NCBI RefSeq assembly: GCF_016756535.1
Contig: NZ_AP023247.1
Coordinates: 4,774,501-4,838,500 of the forward strand
DNA: 64,000 bases
Direction: 5' to 3'
From: Mesorhizobium sp. 131-2-1
Lineage (GTDB): Bacteria > Pseudomonadota > Alphaproteobacteria > Rhizobiales > Rhizobiaceae
The position numbers were made by a program, and so were the translations under genes. Of this stretch, positions 1 through 64,000 are shown in pieces (position 1 is the first letter of the stretch; each line of letters starts with the position of its first letter). The notes under the pieces are model-generated. The model had not been told where the DNA came from. It saw only the letters and a program-made list of their open reading frames with translations, and searched no databases.

Positions 1-200
1 CGCGCCTCGACGCCCTCACGCGGCAGGTTCATCTTGTCGTGGTAGTTGTGGCGCAGGCCGACAAAGGCCGGATTGAAGACCTCGCCATGCATCACCATCC
101 CGTCATACTGGTTGAGATGACGGTTGAGCGCCTGGGATCCGGTCCTCGGCGAGGCGATAAGCACGAACTTTTGGCAAGATTGCATTCGCACGAGGCTCAT
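1..200 (-). CDS. sulfotransferase-family protein, N-terminal part (runs off the window)
   Basis: Only the first 66 codons are inside the window. The reverse-strand reading is open and begins MSLVRMQSCQKFVLIASPRT, continuing GSQALNRHLNQYDGMVMHGE. The SPRTGSQ segment close to the N terminus matches the 5'-phosphosulfate-binding loop by which sulfotransferases (Stf0/NodH-like and related families) hold PAPS. I infer transfer of sulfate to a glycan or lipid, which fits the glycosyltransferases on the other side of the neighbouring secreted protein. The start is uncertain: the ATG used has no strong ribosome-binding site, and a second in-frame ATG lies five codons later. Substrate and full domain content cannot be judged from this fragment. 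Confidence 0.65.
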   Translation of the reverse strand, partial: MSLVRMQSCQKFVLIASPRTGSQALNRHLNQYDGMVMHGEVFNPAFVGLRHNYHDKMNLPREGVEA

Positions 201-272
201 GAGGACGAAGACGGCTGCGAAAATACACCAACGACCCCTTGGATCAATTGCGAGCCGCCGCGGCGTGAATCG

Positions 273-306
273 GCGATGGCGGGCGCTGCTCAGCGCCCGC
301 CATCGC
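273..306. terminator. 16-bp perfect hairpin downstream of the secreted ClpP-like gene
   Basis: GCGATGGCGGGCGCTG pairs perfectly with CAGCGCCCGCCATCGC across a 2-base loop. It sits about 30 bases past the stop codon of the leftward gene ending at 334. There is no T-run, so it is either a weak or Rho-assisted terminator or an mRNA 3'-end stabiliser. Confidence 0.5.
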
Positions 307-333
307 GATGCTTTTCAACACTGGTTCGCGGGA

Positions 334-852
334 TCAGCCTCCGCGCAGCCGGGTCGGACCGAGGCTGGCGATGGTCGTGCTCCGCTGCTCGGAAGGACAT
401 GTCGGCAGGAAGCGGCTAGCATCGGCGTAGGTCATCGTGGCGATGGAACCCTTCAGCCCGCCGCGCTTGGCGATCCAGCCGCGAACCCAGCCGGGATAGT
501 TCTTCATCATGAAATTGGCGGCCACCTGGTTGCCCCGTGCGCCGGCGCCATACGGCAGGTGAAAGCCGAACGACGCGCGCTGCGTGATGCAGACCTTGCT
601 CCTGGGCATCGACAGATACAGCGTGCAGGCCGAGTCGCACGCGCCGCTGAAGCGCACGAAGGTGCCGCTGCGGCGCATCTTCAGCGCACGGATGGCATAG
701 TCGATCACGTAGCCGCCGCGATCGCCGCTGATCGTCTTGACGTTGGCACTGCCAAGGTTGATGCGCGGCCGCATCAGTTCGCCTGCGGAACTCGCCGAGA
801 CCATGGCGCCCATTACGGCGAGCGCACCGAGAAACTTCATTGTCGTTTTCAT
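334..852 (-). CDS. secreted hypothetical protein with ClpP/crotonase-like (COG3904-type) motif
   Basis: 172 residues. An N-terminal signal peptide (MKTTMKFLGALAVMGAMVSA) is followed by a region that reads SGACDSACTLYLSMP and later GFHLPYG. This pattern (a serine- and cysteine-rich SGxCxSACT turn followed by GFH) is typical of small rhizobial periplasmic proteins annotated as COG3904-like with a ClpP/crotonase-type fold. Whether they are active peptidases is not established. The start is supported by GGAGG seven bases upstream. The two cysteines in the motif plus one later could form a disulfide in the periplasm. It sits between the sulfotransferase fragment and the glycosyltransferases. Its role is unknown and no specific substrate is claimed. 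Confidence 0.7.
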   Translation of the reverse strand: MKTTMKFLGALAVMGAMVSASSAGELMRPRINLGSANVKTISGDRGGYVIDYAIRALKMRRSGTFVRFSGACDSACTLYLSMPRSKVCITQRASFGFHLPYGAGARGNQVAANFMMKNYPGWVRGWIAKRGGLKGSIATMTYADASRFLPTCPSEQRSTTIASLGPTRLRGG

Positions 853-1086
853 TTGCGCCTCCTGCTATGCCGTCAATGACTAGCCGGGAGCCGTAAACTT
901 TGCTTATGCCGTGTCGCTAAACTTGTAACAGTCGATTGATTGTACAGCCATTTTAGGACCCGCTTGAGGAGTTGGTTTACCGACAGCGCAGAAGCATGAT
1001 CACCAAAAAGTAAACCTGGCGCGGGCATCATGACCGGAGGATTGCGCCGCGGAGGCGCTGGCGGTGGAACTGAACAGGGAATTTCG

Positions 1087-3762
1087 ATGGCCGTTGGTGG
1101 CAAGCAGCTGAGGCCGTTGCAGCCGGAACGCGGGCGGCGCAGCATCTGTGTCGTGACGAGCGTGATCGGCCATCGCGGCGAGGACGACGCGGCCATGGCC
1201 GCGCTGGCTAGGCTGTTCGCCGAAGACGGCGACGACGTCACCCTGCTTTGGGTACCGGGCCAGGAGGCGCCATCTTCCCAAGCGGTGGCGGCGCACCGCG
1301 ACGCGCTGGAGGCGACATCGGTCCGGCTGGACGTCCTCGCCAGGTCGGATCAGCTGCTTCCCTCGCTGGCGACGCCGGAGAGCCGCTCGGCCGCCTTGCT
1401 GCACTATCTCGAGCGGTCCGGCCACGACCTGGTCTACGCGCCGCTCGAGGGCGGACTGCCCTATTTCACCTTGCTCGCGGCCGAGACGGCGGCGTTCGCC
1501 GTGCCGCCCATCGTCATCGTCGCCCATGCTCCCGCGGAATGGGAGCTTGAAGCCGACAAGGCATTCATGGGCAGCACCGCGGCGATTGCCGTCGCCTTCA
1601 TGGAGAAATACTGCGCCGAGATGGCCGACAGCACCGTCTGCGCGTCGGCCGCCTTGCGCAAGTGGATGGTGTCGAAGGGCTGGAAGGCCAGGAAGGCTTC
1701 GGTGATCCCGCTGTTGCGGGACGCTGCCGACCAGGCCGGCCCACTGCTGTCGACCGGCAAGGGAAGCGCTGGCGAGCTCGTCGTGCTGGCCGGGTGGCGG
1801 AATCGCGATGGCCTGACGCTGCTGTGCGATGCGCTGGACGTCCTTGCGCCGACGGCGCCCAAGGACTTGACGATCACCGCCTTCGGCCCGTTCGGCAAGA
1901 TCATGGGCGAGCATAGCGGCGGACTGCTTGTGCGGCGCGCCGAGCAATGGCCGTTCAGGCTCAACCTTGTGCCGAATGCGGACCTGAACACAGGGCTCGA
2001 CCGCGCCGCCAGGACCGGGGCGCTTGCGGTCGTTCCCGCGCGGGCCGCATCGACCGGCGCGGCCGTCGCCGCCTGTATCGAGGCGGGGTTGCCGGTCGTT
2101 GCGACCAATGTCGGCGCGAACGCCGAGGCCTGGGTGGTGGAGGCCGGCCAGCCCGGGCTGGTCGACCCCGATCCCGCCGCGCTGGCGCAGGCGATCACGG
2201 CGGCGCTCGGCAGCCCGCCGCGTCCGCGGCGGATCGACCGCCTGCGCCAAAATCGCCAGGCCTGGCTGGATACGCGCGATCCGTCGCGCAAGCGGGCCCG
2301 CAAGGGCGCCGGACCATCGCCGCTGGTTTCGATCGTCATGGCCCACCGCAACCGGCCGTCCTATGTCAAACAGGCGATCGCCGCGGTAGAGGCGCAGACC
2401 TATGCGAATCTGGAGCTGGTGCTGGTCGATGACGGCAGCGACCAGGACGAAGCCAGGCGACTGCTGGACGCGCTGGAGCCGGGCTTCCGCCAACGCGGGT
2501 GGAAGATCCTGCGTCGGCCGCACCGACATCTCGGCGCGGCGCGAAACGCCGGCGTCCGCGCCGCGCGAGGCGAGTTGCTCCTGTTCGTCGACGACGACAA
2601 CGCGCTGTTCCCGGAAGCGGTGGAGCATTTCGTGCGCGCCATGTCGGCATCTGCCGCGGACATCTGCACCGCGTTCCAGCTGATCTTCTACGAGGACAGC
2701 GTGCCCGAGGACCGGGGCGATGGGCTGATCCAATATCTGCCGCTCGGCGGTCCCGACGCGCTCGGCCTGATCCACAACGTCTATGGCGACGCCAATGCGA
2801 TGGTGCGCCGGTCGGTCTTCGAGCGCATCGGATACCTGGTCGAAGAGCCGGGCTACGCCATGCACGACTGGGAATTCTTCGCACGAGCCTCGCTTGCCGG
2901 GCTGAAGATCAGGCCGATCCCGAAGCCGCTCTACTGGTACCGCTCGAAACCGGACGGCATGTTCCGGACGTCGAACTGGTACGACAATCGCCGCCCCGTC
3001 CTGAAGACATTTGGCTCGCGCCAGTTCGATGGCGCCGCGCTGCTCCATCAGTTGGCCATCGCCCAGAACACGGCACGGTCCGAAATCGAGAGCGCGCGCG
3101 AGAACCTGCGGTACAGGCCCGCCTATCGAGACCATCTGGAGCTCTGCGCCCTCGAGCCGAACAGCGATGCGGCCCTGCAGAAACTGGCGGGCATCGCCAA
3201 CCGGGTGGGTCGCAGCGAAACCGCGGCCGGCCTGCTTGGACGGCCCGCCGCCACTCGCCTCGACGCCGCTGAGCGTACCGGCGACGGCGGCGGTCCAACC
3301 GCCCTCGCTCACGAAGTGCTGAAGACCGCCCGGCTGCTGACGCCGCGCGTGTCGGCCTTGCCGCTGCTGCTTGTCGCGCCGGATGGCGGCGGGGTGTTTC
3401 TGCGCCCCCACACGGACGGCGCGGTCGCCGCGTCGCTTGACCATCAGTTTCCGGCTTTCTTCCGGAGCATCGAGGCAACGGTCGAAATCGCGCATGCCGA
3501 CGCGCCGGCACTGGACTTCGCGCTTGCGCTTGCCCGCCCCGATCAGACCATAGACTGGCATGGGGACATCGCCGGGCAGACCCTCGCCTTCTCAGGTTGG
3601 ACGACCGTCGCGGACAAATTCATGCGCCGTAGCCTGGTGGCGACCCTTCGTGTACGGCGCAAAATGCCGCTCTCGATCATGCTTGCGGTCCGATTCGCCG
3701 GAAGCCCCAACGGCTCCCCGACCAACGCTTTCTTTCGGACGCTGACACTGATCGGCGACTAG
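1087..3762 (+). CDS. large two-domain glycosyltransferase (GT4-like plus GT2) with C-terminal beta module
   Basis: 891 residues from the ATG preceded by AGGGA six bases upstream; an earlier in-frame ATG exists but has a weaker context. Residues about 20-380 resemble a GT-B (GT4-like) glycosyltransferase, starting SICVVTSVIG and containing APLEGGLPY and GEHSGGL. Residues about 410-640 are a GT-A family 2 domain, with PLVSIVMAHRNRPSY, VLVDDGSDQ and the metal/nucleotide-sugar motif LFVDDDNALFP near residue 500. The last 130 residues form a separate module (LLLVAPDGGGVFLRPHTDG to the end) that also closes the paralogue at 5462. The protein probably polymerises or decorates a surface polysaccharide from the cytoplasmic side; donor and acceptor are unknown. 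No signal peptide or membrane segment is evident. Confidence 0.85.
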   Translation: MAVGGKQLRPLQPERGRRSICVVTSVIGHRGEDDAAMAALARLFAEDGDDVTLLWVPGQEAPSSQAVAAHRDALEATSVRLDVLARSDQLLPSLATPESRSAALLHYLERSGHDLVYAPLEGGLPYFTLLAAETAAFAVPPIVIVAHAPAEWELEADKAFMGSTAAIAVAFMEKYCAEMADSTVCASAALRKWMVSKGWKARKASVIPLLRDAADQAGPLLSTGKGSAGELVVLAGWRNRDGLTLLCDALDVLAPTAPKDLTITAFGPFGKIMGEHSGGLLVRRAEQWPFRLNLVPNADLNTGLDRAARTGALAVVPARAASTGAAVAACIEAGLPVVATNVGANAEAWVVEAGQPGLVDPDPAALAQAITAALGSPPRPRRIDRLRQNRQAWLDTRDPSRKRARKGAGPSPLVSIVMAHRNRPSYVKQAIAAVEAQTYANLELVLVDDGSDQDEARRLLDALEPGFRQRGWKILRRPHRHLGAARNAGVRAARGELLLFVDDDNALFPEAVEHFVRAMSASAADICTAFQLIFYEDSVPEDRGDGLIQYLPLGGPDALGLIHNVYGDANAMVRRSVFERIGYLVEEPGYAMHDWEFFARASLAGLKIRPIPKPLYWYRSKPDGMFRTSNWYDNRRPVLKTFGSRQFDGAALLHQLAIAQNTARSEIESARENLRYRPAYRDHLELCALEPNSDAALQKLAGIANRVGRSETAAGLLGRPAATRLDAAERTGDGGGPTALAHEVLKTARLLTPRVSALPLLLVAPDGGGVFLRPHTDGAVAASLDHQFPAFFRSIEATVEIAHADAPALDFALALARPDQTIDWHGDIAGQTLAFSGWTTVADKFMRRSLVATLRVRRKMPLSIMLAVRFAGSPNGSPTNAFFRTLTLIGD

Positions 3763-3862
3763 ACCGCGTCGCGCGGAAACGGATTCCGTCGACGCGCTTC
3801 AAGCCTTTGTTTTCATGTATGTCGTTTTCCCAAAAACCGCTGCACGCTTTTGCGCGACATGC
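3763..3862. repeat. rhizobial intergenic palindromic repeat (GCGTCGCGCGGAA type)
   Basis: Immediately after the stop codon the sequence folds as GCGTCG-CGGAA / TTCCG-CGACGC. A second stretch follows that includes GTCGTTTTCCCAAAAACCGC and CGCGACATGC. From memory this is a high-copy extragenic element of Mesorhizobium genomes. It may act as an mRNA 3'-end structure for the glycosyltransferase gene. Confidence 0.6.
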
Positions 3863-3930
3863 GGTGCGTCCGCCGCGGATCCGGCCGTTAACCTTGCGCC
3901 AGGATGGGGCCCGGCACACGGCTGATATGG

Positions 3931-3959
3931 TTGACAAATTGCTAACAAAACAATAATTT
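3931..3959 (+). promoter_or_regulatory. sigma70-type promoter for the 95-residue secreted protein
   Basis: TTGACA and TAATTT are separated by 17 bases in a locally AT-rich stretch (TTGACAAATTGCTAACAAAA). The downstream start codon follows after about 30 bases with AAGGGG as ribosome-binding site. This is one of the best consensus promoters visible in the window. Confidence 0.6.
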
Positions 3960-3989
3960 CAACGTGGTGCGTGGTGTAAGGGGCTAGTT

Positions 3990-4277
3990 ATGCGTAAGAT
4001 CCAATCGCTACTATTGGGTGGGCTTAGTATTCTTGGCGTGAGCGTCGCTTTCACTGGCGGGGCGCAGGCGCAATTCGAAGTCGGGGTCAAGGAGGCCGAG
4101 CTCGCTTGTGAGCAGGCCCTGAAGATCGGCACGATCGAGGCGCTCGAGGACTATCTGCATCGTTATCCGAATGCTCCGACGGCCTGCAAGGCGCTTGCGC
4201 TGAACACGCTGGCTCAGTTCGGTCCGAATGGCCACGACGGAGACCATGGAGACGGTGGCGGCGGCTACGGCGGATAA
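3990..4277 (+). CDS. small secreted protein with Gly/His-rich tail
   Basis: 95 residues. A clear signal peptide (MRKIQSLLLGGLSILGVSVA, cut near AQAQ) precedes a short mature domain with two cysteines (AELACEQALKIGT and NAPTACKALALN) and a low-complexity glycine/aspartate/histidine tail (GHDGDHGDGGGGYGG). AAGGGG lies at a suitable distance and a good sigma70-like promoter is upstream. The mature part resembles small periplasmic proteins common in rhizobia, with no function I can assign. Its position among the glycosyltransferases suggests an envelope role, but this is inference from neighbourhood only. Confidence 0.75.
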   Translation: MRKIQSLLLGGLSILGVSVAFTGGAQAQFEVGVKEAELACEQALKIGTIEALEDYLHRYPNAPTACKALALNTLAQFGPNGHDGDHGDGGGGYGG

Positions 4278-4314
4278 CATCTGCCGCAACTTTCCGTTCA
4301 ATCGACTGCCACGT

Positions 4315-5319
4315 TCAAGTGGCCGCGCCTTGGCGCGGCCTCGATGCGTTGGATACGGATGCGGCATATCGATCCGAGGTTCTCATCCAGCCGAGCTCCA
4401 CAAGTTGCGCGGCGTCACGGTAGCGAACGGAGCGCGGGTCCCGGAGCGACAGTTTCGGATCGCGCTCCAATGCCTCCATGTAGGCGGCGCGCTCCTCCAG
4501 CGTCTTTTCTTTGAGCTGCGTGTTCTCGCTCAGCGACGACGCTGATTTCTGGCGGAAACCCCAGACGAATTTGAAATGCAGCAGCGCGACGCGGAGCTCG
4601 CTGAACTGGACTTTGCTGATCGTGTGTTGCGCCACATGATAGCGCCTGCCCCGCTCCCATCGCACGATCGGCACCTTGGTCAGACATGGTGGGAAGGTCT
4701 GCTTGAACCGGCCGTGCCAGAAGACGCGCTCCCTGACGCCACCGAACATCTGCTGCGGAGGGTACTTGCCGTCACGCGCCCGCAGCCAACCCGGTTCCGG
4801 ATCGAAATACGGTGAGGCCTCGATAAGCGGGATCGTGCCGTCATAGTTGCCCTCCGCCAGCGGGCCGTCTGCGTACATGTCGATCATGGAGCCGATGACC
4901 GCGTCGGCGCCGGTCGAGTCGAGATAGTCGCAAAGCCAATGCAGGCCAACCCGCTCGAAATCCGGGTAGACCAGCAATTCGTCGGCGTCGATCGAGAGGC
5001 ACCAGTGGCCAGTGCCAAAGACGTTCATCAGCGTGTTGATCCAACGCGGCGGATCGATGTTCTCGGCGAAGTGCGATCCTTCCGTATGGAAGCAATGGCT
5101 GTCCGGCTGTTCCAGGATCAGTTCGAGCGTCCCGTCCGTGGAGCCATTGTCGAGGAAGAAGAAACGATCGACGCCGAGACCGCGATAGTGATCGAGAAGC
5201 TTGGGCAGCAGCGTCGCTTCATTGCGCAGTCCGACAAAGCACAGGATCTCGCCCTTGCTTACGTCGATCGGCCTATCATCGAGCCGTTCGAGGTGTTTCG
5301 GAGATCGATGGTCAAGCAT
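4315..5319 (-). CDS. glycosyltransferase family 2-like protein (Glyco_tranf_2_4 type)
   Basis: 334 residues, cytoplasmic, no signal peptide. The N-terminal GT-A core reads GEILCFVGLRNEATLLPKLL, then RFFFLDNGSTDGTLELI and the acidic motif SIDADELLVYP (D-x-D) near residue 112, which would bind the metal and sugar nucleotide. The pattern RNEA...DNGSTDGT...DADE is typical of the PF13704-like family often found in capsule, LPS or exopolysaccharide loci. It lies on the opposite strand between two giant glycosyltransferases, so the three probably act on the same surface glycan. The ribosome-binding site is weak and the start could be a few codons away. The sugar transferred is not predictable. Confidence 0.8.
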   Translation of the reverse strand: MLDHRSPKHLERLDDRPIDVSKGEILCFVGLRNEATLLPKLLDHYRGLGVDRFFFLDNGSTDGTLELILEQPDSHCFHTEGSHFAENIDPPRWINTLMNVFGTGHWCLSIDADELLVYPDFERVGLHWLCDYLDSTGADAVIGSMIDMYADGPLAEGNYDGTIPLIEASPYFDPEPGWLRARDGKYPPQQMFGGVRERVFWHGRFKQTFPPCLTKVPIVRWERGRRYHVAQHTISKVQFSELRVALLHFKFVWGFRQKSASSLSENTQLKEKTLEERAAYMEALERDPKLSLRDPRSVRYRDAAQLVELGWMRTSDRYAASVSNASRPRQGAAT

Positions 5320-5461
5320 CCGAGCGTCATGATCCGGGTTACGCGAAACGGGGTGAGGTATTGCGGCTCCGCGAACCGATTATCCCCGCGAGACAATTAT
5401 CAAAGTGTTATCCTACTGTTGGCAAGACTGTCCGCTGCGGCTGATGATCAAGGGGGACTGA

Positions 5462-8400
5462 TTGAGCATTGGTTCTAAGGTAGGCGCGACGCCCAACGGC
5501 AAGCGACAGGTAAGCCAGAAGCCCCGCAATGTATGCGTCGTATCAGAGGTCGAGTTCGGTTCGATTGTGACCGCCGATCCGGGATCGGCGACCTACGCGC
5601 TGGCGCAACACCTTGCGGTAACCGGCGATACGGTCACGCTGCTCTGGGTGCAGAACCCGATCGGCAGCCAGCCCGACGAGCAGGAGATCGCCAGGCTCGG
5701 AAAATGGTGCTTCGACAATTTCCTGGTGCGGCTTGAATTGCTGCCGCAGTCGCCCGAGCTGCTGCGCGGCCTGGATTCGAGCGACAAGCACTCGGTGGCC
5801 GTCTACCACTATCTCAAGCAGAACGCATTCGACGTCGTCTACTTCGCGCTCGAGGGCGGCCTGGCGCATTTCCCGACCGTTGCCAAGCGCACCGGGGTCT
5901 TTCCCGATCCTCCCGCGATCGTCGTGCTCGCCCACGAACCGCTGATGTGGAAGCTGCAGGCCAATGGCCAGGCGGTCGAGCGCAAGGAGCAGATGACCAT
6001 CGCGCATATGGAAAGGACATCGGCGGAGACCTGCGACCATCTCGTGGTCACCGGCCAGTCGCTGCTCGACTGGATGACCAAGGCAGGCTGGAACCTGCCC
6101 GCCAGCCGCCACGTCGCCGCCCCGCTCGTGCCTGAGGAATGGCGTTCGAACTTCCACTCCGACCACTATTGGCGGCGGCAGCGGCTCACCACCGAAATCA
6201 TTCATTTCTCAGGCACCGAGTCGCGCGGCGGGCTGACATTGTTTTGCGATGCGCTCGATCATCTGGCCGACAGCGGCGTCACCGACCTGGCGGTGACGGT
6301 CGTCGGCGCATTCGGCCATGTGCTCGGCGAGCATTCGGGTGGCATGATCGTCCGGCGCGCGCGGCAATGGCCGTTCAAACTGAAGCTGCTGCCTATTCGT
6401 GACGAACCCGATATCTTCCGATATCTGCGGCAGAGCCACGCGCTGGTGGCGATTACGCACGCGGCCGCGCAGCTTCCGATGGACGCTGTCGCATGCCTCG
6501 ACGAGGAGATCCCTTTCGTCGCCACGGACGTCGGCAGCATACGTGACATGCTGCACCCGAAGTCGGCCGACGCCGTCATGATGGAGGCGTCCGCGTCCGC
6601 CATCGCGGCCAGGATCGCGGTGGTGCTGCAAAGCGGCACGATCAGCCCGGCCAAGCCGCTGCACGGGCGTGCGGCGCGCGAGAAGGCCTGGAGCCGGCTG
6701 CACGCGAAATTCCGCCGCGAGCCGCGCAAGGCCGCGGCGCGGCGAAGCCGGCCGCCACTGGTGTCGATCATCACCGCCCACTACAACCGGGCGCGGCTGC
6801 TGCCGCAGGCGATTGCCTCGGTTCGGCGCCAGGACTATCCCAACATCGAATTGATCGTCGTCGATGACGGCAGCACCGATCCTGACGCGATCGAACTTTT
6901 GGCCGAGCTCGAACCGGAGTTCGAGCAGCGCGGCTGGCGGATCATCCGACAGAAGAATGGCTTCCTCGGCAAGGCGCGCAACACCGGCATCCGCGCCGCC
7001 AAGGGCTCGCTGATCCTGTTCCTGGACGACGACAACGCACTCTTCCCGAACGCGGTCAGTACATTCGTCTCGGGCATGCAGAATTCCGGCGCCGACATCT
7101 GCACGACCTTCGCCAAATGGCTGAACGAGCCCTTCGTGCCACCGGATACGAAGAGCGGCTACATGCTCTACTTTCCGGTCGGAGGTCCGCCTGACATCGC
7201 CCTGATCACCAATCCCTATGGCGATGCCAATGCGATGTTCCGGCGCGAGGTGTTCGACAAGGTCGGCTACCTTAACGAAGAGCGCGGCTTTTCCGCGAGC
7301 GATTGGGAGTTCTTCCTGCGCGCCGATCTGGCGGGTCTCGAGATCGTCACCGTGCCGGAGCCGCTCTATTGGTACCGGTCGGCGCCGACGGGCATGAACC
7401 GGAATGCCGAATGGCTGAGGAATCGCCGGCCGATCATCGAGGTCTTCCGCAAGCACAAATTCGCGCACACGGACATGTTCGTGCAGCTCGGCATAAGCTC
7501 GAATACCGCCAATCATGAAAAGGACCTCAACCTCTGGAACCTTGAGCTGCGCGTCAAGGACGAGCGCTATCTCCGGCTGAGCTCGGGGCCCGCCAACGCG
7601 GCCGATGCAATGCAGCTGCTGGCCGAGATCGCGGCTCGCGAGGGCAGACCGGACACCGCGATCTCGCTGCTCGCCCATGCCGGCCGGTCCGACTTCACGC
7701 TCGGCGTCGTCGACATGCTCAGCGCCGCGGCCGACGAGACCGTGCCGGAGCTGCATTCCTCGCTTTACCGCGAGCAGTACCTCTCCGCCGAGCCGCTGCG
7801 CCTTGCTCATGTCGCTTCGCATCCCGATGCCGGCACGGATTTGCTGAGCTATGTCGAACGATCGCCGGACCAGCTGTTTCTCGAAGCAAGGGGCGGCAAC
7901 GTGACGATGGCCCTGCTGAAGGGCGTCTGTCCGCCGGGCGTCATCGGCGCAAGCTGCTGGATCTACCTCGACGAGGATCTCACCGGGACGGCGCAATTCC
8001 AGCTCGCGATCGTCGATGCGGAAAACCAGACTTTCGGCGAGCTTGCCAGAATGCTCGACCAGGATGGCGGGAGCGGCTGGGCCGATGTCAGCCGGCCGCA
8101 CGAGCCGCGCGAAATAAGAACGGCCATCAGTTCGCCGGCATCGGGCCGGCGCGATCTTCTGCTCGCAGTCAGATGCGGCGGCGGACGCCCGCAGGCGCGT
8201 GTGCTGGGCGGCTTTTCGAGTATCCAGATCCGCCATGTCGTTTCGGACGGGGCGAGACACCCGCGTCTCAACGCGCCGCAGGAGCGCCGGCGCATGCGCC
8301 GGATTACCAATGACGAAATCAAGCAAGCCTCGCTCGTAACCAACCATCCCTCCGACCTGCCGACGCTGCTCGTCGCCGGCGACGATGGCGGCCTGTTCCT

Positions 8401-8761
8401 GCGGCCGAACACGCATGGCCCGGTTGTCGCGGCCCTCAAGTCGGCTTTCCCGGCTTTTGCCAGAAGCGTCGTCGCCACGGTGGAGATCGCTCATGAGGAG
8501 GCGTCTCCCTTCGAGTTCGCCATCGCGCTGGGCAGGCCGGAGGAAAAACTTTTGTGGAAAGGCGATGCCCCGACCGGTGCCCTCGCCTTCTCCGGATGGA
8601 CACGGGTTTCGCGGCCTTTCGAGCTGCAGGACTTGAAAGTCTCGATCCGGGAGATAGATCGCAAATGGCTGACGATCTACCTGGCCATCCGCCTGCCGCG
8701 AGGCTCCAAGCCGATGCCGTCCAATGCCTTCTGGCGCAAGCTGCTGCTGCTATGGGACTGA
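5462..8761 (+). CDS. giant two-domain glycosyltransferase, paralogue of the 1087 gene
   Basis: 1099 residues from a TTG start with GGGGGA eight bases upstream. Order of domains: GT-B-like region (residues about 20-390; NVCVVSEVEFG, FALEGGLAHFP, GEHSGGMIVRRARQWPFKLK), GT2 region (about 430-650; PLVSIITAHYNRARLL, VVDDGSTDPD, LFLDDDNALFP, YGDANAMFRREV), then two beta-sandwich-like modules (about 797-930 and 968-1099). The last module is shared with the 891-residue paralogue (GGLFLRPN, SGWTRVS, SNAFWRKL); the first of the two is extra here and accounts for most of the length difference. The high similarity in both catalytic halves indicates an old duplication. Likely role is surface polysaccharide assembly. 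Confidence 0.85.
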   Translation: MSIGSKVGATPNGKRQVSQKPRNVCVVSEVEFGSIVTADPGSATYALAQHLAVTGDTVTLLWVQNPIGSQPDEQEIARLGKWCFDNFLVRLELLPQSPELLRGLDSSDKHSVAVYHYLKQNAFDVVYFALEGGLAHFPTVAKRTGVFPDPPAIVVLAHEPLMWKLQANGQAVERKEQMTIAHMERTSAETCDHLVVTGQSLLDWMTKAGWNLPASRHVAAPLVPEEWRSNFHSDHYWRRQRLTTEIIHFSGTESRGGLTLFCDALDHLADSGVTDLAVTVVGAFGHVLGEHSGGMIVRRARQWPFKLKLLPIRDEPDIFRYLRQSHALVAITHAAAQLPMDAVACLDEEIPFVATDVGSIRDMLHPKSADAVMMEASASAIAARIAVVLQSGTISPAKPLHGRAAREKAWSRLHAKFRREPRKAAARRSRPPLVSIITAHYNRARLLPQAIASVRRQDYPNIELIVVDDGSTDPDAIELLAELEPEFEQRGWRIIRQKNGFLGKARNTGIRAAKGSLILFLDDDNALFPNAVSTFVSGMQNSGADICTTFAKWLNEPFVPPDTKSGYMLYFPVGGPPDIALITNPYGDANAMFRREVFDKVGYLNEERGFSASDWEFFLRADLAGLEIVTVPEPLYWYRSAPTGMNRNAEWLRNRRPIIEVFRKHKFAHTDMFVQLGISSNTANHEKDLNLWNLELRVKDERYLRLSSGPANAADAMQLLAEIAAREGRPDTAISLLAHAGRSDFTLGVVDMLSAAADETVPELHSSLYREQYLSAEPLRLAHVASHPDAGTDLLSYVERSPDQLFLEARGGNVTMALLKGVCPPGVIGASCWIYLDEDLTGTAQFQLAIVDAENQTFGELARMLDQDGGSGWADVSRPHEPREIRTAISSPASGRRDLLLAVRCGGGRPQARVLGGFSSIQIRHVVSDGARHPRLNAPQERRRMRRITNDEIKQASLVTNHPSDLPTLLVAGDDGGLFLRPNTHGPVVAALKSAFPAFARSVVATVEIAHEEASPFEFAIALGRPEEKLLWKGDAPTGALAFSGWTRVSRPFELQDLKVSIREIDRKWLTIYLAIRLPRGSKPMPSNAFWRKLLLLWD

Positions 8762-8817
8762 CGAGCACGCCTGCCGCGGTTGCCACCTTGCCGCAGTAAA
8801 GAATGCTGCATTAGACT

Positions 8818-8921
8818 AGAGCGGTTCATCGTTTTCATGGAAACGATGAACCGCTCTATCTCTTTGTTTTTGCGCAATTCCGGACGGAAAACCGTTTCAC
8901 ACTTTTGCTGGAATTGCTCTA
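8818..8921. repeat. rhizobial intergenic mosaic repeat, two palindromes
   Basis: AGAGCGGTTCATCGTTT and AAACGATGAACCGCTCT form a perfect 17-bp stem around a six-base loop. A second palindromic half follows, beginning GCGCAATTCCGGACGGAAAA and ending GGAATTGCTCT. The second half recurs in inverted orientation at 27723. The element sits between two coding genes, as RIME-type elements do. Confidence 0.7.
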
Positions 8922-8946
8922 AGCCGCAGCAGGAGGCGCCAAGACA

Positions 8947-9723
8947 ATGAAGAAATCATTCATTCTTGTTCTGGCCTTTATTAGCACTGTTGCAAGTGCG
9001 GTGTCTTTCGGCGCGGCGGCCCAGCAACGTGACGTTGGCCCGAACTGCACGCAGTGGAATTCCTATCGCGTCCTCTTCAACAAGGGCGACGGCAAGATAT
9101 CCAAGGATTCCGCCAACGCGTTGAAGGCCTTCATCAAGGATGCCGGGAAGGATTGCGGCTACAGGCTCTATGCGACGGCAAGCAAGGAAGGCAGCTACAA
9201 CAAGGCCAACGACATTGCCGGCCGCAGGCTGGACGTAACCAGCGATTTCCTCAAGGCGCAAGGCGTCAAGCCGGAAATGGTGCTGGCGCTCGCGCACTGG
9301 GTCGACGATGGCGCCGCCGACACGAACAAGGCGCGCAGCGCGATCCTGTACACCTTACCGAAGCAAGGGATATCATGCCGGCAATACGAGAAGCGCGCCC
9401 CTGCGCAGGTCGCCCTCTTCTTCTACAGCCAGTCCTCGGTGATCTCACCGCAGGTCAAGGACGACCTCGACAAGTTCGCCGCCAGCATCAAAGACTCGCG
9501 CTGCAATGTCGAACTGACAGCTTTGGCGGCAAAGGAGCTGACCGGCGCCGCCGCCGCAAAGGCGAACAAGGAACTGGCCAGGCAGCGCGTGAAAGCGATG
9601 GTGGATATCTTGACCGCGGCCGGGATCGACAGCGACCGGCTCATAGACACGAATGTCGAATACGTAGGCGACAGCAAGCCGAACACCGCCAATAATCGCC
9701 TAGCGACCGCGTCGCTGATGTAG
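8947..9723 (+). CDS. secreted protein with two degenerate OmpA-like repeats
   Basis: 258 residues with signal peptide (MKKSFILVLAFISTVASAVS, cleavage near AAAQQ) and a strong GGAGG site upstream. The mature chain has two similar halves. Each starts with a beta strand (YRVLFNKGDGKISKDS and VALFFYSQSSVISPQ), continues with a helix (NALKAFIKDAGKDC; DDLDKFAASIKDSRC) and ends with the register A-x-x-R-x-x-x-V-x-x-F/L-x-x-x-G (GRRLDVTSDFLKAQGV; RQRVKAMVDILTAAGI). That is the layout of the OmpA C-terminal peptidoglycan-binding domain, but the canonical NxxL(S)xxRA motif is eroded, so binding is uncertain. Periplasmic or outer-membrane associated. Possibly part of the neighbouring glycan locus. Confidence 0.7.
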   Translation: MKKSFILVLAFISTVASAVSFGAAAQQRDVGPNCTQWNSYRVLFNKGDGKISKDSANALKAFIKDAGKDCGYRLYATASKEGSYNKANDIAGRRLDVTSDFLKAQGVKPEMVLALAHWVDDGAADTNKARSAILYTLPKQGISCRQYEKRAPAQVALFFYSQSSVISPQVKDDLDKFAASIKDSRCNVELTALAAKELTGAAAAKANKELARQRVKAMVDILTAAGIDSDRLIDTNVEYVGDSKPNTANNRLATASLM

Positions 9724-9766
9724 CGGCACGCGCAACCTGCCGGCGCGTTCAGCCGCTCGGCGGCGG

Positions 9767-10981
9767 TCAGCCCGGCAGCAGCTGGATGCCCCGGTTGCGG
9801 GCCATCAGCCAGCGCAGACCGCACGCCAGCACGACGTTGAGCAGCGCAAGAGCACCGAGAACGGCGAGCGTGCCCTGCGCTCCTGTCCACTGCATCAGCA
9901 GCGCGCCCATCGATGGCGCGGCCGCCTGGGCGATCAGGCTCGGCATGGCAAGGCGGCCCATCAATCTCGCGTAGCCCGACGGCCCGAACAGAGCGAGCGG
10001 CAGGGTTCCCCGCGCGATCGATTCGAGGCCGATGCCGGCGCCATAGAAGCCAAGCGCCACAGGCACTGCCGGCATGCCGGCCCATAGGGCCAGGACACCG
10101 ATGGCGACAAAGCTCGCCGAGGCAAGCTTGGTCCAGATTGGATGATGGTAGCGCGCGATCATCATTTCGACGGCGCGTGCCGTCACCTGCGCGGGACCGA
10201 CGAGAGCGCCAAGACCGACCGCAGCGGCGAGCGCCAGGCCGCCGGCCTGGAGGATCGACAGCAGATGCACCGAGAGCGTAGAGGAAATCACCGCCGCAAG
10301 CGTGATGGTGGTGGCGAGCAGGGCCATGACGGGCAAGGACGGGTTGACTGGCTGCGCCGCGGCGGTGTTGCGGGCGGTTTCGGACACGGCACTGCGTTGC
10401 GGCACGGTGCGCGGAAGCAATGTGAGATAAAGCGGCAGCGCGATGAGGAGCTGCACGGCGGCATAGGCGAGGCAGGCGCCGCGCCAGCCGATCGCGCTCA
10501 ACAGGAAAGCCGAAATCGGCCAGCAGACGGTGCTGGCGAAGCCGCCGAACAGGGTCAGCGTGGTGATGGCCGAACGCGCGCTGCTGCCGTAGAGGCGGCC
10601 AAGCGTGGCGAAGGCGGCGTCATAGAGCCCTGCCCCCATGCCGAGCCCGATGACCAGCCAGGCTCCGATATAGACGGCAAGCGAAGGCGCCGCGGCCATG
10701 CCGATCTGGCCGGCGCCGATGCAGACGGCGCTGAAGGCGAGCACATTGCGGCCGCCATGGCGCTCGATCGAGGAGCCGACGCGCGGCGATATCAGGCCGG
10801 CGACCAGAAGCCCAAGCGACAAGCCGCCAACCACCCATGCCAGCGGCCAGCCGGTATCACGGGCCACCGCCGGCGCGATGACCGCCGGCAGATAGTAGGA
10901 CGAGCCCCACGCCATGATCTGCGTCAGGCCGAGCACGGTGATGATCGTGCCGCGGCCGCGCATGCCGGCCGTGATGCTCAT
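9767..10981 (-). CDS. MFS transporter of the first ars operon
   Basis: 404 residues, about twelve membrane segments (for example IITVLGLTQIMAWGSSYYLP, VVGGLSLGLLVAGLI, AVYIGAWLVIGLGMGAGLY). The start ATG overlaps the stop of the upstream flavoprotein by four bases (ATGA), so the two are translationally coupled. MFS proteins in this position, after an arsR and a flavin monooxygenase-like gene, are found in several arsenic clusters and are presumed to export an arsenical product; this assignment rests on context. The first cytoplasmic loop (ISPRVGSSIERHGGRNVL) is a typical MFS loop 2-3. There are no cysteine clusters, so direct As(III) recognition is not obvious. Confidence 0.8.
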   Translation of the reverse strand: MSITAGMRGRGTIITVLGLTQIMAWGSSYYLPAVIAPAVARDTGWPLAWVVGGLSLGLLVAGLISPRVGSSIERHGGRNVLAFSAVCIGAGQIGMAAAPSLAVYIGAWLVIGLGMGAGLYDAAFATLGRLYGSSARSAITTLTLFGGFASTVCWPISAFLLSAIGWRGACLAYAAVQLLIALPLYLTLLPRTVPQRSAVSETARNTAAAQPVNPSLPVMALLATTITLAAVISSTLSVHLLSILQAGGLALAAAVGLGALVGPAQVTARAVEMMIARYHHPIWTKLASASFVAIGVLALWAGMPAVPVALGFYGAGIGLESIARGTLPLALFGPSGYARLMGRLAMPSLIAQAAAPSMGALLMQWTGAQGTLAVLGALALLNVVLACGLRWLMARNRGIQLLPG

Positions 10982-12372
10982 GCGGCAACGCCGCAGCCAC
11001 AGCCGCTCTTGCCGGCGGTTTTCGCTTGGGCATCGGCGACGCAGCAGGCATCCGCTTCCTGAGGGGCTGGACCACCACAGCAGCCGGCGGATGCCTTGCC
11101 GGTCACGGTGACCGAGCCGGGTACCGTGCACACACCAGTTTCCGGCAGCACGAGTTGCACCGCATCGGCCGACGCGATGTCGCCGGCCAATGCGGCCGCG
11201 ACGGAGCGCACCTGCTCGTAGCCGGTCAGCAGCAGGAAGGTTGGCGCCCGGCCATAGCTCTTGATGCCGACCGTGTAGAAGCCGGGCTCGGGATGGGCGA
11301 GTTCGCGGTGCCCATGCGGCGGCACGTCGCCACAGGAATGTTCGTTGGGATCGATCAGCGACCCCAGCGCCCTGACGCCTTCCAGCCATGGATCGAGGTC
11401 GAGCCGCAGTTCCCTGGTCAGGCCGAGATCGGGTCGCTGGCCGGTCGCCGCGATGATGCGGTCGACAGGGCCGATGCGTCGCAAACCGTCGGCCGTCTCG
11501 CCCTCGACAACCAGGCGGCCGCCCTCCTCGCGGATCGCCGTGGTGGCAAAACCGGTGACCAGTCGGACGCGGCCGCTCTCGGCAAGGTGTCGCACATCGG
11601 ATCCAAGTTCACCGCGGGCCGGCAAGGCATCAAGATCGCCGCCGCCATAGATGCGCACGAGGTCGGTGCCGCGCGTCGTCCAGATGAAGGCGGTGCCCGG
11701 CTCGTCATCCGCCAGCCTGGCGAGGTCGAGCAAGGCATTGGCGGCCGAATGGCCGGAACCGACAACCAGCGTAGTGCGGCCGGCATAGAGGGCTCGGTCG
11801 CGGCCAAGAATATCGGGAATGCCGTAAGCGATGCGACCGGCGAATTCCGCCTCCCCCTCCGCAGCGATGCCGCCGGCCCCTAACGGATTGGGCGTGCGCC
11901 AGGTGCCGGAGGCATCGATGACGGCACGGGCGCTGTCGCGCCTGATTCCGCCGGCGGTTTCGACCACGAGCATGAACGGGCGCGCCTCGCGTCCCTTGCC
12001 GCGCACCTTGTCCGCGCCCCAGCGGGAGATGCCGGTGACGCGGGCACCGGTCTCGATCACCGGCGACAGTTCCGGCAATCTCGCCAGCGGTTCGAGGTAG
12101 AGTGCGACTAGGTCATTGGCTGTGGGAAAGGCTTCCGGATCGGGCATCTTCCAGCCACTCGCCTCCAGCAGTTCCCGCGCCGCCCGATCGACGCAATAGC
12201 GCCAGGGCGTGAACACCCGGACATGGCCCCAATCCTTGAGGTTGGAGGCTACCGCGGTGCCGGTTTCGTAGAGTTTCACCGGTACGCCCTGCTCCAGCAA
12301 ATGGACGGCCGCCGCCAGGCCGACAGGGCCGGCGCCGATGACGGCGACCGGGAGATCGTTCTGCTTGCTCAT
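10978..12372 (-). CDS. ArsO-like FAD/NAD(P)H flavoprotein with Cys-rich C-terminal tail
   Basis: 464 residues. The start MSKQND is preferred because GGAAGG lies seven bases upstream. The N-terminal FAD-binding Rossmann motif reads AVIGAGPVGLAAA and a second dinucleotide motif reads TLVVGSGHSAANAL near residue 205, as in flavin monooxygenase or thioredoxin-reductase-like proteins. The last 40 residues are cysteine rich (SAGCCGGPAPQEADACC, then SGCGCG), with vicinal pairs suited to binding thiophilic As(III)/Sb(III). Together with the upstream arsR and the MFS gene this matches ArsO-type flavoproteins of arsenic clusters, whose reaction is not firmly known. The operon order is arsR, flavoprotein, MFS. 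Confidence 0.75.
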   Translation of the reverse strand: MSKQNDLPVAVIGAGPVGLAAAVHLLEQGVPVKLYETGTAVASNLKDWGHVRVFTPWRYCVDRAARELLEASGWKMPDPEAFPTANDLVALYLEPLARLPELSPVIETGARVTGISRWGADKVRGKGREARPFMLVVETAGGIRRDSARAVIDASGTWRTPNPLGAGGIAAEGEAEFAGRIAYGIPDILGRDRALYAGRTTLVVGSGHSAANALLDLARLADDEPGTAFIWTTRGTDLVRIYGGGDLDALPARGELGSDVRHLAESGRVRLVTGFATTAIREEGGRLVVEGETADGLRRIGPVDRIIAATGQRPDLGLTRELRLDLDPWLEGVRALGSLIDPNEHSCGDVPPHGHRELAHPEPGFYTVGIKSYGRAPTFLLLTGYEQVRSVAAALAGDIASADAVQLVLPETGVCTVPGSVTVTGKASAGCCGGPAPQEADACCVADAQAKTAGKSGCGCGVAA

Positions 12373-12388
12373 GGTCTTACCTTCCATC

Positions 12389-12407
12389 ATTCCGGGATTA
12401 TCGAAAT
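12389..12407 (-). promoter_or_regulatory. second ArsR-like operator candidate inside the operon
   Basis: On the reverse strand the arsR/flavoprotein gap reads ATTTCGA-TAATCCC-GGAAT. This has the same ATTTCGA-N7-GGAA layout as the box upstream of arsR at 12782. It may let ArsR also tune the distal genes. Confidence 0.4.
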
Positions 12408-12420
12408 ACGGGGCAAAAAA

Positions 12421-12741
12421 TTATGCGGCGGCCTCTCCCGTGGCGGGATTGCAAGCGGCGTCGGCGCAGCATTCGTCGGCGAGGAACCCAATCAGATCGC
12501 GCATGATCGGATAGTTGGCGCGACAGATCAGCGTCGTCGCCTGCCGCTCCTGCGAGACGAGGCCGGTCAGGATCAGCCGGTGCAGATGATGCGACAAGGT
12601 CGAGGCGGCGATGCCGAGGCTTTCCTGCAGATAGCCGACCGGCCGGCCGGCGTCGCCGGCCCTAACCAGGATGCGATAGAGGTTGAGTCGCGTCGGATTG
12701 CCGAGCGCTTCCAACTGCTTTGCCGCTTGTTCGAGTTTCAT
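12421..12741 (-). CDS. arsR: ArsR-family metalloid-responsive repressor (first ars operon)
   Basis: 106 residues from MKLEQAAKQLEALGNPTRLN; a longer in-frame start exists but this methionine is where the family normally begins. The winged helix-turn-helix is visible as LGIAASTLSHHLHRLILTGLV at residues about 43-63 (recognition helix STLSHHLHRL). The C-terminal metalloid site is a vicinal cysteine pair plus a third cysteine (DECCADAAC). The domain order with a C-terminal Cys triad is the arrangement of arsenite sensors whose binding site evolved after the DNA-binding domain. It is first in an operon with the flavoprotein and the MFS pump, and an inverted repeat lies 40 bases upstream. Confidence 0.88.
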   Translation of the reverse strand: MKLEQAAKQLEALGNPTRLNLYRILVRAGDAGRPVGYLQESLGIAASTLSHHLHRLILTGLVSQERQATTLICRANYPIMRDLIGFLADECCADAACNPATGEAAA

Positions 12742-12781
12742 GGAAATAGGAATAGGCCAAATCGCCCGCGCCGTCAACGAA

Positions 12782-12801
12782 ATTTCGAATATTATGGAAA
12801 T
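12782..12801. promoter_or_regulatory. ArsR operator candidate, ATTTC-N10-GAAAT
   Basis: ATTTCGAATATTATGGAAAT is an AT-rich inverted repeat (half-sites ATTTC and GAAAT) between the arsR start and the divergent DUF2306 gene. A related copy lies after arsR at 12389. It is a likely site for ArsR and could affect both directions. Confidence 0.5.
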
Positions 12802-12921
12802 ATAAGGGCAGCCATCCTCTTAGCACCAGCGCGCGACTGGTCTGCAGGTGATATAGCTATCGGCCATGAAGACGGAGACATGGTCGCCGATCCTGCGCAT
12901 GGGATTCAGCGGCGAGTGAAC

Positions 12922-13482
12922 ATGGAAAGCGACGGCACAACCATCGTCCTGGGCATCCCCATTCCGTCCAGCGATCCGGTGTTTCTGGCCGTCGTCGGTG
13001 TCCATATTCTGTTCGGGCTTGCCACCGTGACCACCGGCGCTGCCGCGATGCTCGCTCAAAAGGGGCGCGGTCGGCACTCGAACTTCGGAATCATTTACTT
13101 TTGGTGCCTGTTCGGCGTGTTTGTCACCATGAGCGCCTTGTCGCTGATGCGCTGGGAGGAAAACCACCACCTGTTCGCGCTAGGAAGCATCTCTTTCGGG
13201 CTCGCCTGCTTCGGGCGCACTGCTGCCCGGCGAGGCTGGCGCCAATGGCCCAGGCTGCATCTCACCGGCATGGGAATGTCCTACGTCGTGATGCTTACTG
13301 CATTTTACGTCGATAACGGCAAGAACCTGCCCTTGTGGAGGGAGCTCCCGCCTGTTGCATTTTGGGTTCTGCCCAGCGCGATCGGAATGCCGATAATCCT
13401 CCATGCCTTGTTGCGGCATCCGGTGGCCCTGGACTTCGATCGCTCGCGAGCGGCAAGCGCCAGATCCGCAAATCCGGACTGA
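12922..13482 (+). CDS. DUF2306-like integral membrane protein
   Basis: 186 residues from the ATG after GGCGAG; the reading frame is open further upstream but that region is the arsR promoter. Five or so hydrophobic segments are visible (FLAVVGVHILFGLATVTTGA, IIYFWCLFGVFVTMSALSLM, ALGSISFGLACFGRTAARRG, SYVVMLTAFYV, VAFWVLPSAIGMPIILHALL). The HSNFGIIYFW and LTGMGMSYVVMLTAFYVDNG motifs match the DUF2306 family of bacterial membrane proteins, whose function is unknown. It is transcribed divergently from the ars operon and convergently to dmeF, so its link to metal resistance is positional only. Confidence 0.7.
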   Translation: MESDGTTIVLGIPIPSSDPVFLAVVGVHILFGLATVTTGAAAMLAQKGRGRHSNFGIIYFWCLFGVFVTMSALSLMRWEENHHLFALGSISFGLACFGRTAARRGWRQWPRLHLTGMGMSYVVMLTAFYVDNGKNLPLWRELPPVAFWVLPSAIGMPIILHALLRHPVALDFDRSRAASARSANPD

Positions 13483-13553
13483 GAGGCGAGCGCCTTTCGG
13501 CGAAGTCAGCCAACGCGCTCGCAGTCGGCGTCGATCACCACTTTCCCGAGGCG

Positions 13554-14597
13554 TCAGTGCTGGTGTCCGACATGGTCGCCGTGGCCATGGTGGTCATGCG
13601 GATGCGCGTGATCGTCATCGCCCCGCGCGAAACGTATGTTCGCCGCGGTCAAGGCAGGCATGTGTTCGAACAGCTCATCTTCGAGCGCCGCCGCAATCTT
13701 GTTTGCCTCGGAGAGCTGCCAGGTTTCATCGGCGGCGATGGCAATGTCGGCATGCAGTCTGTGGCCGATCCAACGGGCCCTGGCATCGACAATCCTCGTC
13801 CCGGGCACGTGCTCCGCCGCGTGGCGGATTTCGGCCATCACGCCGGGTTCGATGCCGTCCAGCATGCGGGTCAGCACCGAGCGCGCCGACTGCCAGACGA
13901 TGCCGAAAATGGCGATGGTTATGAGCAGACCGATGATCGGGTCGGCGAGAGGAAACCCAAGCCAGACGCCGATGGCGCCAACGACCACGGCAAGACTGGT
14001 GAGGCCGTCGGCGCGGGCATGGTAGCCGTCGGCGATCAGTGCCGCGCTGTTGATCTCACGGCCGACGCGGATGCGGAACACCGCGACGGCCTCATTGCCG
14101 AGGAAACCGATAAGGCCCGCCGCCGCGAGCCAGCCGATATGCGACACGACTTGCGGGTGGATCAGGCGCTCGATGGCCTGATAGCCGGCGACGACGGCGC
14201 TGAACAGGATGATCAGCACGATGACGATCCCGGCGAGATCCTCGACCCGGCCAAGCCCGTAGCTGAAGGTCGTCGACGGCTTGCGCCGCGCAAGCATGAA
14301 GGCGACCCACAGGGGAATGGCGGTGGTGGCGTCGCCGATATTGTGGATGGTGTCGGCAAGCAGCGCCACGCTGGCCGACAGGAACACCACGACCATCTGC
14401 AAGGCCGCCGTGACAGCCAGGACGATGAAGGACCATTTGATCGCCCAGATGCCGTGATCGGTGGTGGCGATCGTGGCATCGATGACACCGTGGGTATGGC
14501 CTTGCGGGCCGTGATGGCCATGGTCGTGGCCATGCCCGGCATGGCCGTGCGGACCGAAGCCGAACCAGTCGAGGATGCGCGCGCCGGGACCGCTCAC
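13554..14597 (-). CDS. dmeF: cation diffusion facilitator DmeF (Co2+/Ni2+ efflux)
   Basis: 347 residues from a GTG whose GTGA overlaps the stop of dmeR by four bases. Both termini are histidine rich (HGHAGHGHDHGHHGPQGHTHG at the start; HPHDHHGHGDHVGHQH at the end). Six membrane segments carry the two metal-site signatures of CDF exporters, HNIGD in TM2 (LLADTIHNIGDATTAIPLW) and HARAD in TM5 (ADGYHARADGLTSL). A cytoplasmic dimerisation domain with HADI follows. DmeF exports cobalt and nickel with protons as counter-ion. The DmeR-DmeF pair was characterised in Rhizobium leguminosarum, and length and organisation here match it. Confidence 0.9.
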   Translation of the reverse strand: MSGPGARILDWFGFGPHGHAGHGHDHGHHGPQGHTHGVIDATIATTDHGIWAIKWSFIVLAVTAALQMVVVFLSASVALLADTIHNIGDATTAIPLWVAFMLARRKPSTTFSYGLGRVEDLAGIVIVLIILFSAVVAGYQAIERLIHPQVVSHIGWLAAAGLIGFLGNEAVAVFRIRVGREINSAALIADGYHARADGLTSLAVVVGAIGVWLGFPLADPIIGLLITIAIFGIVWQSARSVLTRMLDGIEPGVMAEIRHAAEHVPGTRIVDARARWIGHRLHADIAIAADETWQLSEANKIAAALEDELFEHMPALTAANIRFARGDDDHAHPHDHHGHGDHVGHQH

Positions 14598-14860
14598 AGA
14601 TATTTCGCCAACTGCTTGAGTTCGGCCAGCGCGTCATGCGAGCCGCCCTCGGCGGTGTCGCTCAGGCAATGCTCGATGTGATCGTGAATCAGCTCGCGCT
14701 TGGCGCTGCTGATGGCGCTCTCGACGGCATGGAGCTGCTGCGCGAGGTCGACGCAAGCGCGATGCGCTTCGAACATCGACAGTACCGCAGCAAGATGGCC
14801 CTGTGCGCGTTTCAGGCGTTTCACGATCGCGGGATGGGAGGTGTGAATGCCTTCTGTCAT
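14594..14860 (-). CDS. dmeR: DmeR, CsoR/RcnR-type Ni/Co-responsive repressor
   Basis: 88 residues, all-helical CsoR/RcnR/FrmR family. The start TEGIHTSHPAIVKRLKRAQG provides the conserved N-terminal His residues and the KRLKRxxGHL DNA-binding helix. The metal-site residues C-x(n)-H are visible in HRACVDLAQQLHAVESAI and HDHIEHCLSD. It overlaps dmeF by four bases, so repressor and pump are made together. A perfect GC-rich palindrome lies ten bases ahead of its start. In the absence of metal DmeR should repress the operon; Ni2+ or Co2+ would release it. A formaldehyde-responsive FrmR is the main alternative, but the DmeF partner argues against it. Confidence 0.88.
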   Translation of the reverse strand: MTEGIHTSHPAIVKRLKRAQGHLAAVLSMFEAHRACVDLAQQLHAVESAISSAKRELIHDHIEHCLSDTAEGGSHDALAELKQLAKYL

Positions 14861-14869
14861 ACGACAGCA

Positions 14870-14892
14870 TGTATCCTCCCCCGGAGGATACA
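14870..14892. promoter_or_regulatory. DmeR operator candidate (perfect palindrome)
   Basis: TGTATCCTCC, a CCC centre, then GGAGGATACA: ten base pairs of perfect dyad around a C-rich centre, just upstream of dmeR. The G/C tract flanked by AT-containing inverted repeats is the layout of operators bound by the RcnR/CsoR family. Confidence 0.7.
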
Positions 14893-14986
14893 GTCAAGGA
14901 GCCTGCCTGTCGCGACTACGGACGGTTTGACGTCGGTTGGAACTGTTCCTCGTCCATGTTCGGCAAGGAACCCTTTTGCACCCCGA

Positions 14987-15409
14987 TCAGCCGACCCGCT
15001 TGCCGTGGGCGTCGATCACCACTTCGCCGTCCTCCTTGGTGAAGGGGCCGATATCGGGATTGGGCAGGATGTCGAGCACCGCCTCCGACGGCCGGGCCAG
15101 CACGGCACCCTTCGGCGTCACCACGATCGGCCGGTTGATCAGGATCGGATGCGCCAGCATGAAATCGAGGATCTCGTCGTCGCTCCATTTCGGATTGCCG
15201 AGATCGAGCTCGGCATAAGGCGTGCCCTTCTCGCGCAGCAACTGGCGCGGCGTCATCTCCATGGCGGCGATCAGCTCGATGAGCTTTTGGCGCGAAGGCG
15301 GCGTCTTCAGATATTCGATGACCTCCGGCTCCTCGCCGGACTGGCGGATGATGGCCAGTGTGTTGCGCGAGGTGCCGCAGGCGGGGTTGTGATAGATGGT
15401 GATGGTCAT
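14987..15409 (-). CDS. arsC: glutaredoxin-dependent arsenate reductase ArsC
   Basis: 140 residues. The N terminus reads MTITIYHNPACGTSRNTLAI, with the catalytic cysteine in the HNPxCGTSRNT motif of the E. coli R773-type ArsC family. Further family signatures are EYLKTPPSR and the arginine-containing segment LINRPIVVTPKGAVLARP, which helps bind arsenate. It reduces arsenate to arsenite with glutathione and glutaredoxin. The start overlaps the stop of aqpS by four bases (ATGA). It is the last gene of the operon and follows a different, thioredoxin-type arsenate reductase in the same operon. Both look intact. Confidence 0.93.
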   Translation of the reverse strand: MTITIYHNPACGTSRNTLAIIRQSGEEPEVIEYLKTPPSRQKLIELIAAMEMTPRQLLREKGTPYAELDLGNPKWSDDEILDFMLAHPILINRPIVVTPKGAVLARPSEAVLDILPNPDIGPFTKEDGEVVIDAHGKRVG

Positions 15410-16095
15410 TCGGCGGGCCTCGGCTCGGGTTTGGATTGTGGGTCGGCAAGCAGCCAGCCGGCCAGCGCCAGTGCGAGCAGAGCGCCGGCCAGTTCGGCAA
15501 GGATGAAGGCCGGGACATCGAGCGGCCGGATGCCGGCAAAGGTGTTGGAGAAGGCGCGCGCGATGGCCACCGCCGGATTGGCAAAAGAGGTCGAGGCGGT
15601 GAACCAATAGGCCGCGGTGATGTAGAGCCCGACCAGCCAGGGGATGGCATCGCCGCGAAAACGCAGGCCGGCGAGAATGGTGAAGACCAGGCCGAAGCTC
15701 GCGACCAGTTCGGCGATCCACTGCCCCGCCCCACTACGCACCGTCGTCGACAGCTCGATGAGCGGCAGGCCGAACATGGCATGCGCAATGACCGTGCCGG
15801 CGATGCCGCCAACGAGCTGAGCCAAGGCATAGCAAAGCGCGGCATGCCAACCGATCTCGTGCCTCAGCCCGAACACCAGCGTCACGGCCGGATTGAAATG
15901 GGCGCCGGAGATCGGGCCGAGCGTGGTGATCAGCACCACCAGGATGGCGCCGGTCGGCAGCGTGTTGCCAAGCAGCGAAAGCGCGACGTCGTCGGTCAGC
16001 CTGTCGGCCATGATGCCCGAGCCGACGACGGCGGCGACCAGCATCGCGGTGCCGAGCGCCTCGGCGGCGAGACGGCGGGGAAGATCAACGGTCAT
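15406..16095 (-). CDS. aqpS: AqpS-type aquaglyceroporin of the ars operon
   Basis: 229 residues with six membrane segments and both aquaporin NPA boxes (GAHFNPAVTLVFG and TSFANPAVAIARAF). In Sinorhizobium meliloti the homologous ars operon uses AqpS as a downhill channel for arsenite instead of an ArsB or Acr3 pump; the gene order here makes the same role likely. I prefer the ATG start with GGGCGGG nine bases upstream. A TTG nine bases earlier would overlap the preceding stop codon (TTGA) and is an alternative. The pore would pass neutral As(OH)3 out of the cell once ArsC has reduced arsenate. Confidence 0.88.
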   Translation of the reverse strand: MTVDLPRRLAAEALGTAMLVAAVVGSGIMADRLTDDVALSLLGNTLPTGAILVVLITTLGPISGAHFNPAVTLVFGLRHEIGWHAALCYALAQLVGGIAGTVIAHAMFGLPLIELSTTVRSGAGQWIAELVASFGLVFTILAGLRFRGDAIPWLVGLYITAAYWFTASTSFANPAVAIARAFSNTFAGIRPLDVPAFILAELAGALLALALAGWLLADPQSKPEPRPAE

Positions 16096-16100
16096 GATGT

Positions 16101-16610
16101 TCAACCCGCCCTTGGAAGATCACGGCCGATCTCGTCCAGCCGCTTCTGCAGCGCCAGTTTGTCGACCGAGCTCATCGGCAGGCTGACGAAGATCGAGATG
16201 CGGTTGTTGAGCATGCGATAGGCTTCGGCAAAAGCCAGGTGCTTCTCGGCATCGGTGCCGTCGACCGCAGCCGGGTCGGGCACGCCCCAATGCGCCGTCA
16301 TCGGCTGGCCCGGCCAGGCCGGACAGGACTCGTTGGCGGCATTGTCGCAAACGGTGAAGACGAAATTCATCTCCGGCGCGCCGGCTACCGCAAACTCTTC
16401 CCAGGCCTTCGAACGGGCAAAGGCGGTGTCGTGGTTGAGGGTCTTCAAGAGCTGGAGTGTGTAAGGATGGACCTCACCCTTCGGGTGCGAGCCGGCGGAA
16501 AAGGCTCTGAACCTGCCGGCGCCGACCCGGTTGAGGATCGCCTCGGCGAGGATCGAGCGCGCCGAATTGCCGGTGCAGAGAAACAGCACATTGTAGATTT
16601 GATCGCTCAT
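16101..16610 (-). CDS. arsC: LMW-phosphatase-type (thioredoxin-coupled) arsenate reductase
   Basis: 169 residues from the ATG preceded by GGGAGGGACC; a longer open frame upstream has no site. The phosphate-loop CX5R near the N terminus reads VLFLCTGNSARS, and the redox cysteines lie in FVFTVCDNAANESCPAWPG, an arrangement typical of ArsC enzymes of the low-molecular-weight tyrosine phosphatase fold. It reduces arsenate using a relay of cysteines, recycled by thioredoxin or, in some subfamilies, by mycothiol or glutaredoxin. It is the first enzyme after arsR2 and is followed by aqpS. A plain protein phosphatase is less likely given the second cysteine pair and the context. Confidence 0.9.
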   Translation of the reverse strand: MSDQIYNVLFLCTGNSARSILAEAILNRVGAGRFRAFSAGSHPKGEVHPYTLQLLKTLNHDTAFARSKAWEEFAVAGAPEMNFVFTVCDNAANESCPAWPGQPMTAHWGVPDPAAVDGTDAEKHLAFAEAYRMLNNRISIFVSLPMSSVDKLALQKRLDEIGRDLPRAG

Positions 16611-16623
16611 AGGTCCCTCCCTT

Positions 16624-16956
16624 CTAACATTTGCAGGCAACGGCCCGGATGGCAGGCTGGCAAAGCTCCGGCGCGCCGTTGCAGCAATCCTCCATCAAAT
16701 AGGCGAGCAGGTCGCGGAAGCCGGTCATGTCGGCCACGTAGCGGATCACGCGCCCTTCCCGCGCCGCGCGGACCAGCCCGGCATGGTCGAGCACCTTCAA
16801 ATGCGCCGACATGGTGTTCTGGACGATATCGAGCCGCGCGGCGATCTCACCCGCCGGCAGACCGCCCGCCCCGGTCTTCACCAGCAGGCGGAAAACCTCC
16901 AGGCGCGTGTCCTGGCCGAGGGCTGCCAGTGCAAGAAGGGCCGATTCCTTATCCAT
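16624..16956 (-). CDS. arsR: ArsR-family arsenite-responsive repressor (second ars operon)
   Basis: 110 residues. The winged helix-turn-helix appears as LPAGEIAARLDIVQNTMSAH-LKVLDHAGLV, with recognition helix NTMSAHLKVL. The inducer site at the C terminus is a vicinal pair with a third cysteine (MEDCCNGAPELC), plus two more cysteines at the very end (VACKC). It heads the operon arsR, arsC, aqpS, arsC with a gap of only 13 bases to the first enzyme. A 24-base near-perfect palindrome ends seven bases upstream of the start and overlaps where RNA polymerase or ribosomes must bind. Arsenite binding is expected to release it. Confidence 0.92.
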   Translation of the reverse strand: MDKESALLALAALGQDTRLEVFRLLVKTGAGGLPAGEIAARLDIVQNTMSAHLKVLDHAGLVRAAREGRVIRYVADMTGFRDLLAYLMEDCCNGAPELCQPAIRAVACKC

Positions 16957-16963
16957 TTCAGAT

Positions 16964-16987
16964 ATCCATAAATCCGGATTTAAGGAT
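16964..16987. promoter_or_regulatory. ArsR2 operator candidate, 24-bp palindrome
   Basis: ATCCATAAATCC faces GGATTTAAGGAT; eleven of twelve positions pair and the central twelve bases AAATCCGGATTT are perfectly self-complementary. The position directly before arsR2 makes it a strong autoregulatory site. It differs in sequence from the operator of the first ars operon. Confidence 0.75.
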
Positions 16988-17029
16988 GCCTAGCGCCGAG
17001 ATATGACAGTTGGATGACAGGCAGCAGAC

Positions 17030-17818
17030 TTATCGATGGCGCCAGACCTTGTAGGCTGAAACGACGAGAATGAGAGCCAAGAGCGGCAGCAGAATTTGCT
17101 CCGGCACTACGCCCAGCAATCGTCCTCCGATAAATGTCCCGACGATCGAACCAACCGCCATGACAAGCAGGAACGCCTTGTTCCTGCCCAGCACGGAAAA
17201 GCTCTGGTCGCGGCTGTAGCGCGTGAAGCCGACGAGCATCGTCGGCAGGCTCACCGCGAGCGACAGGCTGCCGGCGAGTTTGACATCGGCCCCAAACAGC
17301 AGGACCAATGTCGGGATCAGAAGCTCGCCGCCGGCCACGCCCAGCAGCGAGGCCACGACGCCAATCACGAAGCCGGCGATGACGCCTGCGGCGATCAACG
17401 CTGTCCCCTCGAACAAAGCATGGCCCGTTGCGCCGGGATCATGACCGAATACAAGGACGACCGCGATCAGCAGCAGCAACGCGGCAATGACCTTGTAAAG
17501 CGTGCCTGACTTCAGGCGCGTCGCCCACCCGGCGCCGAACCAGGCACCCATGAGACTGCCTGCCAGGAGATTGACGATGGTGGGCCAGTTGGCTGCGACA
17601 TCGCCAAACGGCACCGTTGCCGCCCGAAACGGCAACGCGCTGGCGACGACAACCAGGCTCGTCGCCTTGTTCAGGATCACGGCTTCCAGCGCCGCAAAGC
17701 GAAACAGACCGATCAGGAACGGCAGGCGAAATTCCGCCCCACCAAGGCCGATCAGTCCGCCAAGCGAACCGACGCCCGTGCCGACAATGAATGCTCCAAA
17801 TGCACGCCGCTCAACCAT
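17030..17818 (-). CDS. TauE/SafE-family membrane permease
   Basis: 262 residues from MVERRAFGAF; an upstream TTG would add twelve residues. Eight or so hydrophobic helices and two glycine-rich repeats (VGSLGGLIGLGGAEFRLPFL and VVASLLGVAGGELLIP), each with a conserved basic/acidic turn, are characteristic of the TauE/SafE family (PF01925). These permeases export or import sulfite, sulfonates or related organic anions. It lies downstream of no other ars gene but in the same orientation, so it might be linked to oxyanion handling; that is only a suggestion. The substrate is unknown. Confidence 0.82.
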   Translation of the reverse strand: MVERRAFGAFIVGTGVGSLGGLIGLGGAEFRLPFLIGLFRFAALEAVILNKATSLVVVASALPFRAATVPFGDVAANWPTIVNLLAGSLMGAWFGAGWATRLKSGTLYKVIAALLLLIAVVLVFGHDPGATGHALFEGTALIAAGVIAGFVIGVVASLLGVAGGELLIPTLVLLFGADVKLAGSLSLAVSLPTMLVGFTRYSRDQSFSVLGRNKAFLLVMAVGSIVGTFIGGRLLGVVPEQILLPLLALILVVSAYKVWRHR

Positions 17819-17896
17819 CTTTTCGACATGCGCCGGAATGCATCGGCCTTGCAATAGTCAGGATCGGCCGAGCACTGCGGACAAACGATACAAACC

Positions 17897-18487
17897 TCAA
17901 AACGTATCAAAGCGGCGCTCCACCTCGCGCGCGAACATTTCGCGCTTTTCATCCGAAATGCTGTGCACGGAATATCGCGACAGGTACAAATGCCGCACGC
18001 CGCGGCCGTACGTGGTCTTCAACCCGCGCAAAAGCACCTTTTTCCCGGGGTTCTGCATGTAGAGCCGCGTGTACCACCACGGCGACCCGCATGTGGTGAC
18101 CACGCCCATGCGGCGGATGTTGAGCAGCGCCGGCTTGATCAGGCCGTCATCCGGCGGCACTTCGTAAGCGATGCCCGGGCGCCACACGCGATCGAAATAG
18201 CCTTTCAGGATGGCGGGCATGCCTGACCACCAGGTCGGAAAGCAGAACACGCATGCCTCGGCCCACAGCAACGCATCGATGTAGGGCTGCAGATCCTTCG
18301 GCGCCTGGGTGGGATCATAGTGACCACGCCATTCCTCAGGCTGCATCGTCGGGTTGAACTTCATCGCATAGAGGTCGAAGTCGATGACTTCGTCGCCTCT
18401 TGCCTTGAGCGTCTTGACGACGCGCTGGTGAAGCGATGCCAAATAGCTGTCGGCCACCGGATGCGCGTAGACAACATTGACCTTCAT
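17897..18487 (-). CDS. flavodoxin-fold NAD(P)H:quinone oxidoreductase family
   Basis: 196 residues. The opening MKVNVVYAHPVADSYLASLH carries the flavin-binding loop of the Flavodoxin_2 family (PF02525; AHPxxxSxxxxLH). FCFPTWWSGMPAILKGYFDRV is the FMN-ring contact motif of MdaB/NQO1-like enzymes. It should reduce quinones or nitro/azo compounds with NAD(P)H by two-electron transfer. It is not ArsH, which has a different N-terminal motif. It is transcribed away from the ABM/MarR pair and may belong to a small electrophile or oxidative stress module. Confidence 0.85.
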   Translation of the reverse strand: MKVNVVYAHPVADSYLASLHQRVVKTLKARGDEVIDFDLYAMKFNPTMQPEEWRGHYDPTQAPKDLQPYIDALLWAEACVFCFPTWWSGMPAILKGYFDRVWRPGIAYEVPPDDGLIKPALLNIRRMGVVTTCGSPWWYTRLYMQNPGKKVLLRGLKTTYGRGVRHLYLSRYSVHSISDEKREMFAREVERRFDTF

Positions 18488-18591
18488 CGGATGACACCCT
18501 CAAGCCTTCCACCCGAAGGTATTAGTCGATGCTAATTGGCTTGCCTAGCTGCCGAGGCGCCCCGGCATGTGGCGCCCCTCCTGCCCGCTGG

Positions 18592-18975
18592 CTAAGCCAC
18601 GCAGATACCCGGCACCGAGACCTTCTGGAACAGATGCGGCGAAGCGACAGCCGATGACGGATAGGCCGAGATCCTCGCCCCGAACTGCGGATGGGAGAAA
18701 GCGGCGCGGAAGGCGGCGGTCGATTCCCACACGGCATAATTCAGGTAGGTCGGGCTTTCGCCGATCGCGCGGTGGAGCTGGGTCGAGATGAAACCCGGCT
18801 GCTGCTTCATGAAGGCAGCGTCGTCCTGCCAGACGTCGAGGAAGGTTTGCTCGTCGGCCTTGTCGAGCGTGAACACGTTCACCAGCACGACGGGGGCGGC
18901 ATCGACCGCAACCTGGCGATCGATCGGGAAAGCAGGTCGAGGGGGCGCATATGGATCACGGAAGAATTCCTTCAT
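18592..18975 (-). CDS. antibiotic biosynthesis monooxygenase (ABM) domain protein
   Basis: 127 residues. The ABM alpha/beta barrel half is visible as VVLVNVFTLDKADEQTFLDV, DDAAFMKQQPGFISTQLHRA and YLNYAVWESTAAFRAAFSHP, the typical register of PF03992 (F-xxx-D; QPGF-xS-x-L; W-S). Members are small dimers that are either cofactorless monooxygenases or haem-degrading enzymes, and often just quinone or stress proteins. It is transcribed divergently from a MarR regulator across an 80-base region with repeats, so it is the likely target of that regulator. The N-terminal 25 residues (FFRDPYAPPRPAFPID) are outside the domain. Confidence 0.8.
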   Translation of the reverse strand: MKEFFRDPYAPPRPAFPIDRQVAVDAAPVVLVNVFTLDKADEQTFLDVWQDDAAFMKQQPGFISTQLHRAIGESPTYLNYAVWESTAAFRAAFSHPQFGARISAYPSSAVASPHLFQKVSVPGICVA

Positions 18976-19055
18976 TTGGTGTTATGATGTCATTCTGTTA
19001 TGATGCATACATGTGCATTTGACAACATGATGTCAATATCGATATAAGATGACAA
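18976..19055. promoter_or_regulatory. divergent ABM/MarR control region with repeats
   Basis: An AT-rich 80-base gap. The direct repeat TGTTATGATG occurs at 18980 and 18996. A palindromic core ATATCGATAT is flanked by TGTCA and TGACA (19031-19054), touching the marR start. These are candidates for binding by the adjacent MarR protein and would control both genes. Confidence 0.5.
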
Positions 19056-19532
19056 ATGCCCGATACGAAGCGAACACCGACCGGCAAGGCCTTGAGCGAT
19101 CTCATCCTCGACCTGTTCAGGCTGAACAGCCGCATCAGCGCGGCGGGCGACAGGCTGGTCGCCGATCTCGGCCTGACCAGCGCCCGTTGGCAGGTGCTGG
19201 GCGCCATCGTCGCTGCCGAGCGTCCGCAGCCGGTGGCGTGGCTGGCGCGCGATCTCGGCGCCAACCGCCAGAACGTGCAGCGCATCGTCAACGACCTCGA
19301 GGGCGAAGGGCTGGTCGCCTTCAGGACCAACCCGCATCACCGGCGGGCCCAGCTTGTCGTGCTGACCGTCGAGGGGCGCAAAGCCTACGACGCCGCCATG
19401 CGCCTGCAGGCCCCCTGGATCAACAACCTCGCCGACGGTCTTTCCGTCGAGGACATCAACACCATGCACGGCGTGATCATGGCGCTGCGCAAAAAACTGG
19501 AAGGCAACGATGACGTCGAAGATCAGAGTTGA
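19056..19532 (+). CDS. MarR-family transcriptional regulator
   Basis: 158 residues. A winged helix-turn-helix at residues about 50-95 (VAWLARDLGANRQNVQRIVN, then DLEGEGLVAFRTNPHHRRAQ) with the wing and the DxRxxx-like RRAQLVVLT turn of MarR proteins. The flanking helices (ILDLFRLNSRISAAGDRLVA and LRKKLEGND) would form the dimer interface. It probably represses the divergent ABM monooxygenase gene and itself; a phenolic or oxidant ligand is usual in the family, but the signal here is unknown. Confidence 0.85.
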   Translation: MPDTKRTPTGKALSDLILDLFRLNSRISAAGDRLVADLGLTSARWQVLGAIVAAERPQPVAWLARDLGANRQNVQRIVNDLEGEGLVAFRTNPHHRRAQLVVLTVEGRKAYDAAMRLQAPWINNLADGLSVEDINTMHGVIMALRKKLEGNDDVEDQS

Positions 19533-19688
19533 TCGCCGTTGGCTCCAAGGATCGCCGTCGGCTTTGTGCGGGACGGCCCGAACCGGCGCACGACACACTG
19601 CAAGGCTCCGTTGCCAAGCGCGGTGATTTTGCGCAACGCTGCCGGCAACCGCAATCACCGCCGATGAGCTTACAGATGCCGGTATTCC

Positions 19689-20843
19689 GTGCCCGATAGC
19701 ACCATACTCGTCACCGGAGCGCGCTCGCCGGTGGCGCTGCATCTGGCACGGCTGCTGCATGACGCCGGACGGCGGGTGATCCTCGCCGACACACCTGCCC
19801 GCCCGATTGCTGCCGCCAGCGTGGCCTGCGCACGCTACTACCGCCTGCCGCCACCGCGCTTCGAGCCGGCGGCCTACGCCGAGGCGGTCGAGGCGCTGGT
19901 GCGCGTCGAAGGGATTGGCCTGGTCATCCCGACCTGCGAAGAGATCTTCCATCTGGCGCTCGCCTGGCGCGACCGCACGATCCCGGCTCGCCTGTTCGCG
20001 CCCGGCATCGAGCTGCTCGCTGAAGTCCACAACAAACATACCTTCATCCGGCTGGCCGAACGGCTCGGCCTGGCGGTGCCGGAAACGGTGCTGCTGCAAT
20101 CGCGCGACGATCTGGAGGCCATGCGCGGCCACGCGCGCGAACTGGTGTTCAAGCCGGTGTGGTCGCGCTTTGCCAGCCATGTGCTTTTGCGCCCCTCGCC
20201 CGGCGAACTCGATGCCGTCAATCCCTCGCCCGCCGCGCCCTGGGTGGCACAGCGTTTCGTGCCGGGCGAGGAGATCAGCGCCTATGCGGTGGCGCGCGGC
20301 GGCAGGCTCAAGGCATTCTCGCTCTACCGATCGCTCTTCCGTGCCGGCAAAGGCGCCGGCATCTTGTTCGAGCCGGTCGATGACACGGCGGCGCGGCGGC
20401 TGGTCGAGCGCATCGTCGCCGCCACGTCATGGACCGGACAGATCTCCTTCGACCTGATGCGGCAGACGGAAGGAAGGGTGTTGCCGCTGGAATGCAACCC
20501 GCGCGCAGTCAGCGGCCTGCATTTCTTCCGCGATCCAGCTCGCTTTGCCGAAGCTTTGCTGGGAGACGGCCTGGAAGTCGGGCCCGACATCACCGCGCCC
20601 CAGACGGTGCGGCTCGCCATGTGGATCTATGGGCTGCCGGCGGCCTTGCGCACCGGCGGCCTCGGCCGCTTCCGCAAGGCGATGCGCGAGACCGAGGAAT
20701 TGCTCGACTGGCCGGGCGACCCGGCGCCGGTGAAGGCGCAATGGGCGGCGCTGGCCGAGATCGCCGGCGTCGCGCTTCGTGAGCGCATCAGCCTGCAGGC
20801 GGCGTCGACCCGCGACATCGAATGGAACGGGCCGAACGAATGA
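19689..20843 (+). CDS. ATP-grasp ligase, convergent to the 21-27 kb operon
   Basis: 384 residues from a GTG start. The N-terminal Rossmann-like pre-ATP-grasp region reads ILVTGARSPVALHLARLLHD. The ATP-grasp core follows: FKPVWSRFASHVLL (lysine for ATP), WVAQRFVPGEEISAYAVARG, and the metal site near SFDLMRQTEGRVLPLECNPR (E-x-N). Such single-chain ATP-grasp proteins form amide or thioester bonds through an acyl phosphate, as in carbamoyl-phosphate synthase-like or peptide ligase families. It ends 51 bases from the end of the oppositely transcribed operon and could supply its final ligation step. The actual substrates cannot be read from the sequence. Confidence 0.75.
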   Translation: MPDSTILVTGARSPVALHLARLLHDAGRRVILADTPARPIAAASVACARYYRLPPPRFEPAAYAEAVEALVRVEGIGLVIPTCEEIFHLALAWRDRTIPARLFAPGIELLAEVHNKHTFIRLAERLGLAVPETVLLQSRDDLEAMRGHARELVFKPVWSRFASHVLLRPSPGELDAVNPSPAAPWVAQRFVPGEEISAYAVARGGRLKAFSLYRSLFRAGKGAGILFEPVDDTAARRLVERIVAATSWTGQISFDLMRQTEGRVLPLECNPRAVSGLHFFRDPARFAEALLGDGLEVGPDITAPQTVRLAMWIYGLPAALRTGGLGRFRKAMRETEELLDWPGDPAPVKAQWAALAEIAGVALRERISLQAASTRDIEWNGPNE

Positions 20844-20894
20844 CGTTAGCGGACAGAGGGGAGCGAAGGAATGAGACGCTCCTCCCGCCTGCCG

Positions 20895-21911
20895 TCACAG
20901 CTCGATCTGATGCACCCTTGGCTCGCTTGCCGCCGGCGGCAGGTCCCCCGCCATGATCGCGGCGATGTCGCGGCGCATGAAATCGAGCGGCCCGATCACC
21001 GGCAGCGCCGGTGGCGCAACGCGGGCGTTGTCGCTTGCCGATTTCAGCACGCGGCGATCCTGCTGCAGGGCGATGTTGAACAGCGGCTTGAAGGCGAGTG
21101 CCTTGAGCTGGCCGAGCCAGCCCTGGCGCGGGCCGATCAGCCAGCCGATGCCCTCGACGGTGCGCTCGTCGGCCTGGCGCAGATGGAAGGTGGTGGCGAG
21201 GGCCAGCCCGTCCTTGCTCCAATATTCCAGTTCGGCGATGCCGGGATGGCGGAAGCGGCCGATTGTTCTCGCCCGCTCGCCCTCCAGCAGCCGGCTGATC
21301 AGCCCCTGTTGCCGATCCTCGCCGGTGTAGCAGGCCTCGACCCAACCCTCGCCGCCGGTCACCTCGACGCGCACGAGATGGCGCTTCGAACCCAGGCCGC
21401 GCAGCAGGCCCTTGTGGGTGAAGTGGGTGTGGGTGGCATCGAGGATGTTCTCGGCGGCGTCGATCACCGTCGATTGCGTCGAGCTGCGCACCCGCCGCAC
21501 GACGACATCCTTGCCCTGCATGCAATGGAGATAGGGCTCGCCATCCGGGGTGCCGGACGAGACGAAGACGACGCCATCGCGCTCGATGACACCAAAGCGG
21601 CGGAGGCGGTAATGCGGCATCTCGCCGACATGACCTGGAATGGCGGTGCAGCGGCCTTCGCCGTCATAGCGCCAACCGTGATAGGGGCATTCGATCTCGC
21701 CGCCGACGACCTTGCCGGTCGACAGTTCGACCAGCCGGTGCGGGCAACGGTCGAACAGCGCCGCGATGCCCTGGGCCGAGCGGAACAGGACGACAGGCTG
21801 GCCGTCGAACAGGATGCGCCTGGGCCTGCGCCTGATGTCGGCCGACAGCGCCACCGCCTGCCAGTGATCCTTGCGCTCGTGATCTTCCCTGTGCCTTTGG
21901 CGCACGCTCAC
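20895..21911 (-). CDS. Rieske non-haem iron oxygenase alpha subunit-like protein
   Basis: 338 residues from a GTG overlapping the upstream stop by four bases. The Rieske cluster ligands are CPHRLVELS and, 18 residues on, CPYHGW (C-x-H...C-x-x-H). The catalytic domain has the mononuclear iron motif AENILDATHTHFTHKG (D-x-x-H-x-x-x-x-H) of the pheophorbide-a-oxygenase/vanillate demethylase group. Such enzymes hydroxylate, demethylate or desaturate with an electron-transfer partner; no ferredoxin or reductase is encoded nearby, so a housekeeping one is presumably used. It is the last gene of the six-gene operon, where it probably performs the oxidative tailoring step. Confidence 0.88.
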   Translation of the reverse strand: MSVRQRHREDHERKDHWQAVALSADIRRRPRRILFDGQPVVLFRSAQGIAALFDRCPHRLVELSTGKVVGGEIECPYHGWRYDGEGRCTAIPGHVGEMPHYRLRRFGVIERDGVVFVSSGTPDGEPYLHCMQGKDVVVRRVRSSTQSTVIDAAENILDATHTHFTHKGLLRGLGSKRHLVRVEVTGGEGWVEACYTGEDRQQGLISRLLEGERARTIGRFRHPGIAELEYWSKDGLALATTFHLRQADERTVEGIGWLIGPRQGWLGQLKALAFKPLFNIALQQDRRVLKSASDNARVAPPALPVIGPLDFMRRDIAAIMAGDLPPAASEPRVHQIEL

Positions 21912-23053
21912 AGTTCGAACCTCCTGAGCAGGGGAATGCCGACCAGCGCCGCCACGGTTTCCATGACGCGGATCGCCGCGCGCCGGCGGCGCGAAAGGTG
22001 GCCGGCATAGACGGCGTTGTATTCGATGGCCGCCACGGCGCCACGCAGTCGCTTGAAGCCGGCCGCCCCGGCGCTCATGTTGAAGAACAGGCCGTGCGCG
22101 GTCGCATGCTCCTGCGCCATCGCCATCACCATGCGATAAAGTCCTTCCTGCATCGGCAGGCCGGTGTCGTAGCCGACGATGGGCTGGGTCAGCGTGCGGC
22201 CATTCTCGAACAGGCCGGTGACGGCGACGAGTTGCCCACCCGGCCGGCGCAGGCCGGCGAGGCTGATGATGCCGCGCCGGTGCATCTCGGCAATGTAGCG
22301 GGCGGTGTAGTGCGGATTGAGCGGCGTGTACTTTTCCAGATAGAGCATGTTGTAGAGTTCTTCCGCGCGCGCATAGTCGGCTTCGCTGAAATCGGCGTCG
22401 CCGACGCGCTCGAAAGGCGTGGTGGCGAGCTGCTTGCGGTCGCGCTTCATGTTGTTGGTCATGGCGGGTGCCGCGCCGCGGTCGGCGAAGATGTAGATCT
22501 GGCGCGCCGCCAGCATGCGGAAACCTTCGGCCTTCAGCGCCGCTATGGTAGCGGGATCGGCGATCTCGTTCAGGGAGCGAATGACGATGGCGCGGTCCGG
22601 GAAACGCGCCACAAGGTCGGCGCGCAACGCGGCGATCGCGGCACGGTCGAGCAGCGGCACCGGGTTGGTCGAATAGAGCCAGTTGTTGAGCTGAACCTGA
22701 TGGTCGAGACCACTCGCCCGCACCAGCGGCGCGCAGGCGCCGATCAGCGCCGTGAGCGAGCGCCGCAGCAAGGGATGCGCGATGAAATTGCGCGTCTCGT
22801 CGACGGCATAGTCGACATAGGCGCTGGAAGGGCAGCAGATATAGCAGTTTGGCGCTTCGCCGGCATCGTTTAGAGTCAGCGGGAGGATCCGGCCGGCGAC
22901 CGCAGCGCTTGCGACCGATGTCGTGAGGTTGGCAACGAGATCTCGCACCGGCACGTCGTTGAAGAGCCGCACGAAAGCCTCGACCTTGGCCGGATCGTTC
23001 TCGACCCGGTCGGCTTGTTGACGCGCCCCCTCTATGATGGCGGCCGGACTCAC
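21908..23053 (-). CDS. GNAT/FemAB-like acyltransferase-type protein
   Basis: 381 residues from a GTG that overlaps the upstream stop by four bases, the same coupling as its neighbours; a GTG seven codons earlier is possible. The chain has no certain Pfam match by eye. The C-terminal half (DADFSEADYARAEELYNMLY, GQLVAVTGLFENGRTLTQPI, YRMVMAMAQEHATAHGLFFN) follows the order of a GNAT-like N-acyltransferase core, and the N-terminal half (VQLNNWLYSTNPVPLLDR, IVIRSLNEIADPATIAALKA) is a second alpha/beta lobe, as in bilobal Fem-type transferases. Possible role: acyl or aminoacyl transfer to an amine in the pathway product. Assignment is tentative. Confidence 0.55.
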   Translation of the reverse strand: MSPAAIIEGARQQADRVENDPAKVEAFVRLFNDVPVRDLVANLTTSVASAAVAGRILPLTLNDAGEAPNCYICCPSSAYVDYAVDETRNFIAHPLLRRSLTALIGACAPLVRASGLDHQVQLNNWLYSTNPVPLLDRAAIAALRADLVARFPDRAIVIRSLNEIADPATIAALKAEGFRMLAARQIYIFADRGAAPAMTNNMKRDRKQLATTPFERVGDADFSEADYARAEELYNMLYLEKYTPLNPHYTARYIAEMHRRGIISLAGLRRPGGQLVAVTGLFENGRTLTQPIVGYDTGLPMQEGLYRMVMAMAQEHATAHGLFFNMSAGAAGFKRLRGAVAAIEYNAVYAGHLSRRRRAAIRVMETVAALVGIPLLRRFEL

Positions 23054-24321
23054 GGCGCCGCTCCAAGCCTGCACTCGACGCGGCGCAATTTACGGCCGGT
23101 CTCCAATGGCAGTTCCGTCCGAATGAGGCCGACTGTCGCCGTTGCCTTGCGCGCCGCCAGCAGTGTGCGCACCGCCTGAAGCGCTGCGGCGGCCGCTTCA
23201 TCGGAGAGACCGGGCGCCAGCCTGAGTTCGATGGCATCGGGCGCGATCTGGATCAGCCTAAAATCGTCGACGCGGCGGTCGGCCTTGAGCACCGCGTTGC
23301 GAAGGATGTCGGGCGTGAGCAGGATTTCACCGTCGGCCGAAGCCAGCCGGAAGACATCGTCCATACGGCCGGCGATCTCGTCGACGCAGCGCAGCGGCGA
23401 ACCGCAGCGGCATGGTCTTTCGGAGAGCCGCAACAGGTCGTTCATCCTGTATCGGGCCATGATCTGGGTCTGGCGACGGAAGGCCGTGACCAGCGGCGTC
23501 ACCAACCCGTCGCCGGCAGGCTCGAACTCGAAGAACACCGAATCCTCGGCGAGATGCAGGCCGCCCTGCCGGCAGGTCACCGCGAACAGCCCTTCGGTCG
23601 CCATGTAGATCTGGTCGAGCGGCAGCCGGAAGAAATCTTCGATAACCGGACAGTCGACCGGATCGAGCGTCTCGGCGGCCGAGAAGACGCGCCGCGGCGC
23701 GAGCCGGAAGCCGGCGCTTGCGAAATGGCGAAGCATCTTCGGCGGCGCGATGATCACCGTCGGGTCGAAGGCTTCGAGGTCCGCTCGCCAGCTTTCCGGC
23801 CCAAGCGTCAGATCGAAGAAGGCGAGCCTGATCAGCCGGGATTTGCGAGCGCTGTCGTAAAGCCCGGTGTTCTGCGGCAGGATGACGGCGACACGCATGC
23901 CGCGCCAGATGAGGTCAGGCGCAGCCTTGGCGAGGATCGCGCCCAGCCAGCGGTATCTTTCCGCCTCGGAGATGACGAACAGGCCGCGATTGCCGGATGT
24001 ACCGGTGCTAGCTCCGACAGTGAGCGCGCCAACCGTCAGGTCGCCGAGGCGGCCGTCGGCGGAAGCGGCGGCCCAGGCATCGCGGGCCGACACGCCGCCG
24101 ACGTTGAAGCGCTCGAAATTCGCCATCAGCAGCGCCTTGTCTGTGATAGCCAGGTCACCGAGCTGACGCGGCGCCTGGCCGTAGAACGGCGCCAGCGGCA
24201 GGTCCTGGTCGAGCCAACGGCGCAGGGCGGCCGCCTGCCAGCGCTCGAAGGCCGGTCGGGTCTTGCGCGAGACCCAGCGCGTCAGGGCGAAGGAGCCGAT
24301 GGCTTCCGCGAGCCCGTTCAT
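23050..24321 (-). CDS. F390-synthetase-related adenylate-forming enzyme
   Basis: 423 residues, start ATGA overlapping the MBL gene stop. It belongs to the PaaK/F390-synthetase branch of the ANL adenylating superfamily. The phosphate loop reads GASTGTSGNRGLFV, the aryl/acyl and adenine contact YMATEGLFAV, and the hinge region ARYRMNDLLRLSERPCRCGSP, then GRMDDVFRL. The Cys-x-Cys in PCRCG is typical of this branch. These enzymes activate a carboxylate as an acyl adenylate, then pass it to CoA, a phosphate or an amine. TIGR02304-like F390-related proteins have no known substrate. In this operon it may activate the chain made by the ketosynthase. Confidence 0.8.
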   Translation of the reverse strand: MNGLAEAIGSFALTRWVSRKTRPAFERWQAAALRRWLDQDLPLAPFYGQAPRQLGDLAITDKALLMANFERFNVGGVSARDAWAAASADGRLGDLTVGALTVGASTGTSGNRGLFVISEAERYRWLGAILAKAAPDLIWRGMRVAVILPQNTGLYDSARKSRLIRLAFFDLTLGPESWRADLEAFDPTVIIAPPKMLRHFASAGFRLAPRRVFSAAETLDPVDCPVIEDFFRLPLDQIYMATEGLFAVTCRQGGLHLAEDSVFFEFEPAGDGLVTPLVTAFRRQTQIMARYRMNDLLRLSERPCRCGSPLRCVDEIAGRMDDVFRLASADGEILLTPDILRNAVLKADRRVDDFRLIQIAPDAIELRLAPGLSDEAAAAALQAVRTLLAARKATATVGLIRTELPLETGRKLRRVECRLGAAP

Positions 24322-25157
24322 CCGGACGCCGCCGCCAGTTCGTCCGCCGTCAGGTCGTATTGCGTCATCTCCGGGTCGTGGCAGAGCATCACCTGCCCGC
24401 CCGCCGCCTGGAAGCGGCGCAGCGTCTCGCAGGCCGGACCGATGGCGGCAACGTCCTCGGCGATGAGGCTGGAGGGAAAGCCTGGCGCGCGCTTCGGATC
24501 GAGCGCGGCCAGCAGCCATTGCGCGTCGACCCCATAGAGCAGCGGCCGCTCCAGCCCGGCGAACAGAAGGCCGAACTGGCCGTCTGCATGACCGGGAAGG
24601 TCGACCGCGATTACGCTGCCGTCGCCAAACAGATCGGCGCCGCCGGGCACGCCACCACGGGCCTCGACCCTCCGCTTGCCGGAGAGCCTGTCGAGCCGCG
24701 TCTCGAAATCGACGGGGAAGAGCTCCGTGAAGACGCCGTGGCGCAGGTTCTGCCGGGGCGTGCGCGCCTTGACGCGCGCCCAGGCGGCATCGCTGGCGAT
24801 GAAGCGGGCGTTGGGGAACAGCGCCAGGCCGGAAATATGGTCTGCATGGAAATGGGTGACGATGACCGCGCGCACATCGCCGGGCGCAAGGCCGAAGCGA
24901 TCGAGCACCGGCGGCACCTGCTCGGCCGCGTTGAGCTCGGGCCTGAGCACGGCGCCATAGAGCCGCAGCATCCGGCCGCGCCCCTCCCCCGTGGTGGCTT
25001 CTGGCGTGTAGCCGGTGTCGACCAGCACCGGCCCGGCCTGCGGATGAATGAACAGCCCGTAGCGCACGCGCAGCCTGACGCTTTGCCAGCCGCCGCCGCG
25101 CAGGATCAGCCGCTCGGTGGCGCTGACCCAGGCGCTGTTGGCGAAGGTGATCTTCAT
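24318..25157 (-). CDS. metallo-beta-lactamase fold hydrolase
   Basis: 279 residues. The zinc motif HFHADHISGL (HxHxDH) lies near residue 105, followed by DLPGHADGQFGLLF and the later ligand in VMLCHDPEMTQY, which is the layout of lactonase and thioesterase members of the fold. N-acyl-homoserine lactonases carry the same HxHxDH...H...D...H set, so lactone or thioester hydrolysis is plausible. The gene is flanked by four-base overlaps on both sides, which argues that it is an integral step, for instance release or proofreading of the product. No signal peptide; cytoplasmic. Confidence 0.82.
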   Translation of the reverse strand: MKITFANSAWVSATERLILRGGGWQSVRLRVRYGLFIHPQAGPVLVDTGYTPEATTGEGRGRMLRLYGAVLRPELNAAEQVPPVLDRFGLAPGDVRAVIVTHFHADHISGLALFPNARFIASDAAWARVKARTPRQNLRHGVFTELFPVDFETRLDRLSGKRRVEARGGVPGGADLFGDGSVIAVDLPGHADGQFGLLFAGLERPLLYGVDAQWLLAALDPKRAPGFPSSLIAEDVAAIGPACETLRRFQAAGGQVMLCHDPEMTQYDLTADELAAASG

Positions 25158-26137
25158 GCCAGGCGTCCGCCGGCGAAGGTGCGGTCGAGCCCCTGCTCGA
25201 ACGGGATTTTCGGCGCCCAGCCGAGCAGTCGGCGCGCCTTGGCGAGGTCGAGGCTTTGCGCATAGGCGAACAGGCCAAGCCCGTAGCGCGTCACCGGCGG
25301 CTCGGGACGGCCGGGCAGAGCGAGCGCCACGGCCTCCATGGCGCCGGCTGCCAGCATGGCCGGCCACAGCGGCATGCGCCGCCAGCGTACTGTTATGCCA
25401 GCGCGGGCGCAGGCCTCGTCGGCGATGCGGCGCACCGGCAGCACCTCGCCGCCGGAGACGTTGTAGATCTGGCCCTCGGCCTCCCGAGGCGCGGCGAGCG
25501 CCGCCATGACCGCATCGACGACGTCGTCGACATGGGTGAGGTCGATACGCGCCCGTCCATCGCGGAAGACCGGCAGCGGGCGGCGCTTCGCGGCCTTGAT
25601 GAGGCGCGGCAAGAGCGCGCGGTCGCCGGCGCCATAGATGCCGCGTGGCCTGAGCACCACCGGGTGGGTGGCGGGCGCCGCCAGCACCAGCCGCTCGGCC
25701 TCGCGCTTGGTGCGGGCATAGTGGTTGACCGGTTCCGGCAGCGCCGCTTCCTCGGCAAGATCGAGCTGGTCGCGAAAGGCGAAGCACACCGACGAGCTGG
25801 AGATGTGGACGAAGCGGCTGACGCCTTGCCGGGTTGCGAAATCGAGGAGGTTTCGCGTCGCCTGGACATTGGCCGCTTCGAAATCCGCCAGCCGGCCGAA
25901 GGGCGCGGAGAGCGCCGCGCAGTGGATGATCCGCTCGACTTTGCCCAACCTCGGATCGAGCGACCTGTCGAGTGGCCGGGACAGGTCCTGGCGGGTGATT
26001 CGATGGCCGGCGGCCTCCAGCGCCGCACAGCGGTTCGCATCTCGGCCGAGGCCAAGCGCCAGCGTGCCGGACGCTGCCAGCCGTTCCAGCACGTGTGAGC
26101 CGAGGAAGCCGCTGGCGCCGGTGACGAGCACGGCCAT
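25154..26137 (-). CDS. extended SDR (NAD-dependent epimerase/3beta-HSD-like reductase)
   Basis: 327 residues. The cofactor loop reads VLVTGASGFLGSHVLERLAA, and the catalytic tyrosine/lysine pair is NHYARTKREAERL (YxxxK) preceded by ISSSSVCF. YARTKxxAE is typical of the 3beta-hydroxysteroid dehydrogenase-like and OleD-like extended SDRs. These reduce or epimerise bulky ketones. It starts two bases after the KASIII stop, so the likely substrate is a 3-keto product of that enzyme; a sugar nucleotide is less likely, since no sugar genes are in the operon. Confidence 0.83.
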   Translation of the reverse strand: MAVLVTGASGFLGSHVLERLAASGTLALGLGRDANRCAALEAAGHRITRQDLSRPLDRSLDPRLGKVERIIHCAALSAPFGRLADFEAANVQATRNLLDFATRQGVSRFVHISSSSVCFAFRDQLDLAEEAALPEPVNHYARTKREAERLVLAAPATHPVVLRPRGIYGAGDRALLPRLIKAAKRRPLPVFRDGRARIDLTHVDDVVDAVMAALAAPREAEGQIYNVSGGEVLPVRRIADEACARAGITVRWRRMPLWPAMLAAGAMEAVALALPGRPEPPVTRYGLGLFAYAQSLDLAKARRLLGWAPKIPFEQGLDRTFAGGRLA

Positions 26138-26139
26138 GG

Positions 26140-27129
26140 TCAGGCCTCCAGCGCCATGCCGCCGAAGGACACGCCGGCCGAGGTGCCGAGGAACAGCAGC
26201 CTGGCGCCCGGCGCGATCCGGCCCTCACGCCGCGCAATGTCGAGCGCGAAGGGAATGGAAGCGGCGATCTGGTTGCCGTAGCGGGCAGAGATGTCGACGA
26301 GCTTTTCCGGCGCAAAGCCGGTCTGGCGCGCCATATGCGCGAGCGCGAACGGGCTTGCCTGATGCGGCACGATGAGGTCGACATCCTCGTGCCGCCAGCC
26401 GGCGCGCTGCAGAAGCTCGGTGACGAAGCCGTTGAAGTGGCGCGAGGTGACGCGGAACAATTCCTTGCCGTCCATGTGGAACAGGCTGTGGCGGGCAAAT
26501 TCCTCCGGCTGGCTGTGGAAATCGAAACGGGTGCCGCCGGAGCCGATGCCGCAGGCCTCGTAGGCCGAGGGGTAGGTGCGCATCAGATTTGCCGCCACCC
26601 TGCCCTCGCGAGGCTTGGCCCCTTGCAACACCGCCGCCGCCGCGCCGTCGCCGAAGAGTGCCGCGACCTCCGGCTGGTCGCGCCACGGCAGGGCGCGCGA
26701 GGCGACCTCCGAGGAGAACACCAGCGCTGTCTTGCTCTGCCCTGCCTCGATCAGGCGTGAGGCGGTCTCGAAGGCGGTGAGGAAGCCAAGGCAGGTGCTG
26801 TTGACGTCGAAGGCGGCGGCCGAGCCATCGGCAAGGCCAAGGCGCTGCATGACGAGCGGCGACGTCGCGGGCAGCGGCTGATACGGCACGCCGCAGCCGC
26901 CGATGATCAGGTCAACGGCGCTCGCCTCGATCCCTGCATCCTCAAGTGCAAGCTTCGCTGCCGTGCAAGCGAGATCGATCTGCGATTCGCCTTCGCACAC
27001 ATAGCGCTCGACGACACCGGTGGCGGCTTCAAGCCGACCTTTTTCAAGGCCAAACCGTTCCTCCAGCGCGCGCGAGGTCACGCATTGAGTCGGCACCGCC
27101 CCACCGGTTCCGATGATATTGATGCGCAT
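26140..27129 (-). CDS. beta-ketoacyl-ACP synthase III-like ketosynthase
   Basis: 329 residues from ATG; a TTG six bases earlier is the longer option. The thiolase-fold catalytic triad is intact: Cys in FDVNSTCLGFLTAF, His in DLIVPHQASPFALAHM and Asn in YGNQIAASIPFALD. The C-terminal LLFLGTSAGVSFGGMALE is also typical. FabH would normally sit with plsX or other lipid genes; here it heads a tailored operon, so it more likely makes a specialised acyl or beta-keto product, as OleA-like or CerJ-like homologues do. As first gene it probably starts the pathway by condensing or transferring an acyl group. Confidence 0.85.
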   Translation of the reverse strand: MRINIIGTGGAVPTQCVTSRALEERFGLEKGRLEAATGVVERYVCEGESQIDLACTAAKLALEDAGIEASAVDLIIGGCGVPYQPLPATSPLVMQRLGLADGSAAAFDVNSTCLGFLTAFETASRLIEAGQSKTALVFSSEVASRALPWRDQPEVAALFGDGAAAAVLQGAKPREGRVAANLMRTYPSAYEACGIGSGGTRFDFHSQPEEFARHSLFHMDGKELFRVTSRHFNGFVTELLQRAGWRHEDVDLIVPHQASPFALAHMARQTGFAPEKLVDISARYGNQIAASIPFALDIARREGRIAPGARLLFLGTSAGVSFGGMALEA

Positions 27130-27259
27130 TCTCAACCCGCCGCGAGTTGCGTCTATCTAACCCATAGACCGGATCGCGCGCGAAGGCGACGATGCTGTCC
27201 CCGTATCTAAGCTCTGGGCAGGAGTCGGCGCCAGCTTTTCCAAAAGCCAGAGATAAGCC

Positions 27260-27709
27260 CTACGCCTTGCGCTCCCAGCGCCGGTCCGGTGTCTGCTGCC
27301 AGTAGGTCACGGTGTGGCCGGCGTCCTTCATCGTCTTCCAGTGGCCTCGCGCGGCATCGAGCTGGGCCGCGTCATGGCCGTCGAACAGGAACACGGCGCG
27401 CTCGTAGCCCGAAAGGTCTGCCGGAGCGGCGCCGTCGACCAGGAAGCGTATCTGGGCGGCGTTCGGGTTGGCCTCGCCGGTGGTGAGAAGGATTGGCTGC
27501 TCGGCCGGAAAGGCCTCGCGGTCGGTGGCGTGCGCCAGGAAAGAATCGTCGCGGAAGGTCCACAGGTGCTGGTCGAGCGCGTCGCGCCGCTCCTCGGTGC
27601 CAGTCTGCACCACGGCGCGCCAGCCGCGATCGACGCTGCGCTCGAGTAGGCCCGGCAGAGCCTCCTCCAGCGTCGATTCGGTCAGATGGTAGAACAGGAC
27701 CTCGGCCAT
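27260..27709 (-). CDS. holC: DNA polymerase III chi subunit
   Basis: 149 residues from MAEVLFYHLTESTLEEALPG with GAGGCG upstream; the longer open frame runs through an intergenic repeat and is not used. The chain shows the HolC features LLERSVDRGWRAVVQTGTEE, LWTFRDDSFLAH and the NPNAAQIRFLVDGAAP to VFLFDGHDAAQ segment. Chi couples the clamp loader to single-stranded DNA-binding protein at the replication fork. It lies downstream of pepA in the same direction, the usual alphaproteobacterial arrangement. Confidence 0.93.
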   Translation of the reverse strand: MAEVLFYHLTESTLEEALPGLLERSVDRGWRAVVQTGTEERRDALDQHLWTFRDDSFLAHATDREAFPAEQPILLTTGEANPNAAQIRFLVDGAAPADLSGYERAVFLFDGHDAAQLDAARGHWKTMKDAGHTVTYWQQTPDRRWERKA

Positions 27710-27722
27710 CACCGCGCCTCTA

Positions 27723-27771
27723 AAGCAATTCCAGGAAAAGTGTGTAGCGGTTTCCGTCAGGAATTGCGTCA
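27723..27771. repeat. rhizobial intergenic repeat, single unit
   Basis: AGCAATTCCAGGAAAAGTGT followed by GTAGCGGTTTCCGTCAGGAATTGCG. It is a close inverted copy of the second half of the repeat at 8818-8921 (AATTCC...GGAATT ends with the CGGTTTYCGTC core). It separates pepA from holC. Confidence 0.65.
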
Positions 27772-27790
27772 AAACATCGAGTTGGAGGCG

Positions 27791-29275
27791 TCATCCTTCG
27801 TAATGATCGCGCACCAGCCGGTCGAGCAGGCGCACGCCGAAGCCCGAGCCCCAGGACTGGTTGATCTCGCTCGGCGGCGAACCCATCGCCGTGCCGGCGA
27901 TGTCGAGATGCGCCCAGGGTGTCTCCTTGACGAAACGCTGCAGGAATTGCGCCGCGATGATGGCGCCGCCGTAACGGCCGCCGATGTTCTTCATGTCGGC
28001 ATTCTTGGAATCGATCAGCTTGTCGTATTCGGCCCCGAGCGGCATGCGCCACAGCCGCTCCTGCGTTGCCTGCCCGGCGCCGGAGAGCCGCTCCGCCAGT
28101 TCGTCATTGTTGGTGAACAGGCCGGCATAGTGCTGGCCGAGCGCCACCATGATGGCGCCGGTCAGCGTCGCCAGGTTGACCATGAATTTCGGCTTGAAGC
28201 GGTCGTTGGTGTACCAGAGCGCGTCGGCCAGCACGAGGCGACCTTCGGCATCGGTGTTGAGCACCTCGATGGTCTGGCCCGACATCGAGGTGACGATGTC
28301 GCCGGGGCGCTGGGCGTGGCCGTCGACGGCGTTCTCGACCAAACCGATGACGCCGACGACATTGGCCTTCGCCTTGCGGGCGGCAAGTGCGTGGATGAGC
28401 CCGGTGACGGCGGCGGCACCGCCCATGTCGCCCTTCATCTCTTCCATCCCTGAAGCCGGCTTCATCGAATTGCCGCCGGTGTCGAAGGTGACGCCCTTGC
28501 CGATGAAGGCGACCGGCGCGTCCTTGGCCTTGCCGCCCTTCCACTGCATGACGGCCATGCGGGCGCCGCGCGGCGAGCCTTGCGCAACGCCGAGCAGCGA
28601 GCCCATGCCGAGCTTCTTCATCTCCTTCTCGGTCAAGATCTCGACCTCGACGCCGAGCGCCTCGAGCCCCTTGGCGCGAGCGGCGAATTCCACCGGCCCC
28701 AGCGCATTGGCAGGTTCGTTCACAAGATCGCGCGCAAGAAGCACGCCGTCGATCACCGCCGCCTCGTCGGCGAACGCCTTCTTCGCCGCCGTGGGGTCGG
28801 CGCAGTGGATCGTCACCTTGACCGGCTTCTTCGACTCGTCCTTGTCCTTCTTGGTCTTGTACTTGTCGAAGGAATAGCTGCGCAAAAGAATGCCCGCGGC
28901 GATGTTGGCGGCCTGCCTGCCACCGGCCTCGACGCCCGGAATATCGAGCACGACGGCGACCTCAGTCGCCTTGCGCAGCGAGGCGGCAATGGTGCCGCCG
29001 AGCCTCAGCCATGCCTGGTCGTCGAGGGCGGACGCCTTGCCGGCGCCGACCGCCACCAGACGGTCGAGCGACGTGCCCTCCGGCGCCAGCACCTCGGCAA
29101 CGCTGCCGAACTTGCCGGAAAAGTCGGCCACCGGGAACGCGCGAGCGAGCGCGCCGGCCGGGTCGCAAGCCTTGCCGGCCTCGCCAACGGCGCCGTCGTC
29201 GGCCGCCAGCACGAAGACGCTGCCCTTTTTCGGCGCGGCGAATTTGGCGAAGGCAATAGAGGGTGTCGAATTCAT
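27791..29275 (-). CDS. pepA: leucyl aminopeptidase PepA
   Basis: 494 residues, start chosen at MNSTPSIAF after AGCAGG. The catalytic C-terminal domain is complete: [20 protein letters not shown] with the metal-binding lysine and aspartate, [11 protein letters not shown], and the family signature [14 protein letters not shown]. It is a hexameric two-metal M17 exopeptidase that removes N-terminal residues, in the cytoplasm. The less conserved N-terminal domain (residues 1-160) is of normal length. It is divergent from lptF with a 348-base gap. Confidence 0.95.
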
Positions 29276-29623
29276 CAGAACCTGCTTTCGGGGATAGGTG
29301 CCGGACAACGGCTTTCAAGAGTGCGCGACATTTGGTCGTTTTCCATCATTTGGCAAGACTTTGGCCGAAATCGCAGCCTATATCGCCGCCGCAACCATCA
29401 GTGGATTCGTCGCGGCATGGCCCCGATCTCCTGCCGTAACATATTGTTAACCATCAATGTTTTGCATTTCTTATGCATTGCCCTAGACACTCCGGCCGGC
29501 CGGGGCGCGTGATGTGGAACGGGAACCAAGTCGAGGCGCCAATGCAGCCAGTTGTACTGCCGTCGCCGGATGACTACCTTGTCGGCGGGCATGATGCCGT
29601 TCGGCAAAATCGAGAAAGCCTTC
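29276..29623. other. pepA/lptF divergent intergenic region
   Basis: No ORF with codon bias or homology is visible. An AT-rich stretch near 29440-29490 (ACATATTGTTAACCATCAA, then TTGCATTTCTTATGCATTGC) probably contains the promoter for the lpt operon. The pepA ribosome-binding site and promoter lie at the left end. An in-frame extension of lptF upstream of 29624 is open but lacks family similarity. Confidence 0.5.
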
Positions 29624-30820
29624 ATGAAGGTCGTTGAACGCTACATCATGCGTCGCGCATCGACGGTGTTCCTCGCTGCGCTGACCTGGACGCTGGCGAT
29701 CGTGTGGACGACCCAGGTGCTGGCCAAGATCGATCTCGTCACCGATAGCGGCCAGTCGGCGCTGACCTTCTTCGAGGTCGCGGCGCTGATCATCCCCTCC
29801 ATCATCCCGATCGTGGTGCCGTTCGCACTGGTAGTGGCGGTGGCGCAGACGCTGAGCGTCATGAACACCGATTCGGAACTGGCCGTGATCAACGCCGCCG
29901 GCGCCTCGCGCTGGACGATCGCGCGGCCGATCCTGCTGCTTGCGCTGGCGGCTAGCGTCTTTTCCTTCGCCGTCGACAATGGCGTCGACCCCTATGCCAG
30001 GCAGAAGAACCGCCAGCTTGTGGCCTCTTCGCGCGCCGACCTTCTGTCGTTGATCATCCAGGAGGGCACGTTCCGCAAGATCGACGACGGCCTGTTCCTG
30101 CAGGTCGGCGAGCGCCTCCCCGACAACAAGCTTGGCGGCATCTTCGTGGCCGATTCGCGCGAGGAAGGCGCCAACCTGATCTACTACGCCAAGACTGGCA
30201 GCATCGTCGAAAAGGGCGACGAGAAGGTGCTGATGATGAATGACGGCGTCATCAACCGCAAATCGCTGACCGGCGACCTGTCGGTGATCCGCTTCACCTC
30301 CTATGCCTTCGACCTCTCGGCCTTCATGTCGGCGGCAAACGAGATCACGCTCCTGCCCAAGGACCGCACGACGCAGTATCTGCTCAACCCGGATTCCAAC
30401 GACAAGATGTTCCAGCGCAACCCGAGCAGCTACAAGGCCGAGGTCGACCAGCGCTTTTCCGAATGGTCCTACTCGCTGGTGTTCGCGCTGATCGCGCTGG
30501 CGGTGGCGGGCGATGCGCGCTCGCACCGGGAAGCGCGCATCCATCCGCTGATCACGGCCATCGCGATCGCGCTGTTCGTGCGCTGGCTTGGCTTCTTCGC
30601 CGCCGGCAAGGCCGACAAGGTGCCGTTCTACGCCTATATGGTCTACGGCGTGCCGATCGTGGCCTCGGCCGTCGCCACCTGGTTCATCGTTTCCTCGCGG
30701 TCGATGGAGCTGCCGGCCGCCTGGGCCGACTGGATGACCAACCTCGCCGGCCGCGTCGGCGAGACCTGGACGTCCATCAAGCTGCGTCTTTCCCGGCGCG
30801 CTTCCGGCCAGGGGGTATGA
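29624..30820 (+). CDS. lptF: LPS export ABC transporter permease LptF
   Basis: 398 residues from MKVVERYIMRR, the usual start of LptF. Three N-terminal and three C-terminal membrane helices (for example VFLAALTWTLAIVWTTQVLA, PSIIPIVVPFALVVAVAQTL, SLVFALIALAVAGDARS) frame a periplasmic beta-jellyroll domain (GTFRKIDDGLFLQVGERLPD). LptF and LptG form the inner-membrane part of LptB2FGC, which extracts LPS and passes it to LptA and LptD. It overlaps lptG by four bases (ATGA). A basic C-terminal tail (KLRLSRRASGQGV) is present. Confidence 0.93.
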   Translation: MKVVERYIMRRASTVFLAALTWTLAIVWTTQVLAKIDLVTDSGQSALTFFEVAALIIPSIIPIVVPFALVVAVAQTLSVMNTDSELAVINAAGASRWTIARPILLLALAASVFSFAVDNGVDPYARQKNRQLVASSRADLLSLIIQEGTFRKIDDGLFLQVGERLPDNKLGGIFVADSREEGANLIYYAKTGSIVEKGDEKVLMMNDGVINRKSLTGDLSVIRFTSYAFDLSAFMSAANEITLLPKDRTTQYLLNPDSNDKMFQRNPSSYKAEVDQRFSEWSYSLVFALIALAVAGDARSHREARIHPLITAIAIALFVRWLGFFAAGKADKVPFYAYMVYGVPIVASAVATWFIVSSRSMELPAAWADWMTNLAGRVGETWTSIKLRLSRRASGQGV

Positions 30821-31905
30821 CGATGGGCTGGACGCTGGGCCGCTACTTCTTCTTCCGCTATGTGTCGATCACCATCTGGTTCTTCCTCGGCCTTCTGGCG
30901 CTGGTGTTCCTGATCGACTTCACCGAGCTGTCCGGCCGCACCACCGGCCTGCCCGGCTTCACCTATGGCACCGCCTTCGCCATTTCGGCGCTGAGGATGC
31001 CGATGATCATGCTGCAGACCGTGCCGTTCGTCGGCCTGTTCTCGGCGATGGCGACGCTGGTGTCGCTCAACCGCAAATACGAGCTGGTCATCGCGCGCTC
31101 GGCCGGCGTCTCGGCCTGGCAGTTCCTGCTGCCCTGCTGCATCGGCGCGCTCCTGTTCGGCGTACTGTCGGTCGGCGTGCTCAATCCGATCGCGGCGCAC
31201 GGCTTTTCCTGGTCCGAGCAGATGGAAAACCAGCTGCGCGCTGGCAATTCCAACGCGGTCCCGGCCGATACGACGCCGTGGATCCGGCAAAAGACCGCTT
31301 CCGGCGACACCATCATCGGCGCCCGGGCGATCCTCAACCAGGGCCTGGAGATGGCCGATGCGGTCTTCTTCGTGCTGGACCACCAAGGCAACATCGTCGA
31401 GCGCAAGGACGCGGCGCGCGCCTTCCTGCGCGACGGCTATTGGGAACTGCAGGACGTCAAGGCTTTCAAGGACGGCAACATCCGCACGGAAACATCCGAC
31501 CGGGTCGAGACCAACCTCAAGCCGGAATTCGTGCAGGAAAGGCTGGCGCGACCGGAAACCATCCCCTTCTACGACCTGCCCGGCAAGATCGAGGTTGCCC
31601 GTTCCTTCGGGCTGAAGGCAAATGCCTTCGCCATGCAGTTTGATTCGCTGGTGGCGCTGCCGTTCCTTCTCGTCGCCATGACGCTGATTGCGGCAACGGT
31701 TTCAATGAGATTTGCGCGAATGGGGCAGTCGGCGACGATGATTCTGGGTGGCGTCCTCGCCGGCTTTCTGCTTTATGTCGTTTCGGTATTGGTCAAGGCA
31801 TTCGGCGTGGCGGGATTCGTCCCTACGGCGGTGGCCGCATGGGTTCCGGTTGTCGTGGCTATGTTCTTCGGGGTGACATTTCTGCTATACAAGGAAGACG
31901 GCTAG
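30817..31905 (+). CDS. lptG: LPS export ABC transporter permease LptG
   Basis: 362 residues starting MTMGWTLGRYFFFRYVS in the overlap with lptF. Same six-helix plus periplasmic jellyroll organisation: SITIWFFLGLLALVFLIDF, FVGLFSAMATLVSLNRKYEL (the coupling helix ahead of IARSAGVS), the periplasmic GARAILNQGLEMADAVFFVL, and a closing helix bundle ending VVAMFFGVTFLLYKEDG. Partner of LptF in LPS export from the inner membrane. Its stop lies 14 bases ahead of the lptD start, so lptF, lptG and lptD form one operon. Confidence 0.93.
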   Translation: MTMGWTLGRYFFFRYVSITIWFFLGLLALVFLIDFTELSGRTTGLPGFTYGTAFAISALRMPMIMLQTVPFVGLFSAMATLVSLNRKYELVIARSAGVSAWQFLLPCCIGALLFGVLSVGVLNPIAAHGFSWSEQMENQLRAGNSNAVPADTTPWIRQKTASGDTIIGARAILNQGLEMADAVFFVLDHQGNIVERKDAARAFLRDGYWELQDVKAFKDGNIRTETSDRVETNLKPEFVQERLARPETIPFYDLPGKIEVARSFGLKANAFAMQFDSLVALPFLLVAMTLIAATVSMRFARMGQSATMILGGVLAGFLLYVVSVLVKAFGVAGFVPTAVAAWVPVVVAMFFGVTFLLYKEDG

Positions 31906-31919
31906 TGAGGGAGGCGGTT

Positions 31920-34322
31920 TTGCGCAGCCATAGGCAGGCCGGTTTGGCACGCCTTTATGGGGCGAGCGCCTTGTCATGCCTGTTCGCCTGCGTGATGCCA
32001 GTGGCGCCCGCGCTGGCACAGGACGTCACCGGCATGGCGACCAAGGTTCCCTCCGGCACGCAGATGCTGCTTGCCGCCGACACGCTCGTCTACAACAACG
32101 ACAACAACACGGTGACCGCCGTTGGCGGCGTCCAGATCGACTATGGCGGCAACAAGCTGGTCGCCCAGCGGGTCGAATACAACCGCAACACCAAGCGCCT
32201 TGTCGCCAGCGGCGCGGTCGAGTTGATCAACAGCGACGGCACCAAAATCAATTCCGACCATATCGACATCACCGACGATTTCGCCGACGGTTTCGTCAAC
32301 GCGCTGCGCGTCGAGACCGTCAACAAGGCCTATTTCGCCTCCGAAAGCGCCGAGCGCATGGGCGGCGTGCTGACCACCTTCCACAACGGCGTCTACACGG
32401 CCTGCGAACCTTGCGAGGACAAGCCGGACAGCGCGCCGACCTGGCGCGTCAAGGCTCGCAAGATCATCTGGAACGGCGAGAAGAAGACGGTCCGCTTCGA
32501 GAACGCGAATTTCGAGTTCTTCGGCTTCCCCCTCGCCTATCTGCCGGCCTTCGAGATCGCCGACCCGACGGTGAAGCGCAAGAGCGGCTTCCTGATCCCC
32601 GGCATCGTCTACAAGAGCGACCTCGGCGTCGGCGTCAAGGTCCCCTACTACCTCGCCCTGTCGCCGACCTACGACCTCACCGTCACCGGCACCGGCTACA
32701 CCAAGCAAGGCTTCCTCGGCGAGGCCGAGTGGCGCCAGCGTTTCAACAATGGCGAGTACAGCCTGAAGATCGCCGGCATCCATCAGCAGGATCCCGACGC
32801 CTTCATCGACAACGGCGTCCACAATGTCGATTCGGGCGCGGCGGGCGACCCGAACAAGTTCCGCGGCATGATGGGCACCAAGGGCCAGTTCGCCATCAAC
32901 CAGCGCTGGAACTTCGGTTGGGACGTGCTGCTGCAGACCGACAAGAACTTCTCGCGCACCTACGCCATCGACGGCTACAGCGACACAGTTCACCAGTCGT
33001 CGGTCTATCTGACCGGTCTCAACGACCGCAATTATTTCGACATCCGCGCCATGCGCTTCCAGGTGCAGGAAAACACGCTGGCCAGCGATTTGACGGCGCG
33101 TTCCGCCAAGCAGCCCTGGGTGCTGCCCTCGCTCGACTATGCCTATATTCCGGACATGGCGATTGCCGGCGGGCAATTGTCGCTCAACGTCAACGCTCGG
33201 GTCATCAGCCGCGACCGGCTGGACGCGGTGCTGGCGGATTCCAGCGACGCCACCTCGATCAACAATGTGCGCGGCATCGAAGGCCAGTCCAGCCGACTGA
33301 CCACCGAGGCTGAGTGGAAGCGCACCTTCACCACCGATGGCGGCCTGCAACTGACGCCGCTGCTGGCGCTGCGCGGCGATGCCGGCTATGTCAACGCGAG
33401 CTCCGATTCGCTGGCTGCGGTCAACCAGATGGCGACCAATCTCGGCGTCGACGACAATATGCAGACCTCGCTCGCCCGCTACATGGCGACGCTGGGCCTC
33501 GAAATGCGCTGGCCGGTGCTGTTCTCGATGGCGAACTCCAGCCACATCGTCGAGCCGATGGCGCAGTTGTTCGTGCGTCCGAACGAGCAGTATGTCGGTG
33601 GCCTCGCAGTTCCCAACGAGGATGCGCAGAGCTTCGTCTTCGACGCCACGACGCTGTTCGAGCGCGACAAGTTCTCCGGTTATGACCGCATGGAAGGCGG
33701 CACGCGCGCCAATGTCGGCTTCCGCTATTCCGGCGCCTACGGCAATGGCTGGAGCACCAACGCCATCTTCGGCCAATCCTACCAGATCGCCGGCGAGAAT
33801 TCGTTCACCGCGCCCGATCTGGTCAATGTCGGCGCCTATTCAGGTCTCGACAAGCCGACCTCCGACTATGTCGGCCTGATCGGCTTCAACAGCCCGAGCG
33901 GTTTCTCCGGCTCGCTCAGCGGCCGTTTCGACGAACAGACCTTCGACGTCAGGCGCGCCGAGGTGAAGGCCGCCTATTCCGGCCTGCCGGTTTCGCTCAG
34001 CGCCAAATATGCCTTCATCCAGGCGCAGCCACTCTACGGCTTCGAGACCGATCGCCACGAGGTGACGCTCGGCGCCTCGACGCACCTTGCCGAGAACTGG
34101 CGCGTCTTCGGCACCGGCACCTACGACCTGAAGCAGAGCGTTCTGGTCAAGGACGGCATCGGCTTTGCGTACAACGATTCCTGCTTCACCTATCTGATGA
34201 CGTTCTCGGAATCGCGCGACCTTGTGACCAAGGAAGTGTCGCAGAATGTCGGCTTCAACCTGTCGTTCCGCACGCTTGGCGATTTCGGTTCGTCGACCAG
34301 TGCCATCGACACCATCCAGTGA
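31920..34322 (+). CDS. lptD: LPS assembly outer-membrane protein LptD
   Basis: 800 residues from a TTG placed five bases after GGGAGG; a signal peptide follows (LYGASALSCLFACVMPVAPA, cut at ALAQD). The N-terminal jellyroll (OstA-like; VYNNDNNTVTAVGGVQIDYG, VASGAVELINSDGTKINSDH) precedes a long beta-barrel (FGFPLAYLPAFEIADPTVKR, SGFLIPGIVYKSDLGVGVK). Cysteines at TACEPCEDKPD and in the C-terminal DSCFTYLMTF could form the disulfides that LptD needs. It inserts LPS into the outer leaflet together with LptE. Confidence 0.93.
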   Translation: MRSHRQAGLARLYGASALSCLFACVMPVAPALAQDVTGMATKVPSGTQMLLAADTLVYNNDNNTVTAVGGVQIDYGGNKLVAQRVEYNRNTKRLVASGAVELINSDGTKINSDHIDITDDFADGFVNALRVETVNKAYFASESAERMGGVLTTFHNGVYTACEPCEDKPDSAPTWRVKARKIIWNGEKKTVRFENANFEFFGFPLAYLPAFEIADPTVKRKSGFLIPGIVYKSDLGVGVKVPYYLALSPTYDLTVTGTGYTKQGFLGEAEWRQRFNNGEYSLKIAGIHQQDPDAFIDNGVHNVDSGAAGDPNKFRGMMGTKGQFAINQRWNFGWDVLLQTDKNFSRTYAIDGYSDTVHQSSVYLTGLNDRNYFDIRAMRFQVQENTLASDLTARSAKQPWVLPSLDYAYIPDMAIAGGQLSLNVNARVISRDRLDAVLADSSDATSINNVRGIEGQSSRLTTEAEWKRTFTTDGGLQLTPLLALRGDAGYVNASSDSLAAVNQMATNLGVDDNMQTSLARYMATLGLEMRWPVLFSMANSSHIVEPMAQLFVRPNEQYVGGLAVPNEDAQSFVFDATTLFERDKFSGYDRMEGGTRANVGFRYSGAYGNGWSTNAIFGQSYQIAGENSFTAPDLVNVGAYSGLDKPTSDYVGLIGFNSPSGFSGSLSGRFDEQTFDVRRAEVKAAYSGLPVSLSAKYAFIQAQPLYGFETDRHEVTLGASTHLAENWRVFGTGTYDLKQSVLVKDGIGFAYNDSCFTYLMTFSESRDLVTKEVSQNVGFNLSFRTLGDFGSSTSAIDTIQ

Positions 34323-34504
34323 CGGCAGGCCGACGACATGGTTTCGCCGCATAGGGCTGGCAGGGGTCTCGGTTATTGCGCGTGCCCCCGAAATCGAAGC
34401 GATTGCGGCAAGGATCATGCGCCAAATCAGGTACTGCAGTGTCCGTTGCGGTTCCCAGGGGACGCGCGGCGCTGTAAAAGCGGGACAGAATTGGGATAGG
34501 TGAG

Positions 34505-35428
34505 ATGAGGAAATTCCTGTTTTCAGCAGGCTTCGCGCTGCTGGTGGCGGCAACCTCGGTTTCGATCATGGCGATGACGCCGCCTGCCTTCGCCAGCACG
34601 ATCAAATATGTCGTCAACAACATACCGATCACCACAGGCGACATCGCGCACCGGGCCGCGTTCCTGAAGTTGCAGCACAAGAAGGGCGACGCCGGGCAGG
34701 AGATGATCGACCAGACGCTGCGCCTGGCCGAAGCCAGGCGGCTTGGCATCCGCATCACCGACGCCCAGGTCGACGCCGCCTATCAGCGCTTCGCCACCAA
34801 TAACAAGATGCAGCTCAAGCAGCTCGACGGCATCATGGCGCAGGCGGGGGTCACCAAGGAGCACTTCAAGGACTTCATCCGCGCCCAGATGGCCTGGAAC
34901 CAGGCGCTGAGTGCCCGCTACCGCTCCGGCGAGGGCGGCGCGGTGACCGAGCAGGACGCGGTCCGGCGCATGCTGGACAAGGGCGGCGCCAAGCCGACCG
35001 CCATGGAATACATGCTGCAGCAGGTGATCTTCGTGGTGCCGCCTTCCGAGCGCAGCGCGACGCTGGCCAAGCGCAAGCGCGAGGCCGACGCCATGCGCGC
35101 CCGCTTTAACGGCTGCGCCACAACGCGTGAATTCGCCAAGGGTCTGCTCGACGTCACCGTGCGCGATCTCGGCCGCGTGCTGGCACCGCAGCTTCCGCCG
35201 GACTGGGCCGACCAGATCAAGGCGACCAAGGTCGGTGGCGCCACCGCCACGCGCGAGACCGAGCGCGGCGTCGAGTTCATCGGCATCTGCTCGTCGCGCG
35301 AAGTGTCCGACGACAAGGCGGCGCAGATGGTGTTCCAGAGCGAGGGCGGCAACGACAAGGAGGCCGACGAGCTTTCGAAGAAGTATGTCGAGGAGCTGCG
35401 GAAGAAGGCCCGCATCGTCGAGCGCTAA
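34505..35428 (+). CDS. SurA-like periplasmic chaperone/peptidyl-prolyl isomerase
   Basis: 307 residues with signal peptide ([20 protein letters not shown]). The SurA N-terminal domain is recognisable as [37 protein letters not shown] and [16 protein letters not shown] single degenerate parvulin-like region follows ([44 protein letters not shown]). In alphaproteobacteria a SurA-type protein regularly sits between lptD and pdxA, where it assists folding of outer-membrane proteins such as LptD. Isomerase activity is uncertain because the parvulin signature is eroded. Confidence 0.85.
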
Positions 35429-35439
35429 AGCGGCATAGC

Positions 35440-36468
35440 GTGCGCAAGATCGATGCCCCGCTGGCCTTGAGCGTTGGCGATCCTTCCGGCGTCGGCCCGG
35501 AAATCGCCATCGCCGCCTGGCTCGCCGGTGAAAGCGCCGGCGTACCCCCCTTCTACCTGCTTGCCGATCCGACATTGATCGAGGCGCGGGCGCACAGGAT
35601 CGGCGCCAACATAGCCATCGCCGAAACGCTGCCGGCGCAAGCAGCGCGGGTGTTTTCGCGGGCGCTGCCGATTGCGCCGCTGGATGCCGGCCATATCGAC
35701 AATCCCGGGCGGCCCGACACGGCCAATGCCGCCGGCACGATCGAGGCCATCGACCGCGCCGTGGCCGACTGCCTTGCCGGCCGCGCCGCGGCGGTGGTCA
35801 CCGGCCCCATCGCCAAGAAGCCGCTTTACGATGCCGGCTTCCGCTTTCCCGGGCACACCGAATATCTGGCGCATCTGGCGGCACGGCACACTGGCGTCGA
35901 AGTGACGCCGGTGATGCTGCTTGCCGGCCCGGAACTGCTCACGGTCCCCGTCACCATCCACATCGCGCTTGCCGATGTACCCAAGGCGCTGACCACGGAG
36001 CTGATCGTCGCCACCGGACGCATCACCGCGGCCGACCTTGAAGGCCGCTTCGGCATCGCCAGGCCGAGGCTGGCGGTCGCTGGCCTCAACCCGCATGCAG
36101 GCGAAGGCGGAGCGATAGGGCTTGAGGACAATCTGGTCATCCGCCCGGCGGTCGAACAGCTACGGGCGGAAGGCATCGACGCGTTCGGGCCGCTGCCGGC
36201 CGACACCATGTTCCATGCGCGGGCGCGGGCCGGCTACGACGCGGCGCTCTGCATGTACCACGACCAGGCGCTGATCCCGGCCAAGGCGCTGGCCTTCGAC
36301 GAGGCGGTCAACGTCACGCTCGGGCTGCCCTTCATCCGCACCTCGCCCGACCACGGCACCGCCTTCGACATTGCCGGCCAGGGCATTGCGCGCGCCGACA
36401 GCCTGATCGCCGCATTGAGGCTCGCCCGCCGGCTTGCCGACAGCGGGGCGGAGGCTGCCGCAGCATGA
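35440..36468 (+). CDS. pdxA: 4-hydroxythreonine-4-phosphate dehydrogenase
   Basis: 342 residues from a GTG. Family motifs: [17 protein letters not shown] at the N terminus, [20 protein letters not shown] with one metal histidine, [13 protein letters not shown] with the second, and [18 protein letters not shown] with the third. The enzyme oxidises 4-phosphohydroxythreonine with NAD in vitamin B6 synthesis, bound to a divalent metal. It follows the surA-like gene by 11 bases and precedes rsmA, the conserved surA-pdxA-rsmA order. Confidence 0.95.
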
Positions 36469-36493
36469 GCCGCATCGCGATGAGCCCGGCCGC

Positions 36494-37324
36494 ATGACGA
36501 TCGACGGGCTGCCGCCGCTGCGCGAGGTGATCGAGCGCCATGGGCTGCAGGCGAAGAAGGCGCTCGGCCAGAATTTCCTGCTCGACCTCAATCTGACCGG
36601 CAAGATCGCGCGCGCCGCCGGCGACCTCACTGATGCCACGGTGATCGAGGTCGGCCCCGGCCCCGGCGGGCTGACGCGGGCGCTGCTGTTCAACGGCGCC
36701 AAACGGGTCGTCGCGATCGAGCGCGACGAGCGCTGCCTGGAGGCGCTGGCACAAGTCTCCAGCCATTACCCCGGCCGTCTGGAGGTTATTCCCGGCGATG
36801 CGCTGAAGACGGATTTTGCAGCGCTCGCCAGGGACGCCGGCGGACCGGTGAAGATCGTCGCCAACCTGCCTTATAATATCGGCACGGAACTCTTGATCCG
36901 CTGGCTGACAGTTTCCGCATGGCCGCCCTTCTACCAATCGATGACGCTGATGTTCCAGCGCGAGGTGGCCGAGCGCATCACCGCGACCCCAGGCAGCGAC
37001 GCCTATGGGCGTCTCGGTGTGCTGGCCGGCTGGCGCACGCAGGCCAGGATCGCCTTCGACGTGCCGCCGCAGGCCTTCACGCCGCCGCCAAAGGTGACGT
37101 CGTCGGTGGTGCATCTGGTGCCGCGCGCCACGCCCTTGCCGACCGAAGCGAAGAAACTCGGCCGCGTCACCGAGGCGGCCTTCGGCCAGCGCCGCAAAAT
37201 GCTGCGGCAAAGCGTGAAGAGCCTCGGCGGCGAGGCGCTGTTGGTGCGCGCCGACATCGACCCGACGCGCCGCGCCGAAACGCTCAGCGTCGAGGAATTC
37301 GTGAGGCTGACGAACGCGGTGTAG
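36494..37324 (+). CDS. rsmA: 16S rRNA (adenine1518-N6/adenine1519-N6)-dimethyltransferase
   Basis: 276 residues. The SAM-binding motif I is [16 protein letters not shown] and the catalytic NLPY box is [15 protein letters not shown]. The C-terminal part holds the usual [14 protein letters not shown] basic segment. KsgA/RsmA dimethylates two adenines in the 3' hairpin of 16S rRNA as a late quality-control step of small-subunit assembly. The start at [12 protein letters not shown] was chosen because upstream codons overlap pdxA and have no homology. Confidence 0.95.
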
Positions 37325-37334
37325 CCTGCGCTCT

Positions 37335-37478
37335 TCCCTTCTCCCTTGTGGGAGAAGGTGTCGCCGAAGGCGACGGATGAGGGGTGCTGGAAGAAATGAG
37401 ACGTGGCGATCCTGCCAACACCCCTCATCCGTCTCGGCGCTACGCGCCGATCCACCTTCTCCCACAAGGGGAGAAGGA
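37335..37478. repeat. large imperfect inverted repeat between rsmA and gmk
   Basis: Two arms of about 50 bases, each a palindrome in itself (CCTTCTCCCACAAGGGGAGA type), with matching inner ends ACGGATGAGGGGTG and CACCCCTCATCCGT. It lies between convergent genes. This is one of the common long extragenic repeats of Mesorhizobium and may terminate transcription from both sides. Confidence 0.65.
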
Positions 37479-37489
37479 GAGGCGCCGCC

Positions 37490-38164
37490 TCACTCCGTCT
37501 TCTCGTCCAGCAGGCCCGAGACGAAATCGAACAGGCCCGGCCGCCTGTCGCGGCGAAGGCGCTCGGCGGTGACGATACCGCGCACCTCGGCGGAGGCGCG
37601 GTCGAGATCGTCGTTGACGATGACGAAGTCGTACTCCTTCCAGTGCTCGATCTCTAGGCGGGCGTTCTTCAGCCGGGTCTCGATCACCGATTCCTGGTCC
37701 TCGGCGCGGCGCTTCAGTCGCGCCTTCAGTTCCTTCATCGACGGCGGCAGGATGAAGATCGAGACGATGTCGGCGCGCATCTTCTCCTTGAGCTGCTGGG
37801 CGCCCTGCCAGTCGATGTCGAACAGCATGTCGCGTCCCTGCGCCAGCGCCAATTCCGCCGGCTCGCGCGGCGTGGCGTAGCAGTTGCCATGCACCTCGGC
37901 CCATTCGAGCAGCGCGTCGGAATCACGCAGCCGCTCGAATTCGCGCATGGTGCGGAAATGATAATGCACGCCTTCGATCTCCGAGCCGCGGCGCGGCCTG
38001 GTCGTAACCGACACCGACAGTTCGAGGCTGGCATCGCTTTCCAGCAGGTTGCGCGCGATCGTCGACTTGCCGGCGCCGGACGGCGAAGACAAGACCAGCA
38101 TCAGCCCGCGGCGGCGGATGCGGGATCCCAGATCCCTGGCAACCATCGGCTCCTTGGCAACCAT
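37490..38164 (-). CDS. gmk: guanylate kinase
   Basis: 224 residues from the ATG eight bases after GGAG; further upstream is the end of yicC. The P-loop is [19 protein letters not shown], followed by [20 protein letters not shown] (GMP-binding) and [15 protein letters not shown]. It converts GMP to GDP. The C-terminal extension ([20 protein letters not shown]) is slightly longer than in E. coli, as usual in rhizobia. yicC-gmk is the conserved pair. Confidence 0.95.
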
Positions 38165-38169
38165 CCGGG

Positions 38170-39060
38170 TCACTCCAGATTCTGAACCTGTTCGCGAAAC
38201 TGGTCGACGACCGCCTTCAGTTCCAGCCCGATGGCGGTGACGGCAGCGGCGTTCGACTTCGAGCACAGCGTATTCGATTCGCGGTTGAATTCCTGCGCCA
38301 GAAAATCGAGCTTGCGGCCGACGGCGCCGCCATTGGCGAGCAGCGCCCGGCCTGACACGACATGCGTCTTCAGCCGGTCGATCTCCTCGCGGATGTCGGC
38401 CTTGGTGGCGAGGAAGGCAGCTTCCTGATGCAGGCGGCTGGCGTCGAGATTGGCCGAAGCGTCCATCAACAGGCGGACCTGCTCGGCGATGCGTTCGCGG
38501 ATCGCCGCCGGCTCGCGCGACGGATCGGCCTCGGCCTTCAGTGTCAGCGCCTCGATGGCGTCGATGTGGCCTGCAAGCAGCGAGCGCAAGGCGGCGCCCT
38601 CGCCCTGGCGCGCCATTTCCAGTCCGGTCAGCACCGTCTCGAGCGACGCAAGAATGGCGCCGTCGAGCGCCGCCCGCGCCTCCTCGGTCTCGATGGCCTC
38701 GGGAATGTCGAGCACGCCGCGCAGCGCAAGCAGCCCGTCGGCGGTGGCCGCAGCAACACCAAACTGTTCCTGCAGGCGCTTGGCGAGCCCGGCCAGGTCC
38801 TTGAGGAAAGCCTCGTTGACCACCGGCTGCACCTGATGGCCGGCGGCGCGGCCGACCGTCAGCGTGGCCTGGAAATTGCCGCGCGAAAAACGCTTCTGGA
38901 TCGTCTGGCGGACGGCCGGTTCCAGCCGCTCGAAGCCTTGCGGCAGCCGCAATCTCACCTCGACGCTCTTGCCGTTGACCGACTTCACCTCCCAGGCGAT
39001 CGAGGTGCCGTCATGTTCGGCGACCGCCCGTGCAAAACCGGTCATGCTCTGCAGATTCAT
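38170..39060 (-). CDS. YicC/YloC-family endoribonuclease
   Basis: 296 residues starting [20 protein letters not shown], the exact opening motif of the family. The C-terminal domain has [24 protein letters not shown] sequence (here REANTL replaced by [19 protein letters not shown]), which is the conserved signature around the proposed metal/RNA site. YicC proteins degrade RNA, for example the small RNA RyhB in E. coli. Coupled with gmk here. The cysteine in NTLCSKS is the family residue. Confidence 0.92.
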
Positions 39061-39208
39061 GATGCCCTTGCGCCCCCCTTGCGCGTGGTCGCGGATGACG
39101 CGCCAACCAATCGGGCGCCCTCTAACCGGGGCGCCGCCGTCAATATCTTAAATATCAATGCGCCCCTTGCCGCCAAGTGCCAAGGGACAAGTTCAAAACC
39201 GTTTGTCG

Positions 39209-40444
39209 CTATTGGGCGGCGCCCGCATCGCCGCCGGCGTCGCCACCCGCATCGCCATCGGCCGGCGCGTCGGTCTGGCCCTCGACCTTGGCGGCGCCGG
39301 CCTTGGCGGCGTCCTCGGCCTGCTTCCTCTGCAGCGCACGGTAACGGGCGACGTTCTGGTTGTGCTCTTCGAGCGTCGCGGCGAAGACGTGGCCGCCAGT
39401 GCCGTCGGCGACGAAATAGAGGTCGTCGGTCTTCGACGGGTTGGCCACGGCCTCGAGCGCCGCTCGGCCTGGGTTGGCGATCGGCGTCGGCGGCAGGCCG
39501 TTGATCAGATAGGTGTTGTAGGGCGTCTGCTTGTCGATGTCGGACTGGTAGATCGGGCGATCGGTGGGTTTGCCCTTGCCGCCGAACAGGCCGTAGATGA
39601 TGGTTGGATCGGACTGCAGCCGCATGCCCTTGGCTAGCCGGTTGAGGAAGACCGCGGCCACCCGCGAGCGCTCGTCGCCCCTGCCCGTCTCCTTCTCGAC
39701 GATCGAAGCCAGCGTGACGAAGTCCTTGACATTGGCGATCGGAAGGTCCGGCGCGCGCCGCTCCCAGACATCGTCGACCAGCTTCTTCTGGTCGGCGAGA
39801 AGCTTGTCGATCATCTGCTGGCGCGTGGCGCCGCGGGTGAAGCGCAGCGTGTCGGTCGCAAGGCTGCCCTCCGTCGGCATGGTCGCCGGCATGTCGCCGG
39901 TCAGCGCGTCCTGCTCGGCGATGCGCTGCAGCGCCTGCTCGACCGTCAGCCCCTCGGGGATGGTCAGCGAATACATCACCGACTTGCCGCTCTTCAGCAG
40001 CTCCATGATGTCGCGCATCGAGGCGCGCGGCTTGATCTCGTACTCGCCGGCTTTCAGCGCGGAATCATTACCGGTTGCGCGCACGCCAAGCCGGAAGATA
40101 CGGGCGTCGCTGATCAGACCACGCCGCTCGAGCTGGTCGGCGATGTCCTGGACGCCTGTGTTCGGCTTGACCAGGAAGGTGTCGCCATTGGCCGACGGGC
40201 CGGGTTCGGTGAAAGCCTGCTTGCCGAAATAGAGCGCGGCGCCGGCCGCCAGGATCATCAGCATCACCAGCGAGATGACGAAATTCATGAACACGACGAC
40301 CTGGCTGCGCGAGGCGCGCGAGCGCCTCGGCGGCGGCGTGCCGGCCTCGGGGCGCAGCGCCTCGGCAGCCGTCTTCGGCACGATCGGACCGGATTGAGCC
40401 TGTTGCTTTCCGAATTCTCCGCTGCCGCCCGGATTTGTGTTCAT
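39209..40444 (-). CDS. mltG: endolytic murein transglycosylase MltG
   Basis: 411 residues. One membrane helix near residues 48-72 (VVFMNFVISLVMLMILAAGA) anchors the periplasmic catalytic domain. The catalytic glutamate is in VTLASIVEKETGRGDERSRV, followed by FLNRLAKGMRLQSDPTIIYG and INGLPPTPIANPGRAALEA. It cleaves nascent peptidoglycan and sets strand length. The C-terminal tail is an Ala/Gly/Asp-rich linker (KVEGQTDAPADGDAGGDAGG). The order fabF-mltG-yicC-gmk is normal for this order. Confidence 0.93.
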   Translation of the reverse strand: MNTNPGGSGEFGKQQAQSGPIVPKTAAEALRPEAGTPPPRRSRASRSQVVVFMNFVISLVMLMILAAGAALYFGKQAFTEPGPSANGDTFLVKPNTGVQDIADQLERRGLISDARIFRLGVRATGNDSALKAGEYEIKPRASMRDIMELLKSGKSVMYSLTIPEGLTVEQALQRIAEQDALTGDMPATMPTEGSLATDTLRFTRGATRQQMIDKLLADQKKLVDDVWERRAPDLPIANVKDFVTLASIVEKETGRGDERSRVAAVFLNRLAKGMRLQSDPTIIYGLFGGKGKPTDRPIYQSDIDKQTPYNTYLINGLPPTPIANPGRAALEAVANPSKTDDLYFVADGTGGHVFAATLEEHNQNVARYRALQRKQAEDAAKAGAAKVEGQTDAPADGDAGGDAGGDAGAAQ

Positions 40445-40465
40445 AGCGCCCTACCATTTGATCTC

Positions 40466-40509
40466 TTGGAGCGGCCTGCGTCCGAGCGGACGCGCGAACC
40501 GCGCTCCAA
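40466..40509. repeat. palindromic element in the fabF-mltG gap
   Basis: TTGGAGCG and CGCTCCAA are the outer arms; an inner perfect stem GCGTCCG/CGGACGC lies between them. A rhizobial extragenic palindrome, about 22 bases upstream of the mltG start on the reverse strand. Confidence 0.6.
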
Positions 40510-40645
40510 CATTTCAAGCCTGCGCCTCGTGCCTTGCCAAAACCTGCTCCGGTTTTCGGCCCGATGCGCGATTCCCCACGGGCAGAGTAGGGGCGAATAT
40601 GGCAAAATTGACGACAGGCCGCGCGGGCGACCGTCGGCCGCCCGC

Positions 40646-41908
40646 TCAGCCATTGTAGCGCTGGAAGACGAGCGAGGCGTTGGTGCCGCCGAAGCCGAAG
40701 GAGTTGGACAGCGCCACGTCGATCTGGCGGGCGCGTGGCTTGTTCGGCACGAGGTCGATCGCCGTCTCGCGTTCCGGGTTGTCGAGGTTGATTGTGGCGG
40801 GCGCCGTATTGTCGCGAATGGCGAGGATCGAGAAGATCGCCTCCGCTGCACCGGCGGCGCCCAGCAGATGGCCGATCGACGACTTGGTCGACGACATCGA
40901 GATCTTCGAGGCGGCATTGCCGACCAGTCGCTCGACTGCGCCGAGTTCGATCGTGTCGGCCATGGTCGAGGTGCCATGCGCGTTGATGTAGTCGATGTCG
41001 GCCGGTGAAAGCTTCGCCCGTTTCAGCGCCGCGGTCATGCAACGGAAGGCGCCGTCGCCATCCTCGGCTGGAGCGGTGATGTGGTAGGCGTCGCCAGTCA
41101 GGCCGTAGCCGGTGACCTCGGCATAGATTTTCGCGCCACGCGCCTTGGCATGTTCGAGCTCTTCCAGCACGACGACGCCGGCGCCCTCGCCCATGACGAA
41201 GCCGTCGCGGTCGCGGTCATAGGGACGGGAGGCTTTTTCCGGCGTTTCGTTGCGCTCGGTCGACAGCGCGCGGCAGGCAGCAAAACCGGCCAGCGAAAGC
41301 CTGGTCACCGGCGCCTCGGCGCCGCCGGCCAGCATCACGTCGGCATCGCCGAAGATGATCAGCCGGGCGGCATCGCCGATGGCATGCGCGCCGGTCGAGC
41401 AAGCGGTGACGACGGCATGGTTGGGGCCTTTCAGCCCGTGCCGGATCGACACCTGCCCCGACACCAGGTTGATGATGTTTCCGGGAATGAAGAACGGGCT
41501 GATGCGACGCGGCCCGCGCTCATGCAGGATCAGCGCATTCTCGGCAATGCCCTCGAGGCCGCCGATGCCGGAGCCGATCATGACGCCGGTGGCGCAACGC
41601 TCTTCTTCGCTGCTCGGCTGCCAGCCGGAATCCTTCAGCGCCTCGTCGGCGGCCGCAATCCCGTAGAGGATGAAGTCGCCGATCTTGCGCAATTCCTTCG
41701 GCTCGAGCACGGCTTCGGGATTGAGCGTGCCGTTGGAGCCGTCACCGCGCGGAATGACGTGAGCGATCTTGCAGGCAAGATCCTCCACTTCGAACTCGGT
41801 GACGCGCTTGGCGGCGCTGCGGCCGGTCAGCAGTTCCTTCCAGCTGTGCTCGAAGCCCATGCCGAACGGCGAAACCAGGCCAAGGCCCGTGACGACGACA
41901 CGCCTCAT
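40646..41908 (-). CDS. fabF: beta-ketoacyl-ACP synthase II
   Basis: 420 residues. Catalytic residues are all present: Cys in VVTACSTGAHAIGDAAR, His in YINAHGTSTMADTIE and His in STKSSIGHLLGAAGA. It elongates acyl-ACP with malonyl-ACP. It begins 34 bases after the acpP stop in the normal acpP-fabF order. Confidence 0.95.
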   Translation of the reverse strand: MRRVVVTGLGLVSPFGMGFEHSWKELLTGRSAAKRVTEFEVEDLACKIAHVIPRGDGSNGTLNPEAVLEPKELRKIGDFILYGIAAADEALKDSGWQPSSEEERCATGVMIGSGIGGLEGIAENALILHERGPRRISPFFIPGNIINLVSGQVSIRHGLKGPNHAVVTACSTGAHAIGDAARLIIFGDADVMLAGGAEAPVTRLSLAGFAACRALSTERNETPEKASRPYDRDRDGFVMGEGAGVVVLEELEHAKARGAKIYAEVTGYGLTGDAYHITAPAEDGDGAFRCMTAALKRAKLSPADIDYINAHGTSTMADTIELGAVERLVGNAASKISMSSTKSSIGHLLGAAGAAEAIFSILAIRDNTAPATINLDNPERETAIDLVPNKPRARQIDVALSNSFGFGGTNASLVFQRYNG

Positions 41909-41942
41909 CGCAGGTCCTCCCCGATAATGCCTGCGAAAAGCC

Positions 41943-42179
41943 TCAGGCAGAGGCCTTGTCGATGTACTTCACGGCATCGCCGACGGTCAAAATGGTCTCG
42001 GCAGCATCGTCCGGAATCTCGACGCCGAACTCTTCTTCGAACGCCATGACGAGTTCGACCGTGTCGAGGCTGTCAGCGCCAAGATCGTCGATGAAGCTCG
42101 CCTGCTCCGTCACCTTGTCGGCATCGACGCCCAGGTGCTCGATGACGATCTTCTTGACGCGCTCTGCGGTGTCACTCAT
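41943..42179 (-). CDS. acpP: acyl carrier protein
   Basis: 78 residues starting [20 protein letters not shown] with GAGGA upstream; the 4'-phosphopantetheine serine is in [20 protein letters not shown]. Acidic, four-helix, cytosolic carrier for fatty-acid synthesis. It is AT-poor and highly expressed, as seen by its strong site and conserved codons. Confidence 0.96.
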
Positions 42180-42524
42180 TTGGGGCATCCTCGTCTTTTG
42201 TCTGTTTGTCTTCGTTAGCGGGCGGAATGCCGCTAATCAAGCTGAAAGATGGTCCTGCCGGAAACGCAACGGACTGGACCGGTTTTTGCCCGAACCGCCG
42301 GGTTGCGGGCCGCATTACACGAAAAATGGCTGAGGTCCAAGCCGAAACGGCTCTTTTCACAACCGCCGGACCTTGGTCCGCCAGGGTGTGTCGAGATTCA
42401 GGTCAGGCCGAGCCGAAAATGCCGCTTTCGAGAACCGGAGCGGAGCGGACATTCGGGTCCGTGAGCACCGGAAGCGCAGAAAGCCGCCGTTTGCAGGCCG
42501 GCATCACCTGAACATCAACGCACC
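42180..42524. other. acpP-fabG intergenic region
   Basis: 345 bases with no supportable gene. It contains a short inverted repeat (TTAGCGG...CCGCTAA, 42216-42237) near the acpP end. This region must hold the acpP promoter on the reverse strand and the 3' end of fabG, but I cannot point to convincing boxes. Confidence 0.5.
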
Positions 42525-43262
42525 TTAGATCATCGCCATGCCGCCATTCACATGAATGGTCTGGCCGGTGACGTAGGCCGCCTCGTTGGAGGAGAGATAG
42601 GCGACAGCGGACGCCACTTCGGCGCTTGTGCCCATGCGCCGGGTCGGGATCGCCGCCATGATCGTCTCCTTCTGCTTGTCGTTGAGCTTGTCGGTCATGG
42701 CCGATTCGATGAAGCCCGGGGCGACGCAGTTGACGGTGATGTTGCGGGTGGCGATCTCCTGCGCCAGCGACTTGGAAAAGCCGATCATGCCCGCCTTGGA
42801 AGCGCAGTAATTGGTCTGGCCGGGATTGCCGGTGACGCCAACCACCGAGGTGATGTTGATGATGCGGCCATGGCGGCGGCGCATCATCGGATGGGTGAGC
42901 TCGCGGGTCAGCCGGAAGACGGCGGTGAGGTTGACCTCCAGCACACTGTCCCAGTCGGCATCGGACATGCGCACGAACAGGCCGTCCTTGGTGATGCCGG
43001 CATTGTTGACGAGGATGTCGACGCCTTCGAGGTCGGCCTCCGCCTTCTGGCCGAGCGCCTTGACCTCGTCGCGGTCGGACAGGTTGGCCGGAAACAGCAT
43101 CACGCGGTCGCCGAGCTCGGCGGCCAGCGCCTCGAGCTTCTCTATCCGCGTCCCATGCAGGCCGACGATCGCGCCCTGGCTGTGCAGCACACGGGCGATC
43201 GCCTCGCCGATGCCCCCCGATGCGCCGGTGACGAGCGCCTTGCGGCCGGTCAGTTCGAACAT
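42525..43262 (-). CDS. fabG: 3-oxoacyl-ACP reductase FabG
   Basis: 245 residues, classical SDR. Cofactor loop ALVTGASGGIGEAIARVLHS; catalytic serine in NITSVVGVTGNPGQTNY and YCASKAG (YxxxK). It reduces 3-oxoacyl-ACP with NADPH. It begins 60 bases after the fabD stop, so fabD-fabG are one unit. Confidence 0.95.
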   Translation of the reverse strand: MFELTGRKALVTGASGGIGEAIARVLHSQGAIVGLHGTRIEKLEALAAELGDRVMLFPANLSDRDEVKALGQKAEADLEGVDILVNNAGITKDGLFVRMSDADWDSVLEVNLTAVFRLTRELTHPMMRRRHGRIINITSVVGVTGNPGQTNYCASKAGMIGFSKSLAQEIATRNITVNCVAPGFIESAMTDKLNDKQKETIMAAIPTRRMGTSAEVASAVAYLSSNEAAYVTGQTIHVNGGMAMI

Positions 43263-43321
43263 TCTTGTCTCCTGATCTCAGAGGACACCCTTCACATGGG
43301 TGCGTTCAAATCGCCAGTGGA

Positions 43322-44263
43322 TTATGCAAGCGCGGCCAGCGCCGCTTCGACATCGGCCGCGGTGCCCACGGCGCCGGTGGCGACATCACGGTTGATGCGC
43401 CGCGCCAGGCCCGACAGAACCTTGCCGGCACCCACCTCATAAAGCGTCGCGACGCCGTTGGCGGCGAACCATTCGACCGTCTCGCGCCAGCGCACGCGGC
43501 CCGTCACCTGCTCGACCAGCCGCCGGGCGATCTCATCCGGGTCGCTGGTCGGCGTCACGGTGACGTTGGAGACGACGGGAACAGCCGGGGAATTCTTTGC
43601 CACGCCGGCCAGCGCCTCGCGCATGATTTCGGCCGCAGGCTGCATCAGCGCCGAGTGGAAAGGCGCCGAGACCTGCAGCATCAGCGCCCGCTTGGCGCCC
43701 TTTTCGGTGCACAGTTTCGCCGCCAGCTCGACCGCTGGTTTGGCGCCGGAGATCACCAGCTGGCCGCCACCATTGTCGTTGGCGATCTGGCAGACGGAGC
43801 CTTTCGCCGCCTCGGTGCAGGCGGCTTCGACATCGGCCTGCTCCAGCCCGATGATCGCCGCCATGGCGCCCTCGCCCGCCGGCACCGCCGCCTGCATGGC
43901 GTTGCCGCGCGCACGCAGCAGCCGCGCTGCGTCCGCCACTGAAACGAAGCCGGCGGCGGCAAGCGCCGAATATTCGCCCAGCGAATGCCCGGCGACGTAG
44001 GCCACCTTGTCTCTCAGCGAGAAGCCTCGCGCTTCCAGCGCCCGGATCGCGGCCAGCGACACCGCCATCAGCGCCGGCTGGGCGTTGGCGGTCAGCGTCA
44101 GCGTCTCTTCCGGCCCCTCCCAGATCAGCTTCGACAGTTTTTCGCCGAGCGCGGCGTCGACTTCCTCGAACACCTTGCGCGCCTCGGGAAAGGCGTCTGC
44201 CAGGTCTTTGCCCATGCCGACAGCCTGGCTGCCCTGTCCCGGAAAGGTGAATGCGACGGCCAT
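43322..44263 (-). CDS. fabD: malonyl-CoA:ACP transacylase
   Basis: 313 residues from MAVAFTFPGQGSQAVGMGKD, preceded by GGAGAG. The nucleophile elbow is VAGHSLGEYSALAAAGF, and the arginine and histidine positions VPAGEGAMAAIIGLEQ and QVSAPFHSALMQP are present. It loads malonate onto ACP to start elongation. First gene of the fab cluster. Confidence 0.95.
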   Translation of the reverse strand: MAVAFTFPGQGSQAVGMGKDLADAFPEARKVFEEVDAALGEKLSKLIWEGPEETLTLTANAQPALMAVSLAAIRALEARGFSLRDKVAYVAGHSLGEYSALAAAGFVSVADAARLLRARGNAMQAAVPAGEGAMAAIIGLEQADVEAACTEAAKGSVCQIANDNGGGQLVISGAKPAVELAAKLCTEKGAKRALMLQVSAPFHSALMQPAAEIMREALAGVAKNSPAVPVVSNVTVTPTSDPDEIARRLVEQVTGRVRWRETVEWFAANGVATLYEVGAGKVLSGLARRINRDVATGAVGTAADVEAALAALA

Positions 44264-44531
44264 GTCGAGGCTCTCCAATGGCTGATTTTTCCTGCCTGTG
44301 GCGCAAGGCGGACGGGCAAGTCAAGCCCGCGCTGCCCCATCCGGAAGCGAAATCCCGCCCGAGTGCCTGTTCCAAAAGGCTTTTTGGCGATCACTGATGA
44401 TGAAAACCGCTCACGAATCGTTTGCTGGCTCTTCTTATTTTCGCCACAGGCCGCTAGCTTTTAGATGACAGTTCCATGACAGAACGGTGACGCGGGTGGA
44501 AAAACGCGTTGCGCGGGCCGGGGGAAGTGAA

Positions 44532-46460
44532 GTGGCAAGGATCAGGAAGGGCGCGGTCAAACCCGCGCCACAGTTCTTGGAAGACGATCCGTCCACCGGC
44601 TACCTGCCGGGGCGCAGATGGCCGATCGTCCGCTACGGTCTCGCCACCCTTCTCGCCTCTGCCATACTGGTTTTCGCCATCGAATGGATCGTGCGCGGCG
44701 ATTTTTCCGGCACGGTCGCCTTCTTCCTGCAGCCCTTCAAGCCGGGCTGGACCACCATCATCGTCTTCGCGCTGGTGCTGATCGGTCTCGACGCCGTCAT
44801 CGGCCGCAGCCACCAGGGCCTGATGATCGTGGCGCCGCTGACGCTGGCGCTGGCCTTTGTCGGCCACCAGAAATCGCACTATCTCGGTGATCCGCTCTAC
44901 CCGACCGATTTCCTCTATTCCCGCCAGATCATGGCGCTGATGCCGCTTCTGGTGCGCGAACGGCCGTGGACCGCCGCCATGCTGGCAGTGGGGATCGTCG
45001 CCGGCCTAGCGCTGCTCGTCTATGGCTGGCGCCTGTGGCGCCGCAAGGTGCCGATCCTCAGCCGCAAGGGACGGCTGGCGCGGCTGACGCTGGCGGTGCC
45101 GCTGCTCGCCTTCTTCGTCTCGATCATGGATTACGCCACCTTCTCGTGGACCCGCGATCGGCTGCAGATCATCCCGATCATGTGGGACCAGAAGGAAAAC
45201 TACGCCTCCAACGGTTTTGCGCTGGCCTTCGCGCTCAACGTGCCGATGGCGCATGTCTCGGCGCCTTCGGGCTATTCCGACAAGGCGATCGCGGCGATCG
45301 AGAGGCCCGAGGTGGCGGCCTCGGTGCCCGACGAGAAGCCAGACATCATCATCGTCATGAGCGAATCCTTCTGGGATCCGACCAAGCTGCCCGGCGTCAC
45401 CATCACGCCGGACCCGATCCCAAATGTGCGGGCGCTGCGTTCCGGCTACATGTTCTCGCCGGAATTCGGCGGAATGACCGCCAACATCGAGTTCGAGGCG
45501 CTGACCGGCTTTTCCAACGCCTTCCTGCCGGCGGGCTCCATCCCCTACCAGCAATATGTGCGCACGCCGACGCCGTCGCTGGCGACCTTCCTGAAGAGCG
45601 AGGGCTACCGGGCGCGCGCCATCCATCCCGGCACCAACTGGTTCTGGAACCGCGGCGCGGTCTATGCCGATTTCGGCTTCACCGACTTCCGCTCGGAGGA
45701 GACGCTGCCGCCGATGGAAAAGCGCGGGCCACTCGCCTCCGACGCGGCGATGACCGACGAGATCATCCGCGAGGCCGACGACAGCGAGGATCCGGTCTTC
45801 CTGTTCGCCGTCAGCCTGCAGAACCATGGGCCCTACGAGCCGTACCGCTATTACAATCCGACCCACAAGGTCGCAGCGCCAATCAGCTCCTGGGCGCGGG
45901 AATCGCTACTCTCCTACGCCGAAGGATCGTCCGACGCCGACCGCGGGCTGCAGCGGCTGGTCGAATGGGCAAAGAAGCGCGAGCGGCCGACGGTGATCGC
46001 CTTCTTCGGCGACCACTTGCCGCCGCTCGGCCCGGTTTATGTCGAGACCGGCTTCCTCAAGGACAATGTGGCGCCGCGCAAGGAACCCTCGCCGGAGGCT
46101 GCGCTCGAGCACCACCAGACGCCGCTGATCATCTGGTCGAACCGCACCGGTCCGGCCGAGGACATGGGCGCGGTGAGCCCTGCCTTCTTGCCCTACCACA
46201 TCCTGACGACAGCCGGCATCACGCATCCTTATTACACCGGCTTCCTCGGTGCCTTGCGTGAGCGCTACCGCGTCGTCGACCGCAACCTTCTGCTCTCGCC
46301 GGCCGGCGAGGCCACGCCCGACTGGGCGCGGCAGAAGAAGATCGACCCGGCGATCAACGATTTCCGCCTGATCCAGTACGACATGATGTTCGGCAAGCGA
46401 AACGCCGCTCCGGACTTCTTCCCCGAAACGGTCGACAAGGTCGTCGCCCATACGAGCTGA
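44532..46460 (+). CDS. LTA-synthase-family membrane phosphotransferase (alkaline phosphatase fold)
   Basis: 642 residues from a GTG that follows GGGGGAAGTGAA; an earlier in-frame GTG at 44487 is possible. Five N-terminal membrane helices (for example YGLATLLASAILVFAIEWIV, TIIVFALVLIGLDAVIG) precede a periplasmic sulfatase-like domain with IIIVMSESFWDPTKLPGVTI (the catalytic threonine and metal aspartate/glutamate region), AIHPGTNWFWNRGAVYADFG and VIAFFGDHLPPLGPVYVETG. This is the MdoB/LtaS group, which transfers phosphoglycerol from phosphatidylglycerol, in rhizobia to periplasmic cyclic glucans. Substrate assignment to cyclic glucan is inference. Confidence 0.8.
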   Translation: MARIRKGAVKPAPQFLEDDPSTGYLPGRRWPIVRYGLATLLASAILVFAIEWIVRGDFSGTVAFFLQPFKPGWTTIIVFALVLIGLDAVIGRSHQGLMIVAPLTLALAFVGHQKSHYLGDPLYPTDFLYSRQIMALMPLLVRERPWTAAMLAVGIVAGLALLVYGWRLWRRKVPILSRKGRLARLTLAVPLLAFFVSIMDYATFSWTRDRLQIIPIMWDQKENYASNGFALAFALNVPMAHVSAPSGYSDKAIAAIERPEVAASVPDEKPDIIIVMSESFWDPTKLPGVTITPDPIPNVRALRSGYMFSPEFGGMTANIEFEALTGFSNAFLPAGSIPYQQYVRTPTPSLATFLKSEGYRARAIHPGTNWFWNRGAVYADFGFTDFRSEETLPPMEKRGPLASDAAMTDEIIREADDSEDPVFLFAVSLQNHGPYEPYRYYNPTHKVAAPISSWARESLLSYAEGSSDADRGLQRLVEWAKKRERPTVIAFFGDHLPPLGPVYVETGFLKDNVAPRKEPSPEAALEHHQTPLIIWSNRTGPAEDMGAVSPAFLPYHILTTAGITHPYYTGFLGALRERYRVVDRNLLLSPAGEATPDWARQKKIDPAINDFRLIQYDMMFGKRNAAPDFFPETVDKVVAHTS

Positions 46461-46482
46461 GCCGGCGGGGCGGAACCGCCGT

Positions 46483-48114
46483 TCAGTTGGTCAGCTGCAA
46501 CTTTGAGAATTTGTTGGCGATGGTCTGGAAGACGTTCGGCAACTTGCTCGGATCATTGACGGCGTAATAGTCGCTCGGATCGGAGGCGCAGGCGCTGTAA
46601 AGCGCGCGGTTGGCCGCCGTGTCGGCCTGCAGCACCATGGTGTAGACCTGCACGCCCTGGCTCTTGAGCTGCGTGCAGACGTCCTTGGTCCAGCCATCGA
46701 CATTGCGCGCAGCCGCCGTCTGGTTGTCGGAGCCGAAGCGGGCGCCGGCAAGATGGCCGTAGGACGTATAGTCCGACTTGGTCGGCTGGCCGCTGGCGCC
46801 GTAGACGACGTTTTCGCCGTCGGTCAAGAGCATTACGACCTTGCTGACCCCCGAGGTCTTCCAGGGCGTCGCGTCGGTATAGGGCGCCTGCGGCGACAGC
46901 ACCCGCATGCCCCAGGCCAGCCCTTCCGAGACATTGGTGCCTGAGCCGTTCCATTCGCTCATCTGGGCGGCGGCGGTGCGCAGGCCGTCGAAATCGTCGG
47001 TCAGCGGGACGATCGGCGTCGGGCAGGCACGGTTCGGACCGATAGTGATGGTGCTGCCGGCCTCGATGACGATCTTGTTGGTCGAGGCGACATACCGCGC
47101 GATCTTGTTGACGTTGGCGTCTGGCACGCCGGTAAGATCGACACCGAGGAGGTTGACGCCCGGCAGCGCCAGCTTGGTCTTGTCGATCGTGTCGTCCAGA
47201 TAGGAATTGTTGTAGCCGGTCGACGAATTGCCGTAGGAAGCGGACGGCTTGCGGGCGACGTCGGGATCGTCCGGCGCGAAATAGGGGACGAACAGCGTGT
47301 CGGGGTTGGACGGATCGGGCGGCGTGTCGGAGATGTTGTAGGCACCCGGCCGCGCCTCGACGCAGCCTTTCCAGCCGGTCCCCTTCCAGCCGGTGTGCTT
47401 CAAAGCCGGAACATCCTGCTGAAGCTGCTTGAACAGCGACATGTGATCGGGACGTTTGCCTTTTACTGCCGGGAAATTGATGCCGTTGGTGGACGACTTG
47501 CCGTTCATGTCGATCCAGGACGGGTCGAATTCGGGGCCGTCGACGTTGACGGCGGTAACGAACGGCACCAGCGAGGCGCGCACCTCGCGGGTCGGCGACT
47601 TGGCCGCCTCGAGATAGTCGAGCAGCGATTTGGTCGCCTGCCTCAGCGCGCTGATGCGCGCGCCGGCCATGGAGCCGGTGTTGTCGAGCACCAGCACGAC
47701 TTCGAGCTGGTTGTTCGATTCCATCGCCGAGGCGTCGACAGTGATGTGCCTGTCGCCGCCGAACAGGAAAGCGAAGTTCAAATTGACGTCGGCCGAAGCG
47801 ACAGCCTTGGTCTTGATGTAGTTGACGCCCTTGTCGACGCTGAGCGTGGCCTCGGCGTTCGACAGTTCGCCGTGGGTCGCGACGTTGGCCTGGAAATAGC
47901 GGTTGAAGGCATCGGTGCGCGAGATGTCGATGTCGCCGAGATGCGAGGAGGCAAGATTGGCCGCGTCGAGCGCGTTCTGCAGATTGCTCTTGGCCTTCAT
48001 CAGTGTCGAGACATCGGTGGCGAAGGCCACGGCCGTGAGGATCGCCGGCACGCCGAGCGCCAGCATCAGCGCGAAGTTGCCGCGCTTCGAGCGCCAGAAA
48101 TTCTTGAGAAGCAT
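46483..48114 (-). CDS. Tad pilus-type TadE/TadG-like protein with VWA domain
   Basis: 543 residues. The N terminus RSKRGNFALMLALGVPAILTA is the TadE-like sorting/membrane motif found in pseudopilin-type proteins. A von Willebrand factor A domain follows with MIDAS motif VVLVLDNTGSMAGARISAL and VVMLLTDGENVVYGASG. Such TadG-like proteins are part of tight-adherence secretion systems or stand alone in rhizobia. No other tad gene is visible here, so it is an orphan. Convergent with the preceding phosphotransferase gene. Confidence 0.82.
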   Translation of the reverse strand: MLLKNFWRSKRGNFALMLALGVPAILTAVAFATDVSTLMKAKSNLQNALDAANLASSHLGDIDISRTDAFNRYFQANVATHGELSNAEATLSVDKGVNYIKTKAVASADVNLNFAFLFGGDRHITVDASAMESNNQLEVVLVLDNTGSMAGARISALRQATKSLLDYLEAAKSPTREVRASLVPFVTAVNVDGPEFDPSWIDMNGKSSTNGINFPAVKGKRPDHMSLFKQLQQDVPALKHTGWKGTGWKGCVEARPGAYNISDTPPDPSNPDTLFVPYFAPDDPDVARKPSASYGNSSTGYNNSYLDDTIDKTKLALPGVNLLGVDLTGVPDANVNKIARYVASTNKIVIEAGSTITIGPNRACPTPIVPLTDDFDGLRTAAAQMSEWNGSGTNVSEGLAWGMRVLSPQAPYTDATPWKTSGVSKVVMLLTDGENVVYGASGQPTKSDYTSYGHLAGARFGSDNQTAAARNVDGWTKDVCTQLKSQGVQVYTMVLQADTAANRALYSACASDPSDYYAVNDPSKLPNVFQTIANKFSKLQLTN

Positions 48115-48313
48115 CCTACCCCCGGGTCGCCCAACCAGACCGCCCCCGCGCGGTCACCCGGTTTCGTGCACTTCTCGCCGTGAAATTAGTGTTACAACCC
48201 AAAACAACCGCTCTTGGTGGTTAAAGCGGGATTACCGGAAAATCGATAAAATCGTTCGTCCCAGAACATCGGCGTTTTTCCCGACTGTGACAGCAAGGAC
48301 CGACGCCCCTCCC

Positions 48314-48341
48314 TTGCCTTCCTCGGGAATTGCTGTATAGA
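48314..48341 (+). promoter_or_regulatory. sigma70-like promoter for rpsF-rpsR
   Basis: TTGCCT and TATAGA are separated by 16 bases, about 215 bases ahead of rpsF, which implies a long untranslated leader. Confidence 0.45.
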
Positions 48342-48384
48342 CGCCGGCAATCTGCCGGTCCTTGCTGGGGGCTGAACGGAGGGC

Positions 48385-48408
48385 CGCGGGTTTTCTCGAA
48401 AACCCGCG
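48385..48408 (+). promoter_or_regulatory. leader hairpin upstream of rpsF
   Basis: CGCGGGTTTTC and GAAAACCCGCG form a perfect eleven-bp stem in the transcript between the promoter and rpsF. S6 operons in other bacteria carry an autoregulatory leader bound by S6:S18; whether this hairpin has that role is unknown. Confidence 0.4.
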
Positions 48409-48557
48409 TGTGAAGCCAGAAGCGCTTCCGCCTCCCGTGTCTCCGCTCTCGACCGTCTCGTCATGCTCCTTTCTTCCCCGCTTTCGCGGGTCAGAGAAGT
48501 TGCAGAGGCTTTAGCCGCGAGGAACCGGGAGAGAAACGAAGAAAGGCACCGATCACT

Positions 48558-49058
48558 ATGGCTCTATACGAACATGTGTTCCTTGCCCGGCAGGACCTCT
48601 CGCAGCAGCAGGTCGATGCGCTTGTCGAACAGTACAAGGGCGTCATCACCGCGAATGGCGGGTCCGTCGGCCGGGTCGAGAACTGGGGACTGAAGTCCCT
48701 CACCTACCGGGTCAACAAGAACCGGAAGGCATACTACACCCTTATGGACCTCACCTGCCCGCCGGCCGCGCTCAACGAGATGGAGCGCCAGATGGGCCTG
48801 TCCGAGGACGTGCTGCGCTTCCTGACCGTCAAGGTCGAGGCGCATGAGGAAGGTCCCTCCGCGATGATGCAGAAGCGCGAAGAGCGCTCCGAGCGCGGCG
48901 GCTTCGGCGACCGCGACCGTGGCGACCGCCCGGCGCGCAGCTTCGGCGACCGCGATCGCGGCGACCGTGGCCCGCGTTCGTTCGGCGGCGACCGTGATGG
49001 CGGCGGCGACCGTGGTCCGCGCCGTCCGCGCGAAGGCTTTGAAGGGGGTGCAGAATAA
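48558..49058 (+). CDS. rpsF: 30S ribosomal protein S6
   Basis: 166 residues. The folded part ([20 protein letters not shown] to [15 protein letters not shown]) is of normal size. The last 60 residues form an extra tail rich in Arg/Gly/Asp ([20 protein letters not shown]). Rhizobial S6 commonly has such an extension; E. coli S6 has a shorter acidic, glutamylated tail instead. S6 forms a heterodimer with S18 on the platform of the small subunit. The stop and the rpsR start overlap (TAATG), so both subunits are co-translated. Confidence 0.95.
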
Positions 49059-49306
49059 TGGTCGACATCAACCAGATCCCGACCCGGCGCCCGTTCCATC
49101 GCCGCCGCAAGACCTGCCCGTTCTCCGGCGCCAACGCGCCCAAGATCGACTACAAGGACGTGCGTCTGCTGCAGCGCTACATTTCCGAGCGCGGCAAGAT
49201 CGTGCCGTCGCGCATCACCGCCGTCAGCCAGAAGAAGCAGCGCGAGCTCGCCAAGGCGATCAAGCGCGCCCGCTTCCTCGGCCTGCTGCCCTACGTGGTT
49301 CGCTAA
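49058..49306 (+). CDS. rpsR: 30S ribosomal protein S18
   Basis: 82 residues with the family motif [20 protein letters not shown] and the C-terminal [34 protein letters not shown]. One cysteine remains from the zinc-type variant, so it is the usual non-zinc form. It partners with S6. A strong terminator follows. Confidence 0.96.
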
Positions 49307-49316
49307 GACTTCCGAA

Positions 49317-49342
49317 GCGGGCGGCTTGCCGCCCGCTTTTTT
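49317..49342 (+). terminator. Rho-independent terminator between rpsR and rplI
   Basis: GCGGGCGGC, a TT loop and GCCGCCCGC, then six T residues. A textbook intrinsic terminator, eleven bases after the rpsR stop. It separates S18 from L9 in a cluster that is often one operon. Confidence 0.85.
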
Positions 49343-49525
49343 CACCGCCGCGACGGGCGTGGCGGGCAGAACATCAAATCCCGAGTTGAGGTTGCAAGAC
49401 CTCTAACTGCCGCGACAGGCAGGACAGCGACACCGGCGGCAACGCCCTTTTTGCTTCCTGACCTGTTCCAGACCATTCGGCGACGGTCCCTGAGGGATCG
49501 ATTGCCCAGATGAAGGAACAAAACC

Positions 49526-50110
49526 ATGGAAGTCATTCTTCTCGAACGCGTTTCCCGCCTCGGCCAGATGGGCGACACCGTCAAGGTCAAGGACGGGTTC
49601 GCCCGCAATTTCCTGCTGCCGCAGGGCAAGGCGCTGCGCGCCAACGAAACCAACAAGAAGAAGTTCGAAGGCCAGCGCGCTCAGCTCGAAGCGCGTAACC
49701 TCGAGCGCAAGTCGGAAGCCTCGCAGGTTGCCGAAAAGCTCGACGGCAAGAGCTTCGTGGCCGTGCGTTCGGCCGGCGAGACCGGCCAGCTCTACGGCTC
49801 GGTGTCGACCCGCGACATCGCCGACCTGCTGACGGCGGAGGGCTTCTCGGTCAACCGCAACCAGATCCAGCTCAACCATCCGATCAAGACCATCGGCCTC
49901 ACCAATGTGGCGATCGCGCTGCATCCGGAAGTCGAGGTCACGATCACGCTCAACATCGCCCGCACGGCCGACGAAGCCGAGCGTCAGGCCAAGGGCGAGA
50001 CGCTGACCACCGCCGAAGCCATCTATGGCGACGACATCAACGACAATGCGCGGCCGGAAAACTTCTTTGACCCGAACGCCGAGTTCGAAGGCGGCGAAGA
50101 GAACGGCTGA
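49526..50110 (+). CDS. rplI: 50S ribosomal protein L9
   Basis: 194 residues, start after [25 protein letters not shown] is the conserved N-terminal motif, then [20 protein letters not shown]. The C-terminal RNA-binding domain is slightly longer and ends in an acidic tail ([16 protein letters not shown]). L9 is a two-domain protein on the large subunit. It is in the same direction as rpsF-rpsR but separated by a terminator, so it probably has its own promoter in the 49343-49525 gap. Confidence 0.95.
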
Positions 50111-50177
50111 CCTGGCACGATCGAGCGCCGCAGCGGCGCTCGAACACGCCTTGTCGCTTTCCGGTTTCGACTGGACC

Positions 50178-50207
50178 AATGCCCGGGCCTCGCGCCCGGG
50201 CATTTTT
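50178..50207 (+). terminator. Rho-independent terminator of rplI
   Basis: AATGCCCGGGC, a five-base loop and GCCCGGGCATT run into TTTTT. Strong bidirectional-looking hairpin, about 70 bases after the stop. Confidence 0.85.
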
Positions 50208-50247
50208 ATACCAAATGGAACTTTTCGAACCCCTATATCTTGAGGCA

Positions 50248-50341
50248 GACTACAGCGTCGCGCGTCCTTTGGACGCACAAAGGACGTCGTAGTCCTTCGA
50301 CTTGGCGCATGGATCCCCCCGCGAAATCGGAACCGATTTCG
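50248..50341. repeat. rhizobial mosaic repeat upstream of the CFA synthase
   Basis: GACTAC ... CGTCCTTTG / CAAAGGACG ... GTAGTC forms one palindrome; CGAAATCGG and CCGATTTCG around two A residues form another. Such two-part elements are typical RIME-like sequences. It lies between the rplI terminator and the next gene. Confidence 0.6.
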
Positions 50342-50387
50342 GGACCCTGCGCCAGGCCAGTCTGTCTGACGTTGGGGACATTTGGTC

Positions 50388-51677
50388 ATGAACATTCTAT
50401 TGAAACGCCTTCTCGACCGCCTGGTTCGCACCGGCAATCTCAAGGTGACCGGGCCCAAGGGCTCGACAGTCATCTTCGGCGACGGCAGCGGCGAGCCAGT
50501 GCATATGCACATCAAGACCAAGCACGCCGAACGCGCCATCACCTTCGATCCGATGCTGGCAGTGCCGGAAGCCTATATGGACGGCGAACTCGATATCCTC
50601 GAAGGCGGCGTGCTTGGGGTGATGCGCATTGCCTTCCAGAACATGGGCAGCGGCGGCATCGACGCGACATGGTCGAAGGCGATCGAAGGCCTGCGCCACG
50701 CCTTCCGCCGTTTGCAGCAGATCAACACCGCGTCGCGCTCGCGCCGCAACGTGCAGCGCCATTACGACCTCTCCGGCGACCTCTACCGGCTCTTCCTCGA
50801 CGAGGACATGCAGTATTCCTGCGCCTATTTCGAGCAGCCCGACATGACGCTGGACGAGGCGCAGGCCGCCAAGAAGCGCCACATCGCCGCCAAGCTCCGG
50901 CTGAAGGCCGGCCAGACCGTGCTCGACATTGGCTCCGGCTGGGGCGGGCTCGGCCTCTATCTCGCCAAGGCCTTCGACGTCGACGTGCAAGGTGTCACAC
51001 TGTCGACCGAGCAGCATGGCGTCGCCACCGACCGCGCGCATACGCTGGGCCTGCAGGACCGGGTGCATTTCGACCTCAAGGATTATCGCTCGCTCAACGA
51101 ACGTTTCGACCGCATCGTCTCGGTCGGCATGTTCGAACATGTCGGCGTCAACCATTACCGCACCTTCTTTGACAAGTCGGCGACGCTGCTCAAGCCCGAC
51201 GGCGTGATGCTGCTGCACACGATCGGCCGTTCCGGCGTGCCGTGGGCGACCAGCGCCTTCGTCCGCAAATACATCTTCCCGGGCGGCTACATACCTGCGC
51301 TTTCCGAAGTGATGCCGGCGATCGAGAAGTCGGGCCTCGTCGTCACCGACATCGAGATGCTCAGGCTGCATTATGCAGACACGCTGAAGCATTGGGGCCT
51401 GCGCTTCGCCGCCAACCGCGACAAAGCCAAGGCGATCTATGACGAGCGCTTCTGCCGCATGTGGGAATTCTATCTCGCCGCCTCGGAGGCCGCCTTCCGC
51501 TGGCAGGACCTGGTGATCTTCCAGATCCAGCTCGCCAAAAGGAACGACACGCTGCCGGTCACCCGCGACTACATGGGAAAATGCGAGAAGGCGCTGGAAA
51601 TGCGCGACATGGGCCGCCGGCAGGAACCGGCGGTGGCCAAACCAGCCCGGCGCAGGAAAGTGGCGGACGGCGAGTAG
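50388..51677 (+). CDS. cyclopropane-fatty-acyl-phospholipid synthase family methyltransferase
   Basis: 429 residues, start MNILLKRLLDRLV nine bases after GGGGAC. The SAM motif is TVLDIGSGWGGLGLYLAKAF, and RHYDLSGDLYRLFLDEDMQY plus QYSCAYFEQPDMTLDEAQ match the CFA/mycolic-acid synthase family, as do VGMFEHVGVNHYRTFFDK and HTIGRSGVPWATSAF. It methylenates the double bond of membrane phospholipid acyl chains (cyclopropane formation), typically in stationary phase. It has a basic tail (KPARRRKVADGE). Rhizobial genomes have several paralogues; which one this is cannot be told. Confidence 0.9.
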   Translation: MNILLKRLLDRLVRTGNLKVTGPKGSTVIFGDGSGEPVHMHIKTKHAERAITFDPMLAVPEAYMDGELDILEGGVLGVMRIAFQNMGSGGIDATWSKAIEGLRHAFRRLQQINTASRSRRNVQRHYDLSGDLYRLFLDEDMQYSCAYFEQPDMTLDEAQAAKKRHIAAKLRLKAGQTVLDIGSGWGGLGLYLAKAFDVDVQGVTLSTEQHGVATDRAHTLGLQDRVHFDLKDYRSLNERFDRIVSVGMFEHVGVNHYRTFFDKSATLLKPDGVMLLHTIGRSGVPWATSAFVRKYIFPGGYIPALSEVMPAIEKSGLVVTDIEMLRLHYADTLKHWGLRFAANRDKAKAIYDERFCRMWEFYLAASEAAFRWQDLVIFQIQLAKRNDTLPVTRDYMGKCEKALEMRDMGRRQEPAVAKPARRRKVADGE

Positions 51678-51734
51678 GACGCCAGCGGCATCGCGGCCAA
51701 TTCGCCCATTGTCCTTGCCATAGGCTGCCCAAGC

Positions 51735-51770
51735 ATGAAAAAGGTCTCGTTATCGCGAGACCTTTTTCAT
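51735..51770 (+). promoter_or_regulatory. hairpin containing the start codon of the YnfA-type gene
   Basis: ATGAAAAAGGTCTCG and CGAGACCTTTTTCAT pair perfectly over 15 bases around a six-base loop (TTATCG). The right arm ends in the ATG of the next gene, so the start codon is inside the stem and the upstream GAGA region is paired. It may be a terminator for the previous gene, a translational switch, or both. Confidence 0.6.
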
Positions 51771-52089
51771 GACCTACCTCATCTACATCGCAGCCGCGCT
51801 GGCCGAGATCGCCGGCTGCTTTTCGTTCTGGGCCTGGTGGCGGCTGGAGAAGTCGCCGCTATGGCTGGCGCCGGGCCTCGTCTCGCTCGCCTTGTTCGGC
51901 TTCCTGCTGGCGCTGGTCGACACATCGGCCGCCGGCCGCGCCTATGCGGCCTATGGCGGCATCTACATTGCGGCATCGCTTGCCTGGCTGTGGCTGGTGG
52001 AAGGCGTGCGCCCCGACCGCTGGGACCTCAGCGGAGCAGCGCTCTGCATCGTCGGCGCCTCGGTCATCCTGCTCGCGCCCAGAGCATGA
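51769..52089 (+). CDS. YnfA-family (UPF0060) small membrane protein
   Basis: 106 residues, four membrane helices: [59 protein letters not shown] and [18 protein letters not shown]. [17 protein letters not shown] is the family signature; related to the small multidrug/EamA folds but of unknown function. The last two codons and the stop lie in a rhizobial repeat (AGAGCATGA), so the C terminus is contributed by the element. The start codon is in a 15-bp hairpin. Confidence 0.88.
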
Positions 52090-52131
52090 TGCCGAAAAGT
52101 GTGAGGCGGTTTTCGGAGGACATCATGCTCT
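52081..52131. repeat. palindromic repeat overlapping the YnfA stop codon
   Basis: AGAGCATGATG and CATCATGCTCT bracket CCGAAAAGTGTGAGGCGGTT. The typical Mesorhizobium repeat; the CGGTTTTC...AAAAGTGTG core is shared with the repeats at 8818 and 27723. It provides the end of the YnfA-type frame. Confidence 0.7.
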
Positions 52132-52145
52132 ATCTCTTTGACCTG

Positions 52146-52190
52146 GAACTGGATGATTTCAGGTCGATGCGACCTGAAATCATCCAGTTC
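52146..52190. repeat. 21-bp perfect inverted repeat
   Basis: GAACTGGATGATTTCAGGTC continues to G, then three bases ATG, then the exact complement ending in CCTGAAATCATCCAGTTC. It lies directly after the previous repeat and 16 bases ahead of the next start, so it is the second half of a mosaic element. Confidence 0.75.
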
Positions 52191-52206
52191 TAAGGGAGCC
52201 TGAGCC

Positions 52207-53175
52207 GTGGAACTCCCCGCCCCGCTCCGGCAAGGTGTCGACAACCTGCTCGAAAAGGTGCCGCTGCCGGCCCTCAAACAGGCGGCGAGGACGCTGTCCG
52301 ACCGCTACCGCGCTGAGCTGCGCGACGGTCGCCTGCACATGGGCGACGACATGGCGGTGAAGGCCTATCTGGCGACCAGGCTGCCCGCCACCTACGCCGC
52401 AGTCAGCGCCAGCCTCGACGCGCTCACCGAAGCACGCCCAGATTTTCAGCCGAAGAGCCTGCTCGATATCGGCGCCGGGCCCGGCACGATGCTTTGGGCC
52501 ACGACTGATCTCTGGTCCGGTCTCGAAGCGGCGGTAATGCTCGAGGCGAGTGCGGCGGTGCGCAAGATCGGCCAGTCGCTTGCCACTGATGCGATCGCCG
52601 CCAGGACGGAGTGGCTCGCCGGCGACGCCACGATCGATCTCGCCGATCTCCAGCCCGCCGATCTGGTCACAGCTGCCTATGTGCTGGACGAGATCGTGCC
52701 GGCCTCGCTGCCCAAGCTTGTCGGCCGGCTCTGGCAGTTGACTGCCGACACGCTACTGATCGTCGAGCCGGGCACGCCGGCCGGCTGGCAGCGAATTCTT
52801 GCCGTGCGCCGGCAACTGGTCGAGGCCGGCGCGCATGTGCTGGCGCCGTGTCCGCACGAGGCGCCCTGCCCGCTCGCCCAGCCCGACTGGTGCCATTTCT
52901 CGCGCCGAGTCGCCCGCTCGCGCCTGCATCGCCTCGCCAAGGACGCCGACGTGCCGTGGGAGGACGAGAAGTTCATCTACATCGCCGCCTCGCGGCGACC
53001 GGCGCCGGTCCGGCCGGCACGGGTGATCGCGCCACCGAAAGCCGGCTCCGGCAAGGTCCTGCTCAAGCTTTGCCGTTCTGATGGCAATGCCGGCGAGACG
53101 CTTTTCAGCAAGCGCGACGGCGAAATGTTCAAGGCGGCGCGGCGGGCGGACTGGGGCGACTCGCTGGATATTTGA
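52207..53175 (+). CDS. Rsm22-family ribosome-associated methyltransferase-like protein
   Basis: 322 residues from a GTG after GGGAG. The SAM region is SLLDIGAGPGTMLWATTDLW. The Rsm22 signature is a cysteine-rich segment: VLAPCPHEAPCPLAQPDWCH, with the metal or iron-sulfur ligands C-P-H-x-x-x-C-P-L and WCHFS. Rsm22 homologues in mitochondria and bacteria act in small-subunit assembly and need the Cys cluster. YxxDEIVPASLP is the typical catalytic surroundings. The C-terminal part (KFIYIAASRRP) is family-like. Confidence 0.85.
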   Translation: MELPAPLRQGVDNLLEKVPLPALKQAARTLSDRYRAELRDGRLHMGDDMAVKAYLATRLPATYAAVSASLDALTEARPDFQPKSLLDIGAGPGTMLWATTDLWSGLEAAVMLEASAAVRKIGQSLATDAIAARTEWLAGDATIDLADLQPADLVTAAYVLDEIVPASLPKLVGRLWQLTADTLLIVEPGTPAGWQRILAVRRQLVEAGAHVLAPCPHEAPCPLAQPDWCHFSRRVARSRLHRLAKDADVPWEDEKFIYIAASRRPAPVRPARVIAPPKAGSGKVLLKLCRSDGNAGETLFSKRDGEMFKAARRADWGDSLDI

Positions 53176-53184
53176 ATGACGATT

Positions 53185-53199
53185 GTTCTTTATTTGTTC
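53185..53199 (+). promoter_or_regulatory. GTTC-N7-GTTC box (alphaproteobacterial LexA site type)
   Basis: GTTCTTTATTTGTTC: two GTTC half-sites exactly seven bases apart, about 195 bases ahead of dnaB and ten bases past the Rsm22 stop. This is the direct-repeat consensus of LexA boxes in alphaproteobacteria. Confidence 0.45.
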
Positions 53200-53393
53200 C
53201 AGACCTTCGCGTAGAATCGCGACCTTGCCGAGTCAACCGGAATCGGGGCACGGGAATTCTGTCCTGTGGACGGTTTGCCGTTCCTGTGAACAGCGGGCAT
53301 CAAGGCTGATTGGCCGTGGGGTGATGCAGAAAGGTCAGCACCGACTCATCTCGTTCTTGCTATCGAGGGGTCGGGATCGAAATCGGGGACATC

Positions 53394-54884
53394 ATGGCTG
53401 AGGCAGCGCGCAAATTCGGCGTGGCGGAGCAACCGCTCTATCGCGAGGCACCGAACAACATCGAGGCGGAGCAGGCGCTGCTCGGCGCTATCCTCGTCAA
53501 CAACGACGCCTTCTACCGGGTCTCCGACTTCCTCAAGCCGGGACACTTCTACGAGCCGCTGCACCGCAGGATCTTCGAGGTGGCGGCCGAGCTCATCCGC
53601 ATGGGCAAGATCGCGACGCCGATCACGCTGAAGACCTTCCTTCCCGCCGACGAAAAGGTCGGCGACATGACGGTGGCGCAATATATCGTGCGGCTTGCGG
53701 TCGAGGCGGTCACCGTCGTCAACGCCACCGACTATGGCCGCGCCATCTACGACCTCGCCACGCGCCGCGCGCTGATCACCGTCGGCGAGGACATGGTCAA
53801 CATCGCCTATGACGCGCCCGTCGACATGTCGCCCTCCGACCAGATCGAGGATGCCGAGCGGCGGCTGTTCGAACTGGCCGAGACTGGCCGCTACGATGGC
53901 GGCTTCGAGAGCTTCACCGATGCGGTCAAGACCGCCGTCGACATGGCCAATGCCGCCTATATGCGCGACGGTGGCCTGTCGGGCATCGCCACCGGCCTGC
54001 GCGACCTCGACCGCCGCATGGGCGGCCTGCAGCCCTCCGACCTGATCGTGCTTGCCGGCCGCCCCGGCATGGGCAAGACGTCGCTTGCCACCAACATCGC
54101 CTTCAACATCGCCGAGGCCTATGTGCCGGCGCAGCAGGCCGACGGCTCGTTCAAGGCCGCCAATGGCGGCGTCGTCGGCTTCTTTTCGCTGGAAATGTCG
54201 TCCGAGCAGCTCGCCACCCGTATCATCTCCGAGCAGACCGAAATCTCGTCATCGAAGATCCGCCGCGGCGAGATCTCCGAGATGGATTTCGAAAAACTGG
54301 TCGCCTGCTCGCAGACCATGCAGAAGATCCCGCTGTTCATCGATCAGACCGGCGGTATCTCGATCGCCCAGCTGTCCGCCCGCGCGCGCCGCCTGAAGCG
54401 CCAGCGCGGCCTCGACCTCATCGTCATCGACTATATCCAGCTGATGCAAGGCTCCAGCGCCAAGGCCTCGCAGAACCGCGTGCAGGAGATCACCGAGATC
54501 ACCACGGGCCTGAAGGCGCTGGCCAAGGAGCTCGGCGTGCCAATCATCGCGCTGTCGCAGCTCTCGCGTCAGGTCGAAAGCCGTGACGACAAGCGTCCGC
54601 AACTCTCGGACCTGCGTGAATCTGGCTCCATCGAGCAGGACGCCGACGTGGTGCTGTTCGTCTATCGCGAGGAGTACTACCTGAAGAACCGCGAACCGAA
54701 GCTCGGCACTGAGGAATACGTCAAATGGGAAAACGAGATGAACGAGATGCGCGGCAAGGCCGAGGTGATCGTGGCCAAGCAGCGCCACGGCCCGACCGGC
54801 TCGGTCAGCCTCGCCTTCCACGGCGAATTCACCCGCTTCTCCGACCTGGCGGAAGAGCATCATCTGCCGGATCGGTTTGAGTAG
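53394..54884 (+). CDS. dnaB: replicative DNA helicase DnaB
   Basis: 496 residues. The N-terminal primase-interacting domain (REAPNNIEAEQALLGAILVN) and a C-terminal RecA-like motor: Walker A LIVLAGRPGMGKTSLATNIA, Walker B DLIVIDYIQLMQGSS, and the arginine-finger and DnaB motif region KALAKELGVPIIALSQLSRQ. An insert between GMGKTSLATNIA and VVGFFSLEMSSEQ (YVPAQQADGSFKAANG) is typical for Rhizobiales. Hexameric fork helicase. Confidence 0.96.
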   Translation: MAEAARKFGVAEQPLYREAPNNIEAEQALLGAILVNNDAFYRVSDFLKPGHFYEPLHRRIFEVAAELIRMGKIATPITLKTFLPADEKVGDMTVAQYIVRLAVEAVTVVNATDYGRAIYDLATRRALITVGEDMVNIAYDAPVDMSPSDQIEDAERRLFELAETGRYDGGFESFTDAVKTAVDMANAAYMRDGGLSGIATGLRDLDRRMGGLQPSDLIVLAGRPGMGKTSLATNIAFNIAEAYVPAQQADGSFKAANGGVVGFFSLEMSSEQLATRIISEQTEISSSKIRRGEISEMDFEKLVACSQTMQKIPLFIDQTGGISIAQLSARARRLKRQRGLDLIVIDYIQLMQGSSAKASQNRVQEITEITTGLKALAKELGVPIIALSQLSRQVESRDDKRPQLSDLRESGSIEQDADVVLFVYREEYYLKNREPKLGTEEYVKWENEMNEMRGKAEVIVAKQRHGPTGSVSLAFHGEFTRFSDLAEEHHLPDRFE

Positions 54885-54912
54885 CTTTTTGACCTACCGT
54901 CGCGCTCTGTCA

Positions 54913-55070
54913 CACCCCCCTCTGGCCTGCCGGCCATCTCCCCCGCAAGGGGGGAGATCGGAAGTTTTGGCGCCGGCGCTCGTCCTGCAACCTCGGCGAT
55001 TGGCGAAAGCATTGGTGACAGCCAATCTCCCCCCTTGCGGGGGAGATGTCCGGCAGGACAGAGGGGGGTG
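54913..55070. repeat. long imperfect inverted repeat upstream of radA
   Basis: Two 45-base arms, each with a C-run and G-run palindrome (CATCTCCCCCGCAAGGGGGG; complement CCCCCTTGCGGGGGAGATG). The outer ends CACCCCCCTCTG and CAGAGGGGGGTG match. Related shorter units lie at 60752 and 61344. It ends 45 bases from radA. Confidence 0.7.
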
Positions 55071-55115
55071 GGCGGGAACGCCAGCCTTACGCCATATGCG
55101 AACAGCGCAAAACTG

Positions 55116-56534
<1,419 letters not shown>

Positions 56535-56577
56535 CGCGGCTCGTCGAGCGGTAGAGACATGGAGTGGGGCGAAGGAC

Positions 56578-57258
56578 ATGCCGATTACGCTGCTTGACGG
56601 AATTCTCGTCGGCTTCACCCTGGTCTCGGCGATGCTCGCCATGGTGCGCGGCTTTTCGCGCGAGGTGCTCTCCATCGTGTCATGGGTAGCGGCGGCGGTG
56701 GCGGCGTTCTTCTTCTACAAGCCGGTTCTGCCTTACGTTCAGCCCTATGTCGACAACGACAAGATCGCCATGGCGGCCGCAGCCGGCGTCGTCTTCATCA
56801 TCGCGCTGATTGTCGTTTCCGTCATCACCATGAAGCTCGCCGACTGGATCATCGATTCCCGCATCGGCGCGCTCGACCGCACGCTCGGTTTCCTCTACGG
56901 CGCGGCGCGCGGCATCCTGGTGGTCGCGGTGGCGCTGCTGTTCTTCAACTGGCTGGCCGGCGCCAAGGCGCCGGGCTGGGTCGCCAACGCCAAGTCGCGG
57001 CCGCTGCTGGAGACGATCGGCGCCAAGCTCGAAAGCCTGCTGCCGGAGAACACGGAAGAGCTCGTCAACAAATACACCCACAAGGGCGCGCCTGCGGCTG
57101 AAACGCCGGCGGCGCCAGGTGCCACGACCGACCAGCCGGCGGCCGAACCGCCGGCAAATGGCGATGACGCCGATGCGCCGGCCGATGAAAACGAAGGCGA
57201 AGCACCGGCCGATAACGCGCCCGCGCCGGCTCCCGCCGCTCCGGCGCCGGCAAACTGA
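56578..57258 (+). CDS. cvpA: CvpA-family membrane protein
   Basis: 226 residues. Four helices: TLLDGILVGFTLVSAMLAMV, SIVSWVAAAVAAFFFYKPVL, MAAAAGVVFIIALIVVSVIT and ARGILVVAVALLFFNWLAG, with the typical RGFSREVLSIVSW loop. After residue 160 comes a cytoplasmic Ala/Pro/Glu-rich tail (APAAETPAAPGATTDQPAAE). Its neighbour purF is the classic partner of cvpA. Function in enterobacteria relates to colicin V export and purine-linked envelope homeostasis, but is unproven. Confidence 0.88.
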   Translation: MPITLLDGILVGFTLVSAMLAMVRGFSREVLSIVSWVAAAVAAFFFYKPVLPYVQPYVDNDKIAMAAAAGVVFIIALIVVSVITMKLADWIIDSRIGALDRTLGFLYGAARGILVVAVALLFFNWLAGAKAPGWVANAKSRPLLETIGAKLESLLPENTEELVNKYTHKGAPAAETPAAPGATTDQPAAEPPANGDDADAPADENEGEAPADNAPAPAPAAPAPAN

Positions 57259-57392
57259 TCCCTGCCAGAACGAGCGCCCGCGGCAAAGCGGGTGCTTGCC
57301 GGGGATTGACGATGGTGTGAACGCCGCAAGGCATGCGTTGCTTTCGACGAGCGATCGCCTTATATGGCGACTTTAGCGGAGCTTGAGCCCCC

Positions 57393-58874
57393 ATGGCAGT
57401 TTCGAAGGCAGACGCAGGCGACGTGCTTTCCGCCGAGGCCGACGACCATTTCCACGACGAGTGCGGCGTGTTCGGCATTTTCGGCCGCCAGGATGCGGCG
57501 GCGATCGTCACGCTCGGCCTGCATGCGCTGCAGCATCGCGGCCAGGAAGCGGCCGGCATCGTCTCCTATGACGGCAGCCAGTTCCATGTCGAACGCCATG
57601 TCGGCCTGATCGGTGACACCTTCACCAAGCAGCGCGTCATCGACAGCCTGCAAGGCAACCGCGCCATCGGCCACACGCGCTACGCCACCACCGGCGGCGC
57701 CGGCCTGCGCAACATCCAGCCCTTCTTCGCCGAGCTCGCCGAAGGCGGCTTCGCGGTCGCCCACAACGGCAACCTCACCAACGCCATGACCGTGCAGCGC
57801 GCGCTACAGAAACAGGGCGCGATCTTTTCCTCCACCTCCGACACCGAGACGCTGCTGCATCTGGTCGCGACCAGCAAGGAGCGGGATCTCAATTCGCGCT
57901 TCATCGACGCTGTGCGCCAGGTCGAGGGCGCCTTCTCGCTGGTGGCGATGACCGCCAAGAAGATGATCGGCTGCCGCGATCCGCTGGGTATCCGCCCCCT
58001 GGTGCTGGGCGATCTTGACGGCGCCTGGATCCTCGCCTCCGAGACCTGCGCGCTCGATATCATCGGCGCCCGCTTCGTGCGCGACCTGAAGCCCGGCGAG
58101 ATGGTCGTCATCACCTCCAAGGGCATCGAGAGCCTGTTCCCGTTCGAACCGCAGAAGACCCGCTTCTGCATCTTCGAATATGTCTATTTCGCGCGGCCGG
58201 ATTCTTCGGTCGAGGGCCGCAACGTCTACGAAGTGCGCAAGCGCATCGGCGCCGAGCTGGCGCAGGAAAACCCGGTCGAGGCCGACATCGTCGTGCCGGT
58301 GCCGGATTCCGGCACGCCGGCGGCGATCGGCTTTTCCCAGGCGGCCGGCATCCCCTTCGAGCTCGGCATCATCCGCAACCACTATGTCGGCCGCACCTTC
58401 ATCCAGCCCGGCGATTCGATCCGCCACATGGGCGTCAAGCTCAAGCACAACGCCAACCGCCGCATGATCGAGGGCAAGCGCGTGGTGCTGGTCGACGATT
58501 CCATCGTGCGCGGCACCACCAGCCAGAAGATCGTGCAGATGGTGCGCGACGCGGGCGCCAGGGAAGTGCACATGCGCATCGCATCGCCGCCGACCAGTGC
58601 GTCGTGCTTCTACGGCGTCGACACGCCGGAGAAGTCGAAGCTGCTCGCCTCGCGCATGTCGGTCGAGGAGATGGCCGAGTTCATCCGTGTCGATTCGCTC
58701 GGCTTCCTGTCGATCGACGGGCTCTACCGCGCCGTCGGCGAGGCGCGGCGCGACAACGACCAGCCGCAGTTCTGCGACGCCTGCTTCACCGGCCAGTATC
58801 CGACCCGGCTGCTCGACTTCGAAGGCCACGACAATGTGCGCACGCTGTCGCTGCTGGCGACCAGCGGCGCGTAG
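57393..58874 (+). CDS. purF: amidophosphoribosyltransferase
   Basis: 493 residues. The N-terminal glutaminase nucleophile is the cysteine in HDECGVFGIFGRQ at residue 24, so a 23-residue propeptide must be removed, as in Bacillus-type enzymes. HALQHRGQEAAGIVSYDG and AIGHTRYATTGG are the glutaminase motifs; the PRPP motif is VVLVDDSIVRGTTSQK. Late cysteines (QFCDACFTG) fit the iron-sulfur form of the Bacillus group. First committed step of purine synthesis. Confidence 0.96.
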   Translation: MAVSKADAGDVLSAEADDHFHDECGVFGIFGRQDAAAIVTLGLHALQHRGQEAAGIVSYDGSQFHVERHVGLIGDTFTKQRVIDSLQGNRAIGHTRYATTGGAGLRNIQPFFAELAEGGFAVAHNGNLTNAMTVQRALQKQGAIFSSTSDTETLLHLVATSKERDLNSRFIDAVRQVEGAFSLVAMTAKKMIGCRDPLGIRPLVLGDLDGAWILASETCALDIIGARFVRDLKPGEMVVITSKGIESLFPFEPQKTRFCIFEYVYFARPDSSVEGRNVYEVRKRIGAELAQENPVEADIVVPVPDSGTPAAIGFSQAAGIPFELGIIRNHYVGRTFIQPGDSIRHMGVKLKHNANRRMIEGKRVVLVDDSIVRGTTSQKIVQMVRDAGAREVHMRIASPPTSASCFYGVDTPEKSKLLASRMSVEEMAEFIRVDSLGFLSIDGLYRAVGEARRDNDQPQFCDACFTGQYPTRLLDFEGHDNVRTLSLLATSGA

Positions 58875-58901
58875 GCCGGACCACCTCACGGAAGCTCTCG
58901 C

Positions 58902-59657
58902 ATGACCCTCGACCTTTCCGGCCGCCTGGCGGTCGTCACCGGTGCCTCGCGCGGTATCGGCTATTCCATGGCCAAGGAATTGGCAGCCGCCGGCGCGCAT
59001 GTGATCGCGGTGGCCCGCACCGTCGGCGGGCTGGAAGAACTCGACGACCAGATCAAGGCCGAACACGCCAGGACCGGCAAGGGCGAGGCAACGTTGGTGC
59101 CGCTCGACCTTGCCGACATGGCGGGTATCGACCGGCTGGGCGGCGCCATCCATGAACGCTGGGGCAAGCTCGACATCCTCGTGGCGAACGCCGCCGTGCT
59201 CGGCGTCATCTCGCCGATCGGCCACGTCGAGGCCAAGACCTTCGAGAAGGTGATGACCATCAACGTCACCGCGACCTGGCGGCTGATCCGCTCGGTCGAC
59301 CCGCTGCTGCGGCTTTCCGATGCCGGCCGCGCCATCATCATGTCCTCCAACGCGGCGCACTCGGCGCGCGCCTTCTGGGCGCCCTACGCAGCCTCGAAGG
59401 CGGCTGTCGAGACGATGATGCGCTCCTGGGCGCACGAGACGCAGAGCCTGCCGCTGAGGGTGAACGCCGCCGATCCCGGTGCCACCCGTACCGCCATGCG
59501 CGCGCAGGCCGTGCCCGGCGAAGACCCGGAGACGCTGCCGCATCCGTCCGAGATCGCCAGGCGCATCCTGCCGCTGGCAAGCCCGGAGCTGAAGGAAACC
59601 GGGCTTATCTTCCAGGCCAAGCACAACCGCTTCGTCGCCTACCAGCAACCGGAATAA
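58902..59657 (+). CDS. SDR-family NAD(P)-dependent oxidoreductase
   Basis: 251 residues, classical SDR. Cofactor loop AVVTGASRGIGYSMAKELAA, structural motif LDILVANAAVLG, catalytic serine in IIMSSNAAHSARAF and the YAASKAA lysine/tyrosine pair. It follows purF by 27 bases in the same direction and is a frequent neighbour of purF in rhizobia. Substrate unknown. Confidence 0.88.
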   Translation: MTLDLSGRLAVVTGASRGIGYSMAKELAAAGAHVIAVARTVGGLEELDDQIKAEHARTGKGEATLVPLDLADMAGIDRLGGAIHERWGKLDILVANAAVLGVISPIGHVEAKTFEKVMTINVTATWRLIRSVDPLLRLSDAGRAIIMSSNAAHSARAFWAPYAASKAAVETMMRSWAHETQSLPLRVNAADPGATRTAMRAQAVPGEDPETLPHPSEIARRILPLASPELKETGLIFQAKHNRFVAYQQPE

Positions 59658-59699
59658 AGCTCGGCTCAAGGCGGATTAAATACGCCTCCGGCTACGTTC

Positions 59700-59720
59700 T
59701 TCGAATGTAGGACATTCGAA
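59700..59720 (+). promoter_or_regulatory. palindrome in the leader of the lectin-like gene
   Basis: TTCGAATGT and ACATTCGAA around AGG form a perfect nine-bp dyad, 14 bases upstream of the start codon and just before GGAGG. An operator or an mRNA leader hairpin that can mask the ribosome-binding site. Confidence 0.5.
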
Positions 59721-59734
59721 ACCGGAGGACCGCC

Positions 59735-60376
59735 ATGCGCAAATCTATTCTCGTTGCCGCCACCGCGACTGCCGCCGCTTTTGCCGTCACGGCGGGCGCT
59801 GCGCTCTCGCAAGACGCGAAGATGAGTTTCTTCGTCACCAGTGTCGGCTCCGGCAAGGGGGCCGATCTCGGCGGGCTGAAGGGCGCCGACGCGCATTGCG
59901 CTTCGCTGGCCGAAGCCGCCGGCGTCAAGGGCAAGACCTGGCATGCCTATCTGTCGACCAGCGCCGAGGATGCGCGCGACCGCATCGGCAAGGGTCCCTG
60001 GTTCAACGCCAAGGGTGAGAAGATCGCCGACGATGTCGTTTCGCTGCACGGCGACGCCAATGCCATCAGCAAGCAGACGGCGCTCAACGAGAAGGGCGAG
60101 GTGGTCAACGGCCGCGGCGACAAGCCGAACCGGCATGACGTGCTGACCGGCTCGAAACCCGACGGCACAAAGATCGCCGACCAGACCTGTGGCGACTGGA
60201 CAATGAGCGGCGCGGAGGGAGTGGCCATGATGGGCCACCACGACCGCACCGGGCTCGACGATTCGGCGGCGGCCAAGTCGTGGAATTCCTCGCATGCCTC
60301 GCGCGGCGGCTGCAGCCAGGAGGCGCTGCAGGGCACCGGCGGCGACGGCCTCTTCTACTGCTTTGCCGTCGAATGA
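59735..60376 (+). CDS. secreted endostatin/lectin-like (DUF1554-type) protein
   Basis: 213 residues with signal peptide (MRKSILVAATATAAAFAVTA, cut near ALSQD). The mature protein follows the pattern FFVTSVGSGKGADLGGLKGA-DAHCASLAEAAGVKGKTWHAYLS and ends TCGDWTMS...GLFYCFAVE, with four cysteines paired as in the C-type lectin/endostatin-like fold of DUF1554 proteins. Such proteins bind glycans or other surface partners, but no ligand is known. Strong GGAGG site. Confidence 0.7.
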   Translation: MRKSILVAATATAAAFAVTAGAALSQDAKMSFFVTSVGSGKGADLGGLKGADAHCASLAEAAGVKGKTWHAYLSTSAEDARDRIGKGPWFNAKGEKIADDVVSLHGDANAISKQTALNEKGEVVNGRGDKPNRHDVLTGSKPDGTKIADQTCGDWTMSGAEGVAMMGHHDRTGLDDSAAAKSWNSSHASRGGCSQEALQGTGGDGLFYCFAVE

Positions 60377-60512
60377 CGCCTTGGAGAGCAGGGCTGACAT
60401 CACGCGGCTGTGATGTCGCGCGCATTCACCGCGCGCCGGGCGAGCTTTCACCGCTCGCCCGGAGTTGCTAGGATCGGCCGACTCTCCCACACCAACACAG
60501 TAAGGAATTCCC

Positions 60513-60734
60513 ATGGCTGCTCCCAGCGTAGCATTGGTCTGGTATCTGGTGATCGCCGGCCCGCAGGGCGGCATGGTGGTGCTGCCCAGCACCTTCGACA
60601 CCCGCGAACAGTGCACCAACGCCATCACCGAATACCAGAAGCAGCCGACCCCACAGGGCTGGGCGGTGCAGTGCGTGCCGAGCGCCTCGCCCTTCACCGA
60701 CGAAGGGGATGCCGAAGAGCCCTCGGCGCAGTAG
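60513..60734 (+). CDS. small hypothetical protein, 73 residues
   Basis: Start ATG after AAGGAA. Two cysteines (REQCTNAITEYQ and WAVQCVPSASPF) and one short hydrophobic stretch (SVALVWYLVIAG) that is too weak and charged nearby for a classic signal peptide. The pattern CxxA...W-x-x-xCVP is found in small rhizobial proteins. No function assigned. Confidence 0.65.
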   Translation: MAAPSVALVWYLVIAGPQGGMVVLPSTFDTREQCTNAITEYQKQPTPQGWAVQCVPSASPFTDEGDAEEPSAQ

Positions 60735-60751
60735 CGACGCTGAAGCTGCTG

Positions 60752-60773
60752 ATCTCCCCCTCGTGGGGGAGAT
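60752..60773. terminator. hairpin between convergent genes
   Basis: ATCTCCCCC, TCGT loop, GGGGGAGAT: a perfect nine-bp stem between a rightward and a leftward stop. Same motif family as the long repeat at 54913. Confidence 0.55.
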
Positions 60774-60781
60774 TGGCGGTT

Positions 60782-61288
60782 TCAGCGCCGCGCGCTGACC
60801 GTCAGTTCCGGCTTGTTGCTGATCGTCTGGAACACCACGCAATAGCGTTCGGTGAGCTTGAGCAATGAATCGATGCGCTCCTGCGGCTCGTCGGTATCGA
60901 GGTCGAAATTCAGCCGGATGGCGCGGAAGCCGACCGGCGCATCCCTGGCGACGCCCAGCGTGCCGCGAAAATCGAGGTCGCCTTCCGCCTGCACCGTAGC
61001 GGCGCCGAGTTTGAATTCCAGCGCCGTCGCCACCGCCTTCAGCGTGACGCCGGCGCAGGCGACCAGCGCTTCGAGCAGCATGTCGCCCGAGCAGAGCTCG
61101 AGCCCGGTCCCGCCGGTCGCCGGGTGCAGACCGGCGATGGCAAGCGCCCTGCCGGTCTCGACCTTGCAGGCGATCGACTGGTCGTCGATCGAGCCCCTGG
61201 CGCGAAGCGTGATCAGCGCGAGCGAGGCGTCCTCGCGATAGGCTTCCTTCAGAGGCGCCTGCATGGCCTTGAGTGCGGTCGCGTCCAT
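60782..61288 (-). CDS. OsmC-family redox protein
   Basis: 168 residues from the ATG preceded by AAAGGAGCG; a longer frame contains repeat sequence. The catalytic cysteine is in LELCSGDMLLEALVACAGVT, with the first Cys in GTGLELCSG and the second in ALVACAGVTLKA. OsmC/Ohr-type enzymes reduce organic hydroperoxides or sulfur compounds with two cysteines. The N terminus differs from Ohr, so a general OsmC-like annotation is safest. RYCVVFQTISNKPEL is a typical C-terminal end. Confidence 0.85.
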   Translation of the reverse strand: MDATALKAMQAPLKEAYREDASLALITLRARGSIDDQSIACKVETGRALAIAGLHPATGGTGLELCSGDMLLEALVACAGVTLKAVATALEFKLGAATVQAEGDLDFRGTLGVARDAPVGFRAIRLNFDLDTDEPQERIDSLLKLTERYCVVFQTISNKPELTVSARR

Positions 61289-61343
61289 TTGCGCTCCTTT
61301 CGAGTCCTTCGTGTCTTGATAGCACTGATACGCTGGCGGGACA

Positions 61344-61379
61344 GCGCCCCCCTCTGTCCTGCCGGACAGAGGGGGGCGC
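61344..61379. repeat. 15-bp perfect inverted repeat
   Basis: GCGCCCCCCTCTGTC, loop CTGCCG, GACAGAGGGGGGCGC. One complete unit of the inverted repeat type seen around 54913 and 55070, upstream of osmC on the reverse strand. Confidence 0.75.
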
Positions 61380-61486
61380 GGAGGAACTCGACTTTTGTGA
61401 TGCTGAACCACTGACCTGTCCATCATCCCCTTTGACTTCGACCGCCCCGGCCATACCTATGCGGGAGTTGTTCCCGCGGAGGCATC

Positions 61487-62998
61487 ATGCGGTTCAAGCT
61501 GAAACTCGTCCCCCTCACCCTGCTGATGCTTGCCGCTTTCGCGCAACCCGGCCTTGCCGAGACCACTCAGCGGCCGGCGCCCGCGGGCGGGGTGCTATCG
61601 CTCTTGCCGCAGCCGCAGACGACCAATCATTCGATCACCATCGCCGGGCGCAAGCTGGACTATCAGGCCAAGGCCGGCACGCTGTCGCTGCTTTCCGGCA
61701 AGGGTGATGTCACGGCCGAGATTTTCTACGTCGCCTATACGCTGCCGCCATCGGAAGGTCCGGCGAAGGCTTCCCCTCGCCCCATCACCTTCGTCTTCAA
61801 CGGCGGCCCCGGCGCGGCCTCCGCCTATCTGCATCTCGGTGCGCTCGGGCCGCGCATCATCGCCACCGGATCCGACGGGGAATTCCTGCCCTCGCCGCAA
61901 ACACTCATCGACAATCCGGACAGCTGGCTCGACATGACCGACCTTGTCTTCGTCGATCCGGTCGGAACCGGCTACAGCCGCGAGGCGCCTGGCCAGGACA
62001 CGCACGACTTCTGGGGCGTCAACCAGGATGCCAGTTCGATCGGCGCCTTCATCCGGCTCTATCTGGCAAAGAACGGCCGCACCGGATCGCCGCTCTTCCT
62101 CGCCGGCGAAAGCTATGGCGGCTTCCGCGCAGCGCTGCTTGCCCGCACGCTGCAGGAGGATATCGGCATCAGCCCCAGCGGCATCGTGCTGATCTCGCCG
62201 GCGCTGGAATTCATGCTGGTGCAGCCGGACGAATTCGAGCCGCTGCACTGGGCGCTCGAACTGCCGTCGCTGGCGGCGGTGCGCCTCAGCAGCGAAGGCG
62301 TCAGCGGCGATGCGTTGCGGCAAAAGCTCGCCGAGGTCGAGCATTATGCGATGGGCGACTACCTCACCGCTTTGGCCAGCGGGCTGGAGCAAGGCGGAAG
62401 GTTGGCCAGCCAGCACGTGGCCGACATCACCGGGCTGCCGCTCGACCTCGTCCAGCGCAATTTCGCCCGCATCCCGACCAGCCTGTTCGCCAGGGAGTTT
62501 CAGCGCGCCAAAGGAAAGGTGCTCAGCCCCTATGACGGCATGATCGGGACAGCCGACATCGCGCCCGAGAGCGCTCGCATCGCAGGCCCCGATCCGGTGC
62601 TCGACCGCAGCGTGGCGGCGCTCACCTCGGCCTTCGTCGGCTATATCAGCGACGAGCTCAATTTCCACACCGATGTCAGCTACCGGCTGCTCAATGGCGA
62701 GGTCACCCACAATTGGGACTACGGCACCACCCGGCAAGGCTATGCCGGCGTAATGGACGATCTGCAGCGGGCGCGCTCGCTGAACCCCGCTCTCGGCGTC
62801 GTCATCGTCAACGGCTACACCGACCTGGTCACGCCGTATCTCGCCTCGCGCTATCTCGTGAACCAGGTTCCGCCGCTCGCCGATGCCAAACCCATCCGCC
62901 TCGACGTCGTGGAGGGCGGGCATATGATGTATTTCAGGCCGGACGGAAGACGCGCGCTGAAGGAGGCGGCGGCGGAACTCTACCAGGCAACGCAGTAA
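61487..62998 (+). CDS. secreted serine carboxypeptidase (peptidase S10 family)
   Basis: 503 residues with signal peptide (MRFKLKLVPLTLLMLAAFAQ, cut near LAET). The catalytic triad is visible: Ser in LFLAGESYGGFRAALLA, Asp in VIVNGYTDLVTPYLASRYLV and His in DVVEGGHMMYFRPDGRR. FVFNGGPGAASAYLHLGALG is the oxyanion region. It removes C-terminal residues, in the periplasm or outside. Its stop codon lies inside the target site duplicated by the element that follows. No accessory gene is apparent. Confidence 0.88.
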   Translation: MRFKLKLVPLTLLMLAAFAQPGLAETTQRPAPAGGVLSLLPQPQTTNHSITIAGRKLDYQAKAGTLSLLSGKGDVTAEIFYVAYTLPPSEGPAKASPRPITFVFNGGPGAASAYLHLGALGPRIIATGSDGEFLPSPQTLIDNPDSWLDMTDLVFVDPVGTGYSREAPGQDTHDFWGVNQDASSIGAFIRLYLAKNGRTGSPLFLAGESYGGFRAALLARTLQEDIGISPSGIVLISPALEFMLVQPDEFEPLHWALELPSLAAVRLSSEGVSGDALRQKLAEVEHYAMGDYLTALASGLEQGGRLASQHVADITGLPLDLVQRNFARIPTSLFAREFQRAKGKVLSPYDGMIGTADIAPESARIAGPDPVLDRSVAALTSAFVGYISDELNFHTDVSYRLLNGEVTHNWDYGTTRQGYAGVMDDLQRARSLNPALGVVIVNGYTDLVTPYLASRYLVNQVPPLADAKPIRLDVVEGGHMMYFRPDGRRALKEAAAELYQATQ

Positions 62999-63004
62999 AC
63001 GTTA
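62997..63004. repeat. left target-site duplication AAACGTTA
   Basis: AAACGTTA immediately before the left terminal repeat, identical to the eight bases just after the right terminal repeat (63893-63900). The duplicated bases include the last two bases of the S10 gene stop codon. Confidence 0.8.
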
Positions 63005-63025
63005 GGTAGTGTCTCAGTTTGAAAT

Positions 63026-63202
63026 CTAGTTGCTGTCGCCGGCCTTGCCGGCCATGCGGTGCAGAACGCTACTGAGGATTTGGGCGATCTCTTGCATGCC
63101 CATCCGCTTCGCCAGCGGGATTAGAATCAATAGCTCCAAAACCAGCAAGGCAAGCGGCCCGCCGAACGTCGGCATGACGGTGAAGAACACCACGTCCAGC
63201 AA
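63026..63202 (-). CDS. small putative membrane protein in the element
   Basis: 58 codons from TTG to TAG, the stop lying within the left terminal repeat. One clear hydrophobic segment (FGGPLALLVLELLILIPLAK) and an amphipathic end (EIAQILSSVLHRMAGKAGDS). There is no usable ribosome-binding site and a stop codon directly precedes it, so it may be the 3' remnant of a longer gene cut during element formation. Confidence 0.35.
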   Translation of the reverse strand: MLDVVFFTVMPTFGGPLALLVLELLILIPLAKRMGMQEIAQILSSVLHRMAGKAGDSN

Positions 63203-63204
63203 CT

Positions 63205-63401
63205 AGCGATCTCGGCGCGCCGCTCCGGCGTCATGTTGGCGGCGCGCTTCTTTCCGCCCTTGGATCCAAGTTCTTTGGCGGCGGCGCTCTTGCCGTCGTC
63301 CTGCACTTCGTCGGTTCCTCGCCGGTAGCAATGCGCATCACGCGGACGGCATTGCCGATCACATCGGCGGGGCGCTTCTGGCCTTTAGGTCCGGTCGGCA
63401 C
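63205..63401 (-). pseudogene. frameshifted KGG-motif protein
   Basis: From GTG (after GAGGGG) it reads VPTGPKGQKRPADVIGNAVR-VMRIATGEEPTK. It then needs a frame change to continue SAAAKELGSKGGKKRAANMT-PERRAEIA, after which it ends without the usual terminal segment. This pattern (PTGPKGQKRPADVIGNAV, then GxKGGKxRAxxMTPERRAEIA) is a small protein common in rhizobia and other alphaproteobacteria. Both the internal frameshift and the cut end point to decay. It overlaps the NTF2-like gene by 17 bases. Confidence 0.6.
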
Positions 63402-63801
63402 GTTCCCCTCGCTGGTCTTTCTCCGTCATTAGCTCTACCCATTGGGCGCGCCATGCGGGTGGTTCCCAAGGCTCATTGATATACAGCCGCTCCCGAAATA
63501 CTCTGCCATCGCGAAACTCCATGATCCCCACCACCTTGTGCGGCTTTTCCTTGTTGTAGCGGATCGTATACTCGTTCACCCACAGATGATCGCATCCAAT
63601 AATCCGGTGCATTTCGAAGGTCACATCGGCGGGGTAAGCGGTTCTGAACGCGATAATGTTTGCTTTCCCACGAAGCCGCTCGCCACTCTGGGGGAACTCA
63701 ATCACGGCATCGTCCGCATAGATTTCGGACGCGCGGACCTCATCCTTGCCGGCCCACTCGAAATGATCCTCGATCAGCGCTCGCGCGGTCGCCTCGTCCA
63801 T
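63385..63801 (-). CDS. NTF2-like (SnoaL-type) nuclear transport factor 2 family protein, passenger gene
   Basis: 138 residues from MDEATARALI, eight bases after GGGAG; two earlier in-frame ATGs are less well placed. Typical SnoaL/NTF2-like cone: ALIEDHFEWAGKDEVRASEI, YADDAVIEFPQSGERLRGKA, FRTAYPADVTFEMHRIIGCD, EYTIRYNKEKPHKVVGIMEF and VFRERLYINEPWEPPAWRA. Members act as small-molecule isomerases, hydrolases or binding proteins; the substrate here is unknown. It is the only intact gene inside the element and thus its cargo. Confidence 0.8.
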   Translation of the reverse strand: MDEATARALIEDHFEWAGKDEVRASEIYADDAVIEFPQSGERLRGKANIIAFRTAYPADVTFEMHRIIGCDHLWVNEYTIRYNKEKPHKVVGIMEFRDGRVFRERLYINEPWEPPAWRAQWVELMTEKDQRGERADRT

Positions 63802-63892
63802 GGCGCTATCTCCCATGCTTTCCGGTAAGCATATAGGCATTCGGGCTGGATCGCGACAAGCGAGGCGTCAGATTTCAAACTGAGACACTACC

Positions 63893-63900
63893 AAACGTTA
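63893..63900. repeat. right target-site duplication AAACGTTA
   Basis: Exact copy of the left eight bases; marks the right boundary of the inserted cassette. Confidence 0.8.
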
Positions 63901-63923
63901 TGTGCCCTTGCCTCGCAGGTATT

Positions 63924-64000
63924 CTACTTCCCATCAGCGAGCGAGCGTTGGAACTGCTCGTCGAGCCTTTGAAATTCCACAACCAGACTGTCGCAGGCAA
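63924..64000 (-). CDS. C-terminal end of an unidentified protein (runs off the window)
   Basis: The last 24 residues read ACDSLVVEFQRLDEQFQRSL-ADGK and stop at TAG. Reading is open to the window edge and composition looks coding, but the piece is too short for identification. It ends about 30 bases before the duplicated target site. Confidence 0.4.
   Translation of the reverse strand, partial: ACDSLVVEFQRLDEQFQRSLADGK

Follow-up and report, generated by a model that had tools for sequence, protein, structure and literature searches.

Within the 64,000-nucleotide stretch of DNA analyzed here (the window), from the soil bacterium Mesorhizobium, six minus-strand genes at 20895-27129 follow one another with a 2-bp gap and then four RTGA overlaps, and the question that they raise is what such a closely coupled set makes. 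The arrangement is as the original prediction read it from the DNA, and Pfam and NCBIfam scans concur with the family labels that it gave to the six products. The answer that we favor, with a probability of about one half, is that the locus is a cassette for a small, probably lipid-like metabolite, in which a four-gene core would make a hydroxy-acyl scaffold and an exchangeable module would add a polar end group.

Table 1. Genes of the Mesorhizobium cassette and the junctions between them, in window coordinates.
Feature	Position	Strand	Basis
KASIII-type ketosynthase, CorB/MxnB group (core gene 1)	26140-27129	-	PF08541/PF08545; ATG start
Extended SDR, OleD-like reductase (core gene 2)	25154-26137	-	best NCBIfam match OleD
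MBL-fold hydrolase, AHL-lactonase type (core gene 3)	24318-25157	-	metal ligands, solved relatives
PaaK/F390-like adenylating enzyme (core gene 4)	23050-24321	-	TIGR02304
FemX/MprF-like double-GNAT transferase (module)	21908-23053	-	
Rieske oxygenase (module)	20895-21911	-	PF00355
ATP-grasp ligase, convergent seventh gene (module)	19689-20843	+	
KASIII/SDR junction, 2-bp gap TGA-CC-ATG	26138-26139	-	sequence
SDR/MBL junction, ATGA overlap	25154-25157	-	sequence
MBL/F390 junction, ATGA overlap	24318-24321	-	sequence
F390/GNAT junction, GTGA overlap	23050-23053	-	sequence
GNAT/Rieske junction, GTGA overlap	21908-21911	-	sequence

The predicted unit is real and conserved, but it contains seven genes rather than six, a convergent ATP-grasp gene having been missed; its end faces that of the Rieske gene 51 bp away (Table 1). 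An empty-site comparison found all seven genes missing as a block in one relative and all seven present in another, and they constitute an accessory chromosomal cassette that forms a presence/absence unit. Across the loci with a full core, and with starts chosen by script, 4-bp overlaps occur at 60 of 85 SDR-MBL junctions, 50 of 71 MBL-F390 junctions, 24 of 34 F390-GNAT junctions and 41 of 48 GNAT-Rieske junctions; the KASIII-SDR junction is mostly a short gap (-4 in 12 of 80). The fixed stoichiometry that had been proposed from this coupling is unsupported, because such four-base stop/start overlaps are common in bacterial operons, the ATP-grasp gene lies on the opposite strand, and the F390-like gene is divergent from the other cluster genes in some lineages (e.g. 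L080, L087, L111). Two of the Mesorhizobium starts have alternatives: a TTG six bases upstream of the KASIII ATG also fits, and the Rieske gene has a second candidate GTG 6 bases downstream, use of which would abolish its overlap with the GNAT gene. A role in anti-phage defense was set aside, as the seven proteins matched no families among the PADLOC models, and phage carriage of the F390-like gene was similarly rejected, a search of 50,697 phage records (E 1e-5) having given no match.

The gene order is also kept outside the source genome, in distant bacteria, so the prediction withstands the refutation that it had proposed for itself. The complete core (KASIII, OleD-like reductase, lactonase-type MBL and PaaK/F390-like enzyme) is present at 85 loci that span Alpha-, Beta- and Gammaproteobacteria, Bacilli, Clostridia and Acidobacteriota; every locus was located via the F390-like gene, and this co-occurrence is therefore conditional on it. 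The distribution is patchy, with F390 relatives above the cut-off in 18 of 37 members of the genus, 8 of 397 of the order and 7 of 398 of the phylum. The genome loci taken number 80, out of at least 587 relatives confirmed among at least 593 pattern matches; the core is incomplete in six of them (L043, L072, L084, L105, L115 and L119), five near a contig end, and L119 has no recognizable SDR and an MBL split in two pieces. There are 46 plasmid records with a match, 12 of which were opened, and two of these (L036 and L037) are without a compact core. There is no near-identical plasmid copy among 72,556 plasmid records; the two DNA-level matches there, at 73.4% and 75.5%, cover 27% and 12% of the query, respectively. 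Adenylating enzymes under the TIGR02304 cut-off (L024-L028 and L127-L148) have core neighbors at 0 of 27 loci, each just 2.6-4.2 kb long; all three loci at 155-190 bits (L153-L155) have an SDR, an MBL and an ATP-grasp gene, which argues against the cut-off as the border of the group. In one tree of full-core loci, 17 of the 85 (Mesorhizobium near-copies) were dropped and support is from SH-aLRT only.

Four of the six predicted families are the widespread core, and the GNAT and Rieske genes, with the ATP-grasp gene, represent one of several interchangeable modules. Beside the core there is either an ATP-grasp gene (optionally together with GNAT and Rieske), DUF3419, a sulfotransferase, a glycosyltransferase (the version of Hyphomonas and Maricaulis), or phosphatase/desaturases, and ATP-grasp and any other module never occur together at one locus. 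The partner of DUF3419 (the BtaA family), HYP31, is a GNAT by profile comparison (probability 100, E 2.4e-99), so that DUF3419 replaces ATP-grasp, and not GNAT, in those loci. Unrecognized reading frames beside the core at L035 and L066 match neither Pfam nor the module profiles, and frames beside L077, L079 and L116 are peptidase, exchanger, RtcB-like and DUF2812 proteins, which were not counted as modules. Structural second looks covered the best 50 entries.

The catalytic residues of the core enzymes are complete. The Cys-His-Asn condensing triad of the KASIII (Cys113, His256, Asn286) is present in all 85 relatives, as are Ser113, Tyr140 and Lys144 of the SDR in 22 of 22, and the seven metal ligands of the MBL (HxHxDH and others) in 22 of 22. 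Tried as an AHL-lactonase equivalog (AttM), the MBL was rejected, scoring 65.5 bits where 390 are required. The F390-like enzyme matches TIGR02304 ('F390 synthetase-related protein') at 266.9 bits (cut-off 251.9), the only NCBIfam model above its curated cut-off among the six minus-strand genes; its solved relatives are of the PaaK type, and its ANL motifs are intact in 13 of 13 sequences (TSG, Thr108-Gly110; TEG, Glu243; the GR-DD hinge, Gly318-Arg319 and Asp321-Asp322; and the C-terminal Lys411). In a tree of 27 of the 85 KASIIIs, with OleA and L005 excluded, these fall in one clade with CorB and MxnB, the stand-alone ketosynthases of corallopyronin and myxopyronin, apart from FabH (support 100/99); with OleA and L005 included, again with 27 of the 85, the support is 92/84 for FabH plus L005. 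MxnB and CorB have a non-acidic residue where OleA and PpyS carry a glutamate (PMC4578411). The cluster enzymes are likewise non-acidic at this position (E117 in OleA), with isoleucine in 49 and leucine in 36 of the 85, and they also share with MxnB/CorB a glutamine three residues ahead of a conserved proline. By these sequence features the KASIII groups with the chain-joining CorB/MxnB-type ketosynthases. MxnB and CorB terminate PKS assembly lines, whereas no PKS gene was recognized beside the four-gene core, and to our knowledge the myxopyronin and corallopyronin pathways have no SDR-MBL-F390 set.

Among the Mesorhizobium module enzymes, the predicted 'GNAT-like transferase' is better described as having a double-GNAT fold like the FemX/MprF aminoacyl-tRNA-dependent transferases. 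The likeness to these, which include streptothricin Sbb17 and DhpH-C, is one of fold, at 10-14% identity. Phe333-Lys334 is invariant in 34 of 34, and Lys334 is a candidate counterpart of the catalytic FemX Lys305. In the Rieske oxygenase the [2Fe-2S] ligands Cys56, His58, Cys75 and His78 are invariant in 12 sequences, as are Asp158 and His161, with His166 in at least 90%.

From these enzyme classes we infer the reactions, their order, the substrates and the nature of the product as follows. The PaaK/F390-like enzyme would convert a carboxylic acid to an acyl adenylate, and the KASIII would join acyl chains, probably on host carrier proteins, to give a beta-keto thioester; the OleD-like reductase would turn the beta-keto group into a beta-hydroxyl, and the lactonase-type MBL would hydrolyze a thioester or lactone, with the product being released or reopened. 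The hydroxy-acyl scaffold would then receive its polar end group from the exchangeable module. In Mesorhizobium the FemX/MprF-like transferase may move an amino acid from aminoacyl-tRNA to the scaffold, the ATP-grasp ligase may form an amide or ester bond, and the Rieske oxygenase may add a hydroxyl. The product is probably a fatty, hydroxylated molecule with a lineage-specific end group. Amino-acid-type heads on acyl chains are also a feature of ornithine (Ols) and betaine (BtaA) lipids, and the enterobacterial version of the cluster has an OlsE-like hydroxylase (66.6 bits, cut-off 475); we know of no dedicated KASIII, MBL or F390-like enzyme in the Ols and BtaA operons.

Several known pathways resemble parts of the cassette. 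OleABCD, which makes long-chain olefins and beta-lactones, similarly brings together a condensing enzyme, an OleD-like reductase, an adenylating enzyme and a hydrolase. Were the cassette to work in this way, KASIII would act as OleA, the SDR as OleD, the F390-like enzyme as OleC (beta-lactone synthetase) and the MBL as a lactonase replacing OleB; the enzymes would couple two fatty acyl chains head to head, reduce the result and cyclize it to a beta-lactone, which would then be opened or, as in lactones of the lipstatin type, retained. This division of labor matches, and the SDR profile gives the OleD of L162 261 bits; the Mesorhizobium SDR shares 30-33% identity with two OleD proteins, and OleD is its best NCBIfam model, although at 171.3 bits it is below the equivalog cut-off of 580. 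The other core enzymes do not follow. The KASIII profile scores OleA at 110 bits, under three of the four other KASIII-type proteins of the genome (214-234 bits), and neither the F390 profile with OleC nor the MBL profile with OleB of L162 gives a match; the adenylating enzyme is PaaK-type and not OleC-type, the hydrolase has an MBL fold and not that of an alpha/beta hydrolase, and the cluster carries end-group modules. Membership of OleABCD is rejected, since the OleA/PpyS glutamate is missing from all 85 KASIIIs and OleB and OleC relatives are absent, and we consider a route through a beta-lactone of this kind unlikely.

The logic of adenylating enzyme, KASIII, MBL and oxygenase is shared with the PqsABCDE(H) alkylquinolone pathway, and PqsD/PqsC and PqsE are among the solved relatives of the KASIII and the MBL. 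The F390-like enzyme (as PqsA) would then activate an aryl or acyl acid, the KASIII (as PqsD/PqsC) condense it, the MBL (as PqsE) serve as thioesterase and the Rieske enzyme (as PqsH) oxidize the product, a diffusible signal or toxin. The match to PqsE is weak (about 30 bits), however, in comparison with AHL lactonases, the best solved relatives (112 bits), and a PqsE-type thioesterase was rejected for this reason; the PqsB partner is absent, the cluster has an SDR and end-group modules, and the glycosyltransferase, sulfotransferase and DUF3419 modules would better suit an acyl scaffold, making a Pqs-like signal quite improbable. The nearness to AHL lactonases, together with a Rieske oxygenase nearest to O-demethylase and sterol-demethylase types, could instead point to catabolism, with the lactonase, an acyl-CoA ligase, a dehydrogenase and the Rieske enzyme breaking down an external lactone or aromatic compound (e.g. 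in quorum quenching) and the KASIII acting as a thiolase. Uptake is conceivable because one ABC-transporter ATPase family recurs in the flanks, at 11 loci and in variable positions (Mesorhizobium was represented by two loci in this survey). A KASIII with its full condensing triad in every relative argues against degradation, as do modules that are anabolic (glycosyltransferase, sulfotransferase, DUF3419, FemX-like, ATP-grasp), and we regard it as very unlikely.

For the reading that we prefer, a core for a hydroxy-acyl scaffold with exchangeable end-group modules, a more specific and distinctly more tentative form can be suggested. Through chain fusion of the CorB/MxnB type and reduction of the OleD type, the core may make a two-chain acyl scaffold (alpha-alkyl, beta-hydroxy) of a class not yet described, to which lineages in several phyla, about 1 in 8 complete E. 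coli included, might add amino acid, aminocarboxypropyl, sulfate or sugar heads; if true, lipids with such variable head groups would constitute a new family, made independently of the glycerolipid and sphingolipid pathways. We found no description of the cluster in the open-licence PMC literature, in keeping with the earlier statement that no pathway with this gene set is known, and studies that appeared in closed journals or that use different names could escape such a search. In passages of papers that refer to an 'F390 synthetase' there are single mentions, none describing the cluster: one, on a fatty-acid cluster from a different organism, suggests that a ligase annotated in this way attaches glycerol, and another is a table row in a plant-pathogen transposon screen. 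A four-gene core with its order kept across Proteobacteria, Bacillota and Acidobacteriota and its end-group modules swapped repeatedly marks a considerable gap in what is known of bacterial lipid or secondary metabolism, and the module exchange makes a direct prediction, that of one scaffold with differing heads. Core DNA is present in 672 of 5426 complete E. coli genomes, and the compound may therefore occur in strains that many laboratories already keep.

The six genes that the original prediction described in the window are present where it placed them, and family scans of the six proteins agree with its labels (see the table below). The coupling is also as described, with a 2-bp gap followed by overlaps of ATGA, ATGA, GTGA and GTGA. 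The fixed stoichiometry that had been read from this coupling does not follow, because four-base stop/start overlaps are usual in operons and because the order and strand of the genes differ among relatives. The genome is 7.1 Mb in two contigs. Of at least 120 relatives of the adenylating enzyme, those with a named source organism are assigned to Mesorhizobium (one also to 'bacterium M00...'), the genus to which this genome is taken to belong. A MarR-family regulator gene (19056–19532) lies upstream of a seventh, ATP-grasp, gene and on the same strand.

Genes of the cluster in the window
Gene	Position	Strand	Family assignment or remark
KASIII		-	PF08541/PF08545
Extended SDR		-	Family scan
MBL fold protein		-	Family scan
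Adenylating enzyme (F390)		-	TIGR02304, 266.9 bits (cut-off 251.9)
GNAT-type domain protein		-	PF13480
Rieske protein		-	Family scan
ATP-grasp	19689–20843	+	Convergent with Rieske gene

When genome contigs were searched with 13 aligned adenylating enzymes, at least 80 loci were recovered, and profiles of every gene family were built and searched against the window and 148 loci. The complete KASIII-SDR-MBL-F390 core is present in 85 loci (the window, ten of the 12 plasmid loci opened, and 74 of 80 genome loci); the original prediction had looked to other genomes for conserved gene order, and it is found there for this four-gene core. The hosts belong to nine alphaproteobacterial orders, the Beta- and Gammaproteobacteria and the Bacilli, together with one MAG each from the Clostridia and the Acidobacteriota; a MAG that bears the label Flavobacteriaceae (L068) is possibly misbinned. 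The spread is patchy: 8 of 397 genomes in the order, and 7 of 398 in the phylum, have an F390 score above the cut-off. The five Bacilli loci have the order KAS-ATPgrasp-SDR-MBL-F390, with GNAT directly after F390 in three of them (L034, L117 and L120), and in sphingomonads and several others the F390 gene is separate from a KAS-SDR-MBL-ATPgrasp-GNAT-Rieske group and mostly divergent from it. The seven families show correlated pairwise distances (Spearman 0.55 to 0.85, figures of a kind that near relatives inflate), which is what genes moving as a group should give.

Several loci depart from these arrangements. In Brevibacillus reuszeri NIT02 a single contig carries the cluster twice, in versions separated by about 25 kb (L119 and L120); L119 has no recognised SDR, and its MBL gene is split over two reading frames. 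In one Pseudomonas megaplasmid (L037) KASIII, pieces of SDR, MBL, F390 and an ATP-grasp-like gene are dispersed across 12 kb or more, with hypothetical genes between them, and in another (L036) only F390 and an ATP-grasp-like gene were recognised. The KASIII reading frame at L077 4957–7188 is open for about 400 codons upstream with no additional Pfam domain there; a misplaced start is more likely here than a fusion.

The genes beside the core fall into exchangeable modules. ATP-grasp, with or without GNAT and Rieske, accompanies it in 62 of the 85 full-core loci, a GT1-type glycosyltransferase in seven, DUF3419 in six, a sulfotransferase in three and a PAP2/hydroxylase/desaturase set in one; no module was recognised beside the core in the other six. 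Pfam scans bear out DUF3419 in each of its six loci, the sulfotransferase domains in all three, and the glycosyltransferase domains in the three scanned of seven. ATP-grasp occurs with another listed module in none of the 85 loci (hypergeometric count, kinship not taken into account: 3e-13). In a quick tree built from 68 loci, well supported branches force at least five changes of the DUF3419 label, for which five acquisitions are simplest, and at least nine changes for all module labels together. Given this exclusivity and these repeated changes, one core is repeatedly joined to differing end-group enzymes. The replacements are visible at the gene junctions: in L069 (DUF3419), L073 (sulfotransferase), and L102 and L107 (glycosyltransferase), the incoming gene has a 4-bp overlap with the F390 stop, in the slot held by GNAT in the window. 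In L031, L083 and L109 GNAT is retained and DUF3419 replaces ATP-grasp; no GNAT was recognised in the DUF3419 loci L069, L070 and L092. L109 (3421–9059) has two DUF3419 genes in its cluster, one paired with GNAT and the other between Rieske and MBL.

Core DNA also occurs in E. coli, where 672 of 5426 complete genomes have it, at 670 places on chromosomes and two on plasmids. In the one enterobacterial locus opened (L038 5164–12045), a seven-gene version lies between narI and purU, with the core followed by genes for a PAP2 phosphatase, a fatty-acid hydroxylase and a desaturase; the hydroxylase is OlsE-like at 66.6 bits, below the cut-off of 475.

The modules found elsewhere (glycosyltransferase, sulfotransferase, DUF3419, and OlsE-like lipid hydroxylase with desaturase) argue for a core product that would be an acyl scaffold bearing a head-accepting group; DUF3419 is the BtaA family, moving an aminocarboxypropyl group from SAM. 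The adenylating enzyme would activate a carboxylic acid, and condensation, reduction and hydrolysis by the other core enzymes, in an order that is a guess, would give a beta-hydroxy acyl scaffold to which the module would attach a polar end, amino-acid based in Mesorhizobium. Against this, no carrier-protein gene was seen among reading frames of at least 90 residues beside the core, the six loci with no recognised module stand outside the scheme, and the lactonase-type hydrolase does not fit neatly with the proposed route. An Ole-like cluster, with the SDR being OleD-like, is unlikely, a Pqs-like one somewhat more so, and a catabolic role is improbable; the nesting of the stand-alone ketosynthases CorB and MxnB in the KASIII trees is not firm.

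The cluster belongs to a known kind, the KASIII-type biosynthetic clusters, and would go beyond it if the product were a new lipid class. We found no description of the cluster in the open-licence literature, nor a pathway with this set of genes, as the original prediction had held, and neither TIGR02304 nor 'F390 synthetase-related protein' is named there; 'F390 synthetase' does occur, as single mentions in the portions of papers looked at.

Within Mesorhizobium the cluster behaves as a presence/absence unit. The adenylating enzyme scores over the cut-off in 18 of 37 Mesorhizobium genomes, the window's own included, and in none of 24 genomes from other families of the order. An ATP-grasp relative is in the matching place in all 21 named Mesorhizobium loci and in Shinella and Rhizobium plasmids, and the DNA polymerase III chi gene is on the KASIII side in 18 of the 21. 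In the cluster-free genome G033 the left flank (L167 from 4850) leads into the chi gene at 7845. In G009 an 81% identical left flank (L170 1–3080) is followed by all seven genes (3417–10872) and the chi gene from 10927. An extra 84-bp copy of the chi gene 3′ end, 94% identical to the window's, is also present in G009, and the resulting direct repeat (L170 2992–3075 and 10927–10998) brackets the cassette, which suggests its entry at the 3′ end of chi; a second copy was not seen in the window or in locus L169. Cluster-free G003 retains, at a distance of about 650 bp from chi, a 223-bp stretch (L166 7050–7272) with 77% identity to window 19957–20178 in the ATP-grasp gene, the trace of a lost copy. 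In the window, a dispersed repeat of about 68 bp (27720–27788) that looks like a rhizobial intergenic mosaic element separates chi from the leucyl aminopeptidase gene; every Mesorhizobium genome examined, with or without the cluster, has many similar copies (85–96% identical), with totals of 10 to 33 matches per genome.
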